Shown here: positions 1 to 64,000 of the stretch, piece by piece
Position numbering within the stretch: position 1 is the first letter of the stretch
Layout of the letters: every line of letters begins with the position of its first letter
Source: Pararhizobium sp. IMCC3301
Lineage (GTDB): Bacteria > Pseudomonadota > Alphaproteobacteria > Rhizobiales > GCA-2746425
Length of the DNA: 64,000 nucleotides
Direction of reading: 5' to 3'
Assembly (NCBI RefSeq): GCF_030758315.1
Contig: NZ_CP132336.1
Span: 1,922,001 to 1,986,000, forward strand
Made by a program: the position numbers and the translations under genes
Notes under the pieces: model-generated
What the model was told of the DNA's origin: nothing
The model's input: the letters and a program-made list of their open reading frames with translations, nothing else
The model's database searches: none

Positions 1-1
1 C

Positions 2-622
2 ATTGGCGTCGGCTTGTTCAGGGTTCACCCGCTGATCATGACGCTGGGAACCGGCCTGATCGGCACCGGCTGTCTGCAGGTCTATCAGCGCACGGTGATC
101 GCATCGGGTTCGTCCGTTCCCGATATTCTGTCATGGCTTGGCACCGGTCTGAGCTATGGTGTGCCCAATTCCCTGCTGGTGTTTCTGCCCCTCGCCATTC
201 TCATCATCGTCGGTCTGCGGCGCACTGGCTTTGGCCGGCTGTTATATGCAATCGGTGAAAATGAAAATGCCGCGCGCCTTGCCGGTGTCCGCACCTGGCA
301 GGTTCTCATGGCGCTTTACATTTTGTCGGGACTGATCGCAGGACTGACCGGGTTGATTTATCTCGGCCTTATCAAGGCCCCGTCCCTGTCGCTGGTGGAG
401 CCGCGCGTTCTGCCCTCTGTGGCTGCAGCGGTGATCGGCGGCACCTCCATTTTCGGCGGGCGTGGCAGCTATTCCGGCACCATCATCGGTGCTCTCATTC
501 TGACCGTGCTGGCCACCATGCTGACGGTCATGCAAATCCCGGAAGGCACGCGCCGGATTTTCTTCGGCATGATCATTCTGGTCGTCACCGCCATCTATGT
601 GCGCATCACCGAAGAAAGTTGA
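2..622 (+). CDS. Sugar ABC transporter permease, CUT2/RbsC type (5' end outside window)
   Basis: Inner-membrane permease of a ribose/xylose/inositol-type ABC importer. The frame is open to the left edge, so the start codon and first membrane segments lie outside; about 206 residues remain, rich in hydrophobic stretches. Two RbsC hallmarks are visible: the cytoplasmic coupling loop ENENAARLAGV and the glycine-rich GGTSIFGGRGS. The stop is immediately next to the convergent gene at 623. Its ATPase and binding protein are presumably further left. The nearby LacI regulator and sugar dehydrogenases suggest the substrate is a sugar or cyclitol, but specificity cannot be read from a permease. Confidence 0.9.
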   Translation: MGVGLFRVHPLIMTLGTGLIGTGCLQVYQRTVIASGSSVPDILSWLGTGLSYGVPNSLLVFLPLAILIIVGLRRTGFGRLLYAIGENENAARLAGVRTWQVLMALYILSGLIAGLTGLIYLGLIKAPSLSLVEPRVLPSVAAAVIGGTSIFGGRGSYSGTIIGALILTVLATMLTVMQIPEGTRRIFFGMIILVVTAIYVRITEES

Positions 623-1720
623 CTACAGTCCGAAATGCGTGCCGTCAAAGGGCAGCGTAATTTCAGCACCGCTGACATCAACCAGCGTCAACTCTGAAGC
701 ACTGACACGGATATCTGCCACTTCACGCCAATGCGGCGGTGCCGGAATGGCGCCGAACCCATAGCGGATTTCACGGACCGTCGAGGCTTTGAGAGCAAGC
801 GCCTGAACCAGTCCGCTCGGCGATCTGGTGTCGCTGCTGGCAAATGCACCGCTGGCGTGACAGGCGGTCGCCGCTTCTTCTATCCCCAGAACGCATGTAT
901 GACGGCCTGACCATGGGGCGTAATTTCGCCCGCCATTGCTCATCCACAAAAGGGTTTCCGGCAGAGCCCTGGCGTCTTTGACGGCAAAAAACAAGAACCC
1001 GTCTTGGTCGGCCAGCGCGGCAGACCAGCCAATCTCACTGCCTGTCGCTTCAGCCATCACCACAATGTCCTCGTGCCGCTTTGAAAAGGGATAGAAACTT
1101 GCGTCAACGCTCTGGTCCGCCGCAGTCCTGACCGCGTCCAGCCCTTCAAATTTTTGCGGATAGGCCAGCATCGAAAAGCCGCGTTGCGGATCGCTTTCAG
1201 GCGGCGCGTTCGGGGTTATGCCGAACTGCTTTTTCGAGAAACTTAGTTGTGCCCCACCGGGCACCCTGATCATCGCGTGATGCGCAACCGGCAGATGTCC
1301 TGAACCTCCCTCAAATCTGTGGCATTGATAGAGCACTGGATGGCCGGGCCGCACAGTCAGCGTTTTGGTGACGACCGCACCATGGACGCGGTCTTCCAAC
1401 AGGTAGGTGTGACGCACCGCCCCATCGACGCTTTCCACTCTGTCTGTGGGCTGCCAGGTCCCATTGGCTGTCGCGCCATGGATTGGCCCGCCGGGGTTCA
1501 CGCCGAAAGGGGCACAGAAAAAGTCTCCGGAAAGTTGTCGTTCAACCAAGGCAATGTCATCAGGCAGTGTAGCAGCTTCGCTCGCCCATGGCGCTGTATG
1601 CAGCGGCCTTGTGACCGTTCCATCCGCTGTCGTGACGGCAAAATTCTCTATATTTCCGCCCGAACGGTTGAAGTCAAAGGCAACGCTGCCGCTGCTGATA
1701 TGGTCAAGATGTCTACTCAT
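623..1720 (-). CDS. Mutarotase-like (aldose epimerase superfamily) protein
   Basis: A 365-residue soluble protein that looks like the galactose-mutarotase / DUF4432-type beta-sandwich family. The N-terminal part has the layout GGNIENFAV followed by PLHTAPW, similar to the GAxxxxF and PLHG/HAPW blocks of aldose 1-epimerases. No signal peptide is seen. The start overlaps the stop of the upstream LacI gene by four bases (ATGA), so the two are translationally coupled. A role interconverting anomers of the imported sugar fits the context. The catalytic His/Glu pair of characterised mutarotases could not be assigned with certainty, so the enzyme activity is a guess. Confidence 0.55.
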   Translation of the reverse strand: MSRHLDHISSGSVAFDFNRSGGNIENFAVTTADGTVTRPLHTAPWASEAATLPDDIALVERQLSGDFFCAPFGVNPGGPIHGATANGTWQPTDRVESVDGAVRHTYLLEDRVHGAVVTKTLTVRPGHPVLYQCHRFEGGSGHLPVAHHAMIRVPGGAQLSFSKKQFGITPNAPPESDPQRGFSMLAYPQKFEGLDAVRTAADQSVDASFYPFSKRHEDIVVMAEATGSEIGWSAALADQDGFLFFAVKDARALPETLLWMSNGGRNYAPWSGRHTCVLGIEEAATACHASGAFASSDTRSPSGLVQALALKASTVREIRYGFGAIPAPPHWREVADIRVSASELTLVDVSGAEITLPFDGTHFGL

Positions 1721-2763
1721 GTTTCTGCCGGTAGGTTCTCACGAAAGATAGCATGGATGGGGATTGCTGCGGGACGTATTTCACCGCTGCGGCGCACGGC
1801 CGCCACCAGGCATTCAATGGCAAGGCGGGCTTCCTCTGCCGCGCTTTCTTCGATGATCACATCCATCACGCCATTGACCAGATGGTTTCGTGTATCTGTC
1901 GAAAGCCCGTGGCCGATAAACGTCACCGATGTTTCGCATCCGCAATCGATCAGGGCTTTTGCAACGCCGGACTGGCCGGCACCAATGCAATAAATTGCGT
2001 CAAGATCCGGATGCACCGACAGAATTTTGCTGACTTCCCTGTAGGCATGATCGGCATTTTCATGGACTTCACATTCCTCGACAATCCGCAGCGTTGGAAA
2101 CTGCTCGCGCAAGACGCTGCGGAATCCCATTTCGCGCTCTTCATGTCCGAAATAGGCTCTTGATCCCAGCACCAGTCCGATTTTTCCCTTCGGCGGTTTC
2201 AGCATTCGGCCAGTCAGATATCCAGCCAGCCGGCCGGCCGCATGATTGTCGATCCCCACATAAGCGGTCCGCGGCACATTGCGGATGTCGGACGCCAGCG
2301 TCACCACGGGAATATTCCGGCTGCAAAGTTCACGCACCGCCTCCCGGACTTTCCGGCTGTCGAGGCCGATAAGGCCAACCGCCTGGGCCGTCGGTGCAAT
2401 GCGCTGCAGCGCCGCGACGATTTCGTCCTCGCTTGCCGTATCGGGATGGTGGATCGACAGGGAGACGGTGCCAAGCTGTTGCGCGCAAGACTGCAACTGA
2501 TGGGCCTGCTCCAGCAGAAAAGCATTGCCATGATCGGGAATGATGAAGTCAAGATGCAACAGATCATCTGCGGTATCAGGCGTAGCACCGGGCACCTGGC
2601 GGCTCATCTCGTCAATCACGGACAGGACATGCCGGCGCGTATGCGCCTGAACGCCCGAACGCTTGTTGATAACCCGGTCAACAGTTGCCCTGGAGACACC
2701 TGCATGCTCGGATATCTCTCTGACTTTCGGCAGGCGGCGGTTTACCAGACCCATAAGATCCAT
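1717..2763 (-). CDS. LacI-family transcriptional regulator
   Basis: A 348-residue repressor with an N-terminal LacI helix-turn-helix (about residues 13-35, VREISEHAGVSRATVDRVIN) followed by a periplasmic-binding-protein-like sensor domain of the DUF/ribose-binding subtype (VGLIGLDSRKVREAV, YVGIDNHAAGRLAGYL). It is transcribed divergently from the MocD-like oxygenase and co-transcribed with the mutarotase-like gene. An internal ATG at 2754 is an alternative start. It probably senses the substrate of the neighbouring catabolic genes and binds in the 2764-2922 gap, where an 11-base inverted repeat is present. Confidence 0.9.
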   Translation of the reverse strand: MDLMGLVNRRLPKVREISEHAGVSRATVDRVINKRSGVQAHTRRHVLSVIDEMSRQVPGATPDTADDLLHLDFIIPDHGNAFLLEQAHQLQSCAQQLGTVSLSIHHPDTASEDEIVAALQRIAPTAQAVGLIGLDSRKVREAVRELCSRNIPVVTLASDIRNVPRTAYVGIDNHAAGRLAGYLTGRMLKPPKGKIGLVLGSRAYFGHEEREMGFRSVLREQFPTLRIVEECEVHENADHAYREVSKILSVHPDLDAIYCIGAGQSGVAKALIDCGCETSVTFIGHGLSTDTRNHLVNGVMDVIIEESAAEEARLAIECLVAAVRRSGEIRPAAIPIHAIFRENLPAET

Positions 2764-2792
2764 TCCAGGTTAAAACAGCATTGTCATAAATA

Positions 2793-2928
2793 CATCATTT
2801 TGAGGCGTTTGGATACAGAGGCCCAAAAATTATCGCGATTCCAGTCTTTTCAGAGCTGTTTATCCGTATTACGGCTTGACGAGTGCGCAGATTGCATCGG
2901 AAACTGTGGTAATTACATCAAAATGATG
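2793..2928. promoter_or_regulatory. Divergent promoter gap with 11-bp inverted repeat pair
   Basis: CATCATTTTGA at 2793-2803 is exactly repeated in inverted orientation as TCAAAATGATG at 2918-2928, the second copy overlapping the ATG of the oxygenase gene at 2923. The second copy also sits within a small palindrome (CATC-AAAAT-GATG, 2916-2928). The pair brackets the gap between the LacI gene and the MocD-like gene, so they are candidate operator half sites for LacI looping. Inference only; the copies are close to the limit of chance occurrence in AT-rich DNA. Confidence 0.35.
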
Positions 2929-4017
2929 GATTTTCCAGTGGAACCGACACCCCGTGACTACAGTCTGGTAGGCCGTGACAGTGTGCTGGCGGAACACAAT
3001 GGTCTGGCCGCGGCGGAATGGTATTCGGTGAGGATCGACCGCAAAGTTCTGAAAGGCCTGATGCGACGCTCCGATGGACCGGCCATACGCGACACCTTGA
3101 TCTGGCTGGCAGCGCTGCTGGGCTCAGCTACTGGCGCGGTTTATTTCTGGGGCACCTGGTGGTCGGCACCGTTCTTTCTGGTCTACGGTGTTCTGTACGG
3201 GTCGTCCTCCGACAGCCGCTGGCATGAAAGCGGGCATGGCACAGCGTTCAAGACACGCTGGATGAACAACGCGCTGTATTATCTCGCCAGTTTCATGATT
3301 CTGCGCGAACCGACCATCTGGTTGTGGAGCCATACGCGGCATCATACCGACACGATTATAGTCGGCCGGGACCCGGAAATTGCCGCGCCCCGGCCGCCGG
3401 ATATCAAAGCCCTTCTGCTCAATATTTTTGCATTGGCCAGCACCTGGAAAACACTGCGCTCTCTGGTGCAACATGCCAGTGGCAGGCTGACGCCTGATGA
3501 AGCCAGTTTCGTGCCGCAGACCGAGCGGCCAAAAGTCTATCTGATCGCACGTATTTATCTTGCAATCCTGGTCGCGGTCGCGCTCACATGTGTTGTGAGC
3601 GGGTCTATTCTGCCCGCAATGCTGATCGGCCTGCCGACCATCTATGGCGGCTTCATGACGATTTATTTCGGCCTGACCCAACATGCCGGTCTGGCCGAGG
3701 ATGTACTGGACCACAGGCTTAATTCCCGCACGATTTACATGAACCCGCTGTTTCGCTTTCTCTACTGGAACATGAATTATCATATCGAACATCATATGTT
3801 TCCGATGGTGCCCTATCACGCCCTGCCCAAGCTTCATGAGATCATCAAACACGATTGTCCCAAGCCTTACCCAAGTTCTATCGCCGCATATCGTGAAATC
3901 ATCCCGACACTGCTGCGTCAGGTGCGCGAACCAGCCTATTTCGTTGCCCGGCAATTACCCTTGGGACTTGACCCGGTGCCGCACAATCATGGCGCCGTTT
4001 TCCGGCCCGCTGAATGA
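2923..4017 (+). CDS. MocD-like membrane di-iron oxygenase (fatty acid desaturase superfamily)
   Basis: A 364-residue integral membrane protein with the three histidine boxes of membrane-bound di-iron desaturases and hydroxylases: HESGH (101-105), HTRHH (137-141) and HIEHH (287-291). Hydrophobic segments lie near residues 58-95, 120-135 and 205-245. A longer open frame extends upstream, but it crosses the LacI promoter region, so the ATG pair at 2923/2926 is chosen. The gene is followed 19 bases later by a MocE-type Rieske ferredoxin. In rhizobia, MocD with MocE and a reductase is linked to demethylation of the rhizopine 3-O-methyl-scyllo-inosamine. O- or N-demethylation of a sugar/cyclitol is therefore a reasonable inference here. 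Confidence 0.8.
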   Translation: MMDFPVEPTPRDYSLVGRDSVLAEHNGLAAAEWYSVRIDRKVLKGLMRRSDGPAIRDTLIWLAALLGSATGAVYFWGTWWSAPFFLVYGVLYGSSSDSRWHESGHGTAFKTRWMNNALYYLASFMILREPTIWLWSHTRHHTDTIIVGRDPEIAAPRPPDIKALLLNIFALASTWKTLRSLVQHASGRLTPDEASFVPQTERPKVYLIARIYLAILVAVALTCVVSGSILPAMLIGLPTIYGGFMTIYFGLTQHAGLAEDVLDHRLNSRTIYMNPLFRFLYWNMNYHIEHHMFPMVPYHALPKLHEIIKHDCPKPYPSSIAAYREIIPTLLRQVREPAYFVARQLPLGLDPVPHNHGAVFRPAE

Positions 4018-4036
4018 TCTCATAAAATCAAGGAAC

Positions 4037-4360
4037 ATGACTATGGAAGCCCAGTGGATTGAGGCCTGCCTGCTGGAGGACATTGATCCGGAAGATGCGA
4101 TAACCTTCAAACATGAAGGCCGCTATTTCGCCCTGTACCGTACCGATGATGATCGCTATTTCGCGACCGATGGTCTGTGCACCCATGAACGGGTGCCCCT
4201 TGCAAACGGGCTAGTGATGGGCACGATCATCGAATGCCCGAAGCATCAGGGTCGGTTTGATTTTATAACGGGACATGCCAAGGGCGCGCCGGTCTGCGTA
4301 AATCTGAAAACCTATGAAACCCGGATACGCGGTGAACATCTGTTTATAAAACTGGCCTGA
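4037..4360 (+). CDS. MocE-like Rieske [2Fe-2S] ferredoxin
   Basis: A 107-residue soluble electron carrier. The Rieske cluster ligands are complete: C48-x-H50 (CTHERVPL) and C67-x-x-H70 (CPKHQGRFD), with the usual 16-residue gap. The ATG at 4037 is preceded by AAGGA, and it lies 19 bases after the oxygenase stop, so both are read from one transcript. It should pass electrons to the membrane di-iron enzyme. The length agrees with MocE-family ferredoxins. No ferredoxin reductase (MocF-like) follows, so the electron donor must be encoded elsewhere. Confidence 0.85.
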   Translation: MTMEAQWIEACLLEDIDPEDAITFKHEGRYFALYRTDDDRYFATDGLCTHERVPLANGLVMGTIIECPKHQGRFDFITGHAKGAPVCVNLKTYETRIRGEHLFIKLA

Positions 4361-4411
4361 GTCAGCTTTCGCCAGGACAGAATCACGCAATGATCCGGGA
4401 GGGAGAAAATC

Positions 4412-5488
4412 ATGGCAAAGTGGCGTGTCGCCGGAATTAATTTCGATCATATGCATATGGGCGATCTGTTGCGCATGGTGGATCAGCATCCCGATGCGGA
4501 GATCGTTGGCGTTTACGACCGCTCGCGCGACCGTATGGCCGGGGCCATAGCTGATTTTGCGCTACCCGATTCGGCCGTATTTACCGATCTTGACGCCTGC
4601 ATCCGGACAGCTGCGCCTGATCTGGCAATCGTTTGTGCAGCAACTGCGGAACATGTCGATCATGTCGAAGCGCTGGCACGGCACAATATCCATGTGCTGG
4701 TTGAAAAACCGTTCGCCGCTTCCCTCGCCGACGCCAGACGGATGATCGATGCCATGGCAGGTACTGGCAGGCAAATGGCAATCAACTGGCCACTGGCCTG
4801 GTATCGCAGCCACAACACCTGCAAAAGGCTGATCGATGAAGGCGCGATCGGTGAACTGATTGAAGTCCACTTCTATGATGGCAATCGCGGGCCGCTGTTT
4901 CATCTGGCTGACAAGGTAGAGGTCACGCCGCAGGAGGTTGAGCGCCAGAAACCGGATTCGTGGTGGTATAAAAAATCCGCCGGTGGCGGCAGCCTGCTGG
5001 ATTATCTCGGCTATGGTGCCACATTGGGCACCTGGTTCATGAATGGCGAAGCGCCTCTGGAAGTGACCTGCGTCATCGACGAGACGCCCGGCATCGAAGT
5101 CGATCAGCACTCGATCACCATATGCCGGTACAAAACGGGTCTTTCAAAACTGGAAACCCGGTGGGGCACACTGACCGACCCCTGGACCATACAGCCACAA
5201 CCAAGATGCGGATTTGTCGTGGTCGGCCGCGATGGCAGCATTTCAAGCTATGATTATGATGATTTCGTCACTCTGCAAACCAGGGACCGGCCGGAACCGG
5301 TCGCAGTGCCCGCAGATGAATTGGCTGTCGGCCGGACCAATCCGATTGAATATGTTCTTGGCTGCATCGGGCGCAATGAAGACATCGCCGGGCCACTGTC
5401 GCCCGCGCTCAGCCTCATCGGACAGCGTATTGTCGATACCGCCTATCTGTCGGCCCGGCAGAAGCGGACCCTGGAACTGATCCCGTGA
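4412..5488 (+). CDS. Gfo/Idh/MocA-family dehydrogenase
   Basis: A 358-residue NAD(P)-dependent sugar/cyclitol dehydrogenase of the Gfo/Idh/MocA type. The N-terminal dinucleotide-binding loop is atypical (VAGINFDHMHMG instead of GxGxxG), a form also seen in the enzyme at 36944. The EKPFAAS segment supplies the conserved lysine of this family, and the C-terminal half has the expected alpha/beta sheet domain. A strong GGGAGG precedes the ATG. It follows the MocE-like gene by about 50 bases and overlaps the next dehydrogenase by four bases, pointing to a shared pathway oxidising or rearranging the demethylated product. Confidence 0.85.
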   Translation: MAKWRVAGINFDHMHMGDLLRMVDQHPDAEIVGVYDRSRDRMAGAIADFALPDSAVFTDLDACIRTAAPDLAIVCAATAEHVDHVEALARHNIHVLVEKPFAASLADARRMIDAMAGTGRQMAINWPLAWYRSHNTCKRLIDEGAIGELIEVHFYDGNRGPLFHLADKVEVTPQEVERQKPDSWWYKKSAGGGSLLDYLGYGATLGTWFMNGEAPLEVTCVIDETPGIEVDQHSITICRYKTGLSKLETRWGTLTDPWTIQPQPRCGFVVVGRDGSISSYDYDDFVTLQTRDRPEPVAVPADELAVGRTNPIEYVLGCIGRNEDIAGPLSPALSLIGQRIVDTAYLSARQKRTLELIP

Positions 5489-6606
5489 GCAACGATATGC
5501 CCGATACCGACACCTATGCGCTGTCGGCTGCGCCTGTGAGGAACGTAGAGGCACCGGATCTTGCCTATCAGCCACCAGTACCAAAGAGCTACACTCCGCG
5601 CATCGCGCTGATTGGCGCCGGCGGAATTGCCGCAGCGCATCTGGATGCCTATAGGACAGCCGATTTTGATGTCGCTGTGATCTGCAACCGAACCCTTACA
5701 AAGGCCGAGGCACGGCGCGACGAATTTTTCCCCAAGGCAGAGGCAACCGATGACTTTGAATCGGTTCTGGCAGATCCTTCCATCGAGGTTCTGGACATTA
5801 CGCCGCATCCCGCGGACCGGTTCGAACTGATTGAAAAGGCGTTGGCAGCCGGCAAACACGTTCTGTCGCAAAAGCCCTTCGTGACCAATCTGTCAAAGGG
5901 CGAGGATCTGGTGCAACTGGCGCGCGACAACAACGTCAGATTGGCGGTCAATCAGAACGGCCGCTGGTCGCCGCATATGGCTTATATGCGCGAAGCGGTG
6001 CGCAGCGGACTGATCGGTGATCTGACAAGTTGCCATACGGCCATCCACTGGGATCACAGCTGGATCGGCGGCACGCCATTTGAAGACATTGAAGATCTGA
6101 TCCTGTTCGACTTCGGCGTCCACTGGTTCGATTTTCTCGCCAGTCTGGTCGGCACGAGAGCGCAATCGGTATTCGCAACAAAAGCCCGAGCCGAAGGCCA
6201 GTCGGTGCGCCCGCCGCTGCTGTCTCAGGCGCTGGTCAGCCTTGAGGGCGGCCAAGCCTCCCTCGTCTTTGACGGATCAGCGGCGTTCGGGCCCCTCAAC
6301 ACCACCTATATCAGCGGCACGCGCGGCAGCATCTCCAGCAGCGGTCCCGATCTGGCGGAGCAGCAGGTCACATTGACGACGCAGGAGGGCCGCGCCACAC
6401 CGCACCTCACCGGCACCTGGTTCAATGACGGGTTTCGCGGTGCCATGGGAGAATTGCTCTGCGCCATCGAAGAGGACCGCGAACCCGGTCACAGCGCCGC
6501 CGCCAATCTTCACAGTCTGGCCCTGACCTTTGCCGCGCTGAAATCCGCTCAGGACGGAATTGCAGTTGATATCGGCACTGTCAGAACATTGCCGCAGGCC
6601 GGATAA
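5485..6606 (+). CDS. Gfo/Idh/MocA-family dehydrogenase
   Basis: A 373-residue oxidoreductase with a canonical Rossmann motif (IALIGAGGIAAAH, about residues 36-48) after an extended N-terminal arm. The usual EKP motif appears as QKPFVTN, which keeps the lysine. The GTG at 5485 overlaps the preceding stop (GTGA); an ATG at 5497 is the alternative. The pairing of two dissimilar Gfo/Idh proteins in one operon often means sequential oxidation and reduction on the same sugar or cyclitol. It ends directly against the convergent hydrolase at 6607. Confidence 0.87.
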   Translation: MSNDMPDTDTYALSAAPVRNVEAPDLAYQPPVPKSYTPRIALIGAGGIAAAHLDAYRTADFDVAVICNRTLTKAEARRDEFFPKAEATDDFESVLADPSIEVLDITPHPADRFELIEKALAAGKHVLSQKPFVTNLSKGEDLVQLARDNNVRLAVNQNGRWSPHMAYMREAVRSGLIGDLTSCHTAIHWDHSWIGGTPFEDIEDLILFDFGVHWFDFLASLVGTRAQSVFATKARAEGQSVRPPLLSQALVSLEGGQASLVFDGSAAFGPLNTTYISGTRGSISSSGPDLAEQQVTLTTQEGRATPHLTGTWFNDGFRGAMGELLCAIEEDREPGHSAAANLHSLALTFAALKSAQDGIAVDIGTVRTLPQAG

Positions 6607-7434
6607 TCAGAGCCTTTCCGCGCCCTTGAGGAAAGGTTCTATTGCGCTGTTGAATGCCTCGGGCGCATTGATATTGGCCACATGAGCCGCGCCTTCGATG
6701 CTGTGGTAGCGGGCATCCGGTGTGGCGTCCGCCATGGCCTGCATCACCTCCGGGGCCGCGCCCTTGTCCAGCGCCCCGCCGACAAACAGCACCGGCACAG
6801 AGATCTCCGGCAGCCGGCGCAAATAATCCAGCCCCTGCAAGGCCCGGCAGCAGGCAATATATCCATTCCTGTCATTGCAAAGCACCATGTCGGCGATGTT
6901 CCGCGCGGCTTGCGGATTGGCAGCATGCCAATCCGGGGTCAGCCAGCTGGAAAGTGTGCCCTCGACAATTGCTTCAAGACCGCCGCGTTCCACCTTGGCA
7001 ATGCGCTCGTCCCACGACGTCCGAAATCCTTCCGGTGCGTCGGCTCTGGCATCGGCACAGACCAGCCGCTCAATCCGCTGGCTGTGATCAAGCGCAAGTC
7101 CAAGCCCGGTCATTCCGCCCATCGACAATCCCATGAAAGCGGCGGTTTCAATCTCCAGATGATCCAGCAATGCAATGACATCGCCAGTCAGATCATCAAA
7201 ATCATAAGGCCCTGTCGGGGCATCGCTGCCGCCATGTCCGCGCGTATCATAGCGCAGCACCTGAAATGTTGCAGTGAGCATCTCCATTTGCGGTGCCCAC
7301 ATCTCCAGTGTTGCACCCAGACTGTTGGACAGCACGATCCACGGGCCCACATCTGGGCCGTCGATCCGGTAATTTAGCCGGGACGCGCCAGGGCCTGTGC
7401 GGCCGGCGCGACCGCTGCGCGAGGGCTGCAGCAT
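6607..7434 (-). CDS. Alpha/beta hydrolase, 3-oxoadipate enol-lactonase (PcaD)-like
   Basis: A 275-residue cytosolic alpha/beta-hydrolase. The nucleophile elbow is GLSMGG (about residues 103-108), the oxyanion region SNSLGA lies near residue 38, the acid is likely in the FVGGALDKG segment, and the terminal His is in EGAAHVANI. The pattern RYDTRGHGGSDAP and overall length resemble PcaD-type enol-lactonases. Its ATG overlaps the stop of the upstream luciferase-like monooxygenase (TAATG), so it probably hydrolyses the lactone or ester made by that enzyme. The PcaD substrate itself is not supported, because no other beta-ketoadipate genes are present. Confidence 0.75.
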   Translation of the reverse strand: MLQPSRSGRAGRTGPGASRLNYRIDGPDVGPWIVLSNSLGATLEMWAPQMEMLTATFQVLRYDTRGHGGSDAPTGPYDFDDLTGDVIALLDHLEIETAAFMGLSMGGMTGLGLALDHSQRIERLVCADARADAPEGFRTSWDERIAKVERGGLEAIVEGTLSSWLTPDWHAANPQAARNIADMVLCNDRNGYIACCRALQGLDYLRRLPEISVPVLFVGGALDKGAAPEVMQAMADATPDARYHSIEGAAHVANINAPEAFNSAIEPFLKGAERL

Positions 7435-8543
7435 TATTCAGCCGCCATTGTGGTTTCCGCAGCGATGGCGTCATTGACCTGCGCCTTGACCTTCTCCGCC
7501 AGCAGTATCATCGAGCGCCGTCCCAGTTCCGGGTCAGCCCAGTCCTTTCCGGCATACAGCAATGTGCCGAAATCACCGACCTCTTCGCGGAATGCCAGCA
7601 GATCGTCGACAACCTTGTCGGGCGTACCCCAGATGATCAGCCGGTTGCAGATATCTTCCAGCGTCACGTCGTCATCGGGCTGGTCGCGATAGGCTTTGAA
7701 CAGTTCCAGCCGGTTATGCTTGCGCATTTTCGTCAGCAGCTGGCTGTAATAATAGACATAGGGGCTGTCCGGCCCGAGCGCATATTCCCGTGCGGTCGCC
7801 AGATCCTCGGCAACGAAAACGCTTTTGGCGACGCGCCAGTTGGCGGTGGAAACCTCGCGGCCGACCCGCTCACAACCCTCGACATATTTCGGCCAGTGGC
7901 TTGCGACCCATTGCGGCATCAGGAAATTCGCGCTGATCGGATCCCAACCGCGCGCGGCGGCTTCCGTCACGCCTTTGGAAAACGGCGCTACGGCGGTGAC
8001 GATAATCGGCGGGTGCGGGCGCTGCAGTGGTTTCGGCATGATGCCCTGGCCGATATCGGTCAGGCTCGTACGCTCGGTGGAAACCGTCCAGTATTTACCT
8101 TCAAGCTTGTAGGGCGAATCGCGCTTCCAGATTTCCAGAACCATATCGATGGCTTCCAGAAACATCTCGTTGCGGTTGGCATCCAGATTGCCGAACACTT
8201 CCGCATCCGAAGCCAGACCTCCTGGAGAAATCCCGAAATTGAACCGCCCGTCGAGCATGTGATCCAGCATCGCCACTTGCGCTGCAACCGTGGCCGGATG
8301 GCTGTTCGGCATATTCACCGTTCCGGTGCCCAGGCGAATCTGTTTTGTCGCCGCCGCCAGCGATGCGATAAACATCGTGCAACTGGTGATATTTTCCGCC
8401 TTGTCGGTGACATGCTCGCCGACATAGGCTTCTGTGAACCCCAGCTCATCGGCCAGCAGGAACGCCTCGCGGTCCTCCTGCAATGATGTGCGCCAGTCCT
8501 TTTCGACCGGATGTATCGGCATTGTGAAAAAGCCAAGTTCCAT
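7434..8543 (-). CDS. LLM-class flavin-dependent monooxygenase (limonene monooxygenase/luciferase-like)
   Basis: A 369-residue TIM-barrel flavoenzyme of the bacterial-luciferase superfamily: N-terminal MELGFFTMP strand, FTEAYVGEHV, IRLGTGTVNMPNSHPATVAAQVAMLD and the GISPGG phosphate-binding loop. An open frame runs further upstream, but the ATG at 8543 has a GGGGA ribosome site and matches the family start. Such enzymes use reduced FMN supplied by a separate reductase; the flavin reductase at 21537 is a candidate partner. The gene is divergent from a LysR regulator and coupled to a hydrolase, suggesting monooxygenation then hydrolysis of a ring. Confidence 0.85.
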   Translation of the reverse strand: MELGFFTMPIHPVEKDWRTSLQEDREAFLLADELGFTEAYVGEHVTDKAENITSCTMFIASLAAATKQIRLGTGTVNMPNSHPATVAAQVAMLDHMLDGRFNFGISPGGLASDAEVFGNLDANRNEMFLEAIDMVLEIWKRDSPYKLEGKYWTVSTERTSLTDIGQGIMPKPLQRPHPPIIVTAVAPFSKGVTEAAARGWDPISANFLMPQWVASHWPKYVEGCERVGREVSTANWRVAKSVFVAEDLATAREYALGPDSPYVYYYSQLLTKMRKHNRLELFKAYRDQPDDDVTLEDICNRLIIWGTPDKVVDDLLAFREEVGDFGTLLYAGKDWADPELGRRSMILLAEKVKAQVNDAIAAETTMAAE

Positions 8544-8602
8544 GATGAAATCCCCAGAATTTGTCGCGTCCTGACAGGTTGTGAGCGCGTGTTTTGCCGT
8601 TA

Positions 8603-8618
8603 TTACACTGCAGTGTAA
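8603..8618. promoter_or_regulatory. Perfect 16-bp palindrome TTACACTGCAGTGTAA
   Basis: Perfect 16-base palindrome, 60 bases upstream of the luciferase-like gene start (8543) and 75 upstream of the LysR start (8693). Its position in the divergent gap makes it a likely operator for the LysR regulator or for another dimeric regulator. Confidence 0.6.
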
Positions 8619-8642
8619 GCTGCGGATTGCCTTAAGCATAAT

Positions 8643-8668
8643 AATAATGGATAACGTTTCCCATTATT
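8643..8668. promoter_or_regulatory. Inverted repeat AATAATGG-N10-CCATTATT
   Basis: Two perfect 8-base arms (8643-8650 and 8661-8668) separated by ten bases, just upstream of the LysR gene. The spacing is compatible with a LysR-type site near its own promoter. It could equally be a local hairpin. Confidence 0.45.
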
Positions 8669-8692
8669 TTTTGTAATGGAGCGTCTTTGGCG

Positions 8693-9595
8693 ATGGTGAC
8701 TTTGCGGCAGATCAGATCGGTTGTGGCGGTTGCCGAAGAAGGCTCTTTCACCCGGGCGGCTGTCCGAGAGAATGCCACCCAGTCCGGTATTTCACAGCAC
8801 ATTGCTGCGGTTGAACATTTACTCGGCGTGGCGTTGTTTGAACGCACCAGCGACGGTGTGCAGATGACTCCTGCCGGGCGGCGCTATTACCGCCACGCCA
8901 TTGACGTGCTGCGCAATCTGGAAACCGCGGCCGGCGAGGCGCGCGCTGCCGGAACCGGCATTTCCGGAGATGTCCGGGCCGGGTTGATGCCTGCCTTCAC
9001 CCGTGCTGCCCTGGTGCCGCCGCTGCAGCGCGTCATCGCAGAACACCCGCAGATCAATATTCATATCATTGAGGGCTACAGCGGCACGCTGACTGAAATG
9101 GTGCGTGCCGGACAACTGGATTTTGCTCTTGTGCCGGCGTTTTCCGGAGGCGTCGGCCTGACCGTCAACCCACTCGCAAGAGACCGCGAAATGCTGGTGT
9201 CCGGTCCGCAAATGGGTCTGCAGCATGGCCAGCCGATCCGGCTTGCCGATCTGCCGCCGCTGAAAGTCATTGTGCCCTCCATCAGCAATGTGCGGCGTGG
9301 CAAGCTTGAAGAATATTTCGAAAGCCATGGCGGCCGGATTGAACGGCTGCTGGAAATGGATGCCATGAACGGAACCCTCGGCCTGGTCGCCCGGACCGAG
9401 TGGGTGGCAGTCCTGCCGGGCCTGATCTGCGTCCCCGATCAGACCGGCGACATACGCCGCATCAGCCCGATTGTCGATCCGCCGCTATATTCCGATTTTG
9501 TCGTCATTGAGCCGGCCCGCAAGCCGATTTCGCAACAGGGTCTGGTGTTTCTTCGCGAACTGCGTGAGGAAATCAACAGTCTGGTCGCCAGTTAA
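8693..9595 (+). CDS. LysR-family transcriptional regulator
   Basis: A 300-residue LysR regulator. The N-terminal winged helix-turn-helix is clear (VAVAEEGSFTRAAVRENATQ, with LGVALFERT), followed by a ligand-binding domain of the periplasmic type beginning near residue 90. The ATG at 8693 is chosen over the TTG two codons earlier. It is divergent from the monooxygenase-hydrolase pair and its stop abuts the TRAP large permease, so it may control either. Its own promoter gap holds two inverted repeats. Confidence 0.92.
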   Translation: MVTLRQIRSVVAVAEEGSFTRAAVRENATQSGISQHIAAVEHLLGVALFERTSDGVQMTPAGRRYYRHAIDVLRNLETAAGEARAAGTGISGDVRAGLMPAFTRAALVPPLQRVIAEHPQINIHIIEGYSGTLTEMVRAGQLDFALVPAFSGGVGLTVNPLARDREMLVSGPQMGLQHGQPIRLADLPPLKVIVPSISNVRRGKLEEYFESHGGRIERLLEMDAMNGTLGLVARTEWVAVLPGLICVPDQTGDIRRISPIVDPPLYSDFVVIEPARKPISQQGLVFLRELREEINSLVAS

Positions 9596-10912
9596 TCACA
9601 GCATCAATTTCGGCAGCCATGTCGCCAGCGCCGGTATGAACAGCACCAGCAGGGCGGCAACCAGAATCAGCAGGAAATAGGGTGTCGAACCTTTGAAAAT
9701 CTGTGCAAGGGTCACGGTCGGGTCAGGCACCGCACCCTTCACCGTATAAACCAGAAGACCAAAAGGCGGCGTCAGCAATCCTGCTTCGATCACCAGAATG
9801 CCAAAGATTGCAAAGGCAATCGGATCAATCCCGAAGGTCGCTGCAATTGGCGCGAAAATCGGCACTGTCAACAGGATGATCGACACCGAATCAATCAGCA
9901 TGCCGAGAATGATCCAGATTACCATCATCAGACCGATCACCAGGAACGGATCGACACCCATGCCCAGAAACAGCGCCTTGATGTAATTCACGGCGCCGCC
10001 AATGGCCAGCAGCCGCGAATACATCTGCGCCGTGATCAGCAGAAACATGATCGGCGCGGTGGTGCGCCCGGCCTGGAAGATGGCGTCGACAATCTCGCGC
10101 CAGCGCATGCCTTTGACGATACCAATCAGCAGCGCGCCGATGGCGCCAAATCCGGCGGCCTCGGTAGGTGTGAAAACACCGGTCCAGATGCCGCCAATGA
10201 CGAGCAGAATGAGGAACAGAATTCCAATGCCACCGATCAGCTCCGACTTGATCTCAGCCGGTGTCATTTCCACCGTATCGCCCTCGAAGGCAGGCGCAAT
10301 CTCCGGGTTGCGGATGGCGGCAATAATGACATAGGCGGAAAACAGAATTGCCAGAATGATACCCGGCACAATCCCGGCAATGAACAGCGCTCCGACACTC
10401 ATTTCCGTCAGAATAGCCCACACGATCAGCAGCACGCTGGGCGGTATCAGCATTCCCAGACAGGCAGAACCGGCTACTGCCCCCAGCGCAAAGGTCTGTT
10501 TGTATCCGACTTTTTTCATTTCAGGATAGGCGATCCGGGAAAAGGCCGCAGCCGCAGCGATGGATACACCGGTGACCGCTGCAAACACCGTGTTTCCGGC
10601 GATAGTTGCAATCGCAAGGCGTCCCGGAAGCCGCCGCAGGGCGCGGTCACAAACCCGGTAAAGGTCCGACGCGGCCCCTGATCGCGAAATGAAATCCCCC
10701 ATCAGCACAAACAGCGGAATAACAGCAAACACATCCTTTCGAATGGCTTCATATGCCGTATTGCCAAGAATGGAGAGTGCGGCCTCGGTACTGCCCAGCA
10801 TCAGATACACGCCCAGCGCCGAGCACAGGGCAAGCGAAATGCCGATATGCACGCCCAGCAGAATCAGAAAAATCAGCAGGCCTAACATCCAGAGCGCAAT
10901 ATCTCCACCCAT
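9596..10912 (-). CDS. TRAP transporter large permease (DctM type)
   Basis: A 438-residue inner-membrane protein with about 12 hydrophobic segments, the large subunit of a tripartite ATP-independent periplasmic transporter driven by an ion gradient. Recognisable blocks are VFAVIPLFVLMGDFIS, the GSACLGMLIPPSVLLIVWAI loop and TPPFGLLVYTVKG near the C-terminus. GAGGAG precedes the ATG. It lies 19 bases after the small permease in the same transcript. The binding protein gene is divergent at 11714, an arrangement that puts two promoters in the 11457-11713 gap. Confidence 0.93.
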   Translation of the reverse strand: MGGDIALWMLGLLIFLILLGVHIGISLALCSALGVYLMLGSTEAALSILGNTAYEAIRKDVFAVIPLFVLMGDFISRSGAASDLYRVCDRALRRLPGRLAIATIAGNTVFAAVTGVSIAAAAAFSRIAYPEMKKVGYKQTFALGAVAGSACLGMLIPPSVLLIVWAILTEMSVGALFIAGIVPGIILAILFSAYVIIAAIRNPEIAPAFEGDTVEMTPAEIKSELIGGIGILFLILLVIGGIWTGVFTPTEAAGFGAIGALLIGIVKGMRWREIVDAIFQAGRTTAPIMFLLITAQMYSRLLAIGGAVNYIKALFLGMGVDPFLVIGLMMVIWIILGMLIDSVSIILLTVPIFAPIAATFGIDPIAFAIFGILVIEAGLLTPPFGLLVYTVKGAVPDPTVTLAQIFKGSTPYFLLILVAALLVLFIPALATWLPKLML

Positions 10913-10931
10913 GGTTCAGATACTCCTCTGG

Positions 10932-11456
10932 TTACTTGAATTGGCCGCTTGTCAATGCGTGCGGCGCTTCCGTTTCGGCAAGAAGACGACCGGTCCAGTC
11001 GTAATAGATCATTGTCACATAGGCCCATGCTCCGAATACGGACATCAGCAAAACTGTGCCGCGCACCGGCCATGTCGGCACCCGCAACGAGCCTTCACCT
11101 TCATATTCTCCGATGCGATAGGCATCCTGGAACGCCGGCCAGGTGCTCCACACCAGCCCGAGAAACACGGCAAAGCCGAGCACTGCGCCAATGGTACGCA
11201 AAATTCTGCGCCCTCCTGCCGGCAGCGCGTCGGCAAAGATGGACGTCCTCAGCATCGAGCCGGAATAAATCGCCAGCGGCAATTGCAGAAATGTAATGGC
11301 GACCACGGAATTCTGGAGGATTTCCTTGGTTCCGGGAATCGGTTGTGACAGCAGGCTGCGACCGGTCACATCACCAAAGATGAGCAGCGCCAGACCCAAA
11401 GTCCAGAATGCCGATACGAGATGGACCGTTCTGGCAAATTTAATCGGGCCGCTCAT
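10932..11456 (-). CDS. TRAP transporter small permease (DctQ type)
   Basis: A 174-residue protein with four hydrophobic segments, the usual DctQ size. The ATG at 11456 follows GGGAGGA and gives the sequence MSGPIKFARTVH; the longer open frame adds an unlikely cysteine-rich tail. It forms the membrane complex with the DctM subunit immediately downstream. The typical TRAP small-subunit tryptophan-rich loop is present in WSTWPAFQDAY. Confidence 0.88.
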   Translation of the reverse strand: MSGPIKFARTVHLVSAFWTLGLALLIFGDVTGRSLLSQPIPGTKEILQNSVVAITFLQLPLAIYSGSMLRTSIFADALPAGGRRILRTIGAVLGFAVFLGLVWSTWPAFQDAYRIGEYEGEGSLRVPTWPVRGTVLLMSVFGAWAYVTMIYYDWTGRLLAETEAPHALTSGQFK

Positions 11457-11530
11457 AAGTCCTCCCAAACCCATGGAATTGCAATTGCGCCCGCAAGCTA
11501 ACTTCTGGCGAGGGCAAGTCAAGCGAGAAA

Positions 11531-11550
11531 GTTAGCAATCGATAAATAAG
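11531..11550. promoter_or_regulatory. Candidate TetR operator, copy 1
   Basis: GTTAGCAATCGATAAATAAG. Read on the minus strand it starts CTTATTTATCGAT, the same half-site as the palindromes at 16651 and 20944; the second half is degenerate. It lies 75 bases upstream of the DctQ start. Confidence 0.6.
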
Positions 11551-11612
11551 GAAATTAAATCAGACAAGCTGCCGCTTGACTGCGATCAAAAACTGTGGGG
11601 AAATGCAGTTAG

Positions 11613-11632
11613 TTTAGCAGTCGATAAATAAG
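11613..11632. promoter_or_regulatory. Candidate TetR operator, copy 2
   Basis: TTTAGCAGTCGATAAATAAG, 17 of 20 bases identical to copy 1 and in the same orientation, 82 bases away. It lies 82 bases upstream of the DctP start. The conserved core TCGATAAATAAG is shared with the other sites of the island. Confidence 0.6.
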
Positions 11633-11713
11633 AGGCTGCGTCTCACCCCGCAATGGCGCGTCCAACAGCGTCAGCCAACGGGGATCGTACCAAAACAACT
11701 CGGGAGGAAAAGA

Positions 11714-12793
11714 GTGTTGTTAAAAAAATCAGAACTGGCCACGGGCATCCTGGCCACAGCGTTCGCGTTTGCAGCCACAGCCGCCAGCGCCAGTGATACG
11801 ATCACACTGCGCATTGGTGCCGGCCATCCAAACGGACCTGCAGTCTATGTAGCAGATGTGGCAGATTATTTTGTCCCTGAAGTCAAACGCCGCGTCGCTG
11901 AGGAAACCGACCACACGATAGAATTTGTCGAAGCCTATGGCGGTGCCATTGCTGGTGTAGCCGAAACCCTTGAATCCGTGCAGAACGGCATTCTCGACAT
12001 CGGCGCCTATTGTTTCTGCTTTGAGCCGGCCAAACTGTTCCTGCACAATTTCCCTTATTACGCGCCCTTCGGCCCGCAGGATTCCGAGCAGGAAATGACT
12101 GCTGTTCGTGCGGTCTATGATGCCAATCCCTGGCTCACCGAAGTCTTTGAAAAAGAGTATGACCAAAAGCTGCTTGGCCTCCATGGCTGGGACAATTATC
12201 ACCTTGGCACTACCGATCCCTGGGATACGGCAGAAGATCTCAAAGGTGTTAAAATCGGCGGAGCCGGGCCCAATCTGCCATGGCTGGAATATGCCGGTGC
12301 CGTGCCCGTCCAATCGACATTGCCGGATGGCTATCTGTCCCTGTCGACCGGCGTCTACAATGGCTGGCTGATGTTCCCGTCGGCCTATCTCGGCTTTAAA
12401 TTCTACGAGCCCGCACCGAATTACACCTTGATCGGCTTTGGTGCCATGGGCGTCAATGGCCTGACCATCAACAGCAAATCCTATGCAAAACTGCCGGAAG
12501 ATGTTCAAAAGATCATCACTGAAGTTGGCCGGGGCTATGAGACCCAATCCGGCATCTCCAACAATGCGCGGCAGAAATCCGGACTGGAAGGTCTGGAGAA
12601 AGTCGGAGCCAACATCAAGAAACTGGGTCCTGAAGCCCGCGCCGGATGGGCGAAATCGCTGGCAGAATTCCCCAAACGCCAGGCTGAAGATGCCGACGGA
12701 CGCGGCATGCCGGGCACAGCAGTGATGCAATCCTACATCGATGCGGTCGATGCAACCGGATATGACTGGCCGTTCACCTATTCTCTGGAATAG
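11714..12793 (+). CDS. TRAP transporter periplasmic substrate-binding protein (DctP type)
   Basis: A 359-residue exported protein. The GTG start is preceded by GGGAGG at 11702-11707. A Sec signal peptide with cleavage after the TAASAS region (about residue 26) is followed by a DctP fold: ITLRIGAGHPNGPA, the EAYGGAIAG and LESVQNGILDIG blocks, and DLKGVKIGGAGP. The TRAP-family conserved arginine usually sits after the VKI strand; here that strand reads VKIGGAGPN, so the carboxylate contact may differ. It captures the substrate for the divergent DctQM permease and is followed by a strong terminator. Confidence 0.9.
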   Translation: MLLKKSELATGILATAFAFAATAASASDTITLRIGAGHPNGPAVYVADVADYFVPEVKRRVAEETDHTIEFVEAYGGAIAGVAETLESVQNGILDIGAYCFCFEPAKLFLHNFPYYAPFGPQDSEQEMTAVRAVYDANPWLTEVFEKEYDQKLLGLHGWDNYHLGTTDPWDTAEDLKGVKIGGAGPNLPWLEYAGAVPVQSTLPDGYLSLSTGVYNGWLMFPSAYLGFKFYEPAPNYTLIGFGAMGVNGLTINSKSYAKLPEDVQKIITEVGRGYETQSGISNNARQKSGLEGLEKVGANIKKLGPEARAGWAKSLAEFPKRQAEDADGRGMPGTAVMQSYIDAVDATGYDWPFTYSLE

Positions 12794-12811
12794 GCTTTAG
12801 CGAGCAAACGC

Positions 12812-12844
12812 AAAAAGGGCGATCCGGCAGGATCGCCCTTTTTT
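12812..12844. terminator. Bidirectional intrinsic terminator
   Basis: Perfect 14-bp stem AAAAAGGGCGATCC / GGATCGCCCTTTTT with a four-base loop, followed by a T run on the plus strand and preceded by an A run. It separates the DctP gene from the convergent molybdenum hydroxylase operon. Confidence 0.95.
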
Positions 12845-12868
12845 ATAAACAACCGTGCGACCGGAAAA

Positions 12869-15247
12869 TCAGATCCGGCCCAGCGCCTTCAACACCCGTT
12901 CCGGCGTCATCGGCATCTGGTACAGGCTGGCATCAAGCGGGCGCAGCGCATCATTGACCGCGTTCAGAATCGCAGCCGGCGCACCACCGGTTCCTGCCTC
13001 ACCGGCCCCTTTCGCACCAAGGGTCGAGGTTTTCGTCGGTGTCTCGACATGGCCGACGACGATATCCGGCATTTCGGCCGCCATCGGCACCAGATAGTCC
13101 GCCATTGTTGCATTCAGCATCTGACCGTCTTCAGAATAGATGCATTCTTCATACAGTGCCCCGCCAATGCCCTGCACCACGCCGCCGCGCACCTGTTCGT
13201 CAACCAGTTGCGGATTGATCACCCGGCCGCAATCTTCCACCGCCCAGAATTTCAGCACTTTGACAAAGCCGGTTTCAATGTCGACTTCGACATGGGCCGC
13301 CATCGCCCCATTGGTGAACACAAAGGGAAAATCCGTCACCCGGTAATGCCGAGTCGCCACAAGTTCCGGCTTCAGATCAGATGGCAGTTCATTGCCGCGA
13401 TAATACACCATCCGCCCCAGATCGCTCAGCGCCATGCGTGAAGTCTCTGTGCCAAGATCGACAATTTCGCCGGCCTGAATGTCGAGTTTTGCAGCCTCGC
13501 TCTGCAGAATCACAGCGGCCACATCCAGCACCTGCTGCTTCAGCGCATAGGCGGCCTGCAACATGGCTTCACCGCCAATGCCGGCACCGCGCGACGCCCA
13601 GGTTCCACCACCATAAGGCACGGTCGCCGTGTCACCCGTGGTCACCCTGACCCGCTCAATATCGACGCCGAACACGCCGGCTGCAATCTGCGCCATAATG
13701 GCATTGGTGCCCTGGCCCTGTTCGGTGATGGAGGAGGAAACATGCAGCGCACCGCCGGCATCCAGCCGCACAGTGGCACCGTCCTGACTGGCAATCGCAG
13801 CACCGCCAGCGCCATAGAACATCGGGCTTGGATTGGTCACTTCGACCATCGATACCAGACCGATTCCACGATAGATGCCTTGCGCACGCAAACATTGCTG
13901 TTCCGCCCGCAACTCGTCATAGCCCATCGTCTCAACGAGTTTTTCCAGCGTCTTGTGATGTGACAGATCATCGAGTTTCATGCCGGAGGTTGAGGTGCAG
14001 GGATAGGCGTCATCGAAAATCAGATTGTGACGCCGCATCTCCACCACATCCATCCCGATTTTCCGCGCCGCATCTTCCAGCAGGCCATCAGCCACTGCCA
14101 TCGCGATGGGGTGGCCCACAGCCCGGTACTGGCAGGTCAGATTCTTGTTCTGGAACACCACCTGGCCATGGGCGCGGTAATGCGCGATCCGATAAGGCGC
14201 ACCGGTCAGGTTGAGGACCTGATTGCACTCAATGGCGCTGGTTCTGGGATACATCGAATACGGCCCGATCCCGGTCAGATCAAGAAAATCCAGAGCCACG
14301 ATGGTGCCGTCTGCTTGGACCGCCATTTTCGCCGTTACCACATGGTCGCGGGCGTGAATGTCGGTGACAAAACTCTCATTGCGGTCGGCGATAAATTTGA
14401 CCGGACGCTTCAGTAGCCTGGCTGCGGCCGCAGTCGCAATCTCGTCGCCATAGGTATGAATCTTGATGCCGAATGAGCCGCCGACATCATGTGACATCAC
14501 CCGGACATTCTCCTCCGGCAGATCGAGATGATTCGACAGAATAAACTGCATCATGTGCGGCGCCTGGCCGGAATACCAAAAGCTCATCCGGTTTTCCGAG
14601 GGGTCGTAATCCACCACCGCGACACGCGGTTCCAGCGTCACACCGGTGTGACGGCCGAAGCGGAATTTGCGTTCCACAATGGTCACATCATCACGTGCAA
14701 AGGCGGCCTCGACATCGCCGGCCGTGACGGTCCGCTCCCAGGCAAGATTACTGCCCAGTTCTTCGTGGATCACAACCGCATCGGGTCCCAGGGCGGCCTC
14801 CATGTCACAGGCCGTCGGCAATGGATCGAGATCCAGCTCGACGAGCGCCGCCGCATCCTCTGCTATCGCCCGGCTTTGCGCCACCACCATCACCAGCGGC
14901 TCGCCCTGCCAGCGCGCCACATCCAGCGCAAGCGGCATTTGCGGCGGTGAACGCAGACCGGCCATATGGGTCAGCGTGCCGACATAGGGCTTGACGTGCG
15001 GCACCAGATCGGTGCCGCGATAGACCGCGATAACGCCGGGCAATTCCTGTGCGGCAGTCAAATCAATATCGATGATTCTGGCATGCGCATAGGGCGAGCG
15101 CACAAAGGCGGCATGAACCATCCTCGGCAGTTGCAGATCGTCGACATACCTGCCGCGGCCTTCCAGAAGACGGCGCGCATCGGCGCGCGGCACGGCGCGC
15201 CCGATATAGGAGTTCGGCTTGTCGAATATGGAAAGCGGACCACTCAT
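12869..15247 (-). CDS. Molybdenum hydroxylase large subunit (xanthine dehydrogenase/CoxL family)
   Basis: A 792-residue catalytic subunit binding molybdopterin-cytosine-dinucleotide. The N-terminal hammerhead domain (RRLLEGRGRYVDD) is followed by two molybdopterin domains. Visible motifs are GGSFGIK (256-262), the glutamine-rich loop EQGQGTN, and GAKGAGEAG with the catalytic base Glu750. The active-site loop reads CQYRAVGHP (372-380): neither the AYRCSFR of true CO dehydrogenases nor the AYRGAGR of form II enzymes. It is last of a medium-small-large operon. Hydroxylation of an N-heteroaromatic ring or oxidation of an aldehyde is the expected activity; CO oxidation is unlikely. Confidence 0.9.
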   Translation of the reverse strand: MSGPLSIFDKPNSYIGRAVPRADARRLLEGRGRYVDDLQLPRMVHAAFVRSPYAHARIIDIDLTAAQELPGVIAVYRGTDLVPHVKPYVGTLTHMAGLRSPPQMPLALDVARWQGEPLVMVVAQSRAIAEDAAALVELDLDPLPTACDMEAALGPDAVVIHEELGSNLAWERTVTAGDVEAAFARDDVTIVERKFRFGRHTGVTLEPRVAVVDYDPSENRMSFWYSGQAPHMMQFILSNHLDLPEENVRVMSHDVGGSFGIKIHTYGDEIATAAAARLLKRPVKFIADRNESFVTDIHARDHVVTAKMAVQADGTIVALDFLDLTGIGPYSMYPRTSAIECNQVLNLTGAPYRIAHYRAHGQVVFQNKNLTCQYRAVGHPIAMAVADGLLEDAARKIGMDVVEMRRHNLIFDDAYPCTSTSGMKLDDLSHHKTLEKLVETMGYDELRAEQQCLRAQGIYRGIGLVSMVEVTNPSPMFYGAGGAAIASQDGATVRLDAGGALHVSSSITEQGQGTNAIMAQIAAGVFGVDIERVRVTTGDTATVPYGGGTWASRGAGIGGEAMLQAAYALKQQVLDVAAVILQSEAAKLDIQAGEIVDLGTETSRMALSDLGRMVYYRGNELPSDLKPELVATRHYRVTDFPFVFTNGAMAAHVEVDIETGFVKVLKFWAVEDCGRVINPQLVDEQVRGGVVQGIGGALYEECIYSEDGQMLNATMADYLVPMAAEMPDIVVGHVETPTKTSTLGAKGAGEAGTGGAPAAILNAVNDALRPLDASLYQMPMTPERVLKALGRI

Positions 15248-15723
15248 GCTGCACCTCGTTGTTCAATAACGTCGCAAATGGCGTCGACAATCGATTGATA
15301 GCCGGTGCAGCGACAGTAATTTCCGGAGATATGATCGCGGATTGCAACCCGGTCGGCAGAACCGCCGGCCTCGATATATTCCAGAGCACTGGCCAGCATG
15401 CCCGGCGTGCAATAACCGCATTGCAGGGCATTGCGCATCTGAAATGCAGTGCGCAGTTCATCGCCACGCCCGCTGTCGGCCAGACCTTCCACAGTGGTCA
15501 CCGTAGCGCCATCGGCCTGTACCGCCAGCATCAGGCATCCCCGCACCATGCTGCCATTGACTTCAAGTGTGCAGGCACCGCAGACACCATGTTCACATCC
15601 CACATGGGAACCTGTCAGTCCAACCTCATTGCGCAGAAAATCCACCAGGTTGAGACGCACCGGAACATTCGCTGTAATCTGCTCACCATTCACCAACAGG
15701 GTGATGTTGTTGGTTTGTGTCAT
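15244..15723 (-). CDS. Molybdenum hydroxylase [2Fe-2S] subunit (CoxS family)
   Basis: A 159-residue iron-sulfur subunit with both clusters complete: the plant-ferredoxin-type ligands CEHGVCGAC (C43, C48, C51) plus C63, and the second cluster CGYC (about 102-105) with CRC (about 137-139). It transfers electrons from the molybdenum site to FAD. The stop overlaps the large-subunit ATG by four bases, and the gene follows the FAD subunit by four bases, so the three subunits are made together. Confidence 0.95.
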   Translation of the reverse strand: MTQTNNITLLVNGEQITANVPVRLNLVDFLRNEVGLTGSHVGCEHGVCGACTLEVNGSMVRGCLMLAVQADGATVTTVEGLADSGRGDELRTAFQMRNALQCGYCTPGMLASALEYIEAGGSADRVAIRDHISGNYCRCTGYQSIVDAICDVIEQRGAA

Positions 15724-15727
15724 CGTC

Positions 15728-16573
15728 TCACAACTCCGCTAAAGCGCGTCTTAAGACCACGCCGGACAAATGTTTCTTGGTTTCCGGCCGGGCATTGAGA
15801 TCGCCCATGAAATCGATTTCGGCAAGGCTTGCCACTGCCCTGTCGATCGAGGCGGCATCGTCGGATCTGCTTCCGCACATTGCCGCTTCCGCGCCCGCAG
15901 CACGCACCGCCCTGTCGCTGACCGCGAAAAAGGCAATCCGGCAGCTCTCAATATCTGCTTTCCCGCGCGCCGCCACGGCGACGCCGGACATGGCATAATC
16001 GCCATGACGCCGCGCCAGTTCATAAAACGCAAACCGCTGCTCCGGCCGGGCTTTCGGAATCACAATTTCGGTGACCAGTTCGCCCTCTTCCAGGGCGGTT
16101 TCATAAATGCCGAGAAAAAAATCATCGGCACTGAAAATCTTTTCGCCGCTTTGCCCGAGCACCTTGATCCTGGCATCCAGTACCATCAGCAAGGCCGGCA
16201 TTTCTGCGGCCGGATCGGCCAGCGAGACACTGCCTCCGATGGTACCCCGGTTGCGGATCGCGGCATGGGCGATATGTGGCAGCGCCATCGCCATCAGTGG
16301 AATGTGCTGCGCGACATCCTGCGAGACCTGCAATTCGGCATAGCGTGTCATCGCACCAATGATGACATCATCGCCGTCCAGCCGGATGCCCTTAAGCGTC
16401 TCGATATCATTCAGATCAACCAGCAGTCCCGGCTCGGCCATACGGAAATTCATCATCGGCATCAGGCTCTGGCCACCGGCCAGAACCATGGCCTCATCTC
16501 CGTTGTCACACAGTAATGCCAAAGCCTCTTCCAGCGATTGCGGGCGTTCATATCTGAAATCAGATGCTTTCAT
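15728..16573 (-). CDS. Molybdenum hydroxylase FAD subunit (CoxM family)
   Basis: A 281-residue FAD-binding subunit of the vanillyl-alcohol-oxidase fold. Key segments are AGGQSLMPMMNFRMAEP, the first FAD motif, and TIGGSVSLADPAAEMPA, the second. The ATG at 16573 gives the family-typical MKASDFRYERPQSLEEAL start; the open frame reaches 16627. It is the first gene of the operon, and a perfect inverted repeat shared with other genes of the island lies 78 bases upstream. Confidence 0.92.
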   Translation of the reverse strand: MKASDFRYERPQSLEEALALLCDNGDEAMVLAGGQSLMPMMNFRMAEPGLLVDLNDIETLKGIRLDGDDVIIGAMTRYAELQVSQDVAQHIPLMAMALPHIAHAAIRNRGTIGGSVSLADPAAEMPALLMVLDARIKVLGQSGEKIFSADDFFLGIYETALEEGELVTEIVIPKARPEQRFAFYELARRHGDYAMSGVAVAARGKADIESCRIAFFAVSDRAVRAAGAEAAMCGSRSDDAASIDRAVASLAEIDFMGDLNARPETKKHLSGVVLRRALAEL

Positions 16574-16650
16574 GCAGCGTTCCCCGTCCAGCACCGAGCC
16601 AGGCCGTGCAACAACACGGAAGCTCATAGCGGCCTCTTGACTTGAGACCC

Positions 16651-16684
16651 CATTTCTTATTTATCAATCTATAAATAAGAAATG
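16651..16684. promoter_or_regulatory. Candidate TetR operator, copy 3 (perfect 14-bp arms)
   Basis: Arms CATTTCTTATTTAT (16651-16664) and ATAAATAAGAAATG (16671-16684) are exact reverse complements around the centre CAATCT. This is the best-conserved copy of the island element. It sits upstream of the molybdenum hydroxylase operon. There is no T run expected of a terminator in a coding context, and the same core recurs in front of unrelated genes, so an operator is the better reading. Confidence 0.8.
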
Positions 16685-16874
16685 CAAGGAAGGGAAGGGA
16701 TCAACATCACTCGCACCCGGACAATTCCTGTCTGTTGACATCATACGCATTGCGGTTGGCAGATCCGATTCAGTGACAAACCGCCAATTTGACCGCCTCA
16801 TACGGGGCAGCGGCACTGCCCTGCCAAACCGGCCACTGCCAAACCGGCCTTTTTGAATTTTTATTGGAGACGAA
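16685..16874. other. Gene-free gap upstream of peroxiredoxin
   Basis: Between the operator and the peroxiredoxin start there is no plausible gene. The gap contains a TTGACA-like element at about 16735 and, just before the gene, a tandem duplication. It presumably carries the peroxiredoxin promoter. Confidence 0.5.
16821..16850 (+). repeat. 15-bp tandem direct repeat
   Basis: CTGCCAAACCGGCC occurs twice in tandem with a 15-base period (16821-16835, 16836-16850), 25 bases upstream of the peroxiredoxin ATG. Probably a small slippage duplication in the 5' leader. Confidence 0.85.
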
Positions 16875-17402
16875 ATGATGAGCAAGAAACTGACACCTGA
16901 ACAACAGGCCCCTGCCTTGTCGCTGCCCACAGTGGATGGCGGCAACTGGTCGCTGGCCGACCAGACGCCTGAGACTTTCACCATGGTTGTGTTTTACCGG
17001 GGCTATCATTGTCCGGTCTGCAAGGCCTATCTCGACAAACTCGCCAAAATCGCCACAGCCTACGCGGAGGCCGGTTTCTCGGTCGTGGCCGTATCCATGG
17101 ACAACGAAGAACGCGCTGCCAAATCCGTTGCTGAATGGGGTCTCAGCGGATTTCCCGTTGCCTACGGGCTGAGTGTTGAAACTGCCAGGGATTGGGGTCT
17201 GTGGATTTCAAAATCCATCAATGAAAATGAGGCCAATATTTTCTGCGAGCCCGGCCTGTTCTGGGTGCGCCCGGACGGCCGGCTCTATCTGATCGATATT
17301 TCAAATATGCCATGGGCGCGGCCGGATCTGGAGTTCCTTCACTCCAAACTCCCGTTTGTGATTGAAAAGGGTTATCCTGCACGCGGCACCTATACCGGTT
17401 AA
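16875..17402 (+). CDS. Peroxiredoxin-like (AhpC/TSA family) thiol peroxidase
   Basis: A 175-residue thioredoxin-fold protein with a redox-active CPVC motif (YHCPVCKAYLDKL, near residues 48-54) and the family pattern of substrate-removal of peroxides (VVAVSMDNEERA). No signal peptide. TTGGAGA precedes the ATG. It lies within the oxygenase island, between the Mo hydroxylase and the OsmC-TetR pair, and would handle peroxide released by flavin and molybdenum enzymes. Whether it is a peroxidase or a disulfide reductase cannot be decided by sequence reading alone. Confidence 0.8.
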   Translation: MMSKKLTPEQQAPALSLPTVDGGNWSLADQTPETFTMVVFYRGYHCPVCKAYLDKLAKIATAYAEAGFSVVAVSMDNEERAAKSVAEWGLSGFPVAYGLSVETARDWGLWISKSINENEANIFCEPGLFWVRPDGRLYLIDISNMPWARPDLEFLHSKLPFVIEKGYPARGTYTG

Positions 17403-17412
17403 AGCACATGAC

Positions 17413-17440
17413 AAGGGGCCTGATACAGATCAGGCCCCTT
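17413..17440. terminator. Bidirectional intrinsic terminator overlapping TetR 3' end
   Basis: Perfect 12-bp stem AAGGGGCCTGAT / ATCAGGCCCCTT with loop ACAG. It follows the peroxiredoxin stop, and its right arm encodes the last codons of the convergent TetR gene. Confidence 0.85.
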
Positions 17441-18116
17441 CGCCCAACCGTGCCAGTTGAGCAATAAACCCATCCAGCGCCGCCTCGATCATGAAGGATC
17501 TATCCTCGAGGCTCGGAGCACGTTCATAGACCAGCTTTAAAACACCGAAATAGAATATGCCGCCATGCATCACCCAGGCATAATCGATCTCGCGCTCTGT
17601 CGCGTCGCGTGGCGCAAAACCTGCCTCGTGGCGGCATTCCCGGACAATCGGTTCCAGAATGCGCTGGCGCACAAGTTTCAGATAGCGGGCGTTGATATCA
17701 ACGCCTTTCAGACCGGAAAACATAAAAATCCGCATCCAGTCACGGTTGAACACCACATCCGTATAGGCGTGGTAGAATTCCACCACCCGGTCCCGCACCG
17801 GACGCGACCGGTCCGCAAGCAGGTTTTCCCATTCGCTGCGCCAGCGGTTCAGATAAACCAGATTGTAGACCTCTAAAATCAGATCATCCTTGCTGGGGAA
17901 ATACCGGTACAGCAACGGCTGGGTCACTCCCAGACGACGCGCCAGTTCCCGGGTCGAACTCTGAAACCCTTCCTCGGCAAAAAACTCGACGGCCTTGGAA
18001 ATAAACTCCTGCCGTCTGGCTTCAGATGAAAGCCGGCGCCGCTTGGGCGGTTTTTGCCCCTCGGACGATTTGTTGGCCGGCAGGTTCGTGGCCGTTTCAT
18101 CCGCACTGCTTGTCAC
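17430..18116 (-). CDS. TetR-family transcriptional regulator
   Basis: A 228-residue TetR/AcrR repressor. After a charged N-terminal arm the helix-turn-helix occupies about residues 45-85 (AVEFFAEEGF, TRELARRLGVTQPLLYRYFPSKDDL). The C-terminal half is an all-helical ligand/dimerisation domain. The GTG at 18116 is chosen because AAGGAGG lies seven bases before it and it starts two bases after the OsmC stop. It is the only TetR protein in the window and sits in the middle of five similar palindromic elements, so it is the prime candidate for binding them and repressing its own operon. Confidence 0.9.
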   Translation of the reverse strand: MTSSADETATNLPANKSSEGQKPPKRRRLSSEARRQEFISKAVEFFAEEGFQSSTRELARRLGVTQPLLYRYFPSKDDLILEVYNLVYLNRWRSEWENLLADRSRPVRDRVVEFYHAYTDVVFNRDWMRIFMFSGLKGVDINARYLKLVRQRILEPIVRECRHEAGFAPRDATEREIDYAWVMHGGIFYFGVLKLVYERAPSLEDRSFMIEAALDGFIAQLARLGEGA

Positions 18117-18118
18117 TT

Positions 18119-18610
18119 TCAGGCCTCCTTCCATTCACCGTCAATTTTTAACCGGTGGCCCACTGCCAGGCCCTGCGCCAGTGTTTGCTCGATGAAGCAA
18201 CCTTTCTTGGCATGATTGAGTAAGGTCTTTAACTCTGCTTCGCTCGCAGGGCTATCTATATCCACATCCAGATCAAAACCGACCGGGGCGGTCACATAAG
18301 GCTCAGACCCTTCCTGCTCGCCCTTCCAGTGCAGCTTTGCATGGACCTCAACTGAAACGAGTTCAATCCGCAGCCGTTTAGCAAACGCCCTGATCTGGGT
18401 CATCAGGCAGCCGGTCAGAGCGGCTGTAAACAGCGCCAGAGGCGGCGGTGCCGTGCCATCTCCACCATGAAACGGCCCTTCATCGGTAGCCAGTTCAAAG
18501 CTCTCTTTCATCATGGGCCATTCCACTGAAATATCATTGCGCATTTTGCCGCTGCTGCGCCCTGTTCCCTCGAATACCACGTCAAATCGCTTCTTTCCGG
18601 TTTCGCTCAT
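18119..18610 (-). CDS. OsmC/Ohr-family protein
   Basis: A 163-residue OsmC-like protein. The two cysteines of the family are present in ALTGCLMTQIRAFAKRL and KKGCFIEQTLAQG, so a thiol-dependent hydroperoxidase activity is possible. It starts with an ATG at 18610 and is co-transcribed with the TetR gene. An operator-like element lies about 50 bases upstream. In catabolic clusters OsmC proteins often accompany flavin enzymes, possibly for organic hydroperoxide removal. Confidence 0.87.
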   Translation of the reverse strand: MSETGKKRFDVVFEGTGRSSGKMRNDISVEWPMMKESFELATDEGPFHGGDGTAPPPLALFTAALTGCLMTQIRAFAKRLRIELVSVEVHAKLHWKGEQEGSEPYVTAPVGFDLDVDIDSPASEAELKTLLNHAKKGCFIEQTLAQGLAVGHRLKIDGEWKEA

Positions 18611-18658
18611 ACAATACTCCTGATCAAAAAATGCTGGCGTTAGTATTTACCTTATTCT

Positions 18659-18680
18659 TTATTTATCGTCTGATAAACAC
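18659..18680. promoter_or_regulatory. Candidate TetR operator, copy 4
   Basis: Left half TTATTTAT (18659-18666) and centre CGTCTG match the other copies; the right half ATAAACAC matches six of eight positions. An inner perfect repeat TTTATC-GTCT-GATAAA is also present. It lies between OsmC-TetR and the divergent cyclase gene. Confidence 0.6.
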
Positions 18681-18730
18681 ATGAAAGGGATTCGTTGAAA
18701 TTCCTTCAGCACCAAGGCGGGAGTCCAATC

Positions 18731-19687
18731 ATGACGAAACTTACCAGACAGGACATTTACGACACGGCCAAACAGCTCTCAAATTGGGGGCGCTGGGGCG
18801 ATGATGACCAGATCGGCACGTTGAACAATATCTCGCCGCAGGACATCGTCGATGCAGCCGGACTGATCCGCAAGGGCAAGACCTTTGCGCTTGGATTGTC
18901 GCTGAAAGAAAAAATCCAGAGCGGCCTGTTCGGGGGCCGCTGGAACCTCATTCATCAAATGCTGGCCACTGGCACCGATGCGGTAGCGGGCGTTCAGGAT
19001 GGCGACGGCAAGGCCTATCTGCGGTATGCTGACGACGCCATAAATGTGCCCTGCCAGGGTTCGACCCAGTGGGATGCGCTGTGTCACATTTTTCTCGATG
19101 ACAAAATGTATAATGGTTTTGCCGCAACTGAAGTAACGGTCAACGGCGCAGGCAAACTGGGCATCGAGAATGTCCGCGACAAAATGGTCGGGCGCGGCGT
19201 GTTGCTTGATATCGCCCGCTGGAAAGGCGTGTCCTCACTTGATGACGGCTATCCCATCACCAATGCGGATCTGGATGAATGCGCAAAGGCACAGGGCGTG
19301 GAGGTGCGCAAAGGTGACTTTGTAATTGTCCGCACCGGACATCAGGAGCGTTGCCTGGCCTCCGGCGACTGGACCGGATATGCTGGCGGAGATGCTCCGG
19401 GGCTGGCCTTTGAGACCGCCCACTGGATCAAAAACTACGATATTGCGGCGATCTGTGCTGATACCTGGGGATGTGAAGTGCGCCCCAATGAGACCGATGA
19501 GGCAAATCAGCCCTGGCACTGGGTTGTGATCCCGGCAATTGGCATTTCCATGGGGGAAATCTTCTATCTTAAGGACTTGGCCGAGGACTGCGCCGAAGAT
19601 GGTGTGTATGAGTTTTTCTTCACCGCACCACCGCTGCATGTTCCCGGCGCTGCCGGATCTCCGATAAATCCGCAGGCGATCAAATAG
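18731..19687 (+). CDS. Cyclase-family metal-dependent hydrolase (kynurenine formamidase/isatin hydrolase-like)
   Basis: A 318-residue protein of the PF04199-type cyclase family, which hydrolyses cyclic or formyl amides and lactones using a divalent metal. The metal-site segment reads GSTQWDALCH rather than the HxGTHxDxxxH of kynurenine formamidases, so one His ligand is Gln while Asp and the distal His remain; this GTQWD form is typical of the longer, about 320-residue branch. The ATG at 18731 has GGGAG upstream and removes a 12-residue unlikely extension. Divergent from OsmC-TetR, with a shared operator region. Ring opening or amide hydrolysis downstream of the oxygenases is a plausible role. 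Confidence 0.8.
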   Translation: MTKLTRQDIYDTAKQLSNWGRWGDDDQIGTLNNISPQDIVDAAGLIRKGKTFALGLSLKEKIQSGLFGGRWNLIHQMLATGTDAVAGVQDGDGKAYLRYADDAINVPCQGSTQWDALCHIFLDDKMYNGFAATEVTVNGAGKLGIENVRDKMVGRGVLLDIARWKGVSSLDDGYPITNADLDECAKAQGVEVRKGDFVIVRTGHQERCLASGDWTGYAGGDAPGLAFETAHWIKNYDIAAICADTWGCEVRPNETDEANQPWHWVVIPAIGISMGEIFYLKDLAEDCAEDGVYEFFFTAPPLHVPGAAGSPINPQAIK

Positions 19688-19715
19688 TGCGCGATGCGGG
19701 CTTGAGCACCTGAAA

Positions 19716-20912
19716 TCAGCCGAAATCGGCGATAGCGGTTTTCCGCATGATTTCTTCAAGATTGGGGTTTGACCTGCCATCGCGGTTTGTCCCGGTGGCA
19801 GGGTCTTCAAAAATGAAGCGGCCGAGTTTGCGTGAGCGTTCAAACGCCGCTTTTGCCGCCGGTACCCGCTCGGCAGAATAGGCCTCCAGTGCGTCTTCCA
19901 CTGAGCCCTGCTCAAGCTGGCGGGCAAGGCAGAGCGCATCACTGGCAGCCTTTGTCACCCCCATCCCGACATGGGGTCGGGCTACACATGCTGCATCCCC
20001 GGCAAGCGCAACCCGGCCTTCCGCCATGCGGGGAGAGTGATGATCATAGATCGGCGTAAAGAACGGACGCTCGCTTTGCGCCAGCACCTCGACGAAAGCC
20101 TGTGGCAGAATTTCACCCGCTTCGCGTTCCATTCGCTGCAGCACCGCTTCGCGAATAAGCGGCGGTGGAATCGAGAGTGCATGGTGCCGGCCGCTCTCGT
20201 CAGTCAGCATGTCCGCCAGCTGCTGCGCAGATACAGGCGCATACCAGACAAAATTATACCGTCTGTGACCGGGACGCAGATCATTGCCAGCACCGGCGAT
20301 CGGATAGCCCACAATCTGTGTGCCGGTGGGTAGAAAAAACCCGAATTTATCAAAAATCAGTTTGAGCAGACCGGTGCTGAAATCGGCTTCATCTGCCAGC
20401 GCGCGCCACACCACATAGCCGGAATATTGCGGCGTGATCTGAGGCAGCATCCAGCTGCGCACCACCGAGCGGAAACCATCACAGCCGACTAGAATGTCGG
20501 CCTGCGCGGTCTCACCATTTTCAAACCGGACTTCCACTCCGTCTTCTGACTGGCTGTAGCCGGTCACGGCGCAGCCAAGATGATGATGTTCATCCGGCAA
20601 AATACGGCGCAGCAACTGATGAATGCGGTCCCATGAGGTGACAGTCTGGAAATAGGGCAGGCTGGCCACCTCGCCGCCTTGCAGATCAAACGCCACACGC
20701 TCATGCACATCCACGCCCAGAGCTTCACTGCCGGCACCAACATTGTTCAAGGCATCGATCAGGATGTCATGTGTGACAATTCCTGCACCCCTGCCGGCCA
20801 ATTCAACCGAACTGCGTTCAAAAACGTCAACCTGCCATCCATGCGCACGCAGAGCGGCAGCGGCAAACAGCCCGCCGATGGAACCACCACAGATTATCGC
20901 CGTTCGTGTCAC
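19716..20912 (-). CDS. FAD-dependent aromatic monooxygenase (2,6-dihydroxypyridine 3-monooxygenase-like)
   Basis: A 398-residue class A flavoprotein hydroxylase. It has the N-terminal FAD motif ICGGSIGGLFAA, the DG region LVGCDGFRSVVR and the second FAD motif VALAGDAACVARPHVG. The blocks GRGAGIVTHDIL and PIAGAGNDLRPGHRRYNFVWY resemble the 2,6-dihydroxypyridine 3-monooxygenase branch more than salicylate hydroxylases. A GTG at 20912 preceded by AGGTGG is preferred to the ATG at 20927, which lacks a ribosome site. Located beside a molybdenum hydroxylase, it could act on a hydroxylated N-heterocycle, as in nicotine or nicotinate routes, though the full pathway is not recognisable. Confidence 0.83.
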   Translation of the reverse strand: MTRTAIICGGSIGGLFAAAALRAHGWQVDVFERSSVELAGRGAGIVTHDILIDALNNVGAGSEALGVDVHERVAFDLQGGEVASLPYFQTVTSWDRIHQLLRRILPDEHHHLGCAVTGYSQSEDGVEVRFENGETAQADILVGCDGFRSVVRSWMLPQITPQYSGYVVWRALADEADFSTGLLKLIFDKFGFFLPTGTQIVGYPIAGAGNDLRPGHRRYNFVWYAPVSAQQLADMLTDESGRHHALSIPPPLIREAVLQRMEREAGEILPQAFVEVLAQSERPFFTPIYDHHSPRMAEGRVALAGDAACVARPHVGMGVTKAASDALCLARQLEQGSVEDALEAYSAERVPAAKAAFERSRKLGRFIFEDPATGTNRDGRSNPNLEEIMRKTAIADFG

Positions 20913-20943
20913 AGAACCACCTTTCATCAGGGGCTGGAAATTT

Positions 20944-20967
20944 ATTATTTATCGATCTATAAATAAT
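20944..20967. promoter_or_regulatory. Candidate TetR operator, copy 5 (perfect 9-bp arms)
   Basis: Arms ATTATTTAT (20944-20952) and ATAAATAAT (20959-20967) flank the centre CGATCT. It sits in the divergent gap between the flavin monooxygenase and the cupin, 31 and 24 bases from their starts. Confidence 0.78.
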
Positions 20968-20991
20968 GCAAGCTAACCGAAGGACATCATA

Positions 20992-21399
20992 ATGGCCACA
21001 CCCAAACCAAAACCACAGGATGGATTTTCGTCTCCGCACTGGACGCCGGAACTTGTTAGCGAGCTCAAAAGCGCAGCCCGCAACGGCAATGTCGGATCAC
21101 GACTTGTCAGCGAAAGTGATCGTGCCAGAGTCTGGTTGATTGAGATGCAGCCTGGTGAGCGGCTGCCGTTCCACACCCATGTGCTGGATTATTTCTGGGT
21201 CGCGACATCACGGGGACAAGCGCGCTCGCGCTATGCCGACGGCAAGGTGGCCGAAGTCAGCTATGATGTGGGAGACACCAAGCACTTCCACTTTGGTGCC
21301 GGTGAATCGATGACCCATGATCTGGAAAATATCGGCGATACGGTGCTGACATTCACCACAGTTGAATATCTCGATGAAGGCAAGGAGCCGCTTTTGTAG
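20992..21399 (+). CDS. Small cupin-domain protein
   Basis: A 135-residue single-domain cupin. The first metal motif is recognisable in PGERLPFHTHVLDYFWV (two His plus a downstream acid), and the second in FHFGAGESMTHDLENIGD. GAAGGA precedes the ATG. Divergent from the flavin monooxygenase and presumably under the same operator. It could be a metal-dependent isomerase, a dioxygenase fragment or a binding protein; no substrate can be proposed. Confidence 0.75.
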   Translation: MATPKPKPQDGFSSPHWTPELVSELKSAARNGNVGSRLVSESDRARVWLIEMQPGERLPFHTHVLDYFWVATSRGQARSRYADGKVAEVSYDVGDTKHFHFGAGESMTHDLENIGDTVLTFTTVEYLDEGKEPLL

Positions 21400-21536
21400 C
21401 AGCCTGCTTCGCCGGTTCAAAGCGCCGCTCATGGTCGACCGCAAGCACATCGCCCACTAAGGCACAGGCCGCAACGATCCGCGCCGCACTGGCTGCTGTC
21501 AGAAGCCCCAGCCATCGCCGGCCAGGGCATTTCTGA

Positions 21537-22052
21537 TCATTCTGTGGCCGTTGTGGAGAACGAGGCCAGTTTGCCCTTGCCGTAAACCAGTGGCGCATGA
21601 TCGCTGTGCCGGTGGGCCCGGACTTCGCCAAGAATAATCTCGTGGTCACCGCCTTCATAAGTGCGATAGGTGGAGCATTCCAGCGTGGCTGCACAATCGC
21701 TGATCACCGGGACGCCTGCAAAACCCTGCTCCCAGTTCAATCCGTCAAACCGCTCGGCCACCGGTGCAGAGAAAATCTTGCACAGACCCTCTTGTTCGGC
21801 TGACAGAATGTTGATGGCGAAACCGCGATGTGCTCTGAAATCGGGCAGACTGCCGGCCGACAGCGCCAGACTCCACAGCACCAGAGGCGGTGCCATCGAT
21901 ACCGAGTTGAAGGAACTGATGGTCAGACCGACTGGAGCGCCGTTGCGGCCAAGCGTCGTGACAATGGCCACGCCCGTGGGAAAGCAGGACAGCGCCTTGC
22001 GCAGTTCCAGCGGATCGACTTCACCTTGCATATGTCCTGTCATCGCATTCAT
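21537..22052 (-). CDS. Flavin reductase (HpaC/RutF-type, FMN-binding)
   Basis: A 171-residue flavin:NAD(P)H oxidoreductase of the two-component monooxygenase type. Key blocks are RKALSCFPTGVAIVTT, the FMN-binding GLTISSFNSVSMAPPLVLWSL and the C-terminal STYRTYEGGDHEIILGEV. The ATG at 22052, preceded by GAGGG, matches the family start; the open frame runs to 22097. It would supply reduced FMN to a partner such as the luciferase-like enzyme at 7434. It follows a hydrolase gene across a 100-base AT-rich gap that may hold its own promoter. Confidence 0.9.
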   Translation of the reverse strand: MNAMTGHMQGEVDPLELRKALSCFPTGVAIVTTLGRNGAPVGLTISSFNSVSMAPPLVLWSLALSAGSLPDFRAHRGFAINILSAEQEGLCKIFSAPVAERFDGLNWEQGFAGVPVISDCAATLECSTYRTYEGGDHEIILGEVRAHRHSDHAPLVYGKGKLASFSTTATE

Positions 22053-22152
22053 CACATTGCCCTCTTTGCTGTCACTGACAATAATGCGGACCTCCATAAG
22101 ATCAAATTATAATAAATGATTTTTGCCATTAATAAATTGAATGCGCATGGTC

Positions 22153-22863
22153 TCAAACCGACCGGGCCAGCCAATCACTCAGCGCCGCATTAACAGCACC
22201 GGGATTTTCCAGCGGCGTGATGTGACCGGCATCCGGTACAGGCACCAGTTGCGCAGTCTTCACCAGCGCTGCCATCTCAAGGTGGCGTTGCGGCGTGCAC
22301 AGCGTATCCTCAACACCGTGAAGAATCAGTGTGGGCGCCAAAACCGCCATCAGGGTTCCGGTCTGGTCAGGGCGGTCGCGCAGCGCCAGCGACTGATCGA
22401 CAAACACATCACGGCCAAGCCCCATCGCCATATCAATCAACAGCGCCAGCAATTGCTTGTTGTCGCGGTGCCGCGCTGCCAGATAATTCGGTTTCATTTC
22501 CTCGACAATCACCTGCCGCAGAGCGCCGCCGCGCACGGCCGCGATTTGGGTGTCGCGGATTTGTCGCCGCTCCGGCGCATCGGCCAGGTGATTGGTGTCG
22601 AGCAGCGCCAGCCGGGCAATCCGCTGCGGCGCAAGGCGCGCCATTTCCATCGCCACGATCCCGCCCATCGACAATCCGGCTAGATTAAGGTTGCGATCTG
22701 GCAAATCCTGCAGAATTTGATCTGCCAATTGCGTGACCGAGGCAGCCCCGGTCAGCGCGGCGACGCGGACATCACAGACCGGCTCAAACGCTGCAAGCTG
22801 TGGTGCAAACAATCTGGCATCACACATCATCCCCGGCAGAAACAGCAAAATTTCTCTGGTCAT
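22153..22863 (-). CDS. Alpha/beta hydrolase
   Basis: A 236-residue alpha/beta-hydrolase. The oxyanion strand reads LLFLPGMMCDARLF, the nucleophile elbow AGLSMGGIVAMEMA (Ser near residue 72), the acid region ILHGVEDTLCTP and the catalytic His VPDAGHITPLENP. The short length and the missing large cap suggest small ester or C-C substrates. It follows the MetE-like gene by 13 bases. It could process the ring-opened product of the oxygenases. Confidence 0.82.
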   Translation of the reverse strand: MTREILLFLPGMMCDARLFAPQLAAFEPVCDVRVAALTGAASVTQLADQILQDLPDRNLNLAGLSMGGIVAMEMARLAPQRIARLALLDTNHLADAPERRQIRDTQIAAVRGGALRQVIVEEMKPNYLAARHRDNKQLLALLIDMAMGLGRDVFVDQSLALRDRPDQTGTLMAVLAPTLILHGVEDTLCTPQRHLEMAALVKTAQLVPVPDAGHITPLENPGAVNAALSDWLARSV

Positions 22864-22876
22864 TTTATCCGGTTCA

Positions 22877-24007
22877 TCATCCGCGCGAGGCCAGAGCTGC
22901 GCCCTCTGACAGCGCCTTCAGCTTGGCATAGGCAATATCAGAATCAACCGCGCCAAATCCGGCAAAGGTGCCAAAGCCGCAATCAGATCCGGCGATCACC
23001 CGGTCCGCTCCTACAATATCGGCAAACCTGCCAATGCGCTGCGCCACCAGTTCCGGATGCTCGACAAAATTCGTCGTCGTATCAACCACACCCGGCACCA
23101 GAATCTTGCTGTCGGGTATGTCCGATTCGCGGTCGCGGAACACGGTCCATTCATGGGCATGCCGCGGATTGGAAGTCTCAAACAGCACATAGCGCGCTTT
23201 CGCCTTCATCAATGTGCCGAAAACCTTTGCCATATCGATGTCGCAGACATGGGGCCCTTCATAATTGCCCCAGCAGATATGAATCCGGACCTTGTCTTCC
23301 GGCACATCCTGCAGCGCATGATTGAGCGCTTCCACATGGCTTTCGGCAATGCTGATGAATTCCGCATCCGACAGATCGCTGAACAGCATATGCCGCGACA
23401 GCGCAAGATCCGGACAATCCAGTTGCAGCTCCAGACCCGAGGCGACGATGGTTTCATATTCCGTCTTCATGGTGTCGGCGAGTGCCGCCAGATAGGCTTC
23501 CCGTGTCGGATAATGGGCATTTTGCAGAAACAGCGAAATCACCCCCGGCGAAGCGGCATTCATGAAACCTCTGGCAACACCATGTTGCGCCATTGCCACC
23601 TTCAGATTGGCGATGTCTTTCTGCAACTCGCCCTGCCCCTTCGACACCACCGGACCGGTGCATTTCGGCCGGGCATATTTGGGGGTGCCGCCATCATCCG
23701 CGAGCCGCTTCAGGAATGAAGGAAACAGTTTCAAATCGCCCGGCGCATTGCGCTCGCTGTCGCCGGAAAACCCGCTATAGCGGTCCTTCACATAGGTCGC
23801 GTAAGAGATTTTCGAAGTCTCGCCATCGGATACAATGTCAATCCCGGCCTCCACCTGCCGTCCCACCGTTGCCACAACCGCTTCAGCCATGGCAGCGTCG
23901 AACGCGGCTTCATCAAACGGTTCTCCATGTTCTCTGGCAAAAATGAAATCCACGACTTTCTGGCTGCGCGGCAGTGACCCGACATGCGTAGTCAGAATTT
24001 TCGTCAT
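22877..24007 (-). CDS. MetE-like zinc-dependent thiol methyl/alkyl-transferase (methionine synthase II core family)
   Basis: A 376-residue protein corresponding to the C-terminal catalytic barrel of cobalamin-independent methionine synthase without the N-terminal domain. It starts with THVGSLPRS and has zinc ligands H243-x-C245 (HICWG) and C343 (GSDCGFG), plus the FETSNPRHAHE block. Proteins of this length include archaeal-type core methionine synthases and epoxyalkane:coenzyme M transferase relatives. Its position between a bicupin and a hydrolase argues for a catabolic transfer (such as O-demethylation or alkyl transfer to a thiol) rather than methionine synthesis, but this is inference. 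Confidence 0.8.
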   Translation of the reverse strand: MTKILTTHVGSLPRSQKVVDFIFAREHGEPFDEAAFDAAMAEAVVATVGRQVEAGIDIVSDGETSKISYATYVKDRYSGFSGDSERNAPGDLKLFPSFLKRLADDGGTPKYARPKCTGPVVSKGQGELQKDIANLKVAMAQHGVARGFMNAASPGVISLFLQNAHYPTREAYLAALADTMKTEYETIVASGLELQLDCPDLALSRHMLFSDLSDAEFISIAESHVEALNHALQDVPEDKVRIHICWGNYEGPHVCDIDMAKVFGTLMKAKARYVLFETSNPRHAHEWTVFRDRESDIPDSKILVPGVVDTTTNFVEHPELVAQRIGRFADIVGADRVIAGSDCGFGTFAGFGAVDSDIAYAKLKALSEGAALASRG

Positions 24008-24031
24008 CTTGAATGTCCTTGCTTGAACCGG

Positions 24032-24997
24032 TTAAAGCCCGTGAGTGGAACCTGCCGCATCATCTGTATTGCGCACCCGGAACAGACTGGCTTCACCAGT
24101 CATGGAAGGAGTAATGCTGCGCTTCAAGCCGGGCGGCACAGCGAAGGTGTCGCCAGGTGCAAGCACTGTTTCAAAGCCTTCCATGGCCACCCGCCAGTGG
24201 CCGCGCATGACCATCAGCACTTCATGGCGATCAATGCTGTAAAAATCCGCTGAAATGGAATTGCGTGCAATCAGATCAACTTCAAAACCCGGCCGGTCTT
24301 TCAGCAGCCCGTTGCCACCGATCACTTCTGCCGGCTGATGATCCGCCATCGCCATCATGTCCTGATAGCGCGCGACGAAATCCGGCACCACTTCACTGGT
24401 CTTGTATTCCTTGAATTCTTTCAGATCCGCCGCGCTCAGAACCGTCATCGGTTTGACGCCCTTGGGCAGGCTCTGGCCTTTTTTGGAATCATATAGTTTG
24501 CCATTATCCCCCAGCACCAGACCATGTGCTTTTGCGTCCTCGATTACCTGGGGCGCCCAGAGCACACCGCCACCGGCATCGTCACCGCCCAGTATCGCCA
24601 TGATCATTCCGTAGTCGGTGCCGATATTCTCAAAGCCACGGAAAATGCCGGTCGGAATATTGAAGATATCGCCCTCTTCCAGAATCACCTCGCCGGCCGT
24701 ACCCCAGCGCCCCCAGAAAAACCGCCAGCGGCCCTTCAGCACATAGAACACTTCTGCGGTGTGGTGCGAATGCAGCGAGTTGCGACATTTCGGCGGTTGC
24801 CCAGCCGCGCCGATATTGAAGCCCGGTGTTTCGGTGATGTGAACATGCTGATCCGCACTTTCCGACACGCCGCCGCCGATAATGGTGAAATTCTCTTTCT
24901 GGTCCGAGCCGGGCGTATGGGCATCGATGAAAGCTGTCTTGCAGGGTTTCAGTTCTCCATACCGAACAATGCGGGACTCAAAATCTTGCGGTGTCAT
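24032..24997 (-). CDS. Bicupin protein (gentisate-dioxygenase-like architecture)
   Basis: A 321-residue protein with two cupin domains. The N-terminal cupin has RNSLHSHHTAEVFYVLKGRWRFFWG, a His-rich motif with an acidic residue, and EEGDIFNIPTGIFRGFEN as second motif; the C-terminal cupin has DRHEVLMVMRGHWRV and GDTFAVPPGLKRSI, with fewer metal ligands. The ATG at 24997 is preferred because the longer frame begins at a TTG. The layout resembles ring-cleaving bicupins, but the ligand pattern in the second half is reduced, so a dioxygenase activity is only possible. It is 24 bases upstream of the MetE-like gene. Confidence 0.75.
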   Translation of the reverse strand: MTPQDFESRIVRYGELKPCKTAFIDAHTPGSDQKENFTIIGGGVSESADQHVHITETPGFNIGAAGQPPKCRNSLHSHHTAEVFYVLKGRWRFFWGRWGTAGEVILEEGDIFNIPTGIFRGFENIGTDYGMIMAILGGDDAGGGVLWAPQVIEDAKAHGLVLGDNGKLYDSKKGQSLPKGVKPMTVLSAADLKEFKEYKTSEVVPDFVARYQDMMAMADHQPAEVIGGNGLLKDRPGFEVDLIARNSISADFYSIDRHEVLMVMRGHWRVAMEGFETVLAPGDTFAVPPGLKRSITPSMTGEASLFRVRNTDDAAGSTHGL

Positions 24998-25065
24998 GTC
25001 AGTATCTTTCAAAATTTGGCTGTGTCGAAGGGCGGCATCGAGGCATTGAAGGAAGGTAAAGCCGT

Positions 25066-26034
25066 TCAGCCGGTTTGCATCAGGATCTGCTTCCAGATCG
25101 AAACTTCATCAAACAGGGTAAATTCACGGCGCAGCCCATAAGGTCCGAACTCGGCATGGCTGAAGCCCATCACATAGACATTTGCCCCGGTTGGCTTGCC
25201 GAACATGCCGGTGCCCTCATGGCTGCCATGCAGGCTCCAGCGGATCGCCGCCCGCGGCGACAGCATCGCATCTTCCCGGCCGATCTGATGATCAATGCTG
25301 AATTTGGCATTGGGAAACGAAGAGCGCAGGCTCATCCACAGCCATTCCGCATCGGCCCAGGAATGGCCGGTGACGCCGCTGGGATGTTCGATTTGGCAGG
25401 CACGGTCATAGCGGGCGCGGATCACCGTCATATCCTTGTCCATGATGGCGTTCAAAATCTCGCCGAACCGGGCACCCCATTCATTGTCGTTACCCTTGCC
25501 ATGGTAGCCGCCATCGACATCCTGATCCGGAGTGAAAGGCCGCACACAAGTCTCGGCACCACCTTCCCGTGCAATCAGCTGACGGGCAAAGGCTTTCGGC
25601 TTCATGCCAAGCTGGCGCACCAGCGCGGCATTGTCCCGTGTCAGCCATTCATCATAGATGACATCATCTTTGGCGGCGCAATCGGCAATGGCCCGCACCG
25701 CAAAGGATTTCCCCGTCGGTTTTCCGAAATAGCCGTAGCCGCTATGCGTCCCGGTGGTCATCAGCCGGTGAGACGACAGGAAGCCGTCCTTCTCATTACC
25801 CGACCAGATCACATCCTCGCCAAGCAGTTCACGGTCGGGAAACTCCGCCAGTGTCGCCAGCGTGCCATTGATGGTCGCCTGATTGCCAATCGAAATCCCC
25901 GATGGCATCCGCACCGGTATCCTCTCACCATAGGTGTGGTTGAGGGTCGCGATGCCGCGGTCTTCCCAGATTTCCTTGGTGACCCCGATAATATAATCCG
26001 GCAAGTCTTTCCAGCGGTTTGAAAAACCCTTCAT
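25066..26034 (-). CDS. Ester cyclase / SnoaL-like protein with two tandem domains
   Basis: A 322-residue protein made of two SnoaL/NTF2-like cone folds. The first covers about residues 10-140 and the second 175-310; both contain the SHR/HEGTGMFGKPTG-type segment (GYGYFGKPTGKSF and GTGMFGKPTGANV) that marks the ester-cyclase subgroup. The ATG at 26034 overlaps the LacI stop (ATGA) and has GAAGGA upstream. It accompanies the HisD-type dehydrogenase and NTF2-like protein. The role, possibly lactone or isomer handling of an oxidised polyol, is unknown. Confidence 0.75.
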   Translation of the reverse strand: MKGFSNRWKDLPDYIIGVTKEIWEDRGIATLNHTYGERIPVRMPSGISIGNQATINGTLATLAEFPDRELLGEDVIWSGNEKDGFLSSHRLMTTGTHSGYGYFGKPTGKSFAVRAIADCAAKDDVIYDEWLTRDNAALVRQLGMKPKAFARQLIAREGGAETCVRPFTPDQDVDGGYHGKGNDNEWGARFGEILNAIMDKDMTVIRARYDRACQIEHPSGVTGHSWADAEWLWMSLRSSFPNAKFSIDHQIGREDAMLSPRAAIRWSLHGSHEGTGMFGKPTGANVYVMGFSHAEFGPYGLRREFTLFDEVSIWKQILMQTG

Positions 26035-27053
26035 AGTGGCCATCCTTCGGGAATTCTGGCTGATTTTCGCACGATCAGAGGTCCGTCAATGGCGACCCTG
26101 CGCGGCTTGAATTTGCCGGTTGAAATTTGCGTCATCAGAATTTTCACTGTTTCATCCACCATCCGGTTGGAGGGCTGGCGCACAGTGGTCAGAGCAAAAC
26201 TCGGCCAGCTTGCCAGGCCGACATCATCATAGCCAACCACAGAGACATCCTCCGGCACCGACAGACCGAACTCGGAGCGCACGGTTTCCATCACCGCCAG
26301 CGCCATATGGTCATTGGCGACAAACACCGCGTCCGGCAGTACCGGCTTTTCAAACATCCGGCGGGCGGCCTGCTGGGTCAGATCAAAATGAAAATTGCCA
26401 ACCTCGCGGGCAAACAAGCTCACTCCCGCATCGGCCAGACCGTCGAGAAATCCCTGCTCCCGGTCACGCTGGGTCGAAGCGCCTTCCCAGCCGGCAATAT
26501 AGCCGATGCGCTGATGCCCGCCGGCCAGCAGAAATTCCGCCACCCTGCGCCCGCCGGTGTGGTTTTCCGAAGTCACCGCCGACAGTCTCTCATCGTCCTG
26601 GCTGCGGTTGAACAGCACAACCGGAATCCCGGCATTGCAGCACCGAGTTGTCAGCTCCGATGACATCGAAACCGAGGCCATGACAATTCCATCGACCTGA
26701 TAATCCAGCAATTCCTCCAGCAGCTGATCGACATTATCTGCGGTCAGCGTCGCCATGAAAATCAGCACATGGTAGCCTTCGGCCTGCAGCGCATGAGACA
26801 GTTTCTCCACCGCTTCGGGATAGAACTGGTTTTCAAAATAGGCGACCACCAGGCCGATAATTTTGGAGCGCCCGGTAATCAGTGAACGCGCCAGGATATT
26901 CGGCCGGTAGCCCAGCGCGTCAGCCGCTACCCGCACCTTGTCGGCCATGCGCGGAGACACGCTAGCGCCCGGCGTAAAAACGCGGCTTACCGCCGACTGG
27001 CTGACGCCCGCCAGTTTGGCCACATCCAGCGATGTTGCTGCTTCTCTAGCCAT
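26031..27053 (-). CDS. LacI-family transcriptional regulator
   Basis: A 340-residue repressor. The helix-turn-helix begins near residue 9 (DVAKLAGVSQSAVSRVF, with VSPRMADKV and the hinge GYRPNILARSL), followed by a periplasmic-binding-like domain (VDGIVMASV, RVAEFLLAGGHQRIGYIAGW, VPEDVSVVGYDDVGLA). The ATG at 27053 is used, as the longer frame begins at TTG. It sits inside the HisD operon, so it is likely autoregulated together with the ABC importer upstream; a LacI-type palindrome lies at 33534. Confidence 0.93.
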   Translation of the reverse strand: MAREAATSLDVAKLAGVSQSAVSRVFTPGASVSPRMADKVRVAADALGYRPNILARSLITGRSKIIGLVVAYFENQFYPEAVEKLSHALQAEGYHVLIFMATLTADNVDQLLEELLDYQVDGIVMASVSMSSELTTRCCNAGIPVVLFNRSQDDERLSAVTSENHTGGRRVAEFLLAGGHQRIGYIAGWEGASTQRDREQGFLDGLADAGVSLFAREVGNFHFDLTQQAARRMFEKPVLPDAVFVANDHMALAVMETVRSEFGLSVPEDVSVVGYDDVGLASWPSFALTTVRQPSNRMVDETVKILMTQISTGKFKPRRVAIDGPLIVRKSARIPEGWPL

Positions 27054-27110
27054 CAATTCCGCTCTGTTCTGCAACCGCTTTGCGGCAGCATTGTCTGATA
27101 TGCATCCGCT

Positions 27111-28418
27111 TTATTTCGCCGCCTCTCCATAGCCTACATTCTGGCCGCCATAGCGCCTGACCCTGACATTGGCCTGTTCGGCATGGCCGACAAAGCCTTC
27201 CAGCAGGCAGAGCCGCGAGCAATACGAGCCAATGCTGGCGGCAGCCTCATCGGTGGTGATCTTCTGATAGGAATGGGTTTTCAGAAACTTGCCGACCCAA
27301 AGACCGCCGGTATAGCGCCCCGCCTTTTTGGTCGGCAGGGTGTGATTGGTGCCGATCACCTTGTCGCCATTGGCAACATTGGTGCGCACCCCCAGAAACA
27401 GCGCGCCATAGGACTGCATATTATCGAGGAACCAGTCATCGCGATCCGTCATCACCTGAACATGTTCAGAGGCAATATCATTGGCCACATCCAGCATTTC
27501 CTCATAGCTGTCGCAGACAATCACCTCGCCATAATCCTGCCAGCTGACAGAGGCGGTATCGGCGGTTGGCAGGATCTGCAGCAGCCGCTCGATTTCCGCC
27601 AGTGTCTCGTCCGCCAGCTTGCGTGAATTGGTCACCAGAATTGCCGGGGAATTATAGCCGTGCTCGGCCTGACCCAGCAGATCGGTAGCGCAGATTTCCG
27701 CATCCACCGTTTCATCGGCAATCACCATGGTTTCCGTGGGACCGGCAAACAGATCAATTCCGACACGGCCGTAAAGCTGCCGCTTGGCTTCAGCGACAAA
27801 GGCATTGCCCGGCCCGACCAGCATGTGCACCGGCTCAATGGTTTGCGTGCCGATGGCCATCGCCCCGACCGCCTGAATGCCGCCCATCACATAAATCTCA
27901 TGGGCCCCGCCCAGATGCATCGCCGCAATCACCGCCGGGTTAGGCTCGCCCTTGAAAGGCGGCGTGGCGGCAATGATCCGCGGCACACCGGCAACCGATG
28001 CCGTCGCCACCGACATATGCGCAGAGGCAACCATCGGAAACTTGCCGCCCGGCACATAGCAGCCCACCGACTGCACCGGGATGTTCTTGTGTCCCAGAAT
28101 GACGCCCGGCAGGGTTTCGATCTCGATATCAAGCATTGAATCGCGCTGCGCCTGGGCGAAATTGCGCACCTGGGCCTGGGCAAATTTGAGATCTTCCATA
28201 TCGCGTGCACTGACCCGCGCCATCAGCGCTTCGATCTCCGACTGGCTCAGCTTGAAGGAGGCCGGCGAATAGGAATCAAACTGCTCGCTCATCTCCCGCA
28301 CCGCCACATCGCCGCGTTGCTCGATATCGCTCAGCGCCGCCTCAACCACACTGCGCACCTTGGCATCATCCTTGGCCCGGTCTGCCTGAGCTTTACCTTG
28401 TTTTATGCGTTCAATCAC
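27111..28418 (-). CDS. HisD-family NAD-dependent dehydrogenase (not a biosynthetic histidinol dehydrogenase by context)
   Basis: A 435-residue zinc enzyme of the histidinol dehydrogenase family. The zinc and catalytic residues are kept: QAEHG (Gln and His ligands), SEHVQVMT (the Glu-His catalytic pair), [14 protein letters not shown] (Asp ligand) and [10 protein letters not shown] (His ligand). The GTG at 28418 overlaps the NTF2 stop and follows AAGGAA. No other his genes are near; instead it lies in a sugar-importer operon. Relatives outside histidine synthesis include sulfopropanediol dehydrogenase HpsN, so oxidation of a primary alcohol of a polyol or sulfo-polyol to the acid is the likely chemistry. 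Confidence 0.88.
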
Positions 28419-28927
28419 GAGCCTGTTCCTTGCGCTAAACTGTGCGGTGGGATTCTGCTGCCGTCGTCGAAGGCTTCCCAGCCTTCGCCGTTGAAAACAT
28501 CGACACCGAGTTGCGCAAGCACCTGCGGGTAATCAACCGAGACCCAATTATCCGCAATCTTGCCCTCACGCACTTTCCAGAAATCCATATAGGGAATTTT
28601 GACCCGCTTCCCGGTCGGCGCAATGCTCATGAACGGCCCGGAATGGGTTGCCTCGATATGGCCGAAACAGGAAGCCCACTCCCCGTCAGCCAGAAATTTT
28701 TCGGTTCTGTAGGCCCGCTCGGTAAAGGCGGCACGCAGCGGCAATTGCCAATGCTCGCGAAACGCCTCGACACCGTGTTTGGTGCCGCAGCCGCGATTGC
28801 CCATCCAGCGAAAATCATCATGGAAATACGGCGTCATGTCGCTTTCATTATCGCCCAGCGCCTGCTCCATCCGCTGAATCACAGCCAGGGTCTGTTGTGA
28901 TCGGATATCGTGGTCTTCAGCTGACAT
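28415..28927 (-). CDS. NTF2/SnoaL-like protein
   Basis: A 170-residue single-domain NTF2-like protein, with the pattern [23 protein letters not shown] and [26 protein letters not shown] near the end. This family includes ketosteroid isomerases, dehydratases and ester cyclases. It starts with ATG directly behind a 39-residue small ORF and overlaps HisD by four bases. No catalytic residues could be assigned, and the substrate is unknown. Confidence 0.78.
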
Positions 28928-29047
28928 TCAATGCGTCCTTTCCAGCTTGCCGAACAGATCGTAGCCAGGTTGGGGATGTGAAAAAGCACTCAGAAAAGCG
29001 TGGTAATTCGCTCGGTCATCGGATCGCTGTTGAGTAACTGAAGTCAT
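28928..29047 (-). CDS. Small ORF, 39 residues, conserved-looking position in operon
   Basis: Reading the minus strand from the ATG at 29047, preceded by GAGGAA at about six bases, an uninterrupted frame of 39 codons ends in a TGA that abuts the ATG of the NTF2-like gene (TGAATG). The peptide is hydrophilic, begins MTSVTQQRSDDRANYHAFLS, and has no cysteine or signal peptide. It fills almost the entire gap between the ABC ATPase and NTF2 genes, which is hard to explain by chance. It could be a small protein or a leader that couples translation. I do not recognise it. Confidence 0.5.
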   Translation of the reverse strand: MTSVTQQRSDDRANYHAFLSAFSHPQPGYDLFGKLERTH

Positions 29048-29093
29048 TTTTTCCTCATTGCCGGCAAGGCCATCCTGCAGATCAAGCCGGACT

Positions 29094-30146
29094 TCATGCT
29101 GTCAGGCGTTCGCCGCTCTCCGCATCAAACAAATGACAGATGCCAGCCGGCACCGACGCGCTCATCGGATCTCCGATCTCGGCGGTAAAGTCCTTGTCCG
29201 CCTTGATTGCCACAATCGCGCCCCCGGCCCGCATCGTCACCATCGAAGCTTCGCCGAGCAACTCCATGGAATAGACCGGAGCATTGATCTGCGCTTTGTC
29301 ATTCGTCAGCGCTGCATCCTCCGCTCGAAAGCCCAGAGTGATCCTGCCGGAATGGCTGGTTGGCAGACCACTGATTTCAACATGGTCGGCGCTGAACACG
29401 CCATTGCTCATGGTGCCGTCCATCAAATTCATCGCCGGCGTTCCCATAAATCCGGCGACGAAGGTGTTGGCAGGATTGTTATAAATCTCTTTGGGGGTTC
29501 CCAATTGTTGCACAACACCATTGTTCATCACCACAACCCGGTCTGCCAGCGTCATCGCCTCGATCTGATCGTGGGTCACATAGATTGTGGTGGTTTTCAG
29601 TTCGTGCTGCAGGTTCTTGATCTGCGCCCGGGTTGAGACACGCAGCTTGGCGTCGAGATTTGACAGCGGTTCATCCATCAAAAACACCGTTGGCTCGCGC
29701 ACAATGGCGCGGGCCAGCGCAACACGCTGGCGCTGACCGCCGGACAGATCCGCCGGACGGCGATGCACGAAATCCTGCAACTCCACCATGTCGACGGCGC
29801 GCTGCACCCGCTCCTGATGGGTGGCCGGATCGACTTTTCGGATTTTTAGCGGAAAGCGGATATTCTCCCACACGGTCATATTCGGATACAGCCCGTAGGA
29901 CTGGAACACCATCGCAATGTCGCGGTCTTTCGGCTCCAGATTATTGACCTTGCGATCGCCGATAAAAATCTCGCCTTCCGTGACATCCTCCAGCCCGGCA
30001 ATCATCCGCATCGTCGTTGTCTTGCCGCAGCCGGACGGCCCCAGCAGAACCAGAAATTCACGGTCAGCGATGTCCAGATTGAAATTCTTGACGCCGACGA
30101 AGGAGCCCCAGCGCTTGTTGACATTTTTGAGCGTAATTCCCGCCAT
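29094..30146 (-). CDS. Sugar ABC transporter ATP-binding protein (MalK/UgpC type)
   Basis: A 350-residue ATPase. Walker A GPSGCGKT (36-43), Q-loop FQSYGLYP, signature LSGGQRQR, Walker B VFLMDEP and the H-loop THDQIEAM are all intact. The C-terminal TOBE/regulatory domain begins near residue 240 (NLMDGTM, ITLGFRAED). It energises the two permeases directly upstream and is six bases from the last one. The order binding protein, permease, permease, ATPase is typical of CUT1 importers. Confidence 0.95.
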   Translation of the reverse strand: MAGITLKNVNKRWGSFVGVKNFNLDIADREFLVLLGPSGCGKTTTMRMIAGLEDVTEGEIFIGDRKVNNLEPKDRDIAMVFQSYGLYPNMTVWENIRFPLKIRKVDPATHQERVQRAVDMVELQDFVHRRPADLSGGQRQRVALARAIVREPTVFLMDEPLSNLDAKLRVSTRAQIKNLQHELKTTTIYVTHDQIEAMTLADRVVVMNNGVVQQLGTPKEIYNNPANTFVAGFMGTPAMNLMDGTMSNGVFSADHVEISGLPTSHSGRITLGFRAEDAALTNDKAQINAPVYSMELLGEASMVTMRAGGAIVAIKADKDFTAEIGDPMSASVPAGICHLFDAESGERLTA

Positions 30147-30151
30147 TTACT

Positions 30152-31033
30152 TCACCCCTTCACGGCGCCAGCGGTCAGGCCGCTGACAATCTGTCGCTGG
30201 AAGAACATAACCAGCACGAATAGTGGCGCCGTCACCGACACAACTGAAGCCACTGCAAACATCACATTTCCCTTGGTCTGAGTGGTGCCGAGGAAACTGG
30301 CGATCTTGGGCACCATCGTCTGGTTATCCTTCGACAGCAGCATCGCCGTCACGGCGAAATCATTGTAGGCCAGCAGCAGTGAAAACAGCCCCGTGGTGAT
30401 CACTCCCGGCCACATCACCGGAATGATGACATGGCGGAAGGCCTGAAAATGAGTGCAGCCATCGACCATTGCGCTTTCATCCAGATCTTTGGGAATGTTG
30501 CGAAAGAACGCTGTCAGCATCCACAGGGTGAAGGGCTGATTGATCGCCACAAGAACAATGATTGCGGTCGGCAGATGGCCCCACAGGTTCCACTGATAAA
30601 ACGGCAGCAGATAGCCCGACACCAGTGCGATTGGCGGCATCGCGCGGAACACCAGCGCCAGCAGCAGCAGCCAGAAGGCATAATCTTTGCCGGACCGCGA
30701 CAGGGCATAGCCGCCAAGGGTTCCGAATGTCAGGGAAATGCTGACCACAAACACCACCACAATCACCGTATTCAGGGCAGCTTTCCAGAATTCCTCCTGG
30801 ACCCATGCCCCCTCATAACCCTGACCGGTAAAGGCACCTCCCGTTTCAATCTGGGTCAGGTGGCCGAAAATGGCCCAGCTCCAATCGGCTTTGGAGAAGA
30901 AATCCCCCTCCACCTTGAAAGAGCCCCAGAAGGTCCAGAAAAATGGAAATGCTGCGATAATGAACCAGACCACAAGAAACGTGATTGCCACAATGCGCAG
31001 AATGGGCGGCTTTCTGTCTGCAACTGAACTCAT
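30152..31033 (-). CDS. Sugar ABC transporter permease (MalG-type, CUT1)
   Basis: A 293-residue inner-membrane protein with six hydrophobic segments. The EAA loop, which docks to the ATPase, is DESAMVDGCTHFQAFRHVIIPVMWPG, ending in the expected Gly. The C-terminus GLTAGAVKG is typical of MalG-type permeases. It follows the MalF-type permease by 12 bases. Confidence 0.94.
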   Translation of the reverse strand: MSSVADRKPPILRIVAITFLVVWFIIAAFPFFWTFWGSFKVEGDFFSKADWSWAIFGHLTQIETGGAFTGQGYEGAWVQEEFWKAALNTVIVVVFVVSISLTFGTLGGYALSRSGKDYAFWLLLLALVFRAMPPIALVSGYLLPFYQWNLWGHLPTAIIVLVAINQPFTLWMLTAFFRNIPKDLDESAMVDGCTHFQAFRHVIIPVMWPGVITTGLFSLLLAYNDFAVTAMLLSKDNQTMVPKIASFLGTTQTKGNVMFAVASVVSVTAPLFVLVMFFQRQIVSGLTAGAVKG

Positions 31034-31045
31034 CGCTCACTCTCC

Positions 31046-32068
31046 CTATTTGCGCTGGAAATCACGCCAGGTGCGGATCAGCACCGGCGACAGAAGAATG
31101 ACAACACCAACAATGGTCAGAACCGAGGTCGCGGCGGCCGAAGACAGCAGCCGGGTTTCGCCGCCCAGATCCTGATATATGAAATAGGACAGCGATTGGG
31201 CGTGGGCTTCGGCGTTGAAACTGACAATCGGCTCGAACACTCGGAAATTATCCATGATTTTGATCAGTGCCAGAAAGGTGGTCAGCGGCAGCAGATGCGG
31301 CAGAACCACATAGCGGATGCGCTCCCAGTTCGACGCACCGTCAATCATCGCTGATTCCAGCGTATCCCTGGGCACGGTCTGCAGACCGGCATAATAAACC
31401 ACAAAGGCAAATGGTGCCGTGCTCCAGATGCCATAGACCATCAGCATCACCCAGGTCAGCGTGGTTGACGCTTTCAGCGACAGATTCGGATCACCGGCCA
31501 GATATTGCAGGAAAGTCCCGATGATACCGCGCGCATCGATCATCCAGAACAGGATCAGCGCTCCGATCAGCGGCGTGATGATCATCGGCAGAAGCGAGAA
31601 AAAGATCATCGGCCCGCGCAGCATCTTCGGCAGCGTATTCACCGCTACCGCAATGCCAAAGCCGAGTATGATCGCACCTGGCGTCACAATTGCAGTATAT
31701 GTCAGGGTAAAGGCCAGCGCCCCATACAGCGGCAGATTCAGCAGCCGGCTGAAAAACTCCGACCATGTTTCCGATCCGCTCCAGGCCGCGCTGACTTCGT
31801 TTGTCGCAAGGTGGCCCCGGTTGAGATAGGTCTCCGCCCCGGAGAACCGTCCCAATGGCGCTTCCTCCCACAATTCCCGCGTGGCTTCCTGATCAATCGT
31901 CGTTGCCTTCTTGCAGCCGAAAATATCGCAGTTTTCCACTTCCACGATGACCTGATCGTGGCTGACATAGAGCGACTGAATCAGAACCGATACCACCGGC
32001 AGGGCAATGAACAGAAACATCGCCGTCAGCGAAGGCAGGAAAAACAGCAGAAATGTCTTGTGTTTCAT
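31046..32068 (-). CDS. Sugar ABC transporter permease (MalF-type, CUT1) with extra periplasmic loop
   Basis: A 340-residue permease. The EAA loop is ESAMIDGASNWERIRYVVLPHLLP. Between the first and second membrane segments there is a hydrophilic insert of about 75 residues (35-110) containing a cysteine pair, CDIFGC, that could form a periplasmic disulfide. Such P2-like loops touch the binding protein in MalF. It is preceded by a strong hairpin after the binding-protein gene. Confidence 0.93.
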   Translation of the reverse strand: MKHKTFLLFFLPSLTAMFLFIALPVVSVLIQSLYVSHDQVIVEVENCDIFGCKKATTIDQEATRELWEEAPLGRFSGAETYLNRGHLATNEVSAAWSGSETWSEFFSRLLNLPLYGALAFTLTYTAIVTPGAIILGFGIAVAVNTLPKMLRGPMIFFSLLPMIITPLIGALILFWMIDARGIIGTFLQYLAGDPNLSLKASTTLTWVMLMVYGIWSTAPFAFVVYYAGLQTVPRDTLESAMIDGASNWERIRYVVLPHLLPLTTFLALIKIMDNFRVFEPIVSFNAEAHAQSLSYFIYQDLGGETRLLSSAAATSVLTIVGVVILLSPVLIRTWRDFQRK

Positions 32069-32124
32069 GGGTCAAATTGCGGCAATCAATGCGCACCTGT
32101 TGAACTGGTCTGGACGGGCAAAAT

Positions 32125-32157
32125 CAGACAGGGGAGGAGCAAGTCCTCCCCTGTCTG
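32125..32157 (-). terminator. Intercistronic hairpin between binding protein and permease genes
   Basis: Perfect 14-bp stem CAGACAGGGGAGGA / TCCTCCCCTGTCTG with a five-base loop, just 3' of the binding-protein gene. On the coding strand it is followed by ATTTTG, a short T run, so partial termination or 3' protection of the binding-protein mRNA is likely. Confidence 0.8.
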
Positions 32158-32163
32158 CAATTC

Positions 32164-33405
32164 CTAGTTCAGAAAGCCTTTTTCTTTCGCAGCGGACGAA
32201 TAGGCAGCCTCGATATCCGCCAGTGTCTGCTCCGCGCTTTCATTGCCCTGCAGGAAATCGGCGATATTATCGCCGAGCGCAGTATGCAACAGGCCGTGAT
32301 AGGGCAGCATCGGATACGAATCCGTGCCCATTTTCATCGCCGCAAACACGCCGTCATTCACTGGAGCCGGCTGATAGCCATCCAGCATCCAGACTGCCTG
32401 GCCCATGGTTTCCTCGTTCAGGATTTCAGGGCTGCTGCCGGTTTTCATGGCAAGGAATGTGGCAACCGCATCTTCCTCGGAAATGTTTTTGGCGACAGTC
32501 CAGCCGTCCCACCACAGGGTCGAGGCCGGGGCGGTTCCTCCACCGACAGTCAGAGGCGGGCCAACCTTGATATTGCTATAAACCTCTTCGGTGGCACCTT
32601 CGGCATCCATCAGCACGCCCATCCGCGAGCCCCACATATTCATCATCGCCATATTGCCGGCTTCCATTTCGGCATTGGTCGCGTTGGAATCATGGGTCAG
32701 GAAATCCGGATTCATATACGCGCTCAGCGCTTTCATCATCTCAAGCGTGGCGACGCCCTTTTCATTGTTGACCGATACTTGTGCAGTACCGGGTTTGTAG
32801 AATTCACCGCCATGGCCGATATACATATTGATGAATTCCTGGGCCAGGTTCCAGCCTGCCTTGTAGGCCCCGCCGATGGGATATTGCATGATGCCCATTT
32901 CGCGGATTTTCTCGGCAGCTGTCAGCATATCCTCGTAGGTCTTGGGCGGCTCCATGCCGATTTTTTCCATAATGTCCTGGCGATAGGCCAGGGTCTGCGC
33001 GTTCGCCATAAAGGCAACGGCCATGATTTTGCCGTCAATGGTGATCAGCCGGTTCTTGGCAATGTCCTGGCCGTATTCTGCCACCAGATCGTTGAGCGGG
33101 CGAATGACATCTTCATTGATCAGCGCCACGATGGAAGAATTGGCGATAATGGCCGTTGTGTATTCAGCCGGATTACCCTGCATGCCGGCAACATTGATCT
33201 TCTGGTGATCGGCGGTCAGATTCGCTTTCACCGCAACGCCGTCATCGGCGCATTTCATGGCATTCTTTGCGATGGTCTGAATGGCCGGAAATTCGTTGCC
33301 GACAATGCTGACACGGCCTTCGCTCACGCCGCATCCGGCATAGGCCGCCGTCGAGCCTGCAAGCATCAATGCGCCAATCACTGCGCCTTTCAAAATCATA
33401 TTCAT
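32164..33405 (-). CDS. Periplasmic sugar-binding protein (CUT1 family)
   Basis: A 413-residue exported binding protein. The signal peptide ends at AAYAGCG (about residue 23-25), where a cysteine follows but no lipobox L-x-x-C is obvious. Family 1-type solute-binding features are present in LAYRQDIMEKIG, PKTYEDMLTAAEKI and GGWTVAK-like DGWTVAKNIS. GGGAGGAACTACC precedes the ATG. It is the first gene of the operon that continues through the permeases, ATPase, small ORF, NTF2, HisD, LacI and ester cyclase. Substrate probably a polyol or sugar; not determinable here. Confidence 0.92.
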   Translation of the reverse strand: MNMILKGAVIGALMLAGSTAAYAGCGVSEGRVSIVGNEFPAIQTIAKNAMKCADDGVAVKANLTADHQKINVAGMQGNPAEYTTAIIANSSIVALINEDVIRPLNDLVAEYGQDIAKNRLITIDGKIMAVAFMANAQTLAYRQDIMEKIGMEPPKTYEDMLTAAEKIREMGIMQYPIGGAYKAGWNLAQEFINMYIGHGGEFYKPGTAQVSVNNEKGVATLEMMKALSAYMNPDFLTHDSNATNAEMEAGNMAMMNMWGSRMGVLMDAEGATEEVYSNIKVGPPLTVGGGTAPASTLWWDGWTVAKNISEEDAVATFLAMKTGSSPEILNEETMGQAVWMLDGYQPAPVNDGVFAAMKMGTDSYPMLPYHGLLHTALGDNIADFLQGNESAEQTLADIEAAYSSAAKEKGFLN

Positions 33406-33652
33406 ATGGTAGTTCCTCCCAAAACCTGGCTGTATTTGAATGCGCCGGTATCTGACTGGTGTATCAATGCCCGCCCTCCCGGCAGAAGGCAGAATACAAA
33501 AAGATACCTTAGCTAAAAGAAGTGTGACTCATTTTGCATACGAATGCAAGAATGCCGAATGAGAAAAATAAAATCTCTCCGAAACGGCGGTATTCTGCGC
33601 CTTTACAGGCTATGAAAGACGTCCGTGCGCACGCGCTGTGGGGAAAAACAAA
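33406..33652. other. Gene-free gap: operon promoter region
   Basis: No convincing gene. The gap carries the promoter of the binding-protein operon, a LacI-type operator at 33534-33549 and, at its right end, the terminator of the curlin gene. Confidence 0.6.
33534..33549. promoter_or_regulatory. LacI-type operator TTGCATACGAATGCAA
   Basis: A 16-base near-perfect palindrome with the central CG characteristic of LacI-family operators; only the innermost A/A pair breaks symmetry. It lies about 130 bases upstream of the binding-protein start and is the natural target for the LacI protein encoded at 26031. Confidence 0.7.
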
Positions 33653-33687
33653 AAGCGGGCCGCCGAGACTCTCCACGGCACCCGCTT
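33653..33687 (-). terminator. Intrinsic terminator of curlin gene
   Basis: On the minus strand AAGCGGG and CCCGCTT form the outer stem, with an inner GCCG/CGGC pair, followed by TTTTTGTTTTT. Confidence 0.75.
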
Positions 33688-33737
33688 GAATAATTGTCCT
33701 GATATACCAGCCGCTCACCGGCGGCGGAAGGCGCGGT

Positions 33738-34151
33738 TCACCATCCGAACTGGAAGGTTGCGCCGGTGCCGCCATTGCCGTTCTGCGCGACATTGCCATT
33801 GTTGTTTTCACCGAACTGGAACAGGCCGTAAGCGTTGTTGTTGCCGGTCTGTTGAACCGTTCCGTTATTGCCGTTGCCTTTCTGGTGCACAATTCCCAGA
33901 TTGCCGCTTCCAGTCTGGGCGAGGCCGGCTGTATTGCCATTTCCGTTCTGGCCGATATGGCCGCCATTTTTGATGCCGTTTGCAATGCCGAAGACCAGCA
34001 ATCCGGCACGCATGGCCTGTTCCTGTTTGGCATCATGGGGGCTGAGCGAGATCGATATCGAGCCTCCGGCCAAAGCCGGGGCGGATGTCAGAGCGGCAGC
34101 GGAGGCGATGGTCAGGGCTGCCATTGCAGTTTTCAGTGTTGAGCGTTTCAT
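33738..34151 (-). CDS. Curlin-repeat amyloid subunit
   Basis: A 137-residue exported protein. The signal peptide ends near APALAGG (about residue 28). After a linker it has a run of curlin-type repeats with the Q-x-G-x-x-N pattern (IGQNGNGNTAGLAQTGSGN, VQQTGNNN, FQFGENNNGN, AQNGNGG), each about 11 residues, ending in FQFGW. Such repeats stack as a beta-helix amyloid on the cell surface. The ATG at 34151 is used, shortening the longest frame by six codons. It lies 3' of a CsgH gene and a second curlin, with its own terminator. Confidence 0.87.
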   Translation of the reverse strand: MKRSTLKTAMAALTIASAAALTSAPALAGGSISISLSPHDAKQEQAMRAGLLVFGIANGIKNGGHIGQNGNGNTAGLAQTGSGNLGIVHQKGNGNNGTVQQTGNNNAYGLFQFGENNNGNVAQNGNGGTGATFQFGW

Positions 34152-34325
34152 GGGTCTGTTTCCTCTCATCCGGTTTATTTTTTTAAAGCTCGAAACTCAC
34201 CGGTTGGGTTTCGATAATCACACCATGCAACGCCGCAAATGAACGGTTTTGGAACCCGCCATTCATGTTCGGTTCACGCGTTCAGACGAGGGAAAAACAA
34301 GGAATTGTGCCATTCCGGACACAAA

Positions 34326-34353
34326 AAAGGGCTCCGCCGAATTGGAGCCCTTT
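34326..34353 (-). terminator. Intrinsic terminator downstream of CsgH gene
   Basis: Stem AAAGGGCTCC / GGAGCCCTTT (10 bp, eight-base loop), with a T-rich tail TTTTTTG on the minus strand. It ends the CsgH message 30 bases after its stop. Confidence 0.88.
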
Positions 34354-34382
34354 CACGTTTGGAAGGTCGAAGTTCCACAGTT

Positions 34383-34781
34383 TCAGATGGCACCGCCAAT
34401 GCGTTCCGCGCAGCTGAATGTGACACCGCTGACAGTGACTTCCAAGCTTGCATCATAGACGCTTCCCGCCGACAGCATCATCCGGCCGATCTCAACCGGT
34501 TCTCCGGCTTCTGCGGTAAAGTTGCTGCCCTGTGAAATATTGCTGTTGCCGGATTGGCCGGCGCTTTGCACCTTGAAACGGTACTGGCCGCTGATCGCGG
34601 TGTCGCTGTGGATCAGGCTTTCCAGCGTGATCATGCCGCGATTTTCCGTGCTGCGGATTTCACAACTGATCGGTTCATCAGACAGCGCCGCTGTATGCGC
34701 GCTGGCCAGGGCGATGCCGGTCAGGCTGAGAGCCAGAAGCGCAGCCGAGCCGGTGGCAAGATGTTTTGTTAATCTGGTCAT
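34383..34781 (-). CDS. csgH: Curli fiber chaperone-like protein (CsgH family)
   Basis: A 132-residue exported protein with a signal peptide (cut after LASAHT, about residue 27). The mature part follows the CsgH layout: CEIRSTENRGMITLES, GQYRFKVQSAGQSGNSNISQGSNF, AEAGEPVEIGRMMLS and VTVSGVTFSCAERIGG, including the two cysteines. CsgH is the alphaproteobacterial periplasmic inhibitor of premature curli assembly, analogous to CsgC. The ATG at 34781 has AAGGAAA upstream; the longer frame lacks one. Flanked by two curlin genes. Confidence 0.82.
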   Translation of the reverse strand: MTRLTKHLATGSAALLALSLTGIALASAHTAALSDEPISCEIRSTENRGMITLESLIHSDTAISGQYRFKVQSAGQSGNSNISQGSNFTAEAGEPVEIGRMMLSAGSVYDASLEVTVSGVTFSCAERIGGAI

Positions 34782-34867
34782 GGAATTTTCCTTCTTCAAA
34801 AAGCAGGATGGCCGGGTGTCTGAAGACTGCCCGGCGCATCGAACTGTTTCAATTGATCCAACGAGGC

Positions 34868-35299
34868 CTATGGGCAGGTCTGGACAAACGCTGCCACGTT
34901 TCCGCTGCCGGCCTGGGAGACATTCGCATCGCAATTGTGGCCGACCTGAACACCCGCTGCGATGTTGCCATTGCCGTCCTGGGTCAGCACAGAGTTATGA
35001 TCAGCTCCGAACTGACCAACGCCGGCCTGATTGCCGTGTCCGATCTGCAGCGTGTCTGCGGAATTGTTGACGCCGCTCTGGCCGGTCGCTGCAACATTGC
35101 CATTGCCGAACTGTTGGGAGATGGAATCGTTGAAGGCGCCATCCTGGAAAACACCGATCAAATTGCCAAATCCGCTCTGGCCGCCCCCGGCAGAATTGCC
35201 GAAGCCGAATTGTTCGATGTTGATGCCATTTGCCATAACAGGGGCTGAAAGGCTGGTGACGATTGCAACTGCTGTTGTGATAAGTGTGAGGCGTTTCAT
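34868..35299 (-). CDS. Curlin-repeat amyloid subunit
   Basis: A 143-residue secreted protein with a signal peptide ending near APVMANG (about residue 22). The mature chain has about nine curlin-like repeats with conserved Gln, Gly and Asn, for example IEQFGFGNSAGGGQSG, FQDGAFNDSISQQFGNGN and VGQFGADHNSVLTQDGNGN. Two cysteines near the C-terminus (NCDANVSQ... FVQTCP) are unusual for a curlin and could crosslink. AGGAGAG precedes the ATG at 35299. It is the first gene of the curlin-CsgH group. Confidence 0.87.
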   Translation of the reverse strand: MKRLTLITTAVAIVTSLSAPVMANGINIEQFGFGNSAGGGQSGFGNLIGVFQDGAFNDSISQQFGNGNVAATGQSGVNNSADTLQIGHGNQAGVGQFGADHNSVLTQDGNGNIAAGVQVGHNCDANVSQAGSGNVAAFVQTCP

Positions 35300-35651
35300 G
35301 GTTTCTCTCCTAGATTTAAGTTTTTTGGCAACGCCATTTGCTTGACGTTGAAAAAAATCTAGAAGGTCGCTCCGGAACCCTCCCTGAACCACTCGTTCAG
35401 AAATGGTTCATCTGGAAGAAAATGTGTCTTTTGACACATCATGGCTGAGAAAGCGGCGGAAATACTGGGTTTCTCGCACGTGATTTTTTTGCGTTAACTG
35501 CACGTTTTTTGACACTGGCCGGACTTCGGTTTGTTTTTTTTGGTCAAATGACTAGGTCCGGCGGCTCTTTCTTGCCGGAAATATCCGTGTCGTCAGAGTA
35601 AACGCCACGGATCTTGTCCTGCACAAATTTTGCGCAAATTGGCAGCTGTGG
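35300..35651. promoter_or_regulatory. Curlin promoter region with two inverted repeats
   Basis: No gene is seen. Two inverted repeats, CTGAAC-CACTC-GTTCAG (35384-35400) and ATGTGTC-TTTT-GACACAT (35422-35439), lie 85-140 bases upstream of the curlin start and are plausible binding sites for a biofilm regulator. The rest is AT-rich with poly-T runs. Confidence 0.45.
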
Positions 35652-36863
35652 CTAATTATCGGGTGTATGATGTGCCGCCATAAGGCCGCGCAGTTCCGCC
35701 AGCCCCCGCATCCGGCCGATCAGCGGATACCCGGGCATGCCGCCACTGCCGATATCCTGCAGCAATTCCTGACCATGATCCGGCCGCATGGCAATGCTCC
35801 AGTCGGCCCGCCCGGCGGCCTTGCGCTTATCCTGTTCACGCATCAGCGCAGCAACCACGCCGGCCATATCCGTATTGCCTTCCAGATGTGCTGCTTCATA
35901 AAAGCTGCTGCGCTTCGGCAGTGACGGCTGTGTTCGACTGGTATTGCGCAGATGCGCAAAATGGATCCGGCTGCCGAGCCGCTCGACGAAGCCGGCTGCA
36001 TCAAAACCTTCTGCAACGCCCAGAGAGCCGGTGCAGAAGGTGATGCCGTTGGCAGGACTGTCCACCGCATCCATGACATGGGCATAATCGGCCTCCGACG
36101 ACATGATGCGCGGCAGGCCGAGCAGCGAAAACGGCGGATCATCCGGATGACAGCAGAAGCGCAGGCCAAGCTCTTCCGCCAGCGGGATGATGTCATTGAG
36201 AAAATCAATCAGATTGGCGCGCAGCTTTTCGGCAGTGACGCCGTGATATGTCTGCAGCAATGCAGCGATATCATCCAGCGTCCAATTATCATTGGCACCG
36301 GGCAGTCCGGCAACAATATTGTTCTGCAAAGCGGTTTTCTGCGCGTCATTCATGGTTTTGAACAGACCTTCCGCCTGTTCGGCAAAGGCCACCGGATAGT
36401 CCTGTGCAGCGCCTGATCGGCACAGAATAAACAGATCAAACACGGCAAATTCAAGCAGATCGAACCGCATCGCGGTGCCGCCATGGGCCATCGGTGCGCG
36501 CAGATCGGTACGCGTCCAGTCGAGGATCGGCATGAAATTGTAACACACGATCTGCAGGCCACACTCTGCAAGGTTGCGCATGCTCTGGCGGTAAGCTTGC
36601 AGATGGGCACGGAAATCTCCGCTGCGGGTCTTGATGGCTTCCGAGACCGGCAGGCTCTCCACCACTTCCCAGCGCAGACCGGACGCCGCGCCATTGCGCC
36701 GTGACGCAATCTCGCCCTGGCGTTTTTCGATCTCCGCCACCGGCCACACCGTTCCGGGCGGCAGATGATGCAGGGCGGAGACAACGCCCTCGACACCTGC
36801 CTGTAACAGATCATCCATCGAAATCGGGTCCAGCGGTCCGAACCAGCGCCAGGTTTGCAGCAT
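35652..36863 (-). CDS. uxuA: Mannonate dehydratase
   Basis: A 403-residue cytosolic enzyme converting D-mannonate to 2-keto-3-deoxygluconate. It shows the UxuA pattern: MLQTWRWFGPLDPI at the start, GLQIVCYNFMPILDWTRTDL, the metal-site segment RFCCHPDDPPFSLLGLPRI, GITFCTGSLG and IHFAHLRN, plus MRPDHGQELLQD near the end. The His and Cys residues of the manganese/iron site are present. The ATG at 36863 is preferred over 36878 by family start. It is the third gene of an operon with two Gfo/Idh enzymes, divergent from the uxaC operon. Confidence 0.93.
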   Translation of the reverse strand: MLQTWRWFGPLDPISMDDLLQAGVEGVVSALHHLPPGTVWPVAEIEKRQGEIASRRNGAASGLRWEVVESLPVSEAIKTRSGDFRAHLQAYRQSMRNLAECGLQIVCYNFMPILDWTRTDLRAPMAHGGTAMRFDLLEFAVFDLFILCRSGAAQDYPVAFAEQAEGLFKTMNDAQKTALQNNIVAGLPGANDNWTLDDIAALLQTYHGVTAEKLRANLIDFLNDIIPLAEELGLRFCCHPDDPPFSLLGLPRIMSSEADYAHVMDAVDSPANGITFCTGSLGVAEGFDAAGFVERLGSRIHFAHLRNTSRTQPSLPKRSSFYEAAHLEGNTDMAGVVAALMREQDKRKAAGRADWSIAMRPDHGQELLQDIGSGGMPGYPLIGRMRGLAELRGLMAAHHTPDN

Positions 36864-36943
36864 GTTTGTGCCTTTCATCAGTTTCAGGCTGGCAACCAGC
36901 CATTGTAAATTAGATCACCTACCACAGTGATTTCAGCGCCGTG

Positions 36944-37969
36944 TCATAGCGAGGGATCCATCGCTTCATCGGCCAACATCTGTGCTTTAATGCCCAGTTC
37001 TGTCACCTTGAAGGCATGGGCCTGCGGCATGGCACTTTCGCTGCGCTGACGGATATCATTGGCAAGGTTCTGAAAATACGGATAGCCGGCCTTCGAACAG
37101 TCGATTTTCTCGCAACGTGAGCCATTGACGAGATAAAGGTGATCAATGCCCTCATCCTGCGCGATATCGACATATTTGCGCAATTCGATATAGCCTTCCG
37201 TCCCCAGAATGGTCAGCCGTCCGTCACCCCATGTCGGCAGCGCGTCGGGCGTATACCAGTCAACCCGGATATAGCCGTGGCCGTTCGGGCTGCGCAAAGC
37301 GATTTCGCCAAAATCCTGCAGACCCGGATCATCCGGATTGGCATAATTGGCAGCTGACGCCAGCGTGATTTCGGCATCATCGGAATTGGTGAAATATAAA
37401 AACTGGTCGATCTGGTGAGAGGCGATGTCGCACAGAATGCCGCCATATTTGTCGCGTTCAAAAAACCAGCCGGGGCGTGTTGCGCGGTTGAGCCGGTGCG
37501 GACCCAGCCCCACGGTCTGAACAACCTTGCCGATGGCCCCCTGCTGCACCAGTTCGGCAGCCTTGGTGACACTGGCAACCTCGAAGCGTTCGGAAAAATC
37601 GACCGACCAGATTTGGCCGGTGTCGGCCACTGTTTGTTTGATGTCAGCCAGCTGGCCGAGTGTGGTGCAGCCGGGCTTGTCAAGCATGACGTCTTTGCCG
37701 TGGCGCATGGCTTCAATGGCAAGCGCGGCCCTGTCCACGGGAATGGCAGCGATCAGAACCAGATCAATGGTGGGGTCCTCAAGCAGCGATCTTCGATCGG
37801 GCACACGCGGTGCTGCTGGAAAGCGTTTGACAAATCCATCCAGCGTTTCCGGCTCTCCCTTTGTCCACCAGCCCGCCAACTCGCCGCCGACCGCAAGCAT
37901 GTTCTCGATCTGGCCGTAAATATGCCGGTGATCAATGCCGATTGCGGCCATTCGGATGGCGTCAGTCAT
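36944..37969 (-). CDS. Gfo/Idh/MocA-family dehydrogenase
   Basis: A 341-residue NAD(P)-linked oxidoreductase. The nucleotide loop is variant (AAIGIDHRHIYGQ), like the enzyme at 4412, and the catalytic lysine motif reads DKPGCTT. The block YGGILCDIASHQIDQFLYFT supplies the conserved His-containing active-site helix. Eight bases overlap the preceding gene, indicating one operon with it and uxuA. It may reduce or oxidise a uronate or its derivative; the exact reaction is unknown. Confidence 0.85.
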   Translation of the reverse strand: MTDAIRMAAIGIDHRHIYGQIENMLAVGGELAGWWTKGEPETLDGFVKRFPAAPRVPDRRSLLEDPTIDLVLIAAIPVDRAALAIEAMRHGKDVMLDKPGCTTLGQLADIKQTVADTGQIWSVDFSERFEVASVTKAAELVQQGAIGKVVQTVGLGPHRLNRATRPGWFFERDKYGGILCDIASHQIDQFLYFTNSDDAEITLASAANYANPDDPGLQDFGEIALRSPNGHGYIRVDWYTPDALPTWGDGRLTILGTEGYIELRKYVDIAQDEGIDHLYLVNGSRCEKIDCSKAGYPYFQNLANDIRQRSESAMPQAHAFKVTELGIKAQMLADEAMDPSL

Positions 37970-39014
37970 CGATCAACCCCGCTTCCATGAGAATACATGC
38001 GGATTCGGTGTCTGCTGACCGGTTGATGGCATCAATCAGGTAATGCACGGCCAGAGCCTCGCGGCCCGGCGCCAGTGGCGGCCGCCCGCTGCGTATTGCG
38101 TTGGCGAAATCCTCAATCATTGTCTGATGCCATTCATGGGTAAAAGCCATCGGGTCGGCTCCACCGCCGGTGGCCATATCCTCGCCCGAGACCTCGTGCC
38201 GCCCATCGCGCCAATCCAGCTCCAGTTTGCCGGATTGCAGCCGGGCGGACACCTCGTCGCAATGCAAGGTGATCGATTCAGCGCGTCCGGGATAGCTCGC
38301 TGTGCTGGCCATCAGGGACCCGATCGCGCCATTGCCAAAGTCCAGTCCGGCGGAAACGAAATCTTCCGCTTCCATGTCGTGGAATTTACTGCGGCGGGTC
38401 ATGGCATGGACAGTGATCACCGGACCGGTAAAAGACAGCGCCAAATCCAGGGTATGAATAGCCTGGGAAATCAGCACGCCGCCGCCGTCGCGCTTGTAAG
38501 TGCCGCGTCCCGGTTCATCATAATAGGATTGAGGACGCCACCACGGCACCGCAATCTCCACCACCCGGATGGGGCCGGTTGCGCCTGAATCGATCAGCGC
38601 TTTCAGTTCTCTGGCTACAGCTCTGGCGCGGTGCTGGAATACAATTCCGAGCGTTATCCCGGCCTCTTCGCAGACCTTGACGAACCGGGAAGCTGCTCTC
38701 GAGCTGCGCTCAATCGGTTTTTCCAGAAGAATGTGTTTGCCGCCCGCCACAAGCTGGTGAAGGATCGTGTCTCTGGCATTGGGCGGTGTCGCGACAATTG
38801 CAAAGGCGATCTCGCTATCCTCTGCAATCTCCTCGACAGACTTGTAGCGGCGCAGGGACCCATCATCCTCGGGCAAATATTCGGCTACGAATGCGGCGAC
38901 TTTTGTTTCCGAGCGGCCATAGACACCGCGCAGATTCAGGCCTGCTGTACTGGCCTGTATCGCCTTCACATGGGTGGCAGCCACCATCCCCAGACCGATC
39001 AGCGCAATATTCAT
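37962..39014 (-). CDS. Gfo/Idh/MocA-family dehydrogenase
   Basis: A 350-residue enzyme with a regular Rossmann loop (IALIGLGMVAATHV, residues 3-16), EKPIERS lysine motif and the active-site GGGVLISQAIHTLDLALS (His near residue 175). The ATG at 39014, with GGAGG nine bases upstream, is used; the open frame goes to 39095 across the operator region. It is first in the divergent operon with the second Gfo/Idh and uxuA, all probably controlled by the GntR palindrome at 39101. Confidence 0.9.
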   Translation of the reverse strand: MNIALIGLGMVAATHVKAIQASTAGLNLRGVYGRSETKVAAFVAEYLPEDDGSLRRYKSVEEIAEDSEIAFAIVATPPNARDTILHQLVAGGKHILLEKPIERSSRAASRFVKVCEEAGITLGIVFQHRARAVARELKALIDSGATGPIRVVEIAVPWWRPQSYYDEPGRGTYKRDGGGVLISQAIHTLDLALSFTGPVITVHAMTRRSKFHDMEAEDFVSAGLDFGNGAIGSLMASTASYPGRAESITLHCDEVSARLQSGKLELDWRDGRHEVSGEDMATGGGADPMAFTHEWHQTMIEDFANAIRSGRPPLAPGREALAVHYLIDAINRSADTESACILMEAGLIDD

Positions 39015-39100
39015 CGCAAATCCTCCCACACAATTGCCGCGCCCGATACTCCGTCTCAAGCGGCAGAATATATCGCCAGCAAACCGGTTGTGCAATCTTT

Positions 39101-39114
39101 GTATACCGGTATAC
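39101..39114. promoter_or_regulatory. GntR-type operator GTATACCGGTATAC
   Basis: Perfect 14-base palindrome, 87 bases upstream of the Gfo/Idh start and 27 upstream of the GntR start. FadR/UxuR-type GntR proteins commonly bind TATAC-centred palindromes, so autoregulation of this hexuronate locus is likely. Confidence 0.78.
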
Positions 39115-39140
39115 TCTAGAATGACAAGAGGGTCGGGGCC

Positions 39141-39908
39141 ATGAAAGATGACAAATTAATGCCTGCGCAAAGCCAGTCGCCGGAAGCACCGGCGCGCGCG
39201 ATCAAATTTCCCGAAATCGACCCGGAACGGCCGGCCGGAGTTCAGATATTCGTGGCCTTGCAGACCATGATCCTGTCCATGGAACTGCCGCCCGGCCAAG
39301 CCCTGCCGGAAGCTGATATCGGTGCCAGATTTGGTGCCAGCCGGACCCCGGTGCGCGAGGCTTTGCAGCAATTGCGCCAGAGCGGACTGGTCACCACCCG
39401 GCCGAGCCGAGGCCATTTCGTCACCAAACTGAATACCGGCAAGATCCTCGAGGCCCGTTTTTTGCGCGAGGCGCTGGAAGTCGCGACTGTCGGCCGGTTG
39501 TGTGAGGCCGGCTTGCCCAACCGTTTTGCAACACTATTAAAAGACAATCTGAAACAGCAGAAAAAGGCAATCAAGAAGCGCACCACTGCAGAATTTCGCC
39601 ATCTTGATGATGAGTTCCACCTGAGCCTGGCACGGGCCACGCTGTTTCCGCGTATCGCTGTTGTTCTGAGCCGCGAAAAGATGCTTCTCGATCGTCTGCG
39701 GGTGCTGGCGCTGCGCAGCAAATCCCACCAGAAACAATTGCTGAGTGAGCATCACAGCATGCTGGATGCGATCATCGCAAAGGACAAGACAACGGCTGTC
39801 AACATTACCAGAATACATCTCAGTTCGGTGCTCGACACCTTGTCCGATCTGGCGGCAATGCATAAAGAGTATTTTGACCATGACGCCGTAACAATGGAAC
39901 ATTCATGA
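39141..39908 (+). CDS. GntR-family regulator, FCD (FadR-type) subgroup
   Basis: A 255-residue regulator. The N-terminal winged helix has PGQALPEADIGARFGASRTPVREALQQLRQSGLV, the classical GntR signature, and the C-terminal FCD domain has the metal-binding triad D-x3-H ... H ... H (DDEFHLSLARA, SEHHSM, RIHLSS). The stop overlaps the uxaC start by four bases. It presumably senses a uronate or its derivative and controls both divergent operons through the palindrome upstream. Confidence 0.93.
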   Translation: MKDDKLMPAQSQSPEAPARAIKFPEIDPERPAGVQIFVALQTMILSMELPPGQALPEADIGARFGASRTPVREALQQLRQSGLVTTRPSRGHFVTKLNTGKILEARFLREALEVATVGRLCEAGLPNRFATLLKDNLKQQKKAIKKRTTAEFRHLDDEFHLSLARATLFPRIAVVLSREKMLLDRLRVLALRSKSHQKQLLSEHHSMLDAIIAKDKTTAVNITRIHLSSVLDTLSDLAAMHKEYFDHDAVTMEHS

Positions 39909-41320
39909 CCAGCAACCCCACCGGCAACTCCTCTGGCAACCCCTCCGGCACCGTTCACCTGCCTCCGACTGCCGATACGATCTATCAGCATATTCGCGAT
40001 CTGCCGATTGTCTCGCCCCATGGCCATTGCGATCCGGCCTGGTTCGCCGAAAACAGCGCCTTTCGCGATCCGGCGGAACTGCTTATCATTCCCGATCACT
40101 ATGTGTTTCGCATGCTTTACAGCCAGGGCGTGCCGCTGCAGGATCTTGGCATTGGAGTTGATCCGGACATCCGCGATCCGCGACGCATTTTCCAGATTTT
40201 CGCGCAGCATTGGGACCGCTTTCTCGGCACCCCCAGCCGGCAATGGCTTGAACACACATTTACCCATGTGTTTCAGATTTCAGAGCCGCTGACAGCCCAA
40301 ACCGCCGACTATTATTACGATCTCATTGACGCACAGCTTAAAACACCGCAGTTCCGGCCAAGAGCCTTGTTCGAGCGCTTCGGCCTGGAGCTTCTCGCCA
40401 CCACCGATGCCGCGCTCGACACCCTGTCGCACCATCAAAAGATCCGCGCCAGCGGCTGGCAGGGCCGCATTATCCCGACATTCCGTCCCGATACAGTGCT
40501 CAATCCAGCGGCCCCCGATTTTGCCGCCCATATCCGCCAGCTGGGCGAATTGACCGGAGAGGATACAGCTTCTTTTGCATCTTATCTAAATGCGCTGCGT
40601 CAGCGCCGTGCCTTCTTCAAGTCGGAAGGTGCCACCGCCACCGACCATGCCATTACCACCATTCACACCTGTGATGTCCCGGATACCGAGATGGCAACGC
40701 TGCTGCGTCAGGCGCTGCAAGGTCCTTTGAGCCATGCCGACGCCACCCGGTTTTACGGCCGGATGCTGATTGAAATGGCGCAGATGTCCGTCGATGATGG
40801 TCTTGTCATGCAGATTCATGGCGGCAGCAGCCGGTCCACCAATGCGGCGCTGTACCAGCGTTTCGGCAACGATATGGGCGCGGATATTCCCATTGCGGTC
40901 GATTGGGTCAATGGTCTGTCGGCCCTGCTCAACCGGGTTGGCAACGATCCCGCTCTGAGCCTCATCCTGTTCACACTCGATGAAACAACCTATAGCCGCG
41001 AACTGGCACCGATGGCCGGTCACTGGCCGGCCCTGCGCCTCGGACCACCCTGGTGGTTCCATGACAGTCTGAACGGCATCGCGCGCTATTTCGACACAGT
41101 GGTCGAAACCGCCGGGTACTGGAATCTGGCCGGGTTCAATGATGATACAAGGGCCCTGCTGTCCATTCCCGCGCGCCACGATTTGTGGCGGCGCGGCGCG
41201 GCGCTTCATCTTGGCGGACAGATTTCGCGGGGCCTGTTCGGCCTGTCGGACGCATTGGATATCGCCCGGTTACTGGCCCGCGATCTGGCGGTGGACGCCT
41301 ACAGACTGAAGGATCTCTGA
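39905..41320 (+). CDS. uxaC: Uronate isomerase
   Basis: A 471-residue amidohydrolase-superfamily isomerase converting glucuronate/galacturonate to fructuronate/tagaturonate. It shows SPHGHCDPAWFAEN near residue 38 (metal His-x-His), the DHYVFRMLYSQGV block, TDAALDTLSHHQ, MQIHGGSSRSTN, and RHDLWRRGAALHLGGQISRG at the end. Length matches UxaC. Only one base separates its stop from the next gene. Confidence 0.95.
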   Translation: MTSNPTGNSSGNPSGTVHLPPTADTIYQHIRDLPIVSPHGHCDPAWFAENSAFRDPAELLIIPDHYVFRMLYSQGVPLQDLGIGVDPDIRDPRRIFQIFAQHWDRFLGTPSRQWLEHTFTHVFQISEPLTAQTADYYYDLIDAQLKTPQFRPRALFERFGLELLATTDAALDTLSHHQKIRASGWQGRIIPTFRPDTVLNPAAPDFAAHIRQLGELTGEDTASFASYLNALRQRRAFFKSEGATATDHAITTIHTCDVPDTEMATLLRQALQGPLSHADATRFYGRMLIEMAQMSVDDGLVMQIHGGSSRSTNAALYQRFGNDMGADIPIAVDWVNGLSALLNRVGNDPALSLILFTLDETTYSRELAPMAGHWPALRLGPPWWFHDSLNGIARYFDTVVETAGYWNLAGFNDDTRALLSIPARHDLWRRGAALHLGGQISRGLFGLSDALDIARLLARDLAVDAYRLKDL

Positions 41321-41321
41321 C

Positions 41322-42653
41322 ATGAAACAAATCGTGCATTTCGGCCCCGGTAATTTTCACCGGGCCCATCAGGCCTGGTACACTCATCTGGCCAACCAGC
41401 AGACTGACACGCAATGGCGGATCATCGCAGTTTCCCTGCAAAGCAGCACGGCGCGCGATCAACTCGCTCACCAGGATTTTGCATATACGCTGGTGATCAA
41501 CGGCGAAGGGCCCACCGACTTTCAGCGTATTTCAGTGCATGACAGGATTCTGGTTGCCCCGGAAAGCCCGGATTCCGTGCTCGATCTGATCGCCGATCCC
41601 CAGACAACAATTGTCACTTTGACAGTGACGGAAAAGGGCTATCATATTGACGGCCCAACAGGCCATCTCAACACAGAGGATCCAGACATCGCCGCTGAGC
41701 TGGCGGGCGGCAACCCCACTACAGCGATAGGCTTTCTTGCGTTCGGACTGCAACGACGAAAGCAGAACGGCGCGGCACCGCTGACGATCATCAGTTGCGA
41801 CAATCTGTCTTCAAACGGTGATACCCTGCAACAAATGGTCCGCGAATTTGACCGCCATGCAGATCTTGGCCTTGCATCCTATCTGGACTCATCGGTGAGA
41901 TTTCCCGGCACCATGGTCGACCGCATTACCCCGGCCACCACGGACGGTTTGCGCGCCGAGGTATTGCGGGAAACCGGCTGGGCGGATCGGTCCCCTGTCG
42001 CCACGGAAGCCTTTTCGGAGTGGATTATCGAAGACAATTTCGCCGCCGCCAAACCCGCATGGAACAAGGTGGGCGCAGAATTTGTCGAAGATGTCTCCCC
42101 TTATGAGCTACGCAAACTGCGCCTGCTGAACGGGCCGCATTCCTTCCTCGCATATGCCGGCCTGTTGACTGGCCACATTTATGTTCATGAGGCAATTGAC
42201 GATGCAGTGTTGCGCCAGGCCGTGGAAGAGTTGATGCTGGAAGCCACAGCCACACTGCCGGCCCGCATGCAAGCCGATGCGCCGGATTATTGCCGCAAAC
42301 TCATTGCACGCTTTGCCAATCCCGCTCTCAAGCATGAACTGGCGCAAATTGCCGGGGATGGCAGTCAGAAACTGCCGGTACGCATTCTTCCGGTAATTTC
42401 CGAACGCAGCAAAAAAGGCTTTGACTCGCCGCGCGCCTGCGACGCCATCTCGCACTGGCTGGTTCACATTTACCAACGCAGCAGCGCCGGGACGAAGATT
42501 GTTGATCCGCTGGCGCAGAAATTCGCCGCCATGCTGCAATCCACCTCCGACAGGCACGAGATATTTGCAGCGATCTTGAATACGCTTTCGCCCGGTCCGG
42601 ATATTGATCAGACAAGAATCCTCGATCGTGCCGGGGAAATTATCGACGCATGA
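41322..42653 (+). CDS. uxuB: Mannitol dehydrogenase-family oxidoreductase, likely fructuronate reductase
   Basis: A 443-residue NAD-dependent polyol dehydrogenase. The N-terminal nucleotide-binding segment is [16 protein letters not shown]; the catalytic K-x4-N-x2-H motif of the long-chain dehydrogenase family is [10 protein letters not shown] (about residues 265-274). Directly downstream of uxaC, it most likely reduces fructuronate to mannonate for UxuA. Mannitol or arabitol oxidation is the alternative. Its 3' end overlaps the convergent ATPase gene by 14 bases. Confidence 0.87.
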
Positions 42654-43644
42654 CAATGCCATCGCGGTCGAAGCGGTACACCCGGTCCGGCTGAAATCTG
42701 GCAGCAAGTTTTGCGTCGATGGCAAAATCATGCTCGCCGAACAACCGAACCGCCAGCAGACCCGCAGCACCGCAATCGAGGAACAGATTGGTGTCTGCAC
42801 CCAGATGCTCGACATGGGACACCACACCTTCCACATCGCCCCCCTCGGAGCCGACCGAAATATGCTCTGGACGGATGCCGAGCGTGGCCGCGCTCGTATC
42901 TCCTACAACAGCCGCATCAATGAAATTCATTTGCGGCGAGCCGATGAAACCGGCGACAAATCTGTTGGCCGGATGATTATATAATTCCATCGGTGAACCG
43001 ATCTGCTCCACCTTTCCTGCATTCAGCACCACAATCCGGTCGGCCAGGGTCATGGCTTCGGTCTGGTCATGGGTCACATAAACCATGGTCGCGCCCAGTT
43101 CCCGGTGCAGCCGGGCAATCTCCAGCCGGGTATTGACCCGCAGCGCCGCATCCAGATTGGACAGCGGCTCATCAAACAAAAACAGTTTCGGCTTGCGCAC
43201 AATCGCGCGGCCAATGGCAACGCGCTGGCGCTGGCCACCGGACAATTCGGCAGGCCTCCGCTCCAGATAATCTTCCAGCGACAGCATCCGCGTTGCCAGA
43301 TCGACCCGCTGGACAATCTCGTCTCTGGGGGTTTTGGTCTGTTTCAGGCCAAGGCTCATATTGTCCCGCACCGACAGATGCGGATACAGCGCATAGGTCT
43401 GGAACACCATCGCAATTCCGCGATCCGTCGGCGGTTTGCCATTGACCACTTCATCGTCGATTCTGATCGTCCCGCCGCTGGCATCCTCCAGTCCGGCGAT
43501 GGTGCGCAGCAGCGTCGATTTTCCGCAGCCTGACGGGCCGACAAAGACCACGAATTCGCCATCCGCAACTTCAAGATCGATGCCGTTGAGAACCTCGACC
43601 GAGCCGAATTTCTTGGAAATGTCGTTTAACTGTAATGAGCCCAA
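42640..43644 (-). CDS. Sugar ABC transporter ATP-binding protein (MalK/UgpC type)
   Basis: A 334-residue ATPase: Walker A GPSGCGKS (36-43), LSGGQRQR, Walker [16 protein letters not shown], and a C-terminal TOBE domain. The start is a TTG at 43644 giving [14 protein letters not shown]; the frame holds no nearby ATG. It is the last gene of the operon that begins at murQ, behind a Gfo/Idh gene. It should power the amino-sugar importer encoded just upstream. MalK-type ATPases can serve several importers. Confidence 0.93.
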
Positions 43645-43685
43645 TATCTTGCTTTCACCCCTTGGATCATTTGGTTTGCGTGGAC

Positions 43686-44750
43686 CTACAACCGGATTTC
43701 CCGGCCACTGCGGATGCTTTCATCCGCCGCCATGCAGATCCGCAGCGACTGCACCGCGTCCTGCATATGCCGGGACAGATCGATATCTTCACAAATCGCT
43801 TTCAGCACAAAGGCTTGCTCCCGGTCGCAGAGCCCCTGATGATCCGGCTCATCTTCCATGGAAAGAAGCCGGTCAGGGGCAGAAAACCGCCCGTCAGCGT
43901 CGGTTTGGCCGCTGTGAATGCGGATTTTCGAAGTTCTTGTATGGGTGTCGATATCATCGGATCTGGCGCCTTCATCCATGACAATCGAGATGCTGCCATT
44001 CGGCGAAATGATGTCTTTCACGAAAAATGCGGTTTCCGACATCATTGGCCCCCATCCGGCTTCATACCAGCCCACGGACCCATCATCGAACATCACCTGA
44101 AAATGCCCGTAATTATACATGTCGGGGGCGATTTCCTCTGACAGCCGCAGGCCCATGCCGCGCACCTGCACCGGCTTTGCATCGGTGATCTGGCACATCA
44201 CATCGACATAATGCACACCGCAATCAACAATCGGCGACATCGTCTGCATCAATTGCTTATGGGTCTGCCAGGTCGCGCCGGAAGATTGCTGGTTGAGGTT
44301 GAGGCGGAACACGAACGGCCCACCCAGCGCCCGAGCTTCTGCGATCAAGGTCATCCACGATGGATGGTGCCGCAGAATATAGCCAATCACCAGTTTGCGG
44401 CCGGTGGCCTTTGCTGTGTCCGTCACCCGGATGGCATCGTCCACCGTGGTTGCAATCGGCTTTTCCAGAAACACATGAGCGCCCGCCTCCATCGCCGCAA
44501 TCGCATAGTCGGCATGGCTGTCGGAATAGGTATTGATCGACACCAGATCCGGTTTCAACGCGGCAAGCGCTGCCGCAAAATCCTCATAAAACGGATAGGC
44601 TGTCAGGTCTTCCGGTAAATCGACTTTCGACCGGTTCACAAGTCCGATGATCTCAAATCCCGGATTGCTGTGATAGGCCAGCGCATGGCTTTTTCCCATA
44701 TTGCCAAGCCCGGCGACCAGCACCCGGACCGGTTTTCCGCTAGTGTTCAT
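43686..44750 (-). CDS. Gfo/Idh/MocA-family dehydrogenase in amino-sugar importer operon
   Basis: A 354-residue enzyme: nucleotide loop [14 protein letters not shown] (about residues 9-22), lysine motif EKPIATT, and [15 protein letters not shown] as active-site helix. The ATG at 44750 overlaps the permease stop by four bases (ATGA); an upstream frame is open but overlaps the permease. Insertion of a dehydrogenase between permease and ATPase suggests it acts on the imported substrate, possibly a modified amino sugar. Confidence 0.9.
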
Positions 44751-45586
44751 TTGACCGCTCCTGCAGTAATGCCCCGGATCAGTTGCCGGGAGAAAATCAG
44801 ATACAGCAGCAGCACCGGAACAATGGCCAGTGACAGCGCCGATAGGATGGCGTTCCAGTTGGTCACAAACTGACCGATGAACACCTGGGCCCCGAGCGTG
44901 ATCGTCTTGGTTTCCTCGGCCGGCGCCAGAATCAGCGGAAACCAAAGATCGTTCCAGATCGGAATCATGGTGAACACCGCAACCGTTGCCATTGCCGGGC
45001 GCACCAGCGGCAACACAAGGCGGAAGAAAATCCGGTATTCGCTGAGCCCGTCAATACGGCCGGCATTTTTCAGATCGTCCGACACCTGCTGCATGAATTC
45101 CGACAGGATAAACACTGCAAGCGGCAAGCCCTGCGCGGTGTAGACCAGCACCAGGGCGGTCAGCGTATTGACCAGCCCGCTGGCGACCATCAATTGCAGG
45201 ATCGCCACTGTGCCAAGCCGGATCGGGATCATGATGCCAAGCGCCAGATAGAGCCCCATCATCCGGTTGCCGCGGAAGCGGTATTCAGACAGCGCAAAGG
45301 CGGCCATCGCACCGAACAGCAACACAAAGCTCAAGGACAACACCGTGACGACGAAACTGTTCTGGAAATACAGCAGAAAATCGCCCTGTTTCAGAACCGT
45401 TTCATAGCCGACAAGGCTGAAGCTGCTTTCGTTGGGCAGCGCCAGAGGTTCACGGAAAATCGCTTTGCGCGACTTGAAGGAATTGATGACGATGACAAAC
45501 ACCGGAAACAGCGCGATCAGCGTATAACTCATCAAAATGACATGAGCTGCGACGGATTTCCCAACAGAGCTTCTGGCTGATTGCAT
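44747..45586 (-). CDS. Sugar ABC transporter permease (MalG-type, CUT1)
   Basis: A 279-residue permease with six hydrophobic segments, EAA loop KNAGRIDGLSEYRIFFRLVLPLVRPA and C-terminal [12 protein letters not shown]. It follows the MalF-type permease by 12 bases. Context with MurQ and GlcNAc enzymes suggests import of N-acetylglucosamine or N-acetylmuramate. Confidence 0.94.
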   Translation of the reverse strand: MQSARSSVGKSVAAHVILMSYTLIALFPVFVIVINSFKSRKAIFREPLALPNESSFSLVGYETVLKQGDFLLYFQNSFVVTVLSLSFVLLFGAMAAFALSEYRFRGNRMMGLYLALGIMIPIRLGTVAILQLMVASGLVNTLTALVLVYTAQGLPLAVFILSEFMQQVSDDLKNAGRIDGLSEYRIFFRLVLPLVRPAMATVAVFTMIPIWNDLWFPLILAPAEETKTITLGAQVFIGQFVTNWNAILSALSLAIVPVLLLYLIFSRQLIRGITAGAVK

Positions 45587-45598
45587 CGCGCAGCGCTC

Positions 45599-46528
45599 CT
45601 AAAACTGATAGCGGCGAAGCCGCGTCTGAATGCCGAACAGATAAATGCACACGCCGATCAGAATAATCACGAACATGGCCGAGGCGATCGTCGCCCCCAT
45701 ATTCGGATCGCCCAGTTGTAGCTGAAAGCCAAAAAAAGTGCGGTACAGGAAAGTGCCGAGAATATCGGTGGCGTAATTCGGTCCCGCCAACGCACCTTGC
45801 GCCGCATAAATCAGATCGAAGGCATTGAAATTGCCGACAAAGGTCAGCACCGAAATAATGCCGATCGAGGGCAGAATAAGCGGCAGCTTGATTTTCCAGA
45901 ACTGCGCCATGCCGGTGATGCCATCGCATTCCGCCGCTTCCAGAATTTCATCGGGGATCGACAGCAGAGCTGCATAGATCAGCATCATCGGAATTCCGAC
46001 AAACTGCCAGACCGAGATCAGCGCCAGAGTGGTCAGAGCATAGGCCTCCTTGCCAAGCCATGGCTGGAACAGGCTTTTCAGACCCACCGCATCCAGCATG
46101 TTGGGGGCAATGCCCCAGATCGGGCTGAGTATAAGTTTCCAGGCAAAACCGACAATTACGAATGACAGAATCGTTGGAATGAATATTGATGTGCGGTAAA
46201 ATCCGCTCATCCGCAGACGCGGGCTGCTCAGCAGCGCTGCCAGCAGGATACCAATCGGATTTTGCACCAGCATGTGGATGACGAAAAACCAGGCATTGTT
46301 CTGGAGCGCGTTCCAGAAACTATCGGACCAGCGCTGATCGCCGAACAAGGTGGTGAAATTCTCCAGGCCGACAAACACCTGCTGCTGCTCGACATCGCGA
46401 AACAGCGACAATTGCAACGTGCTGAACAGCGGCAGGATCATGATCGCGGTATAGACCAGAACGGCAGGCGCCAAGAACACCGCTATATGCCAGCGAAACG
46501 GCCTTCCTGGGTAAGTTGCCTGTGTCAT
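45599..46528 (-). CDS. Sugar ABC transporter permease (MalF-type, CUT1)
   Basis: A 309-residue permease. Six hydrophobic segments; EAA loop LEAAECDGITGMAQFWKIKLPLILPS. Unlike the MalF-type permease at 31046, there is no long periplasmic insert. The gene is preceded by a GC-rich hairpin that follows the binding-protein gene. Confidence 0.94.
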   Translation of the reverse strand: MTQATYPGRPFRWHIAVFLAPAVLVYTAIMILPLFSTLQLSLFRDVEQQQVFVGLENFTTLFGDQRWSDSFWNALQNNAWFFVIHMLVQNPIGILLAALLSSPRLRMSGFYRTSIFIPTILSFVIVGFAWKLILSPIWGIAPNMLDAVGLKSLFQPWLGKEAYALTTLALISVWQFVGIPMMLIYAALLSIPDEILEAAECDGITGMAQFWKIKLPLILPSIGIISVLTFVGNFNAFDLIYAAQGALAGPNYATDILGTFLYRTFFGFQLQLGDPNMGATIASAMFVIILIGVCIYLFGIQTRLRRYQF

Positions 46529-46565
46529 GTCGCCTGTCTCTGTGCCGCTTGCCGTGTTGCAAAAA

Positions 46566-46589
46566 TCCGGGCCGCATCAGCGGCCCGGA
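46566..46589 (-). terminator. Intercistronic hairpin/attenuator after binding-protein gene
   Basis: Stem TCCGGGCCGC / GCGGCCCGGA with loop ATCA; on the minus strand it is followed by TTTTTG. It resembles an intrinsic terminator and lies between binding protein (ends 46609) and permease (starts 46528), so it probably terminates part of the transcripts. Confidence 0.85.
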
Positions 46590-46608
46590 CCAGATCATCA
46601 GTGGTCAG

Positions 46609-47868
46609 TTACATTTGCGGCTTGTACCAGCTGGCAAGACCGTCCTGAAGCCGCGCAGCGGCATCTTCAGGTGTTTCGGTGCCCTTGATCACATTGGCTG
46701 ATGCATTCCAGGTTTCATTCTCCAGGTTTGGCGTGCCACGCGACAGGATCTGGTAGGTTGAACGGATCGTGGAGTTGCATTCGCCACGCCAGGACACAAA
46801 TTCCTGAGCCAGCGCATCGTCCATCGCCACATCATGTTTGGACAGCGAGAAGAAGCCCGGCAGTGAATTCGCATACAGATCGGCAAACTCCGACGACGCA
46901 ACCCAGTTGAGGAAGGTTTTTGCCGCTTCCGGATTTGGTGTTTTTGGATTCATGCCGATAGCAATGTCTGTGTGATCGGAAATATAGCATTCGTCGCCAG
47001 CTTTCTGCACCGGCGGATAGAACGCTCCCATTTCAAATTCGGCAAGTTCGTTGAAACCGGAGATTTCCCACGATCCGGCAGGATAGATCGCGGCACGGCC
47101 GAGGGTAAACAGGTTCTGACTGTCGGGATAGGTCTGTGCTTCAAAGCCATCGCCCAGATAATCCTTCCATTTCGCCAGTTGGCGGAACGGGCCGATCCAG
47201 TCTTCATCGGTCAGCTTCTGATCGCCCTTGATCAGCGCCAGTCGGCCTTCTTCGCCTTTCCAGTAATTCGGACCGACATTGTTGTAGCCCATGGTTGCGG
47301 CTTCCCACTGATCATTGGTGCCCATGGCCAGCGGAATATAATTGCCGTCTTGCTTGATTTTCTCGAGCGCGGCGAAGAATTCAGCTTCCGTTTTCGGCAC
47401 GTCCACGCCGACTTCAGCAAAGGCGTCCTTATTGTAGATGAAGCCGTGAATCACCGATGCCATGGGCACACAGAACGTCACCGAACCATCATCGGTGCTC
47501 CAGCCGGATTTGGCGACGTCACTGAAATTTGCCATGCCTTCCAGATCCTGAAGCGCGGCCAGTTGGCCTTTTTCATAAAGGCTCAAGGACGCATCGAATG
47601 GCCGGCAAGTAATCAGATCGCCCGCTGATCCTGCTTCCAGTTTGGAGTTCAAAACCGCGTTGTATTCCGCCGGTGCCGATGGCGTGAAATTGATCTTGAT
47701 ACCGGGATTTTCCGCTTCAAACGCCGGGATGATCTTGTCCTGCCAGATCGACAGATCGTCATTGCGCCAGCTTTCAATCGTCAGCGTCACGTCCTGGGCA
47801 AAGGCAGATCCCGCCGTTACCGCCACGCAGGATGCCAGCAGCATCCGTTTCAATAATTTCTGTGTCAT
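46609..47868 (-). CDS. Periplasmic sugar-binding protein (CUT1 family)
   Basis: A 419-residue exported binding protein. The signal peptide is cut near GSAFAQD (about residue 25). The start of the mature domain VTLTIESWRNDDLSIWQDKIIPAFEAENPGIKINF is the family-1 solute-binding pattern. Also visible are DLITCRPFDASLSLYEKG and GRAAIYPAGSWEISGF, which are typical of CUT1 binding proteins. GGAGACGA precedes the ATG. It lies 50 bases after murQ and is probably in the murQ operon. Confidence 0.93.
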   Translation of the reverse strand: MTQKLLKRMLLASCVAVTAGSAFAQDVTLTIESWRNDDLSIWQDKIIPAFEAENPGIKINFTPSAPAEYNAVLNSKLEAGSAGDLITCRPFDASLSLYEKGQLAALQDLEGMANFSDVAKSGWSTDDGSVTFCVPMASVIHGFIYNKDAFAEVGVDVPKTEAEFFAALEKIKQDGNYIPLAMGTNDQWEAATMGYNNVGPNYWKGEEGRLALIKGDQKLTDEDWIGPFRQLAKWKDYLGDGFEAQTYPDSQNLFTLGRAAIYPAGSWEISGFNELAEFEMGAFYPPVQKAGDECYISDHTDIAIGMNPKTPNPEAAKTFLNWVASSEFADLYANSLPGFFSLSKHDVAMDDALAQEFVSWRGECNSTIRSTYQILSRGTPNLENETWNASANVIKGTETPEDAAARLQDGLASWYKPQM

Positions 47869-47919
47869 TGTGTCGTCTCCTCTGTGTCGACGCTGATGCG
47901 CGCCTTGCTGTTAAGATTT

Positions 47920-48819
47920 TCAAGACTGCTTCAGATGCTGCAGCGCCGGCCGCAACATCTCAGCGGACGCGGCCAGCATTTGCCGCGCCTGCTCTGGATC
48001 AGGTGCCCCTGCCGCCAGCAGAATGGCAACTTTCACCGATCCGTCCGCTGCTTCCAGATAGCGTTCCGCCTGCTCATGAGTGCATTGTGAAATTGCACAC
48101 ACGATCCGGTTTGCGCGCTGCTTCAGCTTGGCATTATCCGCTTTCAGATTGACCATCTCGCCATCATGGACATGGCCGAGCCGGATGGCCATCAGGGTCG
48201 AAATCATGTTGAGCGCGATTTTCTGGGCGCTGCCCGCGCCCATCCTTGTGGAGCCGGCGATAATTTCCGGCGGCGTCGAGAGGTGGATAGCAATGTCCGC
48301 TTCATCAAGCAGCGGCGCTGGTGCATTGTTGGCAACGGCGATTGTGGCCGCGCCGGATGCGCGGGCGGTGCGCAGAGCTGCCAGCGCATAGGGCGTCGTG
48401 CCGCTGGCGGAAACGGCGATGATGCAATCATCCGGTCCCACACCTGCCGCCGCGACATCACGTCGTGCCTGATCCGTATCATCTTCCGGCGCGCCGGCAA
48501 GAGCGGGGAGATTATTCATGCCACCGGCCAGCAAGATCACCACACGGTCCGGCGCAATGCCGAACGTTCCCGGCAGCTCCAGAGCATCGGCCATCGCCAT
48601 CAGGCCGGAACTTCCGGCCCCGGCGTAGATCAGCCGGCCACCGGATGACAGCGCTGTGGCTGCTGCCTCGGCAGCACGGCATAAAGCGGGAAAACAAGTG
48701 CTGACACACCGGGCCGCATCAAGTTGCCCGCGATGCAGAATGGACAGAACCTCAAGCGGCGCGCGCAAATCCAGCGCCTCAGCCTGATTGCTTGAATGTT
48801 CTGTCGCCTGCAGCGGCAT
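47920..48819 (-). CDS. murQ: N-acetylmuramic acid 6-phosphate etherase
   Basis: A 299-residue SIS-domain lyase that cleaves the D-lactyl ether of N-acetylmuramate 6-phosphate to GlcNAc-6-P and D-lactate. Motifs: GGRLIYAGAGSSGLMAMADALELPGTFG, the family loop ISASGTT-like AVSASGTTPYALAAL, and EIIAGSTRMGAGSAQKIALNMISTLMAIRLG. The ATG at 48819 has GGGAGGA upstream; the longer frame would run through the operator. It heads the operon with the amino-sugar importer and is divergent from the kinase-NagA operon. Its product feeds NagA. Confidence 0.93.
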   Translation of the reverse strand: MPLQATEHSSNQAEALDLRAPLEVLSILHRGQLDAARCVSTCFPALCRAAEAAATALSSGGRLIYAGAGSSGLMAMADALELPGTFGIAPDRVVILLAGGMNNLPALAGAPEDDTDQARRDVAAAGVGPDDCIIAVSASGTTPYALAALRTARASGAATIAVANNAPAPLLDEADIAIHLSTPPEIIAGSTRMGAGSAQKIALNMISTLMAIRLGHVHDGEMVNLKADNAKLKQRANRIVCAISQCTHEQAERYLEAADGSVKVAILLAAGAPDPEQARQMLAASAEMLRPALQHLKQS

Positions 48820-48840
48820 ATCTGAATCCTCCCGCCTCGT

Positions 48841-48863
48841 ATAATGCCAAAATAATACCAATT
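48841..48863 (-). promoter_or_regulatory. Candidate NagR-type operator, copy A (murQ side)
   Basis: Read on the minus strand this is AATTGGTATTATTTTGGCAT plus TAT, matching copy B at 19 of 23 positions. It contains two TTGG(T/C)AT direct repeats about 11 bases apart. It lies 22 bases upstream of murQ. Confidence 0.6.
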
Positions 48864-48973
48864 GTCCATAGCGACTTTCTCGAAGCCGTTAACCATAAAG
48901 TTTCGATAAAATTTTTATCAAATGTTTTCAGATATTTAGATGTTACAAATAAAATATGAAAAAACCACTTGGT

Positions 48974-48998
48974 TAATGGTATTATATTGGTATGATAT
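48974..48998 (+). promoter_or_regulatory. Candidate NagR-type operator, copy B (kinase side)
   Basis: TAATGGTATTATATTGGTAT plus GATAT on the plus strand; two TGGTAT units 11 bases apart. It lies 18 bases upstream of the kinase start. With copy A it forms an inverted pair of sites flanking the divergent promoters. Confidence 0.6.
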
Positions 48999-49015
48999 CT
49001 CTACAGGAGGATCGG

Positions 49016-49906
49016 GTGGCGCTTTTTGTTGGAATTGACGGAGGTGGGACCGGGTGCCGGGCTCTGCTGTGCGATGCATCCGGCGCTCAACTTGGCAGCG
49101 GCAAGGCCGGTTCGGCAAACATCGTGTCCGATCCCATTGCTGCGCGCGAGCATATTCTGCAGGCGACGCAGTCGGCAATCGAAGACGCCGGATTGTCCGC
49201 CTCTATCATTCCCAACTTGTCGGCCTATCTCGGTCTTGCCGGTGCCAATGTCGACAATGCCGCAGCCCGGTTCAAAGCCCAACTGCCGTTCCGGCAGAGC
49301 CATATCGCATCCGATGCAGTGATTGCCCTGGACGGCGCGGTTGGTGAAGGCGACGGGGCGGCAGCGATCATCGGCACCGGATCGGTATTTATTCAGCGCA
49401 AGTCCGGAGTTATATCAACCAAGGGCGGTTGGGGATTTGCCGTCAGCGATCTGGCGAGCGGCGCGAGGCTTGGCAGGTCTCTGCTGGAAACATCGCTGCT
49501 TGCCCATGAACGCATCCGCCCCGCTTCCACCGCCACAAGGACGATCATGGAGCGCTTTGCCGGCAATCCACAAACGCTTGTGGAATTTGCCCAGGCCGCA
49601 AGCCCGGCCGGGTTCGGCACATTCGCACCGCTAGTGTTTGAACTTGCCGGCCAGAAAGACCGCAACGCAATTGCGATCATCGGCAGAGCGGTCAACGCCA
49701 TTGAAGCTGTTCTGCAATCCATGGAGCTGGCGCGCGATTACCCGTTTTGCATGCTGGGTGGGGTCGGCCCGAATTATACGCCCTATCTCAGCCCGCACTA
49801 CCGCAAAATGGTCCGGCCGCCGCTTGCCAGTGCCGTCGAGGGTGCTGCCGCACTTGCGGTTCGCCATTTTGCCGGACCACCACCAGATCAGGGCGGAGCC
49901 GGTTGA
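49016..49906 (+). CDS. BadF/BadG/BcrA-type sugar kinase, probable GlcNAc/MurNAc kinase
   Basis: A 296-residue ATPase of the actin-like BadF/NagK fold. It has the phosphate-1 loop FVGIDGGGTGCRALL, phosphate-2 region IIGTGSVFI, and adenosine motif GGVGPNYTPYL. The GTG at 49016 lies five bases after AGGAGG; the ATG at 48992 is inside the operator. Kinases of this family include the human GlcNAc kinase and bacterial MurK, so phosphorylation of imported N-acetylglucosamine and/or N-acetylmuramate is the likely step. It is first of a four-gene operon. Confidence 0.87.
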   Translation: MALFVGIDGGGTGCRALLCDASGAQLGSGKAGSANIVSDPIAAREHILQATQSAIEDAGLSASIIPNLSAYLGLAGANVDNAAARFKAQLPFRQSHIASDAVIALDGAVGEGDGAAAIIGTGSVFIQRKSGVISTKGGWGFAVSDLASGARLGRSLLETSLLAHERIRPASTATRTIMERFAGNPQTLVEFAQAASPAGFGTFAPLVFELAGQKDRNAIAIIGRAVNAIEAVLQSMELARDYPFCMLGGVGPNYTPYLSPHYRKMVRPPLASAVEGAAALAVRHFAGPPPDQGGAG

Positions 49907-50686
49907 ATGGAAACCTCTGTCGCCGCTTTGTTGCAGCGTGAAAACTGGGTGCGCGAACGCGGCGGCCCGCTCTATCTGCAACTTCGCCAGCATCTTGAAG
50001 AGGCAATCCGCTCCGGCAAACTGGATGCCGGGCATCCGCTGCCCTCGGAACGGGAAATTGCCCAGATCACCGATGTCTCCCGCGTCACCGTGCGCAAGGC
50101 GGTTCAGGAGTTGGCACGTGATGGGCTGGTGGTGCAAAAACAGGGGTCCGGCACATCGGTCGCGCCGCTTGGCGAGCGGGTTCAGCAATCCCTGTCGCAA
50201 CTCACCAGCTTCAGCGAGGACATGGCGCGGCGTGGTCTGACCGTGCGCTCGACCTGGCTGGAACGCGGTCTGTTTTCACCCTCGCCAAAGGAAACCATGG
50301 TGCTTGGCCTGTCGGCCAACAGCCTTGTCTCGCGGGTGTCGCGGTTGCGCATTGCCGGCGACGTTCCGCTTGCCATTGAACGGGCGGCTCTGGCACCCGA
50401 TTTTCTGCCCGAACCGCAGCGGATAGGCCATTCCCTGTATGAACATCTGGCACGGTCCGGCAACAAGCCGGTGCGTGCCATCCAGCGGATTTCCGCCAGT
50501 ATACTGGAAGGCGAGGATGCGGAACTGCTGCAGGTTCCGGCCCGCACCGCTGCGCTCAACATCGAACGCGTATCTTATCTCGCCAGCGGCAAAACCGTCG
50601 AGTTTACCCGGTCGGTCTATCGCGGCGATGCCTATGATTTTGTAGCCGAACTGACCATCGGCGATGATACCGGAGAGAATGCATGA
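49907..50686 (+). CDS. GntR-family regulator, HutC/UTRA subgroup (NagR-like)
   Basis: A 259-residue regulator. The N-terminal winged helix (GKLDAGHPLPSEREIAQITDVSRVTVRKAVQELARDGLV) is followed by a UTRA effector domain (about residues 95-240, with LERGLFSPSPKE, RLRIAGDVPLAIERA and RSVYRGDAYDF). Zero bases separate it from the kinase, and it overlaps the next gene by four. GlcNAc-6-P or GlcN-6-P responsive NagR/DasR proteins share this layout. It likely binds the paired sites at 48841 and 48974. Confidence 0.92.
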   Translation: METSVAALLQRENWVRERGGPLYLQLRQHLEEAIRSGKLDAGHPLPSEREIAQITDVSRVTVRKAVQELARDGLVVQKQGSGTSVAPLGERVQQSLSQLTSFSEDMARRGLTVRSTWLERGLFSPSPKETMVLGLSANSLVSRVSRLRIAGDVPLAIERAALAPDFLPEPQRIGHSLYEHLARSGNKPVRAIQRISASILEGEDAELLQVPARTAALNIERVSYLASGKTVEFTRSVYRGDAYDFVAELTIGDDTGENA

Positions 50687-51714
50687 CCACAGCACCGACT
50701 AAAATGGCCCTGGAAATCCAGGAAATCCCGGATGCGTTGCGGCGTCTGCTCGGCGGCTCGAGAGCCCGCATTGAGGCGGCTGCCGACGAATTGCGCCGCG
50801 CCGATCCCCAGGTCATAACAACGGTTGCCCGCGGCTCGTCCGACCATGCCGCCACCTATCTGAAATATGCCATTGAATTGCTCGCAGGTGTGCCGGTCGC
50901 CTCAATAGGCCCCTCGATTGCTTCAATTTATCAGGCCCGGCTCAAACTTCAGAACGCCGCCACTATCGCCATTTCGCAATCGGGAAAATCGCCGGATATC
51001 GTGCAGATGGCAAAGAGCGCCAGGCAGTCAGGTGCTGTTTCGATCGCGATGACCAATACGCCGCACTCGCCGCTGGCCGATGTCAGCGCCCATGCCATCG
51101 ATATCGCGGCCGGCCCGGAACTCAGCGTTGCCGCCACCAAGACCTTTGTCTCGTCGATCACTGCAGGCCTTCTCCTGTTGGCCTACTGGCAGCGAAATGA
51201 TGCGCTTCTGGAAGCCCTTGACCGCTTGCCGGACCAGGCGGAAGAAGCTATCTTCTGTGACTGGACAGCCCTGAATGACCGGCTTTACAACGAAACATCC
51301 TTGTTCATTCTGGGACGCGGCCCGGCGCTGGCAATTGCCAGTGAAGTTGCCCTGAAATTCAAGGAAACCTGCCAGATACATGCCGAGGCCTATAGTGCAG
51401 CCGAAGTCATGCATGGTCCGGTTTCAATCGTCGGATCGGGTTTCCCGCTGCTCGGCCTGGCAGCGCGGGATGCCGCCGAACAGCCGGTTGTGGATGTCTG
51501 CGAAGCATTGGCCGGTCAAGGCGCCAGTGTGTTTCTCACCTCCGCCCAGGCACGGCAAGCCGTATCATTGCCAAGTATCGCCACCGGCCATCCGCTGACA
51601 GACCCGATGCTGTTGATCGTCAGTTTTTACGCCTTCATCGAAAAACTGGCACGCCAACGCGGTCTTGATCCAGATGTTCCGCGCAATCTGAGGAAGGTCA
51701 CGGAAACCATATGA
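50683..51714 (+). CDS. SIS-domain glucosamine-6-phosphate deaminase (NagB-II type)
   Basis: A 343-residue protein with two sugar-isomerase (SIS) domains, as in the isomerase half of GlmS but without the glutaminase domain. Recognisable: TVARGSSDHAATYLKYAIE, ISQSGKSPDIV, VAATKTFVSSI and GRGPALAIASEVALKFKETCQIHAEAYSAAEVMHGP. Conversion of GlcN-6-P to fructose-6-P plus ammonia is the expected reaction. It stands in for the classical NagB and is coupled by four-base overlaps to the regulator and to nagA. Confidence 0.9.
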   Translation: MTTAPTKMALEIQEIPDALRRLLGGSRARIEAAADELRRADPQVITTVARGSSDHAATYLKYAIELLAGVPVASIGPSIASIYQARLKLQNAATIAISQSGKSPDIVQMAKSARQSGAVSIAMTNTPHSPLADVSAHAIDIAAGPELSVAATKTFVSSITAGLLLLAYWQRNDALLEALDRLPDQAEEAIFCDWTALNDRLYNETSLFILGRGPALAIASEVALKFKETCQIHAEAYSAAEVMHGPVSIVGSGFPLLGLAARDAAEQPVVDVCEALAGQGASVFLTSAQARQAVSLPSIATGHPLTDPMLLIVSFYAFIEKLARQRGLDPDVPRNLRKVTETI

Positions 51715-52865
51715 GCCGCATCGACGCCTATTCCGGAGCATCCATCTTTGACGGTGAACAACGCCGCGAAGGCGCTGTTCTTCTTGTGCAGAACGGACAG
51801 GTTCTCGGCGTGGTTCCCGAGGCCGGGATTCCGCCGGACTGCACCCAGCATATCCTGGATGGCGGCCTGCTGGCACCCGGTTTTGTCGATCTGCAGGTCA
51901 ATGGCGGCGGCGGCGTGCTGTTTAATGAGCACCCGGATGTTGAGGCGATCGCCACGATATGTGCCGCCCATGCTCCGTTCGGCACAACCGCGCTGCTGCC
52001 GACACTGATCACCGATACGCCGGAAATCCGCGACGCGGCACTGCAGGCCGGTATTGCAGCGGCAAGGGCGGAACAACCGGGCTTTCTCGGACTTCACCTT
52101 GAAGGGCCGCATTTGTCGGTTGCCCGCAAAGGCGCTCATGATCCAGCACTGATCCGCCCGATGAATGACACAGATCTGACCTGTATCAAACAGGCCCGTC
52201 AATCATTGCCCTTTCTGATGACCACGGTCGCGCCAGAATCTGTCACCAATGCACAGATTGCCGCGCTTTCGTCAGCCGGTATACTGGTCAGTCTTGGCCA
52301 CACTGAAGCCAGTTTCGACACCGCCGCTGCTGCCGCCATCGCCGGCGCGGGCGCTGTGACTCATCTGTTTAATGCCATGAGTCCGCTGGGCCACCGCGAA
52401 CCCGGTCTGGTGGGTGCAGCGCTTCACACGGAAAGTCTTTCTGTTGGTCTCATAGCCGACGGCATTCATGTTCATCCTGCGGCAATTTCAATTGCACTGG
52501 CGGCAAAGCGCGGACCGGGGCGGATATTCCTCATTACCGACGCCATGTCGACGATTGGCACTGACCTGCAATCCTTTAGCCTCAACGGGCGCACCATCCG
52601 CCGCGAAGGCGGCAGGCTGGTGCTGGAGGACGGCACCCTGGCAGGTGCCGATCTGGATATGATCTCCGCTGTCCGCTTCATGGTTCACACCGTCGGGGTG
52701 GAACTCGACGAAGCCCTGCGCATGGCATCTCTTTATCCGGCGGCATGTCTTGGTGCCGATACGCTGCACGGCCATCTGAAGCCGGGCGCGGCAGCCGATA
52801 TGATCCATCTGGATGAAGCGCTGGATATCAGATCCGTCTGGTTGCGTGGCCGTCCGCTGGACTGA
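51711..52865 (+). CDS. nagA: N-acetylglucosamine-6-phosphate deacetylase
   Basis: A 384-residue amidohydrolase. The metal and substrate motifs are FLGLHLEGPHLS, LGHTEASFD, VTHLFNAMSPLGHREPG, DGIHVHP and LITDAMS, including the Glu, two His and the catalytic Asp of NagA. It removes acetate from GlcNAc-6-P, upstream of the deaminase. The stop is 44 bases from the convergent MFS gene. Confidence 0.95.
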   Translation: MSRIDAYSGASIFDGEQRREGAVLLVQNGQVLGVVPEAGIPPDCTQHILDGGLLAPGFVDLQVNGGGGVLFNEHPDVEAIATICAAHAPFGTTALLPTLITDTPEIRDAALQAGIAAARAEQPGFLGLHLEGPHLSVARKGAHDPALIRPMNDTDLTCIKQARQSLPFLMTTVAPESVTNAQIAALSSAGILVSLGHTEASFDTAAAAAIAGAGAVTHLFNAMSPLGHREPGLVGAALHTESLSVGLIADGIHVHPAAISIALAAKRGPGRIFLITDAMSTIGTDLQSFSLNGRTIRREGGRLVLEDGTLAGADLDMISAVRFMVHTVGVELDEALRMASLYPAACLGADTLHGHLKPGAAADMIHLDEALDIRSVWLRGRPLD

Positions 52866-52908
52866 TTGCATGCAGATGCAGCGCACCGAAACCTGCCTGC
52901 ACCAAGCT

Positions 52909-54114
52909 TTAAAGTATCGACCGCAGCCGCAACATTGCCACGCAGCCGAACAGCGGGCCGAGCGCCAGCCCTGCCAGCACAAGCGGCCAGCCGAATGCCG
53001 TCGCCAGCATCGGCGTCACCTGCACGGTGACAATCGTCAGGGCAAAGCCGAGGGCGGTTTGAAAGGTCATCAGACTGCCGGCCTGTTCCGGAGCTGAGTG
53101 ATCGGCGACCAGCGCGGAGAACTGGGCGGAATCCGGGATGATGCTGATGCCCCAGATCACGACGATGACAAAGGTCAGCCAGGCCGGGCCGCCAAAGGTC
53201 AGCGCCGCCGCCAGCGCGGAACTGCCGCTGACCAGCATCGCAATCAGCGCGACCTCGGCCTTGCCGATCCGGTCTGCCACCAGCCCGGTCAGCACGCTGG
53301 CGAGGCCCCCGGCGGCAATCGCTGTAAACGCGGTGATTGTGGCAAGCCTGACGGCCTGGTCTTCAGGCATGGTCAGCGCATAAGAGGTGGCGCTCGCCAG
53401 CCCGATCCAGGCCCACATCGCATACAATTCCCACATATGGCCAAGATAGCCGGCATAGGCCAGACGCACTCGCCGGTTGGTCCAAGCCGTGGCGATGACC
53501 TGCGGATTGAAGCGCGGCGCAACCGCGTGATACGGTCCCAGCGAGACCAGCAGACAGAGCAGCCCGCCCAGCACTGCCGCCAAAGATACCGCCACCACCG
53601 TGCCGTGCCAGTTCGCCCCGCCGGCCAGAGCCAGAAGATGCGGAAAGGCCGAACCCAGCGTCAGCGCCGCAATCAGCGCTCCGACCAGAAAGCCGCGGTC
53701 CTTCCGGCCCCATCCGACGACGATTTTCATGCCCACCGGATAGACCCCGGCCAACAGGGCACCAGTGAAAAACCGCGCCATAATGGCCGATGTGCTTCCA
53801 GGCGCGGACACCACAAGGCTCAGATTGACCAGTCCGGCCAGCACTGCCGAGAGCGCGAAAATCCGTCTCGGGTCAAACCGGTCCGCCAGTCCGAAAAACG
53901 CCACCACCAGCGCGCCCACTACAAAGCCGGCTTGCACTCCGCTTGACAGAGCGGCCTGTCTGAGGCTGGAAATATCGGCTTCCCGGATCATGTCCGGCAG
54001 AATCGCCGAGGACACGAACCACAGCGACATGCCCGCCACTTCGGCAAGCAGCAACAGGCTCAGCGAGCGAAATCGGGAATTCGGCAAATGAGAACTTTCA
54101 GGGTCTGCAGACAA
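52909..54114 (-). CDS. MFS-family transporter
   Basis: A 401-residue protein with about 12 hydrophobic segments and the MFS loop pattern GLADRFDPRRIFALSA between segments 2 and 3 and GLVADRIGKAEVALIAM between 8 and 9. The start is a TTG at 54114 with AGGG upstream; the next ATG is at codon 29, which would cut into the first membrane segment. It lies between nagA and the SGNH hydrolase. Substrate unknown; import or export of a small organic compound. Confidence 0.88.
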   Translation of the reverse strand: MSADPESSHLPNSRFRSLSLLLLAEVAGMSLWFVSSAILPDMIREADISSLRQAALSSGVQAGFVVGALVVAFFGLADRFDPRRIFALSAVLAGLVNLSLVVSAPGSTSAIMARFFTGALLAGVYPVGMKIVVGWGRKDRGFLVGALIAALTLGSAFPHLLALAGGANWHGTVVAVSLAAVLGGLLCLLVSLGPYHAVAPRFNPQVIATAWTNRRVRLAYAGYLGHMWELYAMWAWIGLASATSYALTMPEDQAVRLATITAFTAIAAGGLASVLTGLVADRIGKAEVALIAMLVSGSSALAAALTFGGPAWLTFVIVVIWGISIIPDSAQFSALVADHSAPEQAGSLMTFQTALGFALTIVTVQVTPMLATAFGWPLVLAGLALGPLFGCVAMLRLRSIL

Positions 54115-54161
54115 TCAGACCCTGATCTTATCGAAGCGCGACCGGATAGCAATGCAGCAAG

Positions 54162-54833
54162 TCAGGCAGGAACCTGCTGCAGAATCTCTTGCACTTTGCC
54201 GGCAATGGCTTTGCCAAGATCGGCATTATTCTGCGCCGTGAAGTGAATGCCATCAACACCATCAGTGGTAATGAAATCACCGGCATTGAGGAAGTCTACC
54301 TTCATGAAATCCGCCATATGCCGGTATTGCTCGCCAAGCTCCGCGGTTTTTTCATGGCCACCGCCAAACATGCCCTGAAAGAAGGGATGCGGCATCGGCG
54401 TTAATGGCGGCGGTGCGACGATCAGTGTTTTGGGTGCCGGATAGGGCGTGCCGACGCCGCCGGCGCTGGTGGCAATCTGGCCGACAAGTTTGGCCATGCC
54501 ATTGGCAATTTCATAAGGCGTGCGGCGGAAGAAGGATTTCGTGTCATTGGTGCCGAGCATGACAATCACAAGATCAAGCGGCAGATGGCTGGCAAGCGCC
54601 GCCGGCAGATAATGACTGCCATTGAGGCGCGGATCATTGGGATCATCAAGACTGGTGGTGCGCGCGCTCAAACCTTCCTCAATGATGTGAAAGCCGTCCC
54701 CCAGATGAGAGGCCATGACACCGGCCCAGCGCTGTTCTAACGGATAGCGGTAGGTGGGTGCTCCCTCTGCGACCGGGATCCAGCCCCAGGTCAGAGAATC
54801 GCCGTAACACAGGATAGACTTTTTGTCGGACAT
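54162..54833 (-). CDS. SGNH/GDSL hydrolase, MsAcT-like arylesterase/acyltransferase
   Basis: A 223-residue SGNH hydrolase without signal peptide. Block I is YGDSLTWGW with catalytic Ser13; block III is GTNDTK; catalytic Asp194 and His197 are in VDGIHF. The sequence from IEEGLSARTT to RLNGSHYLPAALASHLPLDLVIVMLGTND closely resembles, by memory of that protein, the Mycolicibacterium smegmatis acyltransferase/perhydrolase MsAcT. AAGGAA precedes the ATG. It is probably co-transcribed with the CUT2 importer 30 bases upstream and could remove acyl groups from the imported sugar. Confidence 0.88.
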   Translation of the reverse strand: MSDKKSILCYGDSLTWGWIPVAEGAPTYRYPLEQRWAGVMASHLGDGFHIIEEGLSARTTSLDDPNDPRLNGSHYLPAALASHLPLDLVIVMLGTNDTKSFFRRTPYEIANGMAKLVGQIATSAGGVGTPYPAPKTLIVAPPPLTPMPHPFFQGMFGGGHEKTAELGEQYRHMADFMKVDFLNAGDFITTDGVDGIHFTAQNNADLGKAIAGKVQEILQQVPA

Positions 54834-54862
54834 GGCAGGTTCCTTGGTACAGGTTTGATTGG

Positions 54863-55816
54863 TCAGGATTTGGCGGATCGAACGCCGTAGAAGATCGCGG
54901 CCAGCAGGATGATCATCCCCTGTGCCACCAGTTTGCCCGGATCATCGATCCCGAAGGTGGTCATCACCACGAACAGCAGAGCAAACGACAGCACGCCAAA
55001 GAACGGGCCGGAGACACCGCCCTCACCGCGCCCGAAAACAACACCGCCGAGAATGGTTGCGGCCACCGCCAGAATTGGCAGATCAAGCCCGACACGCACA
55101 CTGCCCACAGCAATGGAGGCGGTTTGTACAAGGGCTGCAATACCGGCAATCAGCCCGGCCAGTGTATGCGCCAGAATAACGGTTCGCTCCACCGGCACGC
55201 CGGAAAAATGCGCGGCCTGCGCATTCTCGCCAACCGAACTGACATAGCGACCAAACACCGTCCGCGTCAGAAACACAGCCATCAGCACGCTGAGGAAAAC
55301 CCAGAACAGCACCGGGGTTGGGACCGACCAGAATTTGGTGTTGTAAATATCACTGAAGATCGATGGCACATCACCAGGCGGCTTGCCGCTCGACAGGAAT
55401 TGCACCAGCCCGATGAGAATGATGCTGACGGCAAGCGTTACAATCACCGCAGAGACGCGGCGCATGGCGACCATATAGCCGTTGAACAGGCCGATACCCG
55501 TCCCGATCACCAGGGCCATCGGCACGAAAAACCACAGCGATGCGCCGGGAAACACGCTTGATGAAATCAGATAATTGATCAGCAGAATGACGCCGCCGCC
55601 GGACAGATCAATCGAGTTGACCCGCATCACCAGTTGCTGGGCCAGCACCAATATGCCGAGTGGGGCGACCTGCCGGATAAAGATGCCCATGATGTTGACA
55701 TTCAGCATATGCGGACGGGAAATCCACAGAATGATCAGCAGAATGAGAAACACATAAATTGCCGGTGGCACGCGTAAAAGGCGCTGCAGAGAGCCTGCGT
55801 AAATTGCATTGGCCAT
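54863..55816 (-). CDS. Sugar ABC transporter permease (CUT2/RbsC type)
   Basis: A 317-residue permease with about ten hydrophobic segments. Hallmarks: GENAQAAHFSGV coupling loop and AATILGGVVFGRGEGGVSGPFFG. The ATG at 55816, two bases after the preceding stop, is used, as the longest frame starts at TTG. With the sister permease upstream it forms a heteromeric channel, unlike ribose RbsC which pairs with itself. Confidence 0.92.
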   Translation of the reverse strand: MANAIYAGSLQRLLRVPPAIYVFLILLIILWISRPHMLNVNIMGIFIRQVAPLGILVLAQQLVMRVNSIDLSGGGVILLINYLISSSVFPGASLWFFVPMALVIGTGIGLFNGYMVAMRRVSAVIVTLAVSIILIGLVQFLSSGKPPGDVPSIFSDIYNTKFWSVPTPVLFWVFLSVLMAVFLTRTVFGRYVSSVGENAQAAHFSGVPVERTVILAHTLAGLIAGIAALVQTASIAVGSVRVGLDLPILAVAATILGGVVFGRGEGGVSGPFFGVLSFALLFVVMTTFGIDDPGKLVAQGMIILLAAIFYGVRSAKS

Positions 55817-55818
55817 CT

Positions 55819-56820
55819 TCAAAGCCCCATCCGTTTGCGCGACTGGAAGGCAACAACGAAGACCAGAATGGCCCCCTTGATGGCCGTCTGAACAAAGGGC
55901 GAGATATTGGCCAGGTTCATGCCATTGGCGAGCAGAGCCATAACCATAGCCCCGATCACCGTGCCATGCAGACTTCCCACACCGCCGGACAATTGCGTAC
56001 CGCCAATGGCGACAGCGGTGATGGCATCAATCTCAAAGCCAAGACCGACATTGGGATCTCCAGAGACAATCCGCCCGGCCAGAAACACGCCTGCCAGAGC
56101 GGCGAAACAGGAACAGGCCATATAGGCCAGCAGAATATTGCGCTTGTCGGCAATGCCGAAATTATGTGCCGCATCCGTTGTCCCTGAGGCAATTCCGCCG
56201 CCGATGGCAAACAGATGCAAACCATAACGCGAGCCGTGCAAAATCTTCCAGGCAACCAGAATGACAAACAGGCCCCAGAACACCGGCAGCGGCACACCAA
56301 GAAAACTGCCCGCCACAGCGGAAATCACGATATCGGGTACTGTGCCGCCGGAAACCGGACGCAGCGTTCGGGTGATGCCGAGGAGAATATATTGCATCGA
56401 CAGGGTGGCAATGATCGGGTGCACATTGAACCGTGTGACGACAAAGCCATTGGTAAAGCCGATCAGCGCGGCGAGCAGGAACACCGCCGGGATCAGGATA
56501 AAGCCTGGTCCCTCCAGGGCCAGAATTGCGGTGGTAAAACTGATCACCGATCCGACTGACAGATCCAGGCCACCGAGCAGGATCACAAACATCTGCCCGA
56601 TCGCGGCGATGATCAGCGGCATCGCCTGAGCCACCAGATTGTAAAGGTTCTCGGCGCTGAAGAACTGTTGTGTCTGAATACTCAGAACCACGGCAAATAC
56701 GATAAAGCCAAGCAGCGGCAGCAACCACATTCCCTGGCGTGAGTTCTGCCCGGTGAGCATTTGTCTGATGGTCAGTCTCATATTCGGTCCGTTGCCTGCA
56801 CTCTTCTGTCCATCATTCAT
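55819..56820 (-). CDS. Sugar ABC transporter permease (CUT2/RbsC type)
   Basis: A 333-residue permease. It has the GGLDLSVGSVISFTT segment typical of CUT2 permeases and AIGGTQLSGGVGSLHGTVIG near the end. The ATG at 56820 overlaps the ATPase stop by four bases. About ten hydrophobic segments are visible. An internal ATG at 56781 is a possible alternative. Confidence 0.93.
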   Translation of the reverse strand: MNDGQKSAGNGPNMRLTIRQMLTGQNSRQGMWLLPLLGFIVFAVVLSIQTQQFFSAENLYNLVAQAMPLIIAAIGQMFVILLGGLDLSVGSVISFTTAILALEGPGFILIPAVFLLAALIGFTNGFVVTRFNVHPIIATLSMQYILLGITRTLRPVSGGTVPDIVISAVAGSFLGVPLPVFWGLFVILVAWKILHGSRYGLHLFAIGGGIASGTTDAAHNFGIADKRNILLAYMACSCFAALAGVFLAGRIVSGDPNVGLGFEIDAITAVAIGGTQLSGGVGSLHGTVIGAMVMALLANGMNLANISPFVQTAIKGAILVFVVAFQSRKRMGL

Positions 56821-58328
56821 GCGCTCAGGGCCGCATCCAGAATCTTGTGTTCGGTTGCCTCACCGGCCGGCATTTCACTGACAATCGTGTTGTCATGGAC
56901 CACATAAATCCGGTCACAAAGGCCAATCAGTTCAATTGTTTCGCGAGAAAGAACCAGCACCGCACCGCCGCGCCCGGTAAAGCTGCGCAGCAATTTGTAG
57001 ATTTCCGATTTCGCTCCGATATCGACGCCCCGTGTCGGCTCCTCGATGAGAAGCACATCAACATCTGCCGCCAGATAGCGCCCCAGCAGAATTTTCTGCT
57101 GATTGCCGCCGGACAGGGACTGGACCGGTGCTGCGGTCCCGGCGGCCTTGACATTCATGCTGGCCATCGTGTCGCTGATGATCTTGCGGTAGTCTTTGGC
57201 AAAGGACAGCGCCCACCGTGCCGCATGCATGCCGATGGCAATATTGTGGCTGATCGGCAAATTCAGGAACAGGCCTTCTTCCTTGCGATCCTCGGGCACA
57301 AAACCAACCCCCAGCGCCTGCAACTGCCGCACGCCTGTTGATGCTGCGACCGGCAGCTTCAGGGTTTTGCCCTTGATCGCCACATGGCCGCCGGCAGGCA
57401 CATATTGCCCGATCAGAGAGCGCAGAAACTTCTGCTGGCCCTGCCCTTCCAGTCCGGCCAGCGCCACGATTTCTCCTCGGTGAAGCGTCAGCGAAAAGGG
57501 CTGCGATCCGGATTCCAGCCGGAAGTCCTTCACATCAAGTACAGCCTCTCCGATCGCAGTGCTGCGGCCCGGAAACAGATGCGCCAGTTCACGGCCGACC
57601 ATCATCGCAATCAGCGAATCCGGGGTCATCTCCGACAGGGGTCTGGTGCCGACCAGCTGGCCATCCTTCAAAACCGTGACCGTGTCGCAATTTTCAAAAA
57701 TTTCGTCCATGCGATGCGAGATGTAGACAATCGCCTTGCTTGCATCACGCAGCCGCGCAATGTGTTTGTTGAGGACCGCCACATCTGCGGCATTGAGCGC
57801 CGCGGTCGGCTCATCAAGGATGAACACAGCGGCATCGGCCTTGATGCCGTGGGCTATTTCGACAAATTGCCGTTCCGCAATGCTCAGCTCTGACACCAGT
57901 GTCGAGGGATCAAGCGTGAGCCCAAGCTCCTTCAGCGCATCAATGGTCTGCCGCTCCATCGCTGCATAATTAATGCTGCCAAACACGCTCACCGGTTCCC
58001 GGCCCAGAAACATGTTTTCCGCAATGCTCAGGTTCGGCAGCAGCGACAATTCCTGGAACACCGTGGAAATACCGAAATCCAGGGCGTCTTTCGGGCTCGG
58101 GATAATCAATTTTTCACCATTTCTAAAAATTTCGCCGCTATCGGGCTGGTGAACCCCTGCGAGAATTTTCATCAGGGTTGATTTGCCGGCACCGTTTTCG
58201 CCCATCAGCGCATGAACAGTTCCCGGCTTCAATTCCAGCGACACGCGATCAAGCGCAACACTGCCGCCAAACGCCTTGGAGATATTCGACATGTCAATCA
58301 GATTTGGCACATGACCCCCACGAGACAT
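56817..58328 (-). CDS. Sugar ABC transporter ATPase with two nucleotide-binding domains (RbsA/MglA type)
   Basis: A 503-residue fused ATPase. The first domain has Walker A GENGAGKST (43-51), LSIAERQFVEIA as signature and Walker B VFILDEPTAALN. The second domain has the degenerate Walker A region ALAGLEGQGQQ, a good signature LSGGNQQKILLGRYLA and LLIEEPTRGVDIG. As in other CUT2 ATPases only the first site is expected to hydrolyse ATP fully. It follows the binding-protein gene and a hairpin. Confidence 0.94.
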   Translation of the reverse strand: MSRGGHVPNLIDMSNISKAFGGSVALDRVSLELKPGTVHALMGENGAGKSTLMKILAGVHQPDSGEIFRNGEKLIIPSPKDALDFGISTVFQELSLLPNLSIAENMFLGREPVSVFGSINYAAMERQTIDALKELGLTLDPSTLVSELSIAERQFVEIAHGIKADAAVFILDEPTAALNAADVAVLNKHIARLRDASKAIVYISHRMDEIFENCDTVTVLKDGQLVGTRPLSEMTPDSLIAMMVGRELAHLFPGRSTAIGEAVLDVKDFRLESGSQPFSLTLHRGEIVALAGLEGQGQQKFLRSLIGQYVPAGGHVAIKGKTLKLPVAASTGVRQLQALGVGFVPEDRKEEGLFLNLPISHNIAIGMHAARWALSFAKDYRKIISDTMASMNVKAAGTAAPVQSLSGGNQQKILLGRYLAADVDVLLIEEPTRGVDIGAKSEIYKLLRSFTGRGGAVLVLSRETIELIGLCDRIYVVHDNTIVSEMPAGEATEHKILDAALSA

Positions 58329-58344
58329 GACAGGACCGGCAGAA

Positions 58345-58371
58345 TCGGAAGGCAGTTGCGCCGCCTTCCGA
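58345..58371 (-). terminator. Intercistronic hairpin after binding-protein gene
   Basis: Stem TCGGAAGGC / GCCTTCCGA (9 bp) with a nine-base loop, between the binding-protein stop and the ATPase start. There is no T run, so it more likely protects the upstream mRNA end than terminates. Confidence 0.65.
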
Positions 58372-58390
58372 CAAGTCGCGGTCTTGGGAG

Positions 58391-59467
58391 TTACTTCTTA
58401 CCGTAGAGTTCCTGGAGTTTTTCTTCCGGCAATTCGGTTGGCCACCAGACATTCGCTGACAGATCATCGCGATAATAGGTTGCGGCTTTTTCCACATCCC
58501 ATCCGTCCGGATTGTAGTCATAATGCTTCTTCAGCTCTTTGCCCTCCAGAAGGGCAACTGCGGCACGAACGCCGGCTGCGCCCTGGGCTGGGCTGTATTC
58601 CGCTGAGACGGATTTGAATCCGTCCTTGATCCACTGACCAAAGAAGCCATTATTGCCTTCCCCGGAAATCGGCGGAATTTCGGCACCGAACTGCTTGAAC
58701 ACATCAACACAGGCTCGGGTCATGTCTGCGCCCGATGACCAGATGCCATCGACCTGCGGATTGTTCAGATAAAGCGTTTCACAGAGCTTCTTGGACTTGT
58801 CATATTGCCAGTCTCCGTGATCCTCGGAGATGATCTTGATGTCTGAGCCTTCAAGCGCCTGCACCAGACCATTGTAGCGATTGGTATCTTCCGGATGACC
58901 GGCGAGACCGCGCAACACCCAGATATTACCCTTGCCGCCGAGTTCCTTAACCAGGAAATCGCCCATCACCTTGCCGAAATGCTCCGCGCCACCCTGAATT
59001 TCAGTGGTGAAGGCGTCCGATTCAATGCGGCCTGTATGCAGCACCACGGGAATGCCCGCAGCCACCGCCTTGGCGATGCTGGCATCTGCTGAGGTGGACG
59101 TTACAGGCTGGACGATAATGGCATCCACTTTCTGCGCAATCAGATCCTCAATATCGGACACCTGCTTCTTCTGATCAAAACCCGCATCCAGGATGATTAT
59201 CTTGGAGATGCGCTCATCCGCATCGGCAGCACCCTGTGTTTCATGGGCCACCTGAACGGTCCAGGTATTGGCGTTTACGCCGAAATGGCTCATGCCGATG
59301 ACCCACGGGCCATCCTTCTTGAATTTGCCGGCTTCCACGGTCGGGTTGTTTTCAGCGCGTGCCGTCACGCCGTCCATCAGAATCGCCTCCTGGGCGAATG
59401 CCGGAGCGGCCAGAATTGTCGTTGTCAGCAAGGTTGCTGCGGCCAGAGATCTGAGAGTATATTTCAT
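58391..59467 (-). CDS. Periplasmic sugar-binding protein (ribose-type, Peripla_BP_4)
   Basis: A 358-residue exported protein, cut near APAFAQE (about residue 25). Ribose-binding-type features: SKIIILDAGFDQKKQVSDIEDLIAQKVDAIIVQPVTS, GIPVVLHTGR, and QVDGIWSSGADMTRACVDVFKQFG. The ATG at 59467 has GGAGG 8 bases upstream. It is first of the CUT2 operon with hairpin, ATPase, two permeases and the SGNH hydrolase, and divergent from the second SGNH hydrolase. Confidence 0.93.
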   Translation of the reverse strand: MKYTLRSLAAATLLTTTILAAPAFAQEAILMDGVTARAENNPTVEAGKFKKDGPWVIGMSHFGVNANTWTVQVAHETQGAADADERISKIIILDAGFDQKKQVSDIEDLIAQKVDAIIVQPVTSTSADASIAKAVAAGIPVVLHTGRIESDAFTTEIQGGAEHFGKVMGDFLVKELGGKGNIWVLRGLAGHPEDTNRYNGLVQALEGSDIKIISEDHGDWQYDKSKKLCETLYLNNPQVDGIWSSGADMTRACVDVFKQFGAEIPPISGEGNNGFFGQWIKDGFKSVSAEYSPAQGAAGVRAAVALLEGKELKKHYDYNPDGWDVEKAATYYRDDLSANVWWPTELPEEKLQELYGKK

Positions 59468-59894
59468 TGAGCTTTCCTCCATAATGGGCTCAGAATTCCA
59501 ATTCCCGAGATCGGGAGTCACAGGACCGGAACGACCGAAATCCCCTGCCTACCGAAAGCCGGATCACCGTTCCGCCAAACGCGAAAACTGCTCAACCGGC
59601 TCTGTTCTGGAAGGATCTGTCCTGAGGTCACGCAGCTGCAAATGCAGGCCTGCCCGGTAGCGCAATGGAACCGTGTTGATCCGGTATTATGCGCCGGATT
59701 CAAATTTTCAGGACGTCCTCCCGGCACTTAAAAAGCACCGCTCGTTTTAAAATGTCAATAGTTATTCAGATTGAATGAATATTAAACTCTCTTGCCTTTT
59801 TACCAAAGGAGTGCCATCTTTCCACGATGCGTCTACCCGATAATTAGCGGGTAACATATTGAATATATAAGACTATTATCGACAGGATAAATTA
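59468..59894. promoter_or_regulatory. Divergent promoter gap with two palindromes
   Basis: No gene seen in these 427 bases. Elements: an inverted repeat TATTCA-N7-TGAATA (59763-59781) and a 20-base palindrome at 59834-59853. The region is strongly AT-rich from 59730 to 59890 and serves the CUT2 operon and the second SGNH-ROK pair. Confidence 0.6.
59834..59853. promoter_or_regulatory. Candidate ROK-regulator operator TACCCGATAATTAGCGGGTA
   Basis: Twenty-base palindrome with only one mismatched pair, 41 bases upstream of the SGNH hydrolase start. Its size and placement suit a dimeric repressor such as the ROK protein encoded downstream. Confidence 0.65.
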
Positions 59895-60542
59895 ATGCGT
59901 TCCGTATTGTGCTTTGGAGATTCCAACACACACGGCCAGGTTCCCGGAGGAACTCCGCTGCAGCGCTACGGCCCGAAACAAAGATGGCCGGGCGTAATGG
60001 CGCGCGAGCTGGGCCCAAATTGGCATATTGTCGAAGAAGGCTTGAGCGGGCGCACCACGGTGCGCGATGATCCCATTGAAGGCCCGCATAAAAACGGGCG
60101 GACCTATATGTGGCCCTGTATCCAGAGCCATACGATTCTGGACTTGGTCATCATCATGCTCGGGACCAATGATCTGAAAGTCAGATTCAATCAGCCGGCT
60201 TCGGAAGTTGCCATGGGCATTGGCTGTCTGATCTATGACATCAAGGAACTGGCACCGGGCCCCGGGGGAGCGGTTCCCGAAATCATGATTGTCGCGCCAC
60301 CGCCGATGCGCGATGACATCATGGAATGGGAATCGATCTTTTCCGGCGCCCAGAAGAAATCTCATGAACTGGCCCTGCAATTCGAAATTGTGGCCGATTC
60401 CCTGGAAGTTCATTTCTTCGATGCCGGCTCCGTAGTCGACTGCGATCCGGTTGACGGATTTCACATCAACCAGGCAGCGCATGAAACCCTTGGCGTGGCG
60501 CTTGCCCGCGAAGTGGAATCCATCGGGTGGTCCCATGCCTGA
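59895..60542 (+). CDS. SGNH/GDSL hydrolase (second, divergent MsAcT-like enzyme)
   Basis: A 215-residue SGNH hydrolase. Block I FGDSNTHG has catalytic Ser10; GTNDLK is block III; Asp187 and His190 are in VDGFHI. It is shorter in the middle than the enzyme at 54162 and replaces the SLTWGW tryptophans with SNTHGQ, so substrate preference should differ. AGGA precedes the ATG. The stop overlaps the ROK start by eight bases, so it is co-expressed with the regulator. Confidence 0.88.
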   Translation: MRSVLCFGDSNTHGQVPGGTPLQRYGPKQRWPGVMARELGPNWHIVEEGLSGRTTVRDDPIEGPHKNGRTYMWPCIQSHTILDLVIIMLGTNDLKVRFNQPASEVAMGIGCLIYDIKELAPGPGGAVPEIMIVAPPPMRDDIMEWESIFSGAQKKSHELALQFEIVADSLEVHFFDAGSVVDCDPVDGFHINQAAHETLGVALAREVESIGWSHA

Positions 60543-61644
60543 TATGAGATTTGCCCCGCCTAATCCGTTGCGCATCGCAGACCGGGCCACCGGACTGAAC
60601 GCGGTCAGTGTGCGCAGCTACAATGAACGATTGCTGCTGTCGCTGCTGCTCCAGAATGAAGGCATTACCCGTTTGGAAATCGGCGAGAAAACCGGCCTTT
60701 CAGCGCAGACAATTTCTGTTCTGCTGCGCTCGCTGGAACAGGAAGGGCTGGTCTCGAAAGGCAAAGCCTTGCGCGAACAGGGCCGGGTCGGCCCGCCCAC
60801 CATTCCGGTGGCGCTGAATCCCGATGGCGCCTATTCGGTTGGCATCAGCATCGGCCACAAGAATACGGAAATCGTGCTGGTGAATTTCGTAGGCGAAGTG
60901 CGTTTTCACGCCGCTTTGCCTAACCCTTCACGGAGCCAGAACAACAACCATCCGCAGTTTCTGGAGACCATCCAGAAAGCCATCGCGATGCTGCCGAAGG
61001 GTACGTATGACCGGCTTGCCGGAGTTGGCTTGGCGCTGCCGGAAACCGGCTCTGTTGTCGACAGTGAGGAACAGGCAATCGAGCAGAAATATGCCGCCCT
61101 GCAGGACGAGATTGAAAGCGAAATCGGCTTTCCTGTTTTTGTTCAAAATGACATCACCGCGACGGCTGGCGGTGAAAGCATGTTTGGTGCGGCAAAACCC
61201 CTGACTGATTATCTGTTTTTCTATCTGGGTGCCGAACTTCACACACGGCTGGTTCTCAACCATCAGATTTATAACGGCAATTCTGCCTTAAGCTTTGATG
61301 TCGGGATTCTGAATCTGGAACGGGCCCTGCACCAACAGGGGGTTCCCACCGCACCGCTTTGGGACCATTCTTCCAACTGGCCGGATTATGGCCAGACCCT
61401 GAAAATCTGGCAACAGACATTGAATGAGCGTCTGAGCCAATCATGCCTGTCGCTGACACAATTCGTGGAAGTTGATACAATCATCCTGTCATCCAGCGCA
61501 CCCCCTGATATCTGCCAGACGGTTTGCCGCCAGCTGCAAGACGGTCTGCCGGGCATCACCGCCATTGCAGGCAATCTCTATCCGGCACCCAAAGCTGTGG
61601 GCGCGGCAAGCCTGCCCTTCAGCTCCAGATTTATGGTCAGTTGA
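60535..61644 (+). CDS. ROK-family transcriptional regulator
   Basis: A 369-residue ROK protein. The N-terminal winged helix (LLLQNEGITRLEIGEKTGLSAQTISVLLRSLEQEGLV, about residues 28-65) is followed by an actin-like ROK domain (YSVGISIGHKNTEIVLV, PVFVQNDITATAGGES). The ROK zinc motif CxCGxxGC is absent. The ATG at 60535 overlaps the SGNH stop; ATG 60544 is possible. It likely represses the CUT2 operon and its own operon in response to the imported sugar. Confidence 0.88.
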   Translation: MPDMRFAPPNPLRIADRATGLNAVSVRSYNERLLLSLLLQNEGITRLEIGEKTGLSAQTISVLLRSLEQEGLVSKGKALREQGRVGPPTIPVALNPDGAYSVGISIGHKNTEIVLVNFVGEVRFHAALPNPSRSQNNNHPQFLETIQKAIAMLPKGTYDRLAGVGLALPETGSVVDSEEQAIEQKYAALQDEIESEIGFPVFVQNDITATAGGESMFGAAKPLTDYLFFYLGAELHTRLVLNHQIYNGNSALSFDVGILNLERALHQQGVPTAPLWDHSSNWPDYGQTLKIWQQTLNERLSQSCLSLTQFVEVDTIILSSSAPPDICQTVCRQLQDGLPGITAIAGNLYPAPKAVGAASLPFSSRFMVS

Positions 61645-61652
61645 CGCTGCTT

Positions 61653-62690
61653 TCAGAGATTCTGGATTGCGAGTCCTGCCGCATCGAACAAATGCAGGTT
61701 TTCGTTTGAAAATGACAATCCGATGGGCTCGCCATGGTCAGCGGCTACCTGCCCTTCCTGCACAACCAGAAATGTTCCGGCACCTTCGACGTCGATATGC
61801 AACAGGGATCCGGCTCCGGTATATTCGCTGACAGAAACGCGGCCCTGCAACAGCCCCTCGCCTTGCGGCACAATTTGCAGATGTTCCGGCCTGATGCCGA
61901 GTTGATCAGCCGCCTTCAAATCAAAATCCTGTCCAGACAAATTTGCAGCCAGTCCGGAGGCCGGAAAGATATTCATTTTCGGGCTGCCAATGAACTGGGC
62001 GACAAACACATTGGCCGGACTTGCATATAATTCACGCGGCGTGCCGACCTGCTCGATACGCCCGTCGCGCAGCACCACAATGCGGTCAGCCAGGGTCATC
62101 GCCTCGATCTGGTCATGGGTGACATAGATCATGGTGTTTGACAGGCGGTTATGCAGCGACGCGATTTCCGCCCGCATATGCACCCGCAATTCCGCATCCA
62201 GATTGGACAGCGGCTCGTCAAACAGGAACACCTGCGGATGTCCGACAATGGCCCGGCCAATGGCGACGCGCTGGCGTTGTCCGCCGGACAATTCGCGCGG
62301 ATAACGCTGCATCAGCGCATCCAGTTTCAGTGTGGCCGCTGCCTCGTCGACGCGCTGGCGCATTTCGTCAGGTTTCACTTTCCGCACCTTCAGGCCGAAC
62401 CCCATATTATCCCGCACGGTGAGGTGGGGATAAAGCGCATAGGACTGGAACACCATTGCCACGCCGCGCTTGGATGCTGGCACGTCGTTCATGGTGCGCC
62501 CGTCAATCACCAGTTCCCCGGAGGTGATGTCTTCCAGTCCGGCAATCATGCGCAGAAGTGTGGATTTGCCGCAGCCTGACGGGCCGACAAACACGATGAA
62601 TTCACCATCCTCGATCGTCAGATCAACATCACGGATGACCTCGACGGGACCGAAGGATTTTTTCAGGTTTTTCAGGGCAAGACTGGTCAT
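61653..62690 (-). CDS. Sugar ABC transporter ATP-binding protein (MalK/UgpC type)
   Basis: A 345-residue ATPase: Walker A GPSGCGKS (36-43), FQSYALYP Q-loop, [15 protein letters not shown] and THDQIEAM. The C-terminal TOBE domain begins near residue 240 (KMNIFPASG, LGIRPEHLQ). The ATG at 62690 gives the family start MTSLALKNLKKSFG. It is the last gene of a CUT1 operon extending past the right edge, and its stop is eight bases from the ROK stop. Confidence 0.95.
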   Translation of the reverse strand: MTSLALKNLKKSFGPVEVIRDVDLTIEDGEFIVFVGPSGCGKSTLLRMIAGLEDITSGELVIDGRTMNDVPASKRGVAMVFQSYALYPHLTVRDNMGFGLKVRKVKPDEMRQRVDEAAATLKLDALMQRYPRELSGGQRQRVAIGRAIVGHPQVFLFDEPLSNLDAELRVHMRAEIASLHNRLSNTMIYVTHDQIEAMTLADRIVVLRDGRIEQVGTPRELYASPANVFVAQFIGSPKMNIFPASGLAANLSGQDFDLKAADQLGIRPEHLQIVPQGEGLLQGRVSVSEYTGAGSLLHIDVEGAGTFLVVQEGQVAADHGEPIGLSFSNENLHLFDAAGLAIQNL

Positions 62691-62724
62691 GTGCTGGTAT
62701 CCGGCTGTCTGTCGGTTGAAAGGA

Positions 62725-63573
62725 TCATCCTTTGACCCCCGACATGGCAAAACTTTCGATGATCTGGCGCTGGGCGATCAGATAGACCCCCAGTATCGGA
62801 ACCACTGCCAGGCTGGTGGCGGCAAGTTGCAGATGCCACAGCGGCAAACCATAGGCGTCGGTGAAATTGGACAGCGCCAGAGGCAGGGTGAATTTTTCCA
62901 GGCTCGACAGGAACACCAGCGGCTCCAGAAACAGGTTCCAGGAATGCAGGAATGTGATGATCGCGACCGCCGCCAGTGCGGGACGGGACATCGGAATGGC
63001 GATTTTCCACCAGATGCCGATCCGCGACAGACCGTCCATCTTGCCAGCCTCTTCAAGCTCTTTCGGCAGGGCGACAAAATACTGCCGCATCAGAAAGGTC
63101 GCCATCACACCATGAGCACCGAACACCGGCAGCAGCACCAGCGGGACATGGGTATCCATCAACCCCATCCAGCGGATCAGGAAGAAATTGGGAATGATCG
63201 TGACCTCTTCCGGCACCATCAGCGCGGAAATCAGAAACAGCATCAGCAGGCCGGCACCGGCAAAGCGCAAGCGTGCCAGCGCATAGCCCGCCAGAGACGA
63301 GATCACCAGTGTCAGCAGCGTGACGCAGCCGGAAATATACAGTGAATTGAAATATTGCCGGGCAAAGGGCTGATGATCGAACACATCGAGAAAGTTCTGC
63401 CAGCGCCACACTGCAGGGAACAGTGAGGGCTGGCCGAAAATTTCTGCCGCGTTCTTAAAGCCCGATGAAACCATCCACAGAAACGGAAATACAAAGGGCA
63501 CAGCGACGACCAGCAGCGACACCGTCCAGAGCACGCGCTTGATACGATCCATCTGGGGTTGCGAAAGGTTCAT
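62725..63573 (-). CDS. Sugar ABC transporter permease (MalG-type, CUT1)
   Basis: A 282-residue permease with six hydrophobic segments, EAA loop EEAGKMDGLSRIGIWWKIAIPMSRPA, and C-terminal ESFAMSGVKG. It overlaps the preceding permease by four bases. Substrate not deducible, since the binding protein lies beyond the window. Confidence 0.94.
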   Translation of the reverse strand: MNLSQPQMDRIKRVLWTVSLLVVAVPFVFPFLWMVSSGFKNAAEIFGQPSLFPAVWRWQNFLDVFDHQPFARQYFNSLYISGCVTLLTLVISSLAGYALARLRFAGAGLLMLFLISALMVPEEVTIIPNFFLIRWMGLMDTHVPLVLLPVFGAHGVMATFLMRQYFVALPKELEEAGKMDGLSRIGIWWKIAIPMSRPALAAVAIITFLHSWNLFLEPLVFLSSLEKFTLPLALSNFTDAYGLPLWHLQLAATSLAVVPILGVYLIAQRQIIESFAMSGVKG

Positions 63574-64000
63574 CCTGACCCTTTCTGGCGCAGCATCAAC
63601 TGCACTATGGTCAGCGAAAGCACGATCACGAACATGATGATGGCAAGCGCAGAGGCGTAACCCACATTGAAGAATTCAAAGCCTTGCTGGTAAATGTAAT
63701 AGGCCAGCACCAGAGTGCCGTTTTCCGGCCCCCCGCCGGTCATCAGATAGATATGGTCGAACACCTTGAAGGACCCGATGGTGGTAATGACCATGATGAT
63801 CAGCGTGGTCGGCGCCAGCAGCGGCCAGATCACCATCCGGAAAATTTGCCAGCGCGAGGCGCCTTCCAGCCTTGCGGCCTGTTCATAATCGCGCGGGATC
63901 GCCTGCAGCGCGGCTATATAGAGGATCATGTTGAGCCCGACCATTTTGATGACACGGGTAACGATCACCGCAAGCATCGCCCAGTCCGGTTCGCGCAGCC
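63570..64000 (-). CDS. Sugar ABC transporter permease (MalF-type, CUT1), N-terminal part outside window
   Basis: The frame remains open to the right edge (LREPDWAMLAVIV precedes the first internal ATG), so the start is beyond the window. The visible 143 residues include the EAA loop YEQAARLEGASRWQIFRMVIWPLLAPT and the last membrane segments. It pairs with the MalG-type permease it overlaps. Confidence 0.93.
   Translation of the reverse strand, partial: LREPDWAMLAVIVTRVIKMVGLNMILYIAALQAIPRDYEQAARLEGASRWQIFRMVIWPLLAPTTLIIMVITTIGSFKVFDHIYLMTGGGPENGTLVLAYYIYQQGFEFFNVGYASALAIIMFVIVLSLTIVQLMLRQKGSG

Follow-up and report, generated by a model that had tools for sequence, protein, structure and literature searches.

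A predicted TetR regulon with five palindromic operators in an island of transport and oxidation genes

Genes of the island and their likely function

The window, a stretch of 64,000 nucleotides from Pararhizobium sp. IMCC3301, contains an island of genes for a TRAP transporter, several oxidative enzymes and a TetR-family regulator, with two further regulator genes nearby:

8687-9595, LysR regulator, near the island
9596..11522, minus strand, TRAP transporter subunits DctM (9596-10912) and DctQ (10932-11522), by homology
11714..12793, plus strand, TRAP solute-binding protein DctP, by Pfam
12869..16627, minus strand, molybdenum hydroxylase with large (12869-15247), FeS (15244-15723) and FAD (15728-16627) subunits, by Pfam and homology
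16875..17402, plus strand, AhpC/TSA-like peroxiredoxin, in the same gap as the hydroxylase, by Pfam
17430..18134, minus strand, TetR-family regulator with recognition helix VTQPLLYRYF, by Pfam TetR_N and predicted TetR-like fold
18119..18610, minus strand, OsmC-like protein
18695..19687, plus strand, cyclase-family hydrolase, by Pfam Cyclase and PDB 5ibz
19716..20927, minus strand, FAD monooxygenase, by Pfam, best PDB match 2vou
20992..21399, plus strand, small cupin, by PDB cupin 9u8n
26031-27074, LacI regulator, near the island

Judged from sequence, DctQ more likely starts nearer 11456 and the cyclase at the ATG at 18731. The molybdenum hydroxylase is nearest to quinoline 2-oxidoreductase, while the FAD monooxygenase matches 2vou (2,6-dihydroxypyridine hydroxylase, DHPH) with an E value of 9e-49 and exceeds the cut-off of the PRK07236 subfamily (443 vs. 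333). The small cupin had no Pfam family at 0.001. As a guess from these similarities, the substrate of the island is perhaps N-heteroaromatic; for a homarine-pathway, pyridine or same-gene-set cluster, there was no match among the open-licence PMC papers listed.

The initial annotation had reported a single TetR gene in the window, which is correct, and the complete genome holds 11. The TetR_N DNA-binding domain of its product scored 53.7 bits against a Pfam cut-off of 24, and the predicted model has an all-helical TetR-like fold (mean pLDDT 82) whose top Foldseek hits belong to the TetR family (E 2e-5). Five relatives of our first list were left out of the fold alignment, including L019, excluded for a stop codon in its reference. 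The 3′ end of osmC overlaps the start of tetR, so osmC-tetR is probably one operon.

Several gene groups around the island were also observed. A luciferase-like monooxygenase and a hydrolase lie at 6607-8639, and their homologs follow the TRAP genes in four related loci (L017, L018, L022, and L023). A histidinol-dehydrogenase-like gene (27111-28418) stands next to SnoaL-like genes and the LacI regulator; it has homologs of 67-79% identity in some related loci, and in one genome (G145, locus L140) such a gene is preceded by a pair of operator-like sites separated by 28 bp. Genes for UxuA, glucuronate isomerase, mannitol dehydrogenase, a GFO/IDH protein and a GntR regulator at 35652-42653 look like a cluster for uronate breakdown.

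Operator sites in the window and in the genome

Five palindromic sites lie in four divergent promoter gaps of the island; mismatches below are to the initially annotated core, TTATTTAT-N6-ATAAATAA, and E values are from an operator model trained on sites of other species:

11528..11549, minus strand, operator O2, on the dctQM (TRAP_Q) side; E 0.0013, 4 mismatches
11610..11631, plus strand, operator O1, on the dctP (TRAP_P) side; E 0.0029, 3 mismatches
16657..16678, minus strand, operator before the molybdenum hydroxylase operon; core exact
18659..18680, plus strand, operator between osmC-tetR and the cyclase gene; 2 mismatches
20945..20966, minus strand, operator between the FAD monooxygenase and cupin genes; core exact

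Scanning the window for the core with up to three mismatches recovered the sites at 16657 (0), 20945 (0), 18659 (2), and 11610 (3), four matches where shuffled windows gave an expectation of 0.03. All five members of the annotated five-copy palindrome are real, with the qualification that the exact core occurs only at 16657 and 20945 and the other three carry two, three, and four mismatches, so that the five operators are unequal copies. The arms of 14 bp at the hydroxylase site and of 9 bp at the monooxygenase site, each pair around a 6-bp spacer, are present in the sequence as first described, and no further convincing copy was found in the 64 kb, the next window match after the five places having an E value of 6.1. 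Refinement with sites from other species gave a 22-bp operator, TTATTTATC-N4-GATAAATAA; the palindrome of the annotated core stands, but a 4-bp spacer describes it better than one of 6 bp. In each TRAP operator one arm is good (GATAAATAA) and the other poor. The poor arm reads TTAGC instead of TTATC, not only in the window but in nearly every relative shown, and the weak arm itself therefore seems to be conserved.

The genome is complete in one contig of 4.58 Mb and was searched with a sequence-only model trained on 41 sites from other species, with the window left out. The many random copies that the initial annotation had named as refuting the regulon did not appear: among the 150 of 631 first-look candidates that were scored, the model found five places (E 0.0003-0.04), all in the island, and the next match had an E value of 1.0. 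A candidate sixth site (genome position 2295608) scored E = 1.0 and was rejected; its place, near base 2109 of locus L055, is inside two overlapping ORFs, and the ORF upstream reads like a resolvase, as judged without a search. With up to two mismatches, the refined pattern has three genomic occurrences, none of them outside the island, and its reversed control has none. The looser N6 core with up to three mismatches occurs at 12 places (four in the island) compared with eight for its reversed control, so the weak TRAP sites are inconspicuous by the core pattern alone.

Conservation of the operator and its change with the recognition helix

Relatives of the window TetR (41-64% identity) were located in 39 loci by scanning GTDB genomes. 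Of 27 mapped loci that share the recognition helix of the window TetR, 24 contain operator sites with up to four mismatches, 74 in all, and three (L027, L036, and L051) have none; near-identical contigs (L020/L021/L022, L017/L018/L023, and L034/L035) are counted separately here. The sites fall in the gaps TRAP_P/TRAP_Q (20), AhpC/molybdenum hydroxylase (14), OsmC/cyclase (13), cyclase/FlavRed (11), FAD monooxygenase/cupin (4, one in each of the four loci holding that pair), FlavRed/ABC gene (4), TetR/cyclase (3), and others (5). None of the 74 lies within a mapped gene, where mapping covers homologs of 27 window genes. The recurrence of the same operator in the same promoters of related bacteria makes the control circuit look real, and of an ordinary kind. 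The loci L020, L021, and L022 have an identical TetR ligand domain on contigs labeled Rhodospirillaceae and Rhodobacteraceae, and one of these labels may be a binning error.

Within the order, the refined pattern with up to two mismatches was found in 35 of 397 genomes, our own included. Many of the 35 are small and their matches are likely due to chance, and a reversed control pattern also matches in several genomes of the order. Among 29 flanks that were read, homologs of operator-flanked island genes were present in three (L085, L091, and L107), a histidinol-dehydrogenase-like gene in one (L098), and only an ABC or LacI match in two (L092 and L101). Six other genomes encode a TetR that is 54% or more identical to the window protein, with up to seven candidates scored per genome. 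In three of these (G282, G036, and G145) an operator site lies within 6 kb of the related tetR, and in G167 tetR shares its contig with a site some 100 kb away that precedes a molybdenum hydroxylase homolog; no site was found in G375 or G386. An extra operator-like site in G036 (contig C759, L139, base 1334) lies away from tetR, with no window-gene homolog beside it.

That the sites are merely chance AT-rich palindromes might be suspected from these matches in small genomes of one family of the order and from those of the reversed control, but we consider it very improbable given the excess over shuffled windows, the lack of any other strong site in the genome and the conservation of the places in relatives.

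The operator also changes with the regulator. By recognition helix, 70 TetR relatives fall into class A (QPLLYRYF type, 40), class B (QSL type, 19), class C (TH type, 10), and one other. A de novo dyad count upstream of tetR returned GACCA-N2-TGGTC in 10/10 class C loci and GATCA-N2-TGATC in 6/19 class B loci (shuffles ≤3 for each); in class A, TTATC-N4-GATAA occurred in only 5/40 and ranked third, because osmC or other genes often separate tetR from its promoter. When the best operator match within 1.5 kb was taken instead, 27 of the 40 class A loci favored the A operator (three tied between A and B, one favored C, and nine were weak), 16 of the 19 class B loci favored B (three weak), and eight of the 10 class C loci favored C, all eight at two mismatches (two weak). 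Shuffled regions reached two mismatches in 2/70 (A), 2/70 (B), and 6/70 (C), and zero or one never.

Since the consensus letters had been picked on these 70 loci, 17 further plasmid loci were used as a test; 21 of 57 plasmid records, spanning organisms, had been taken, of which four (L056-L059) were in the rule-defining set. The 11 test loci with a class A helix had four clean A sites, six hybrids and one locus without a site. Two QSLLF helices went with B-type operators (0 and 2 mismatches), as did the one QPLLF helix, and three TH-type helices with one C site, one C-like palindrome and no site, respectively. The hybrid operators (L116, L126, L128, L131, L132, and L134) combine one TTTATC-type and one TGATC-type arm. 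The QPLLFRYF regulator is encoded on a Methylobacterium plasmid (L136), where its locus adjoins a molybdenum hydroxylase and is near uraD (urate breakdown).

On a ligand-domain tree, built from few columns and with some long branches, about five class changes are needed compared with a shuffled mean of 31.8, and class A is split into one part of 42 rows and another of 10. Few independent events therefore lie behind the association of helix and operator, which as read from these sequences appears clear.

This joint change bears on whether the palindrome could instead belong to the LysR or the LacI regulator, with tetR merely a neighbor. Both genes are near the island and LysR homologs occur in several related loci, yet such ownership would not account for an operator that changes with the TetR helix, and several operator loci (e.g., L014, L016, L018, L019, L024, and L025) have no LysR homolog within about 10 kb on each side; we regard it as unlikely.

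Position at promoters and the predicted regulon

In relatives, most operators appear to lie over or beside RNA polymerase sites. The -35 patterns were read by eye, chosen after the alignments had been viewed and then counted. In 12/17 loci (0.6 expected) the start of the cyclase operator is 16-18 nt past the first base of a TTGAC, a pattern that the cyclase promoter of the window does not show; TTGAC precedes the dctP operator in 12/13 (0.7 expected), and TTG[ACT] precedes the hydroxylase operator in 11/15 (2.0 expected). These three positions suit repression. For the monooxygenase operator, a -35 pattern in 2/5 loci (1.0 expected) is no evidence. The dctQ-side operator is unusual in its position, ending 2-5 nt upstream of a TTGA -35 in 12/12 loci, the window included (0.4 expected). 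In the window, TTGACT lies just downstream of O2 (11522-11517, minus strand) and upstream of O1 (11576-11581).

The upstream position of O2, and the bracketing of the dctP promoter by O1 and O2, raise the question of whether TetR has a dual role, repressing the enzyme promoters while, from O2, activating dctQM or looping with O1. We think this improbable: repression from O2 is also possible, the promoter elements were read by eye, and the O1-O2 spacing keeps no strict helical phase. Looping by strict helical phase was accordingly set aside as unsupported: 10 loci have spacings of 73-91 bp, and L028 has one of 138 bp. A fuller version, which we rate slightly higher but still unlikely, would join such a dual TetR (enzyme repressor, and activator or looper at the permease promoter) to a helix code in which Q to H corresponds to TTGATC to TTGACC, and QPLLY to QSLxF or QPLLF corresponds to TTTATC to TTGATC.

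The reading we prefer, at a probability of roughly 0.8, is that the one TetR (17430-18134) is a local catabolic repressor of the island. TetR would bind TTATTTATC-N4-GATAAATAA at the five 22-bp operators in four divergent promoter gaps and would thereby silence the TRAP importer, the molybdenum hydroxylase, the cyclase and the flavin monooxygenase/cupin pair, as well as its own osmC-tetR operon, until the substrate or an intermediate derived from it (perhaps N-heteroaromatic) released the repressor. Whether the AhpC/TSA-like gene is under the hydroxylase-gap operator is uncertain. From the sites, island restriction, conservation, helix-linked operator change and promoter position in relatives established here, we infer TetR-operator binding, the direction of control, the ligand and the pathway. 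The proposal of one TetR regulon in the initial annotation is supported by the shared promoter gaps, the genome restriction and the helix-linked operator change; its description of the joined genes as otherwise unrelated is not, as they look like one uptake and oxidation island.

The predicted regulon is new, although the kind of circuit is already known. Among the open-licence PMC papers listed, none matched the regulon by title or abstract, and the operator sequence hit two unrelated papers. The consensus of RutR (pyrimidine utilisation) is TTGACCANNTGGTCAA, which has the geometry of the window operator and matches the class C operator. The window protein, however, falls below the cut-off of the NCBIfam RutR model (30.3 against 368 bits) and does not qualify as a RutR equivalog, its operator arms are TTTATC rather than TTGACC, and the gene sets differ. 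The helix of the tetracycline-resistance TetR contains QP-LY and tetO has arms TATC...GATA, both as in the window, and the two proteins share family and predicted fold. In contrast, the window protein reaches 27.8 bits with the TetR model, whose cut-off is 265, its operator spacing is even (N4) whereas that of tetO is odd, and it is predicted to control catabolism rather than efflux. RutR of Escherichia coli is described as a TetR-family catabolic repressor with a palindrome of about 16 bp, and the island it controls as including a luciferase-like monooxygenase (PMC10891134). For the IclR family, operators have likewise been derived from their conservation, and residues of the helix have been correlated with bases of the operator (PMC8222616); that work concerns another regulator family, whereas ours concerns one TetR subfamily with three operator classes. 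PheR, discussed as an IclR-family regulator (PMC13273656), was dropped as a comparison.

The three helix/operator classes form a small natural data set on how TetR-family proteins recognise DNA. The island, otherwise uncharacterised, occurs in numerous alphaproteobacterial genomes and metagenome bins, and the predicted tie, through one regulator and five operators, between a transporter and four enzyme sets should help to find its substrate.
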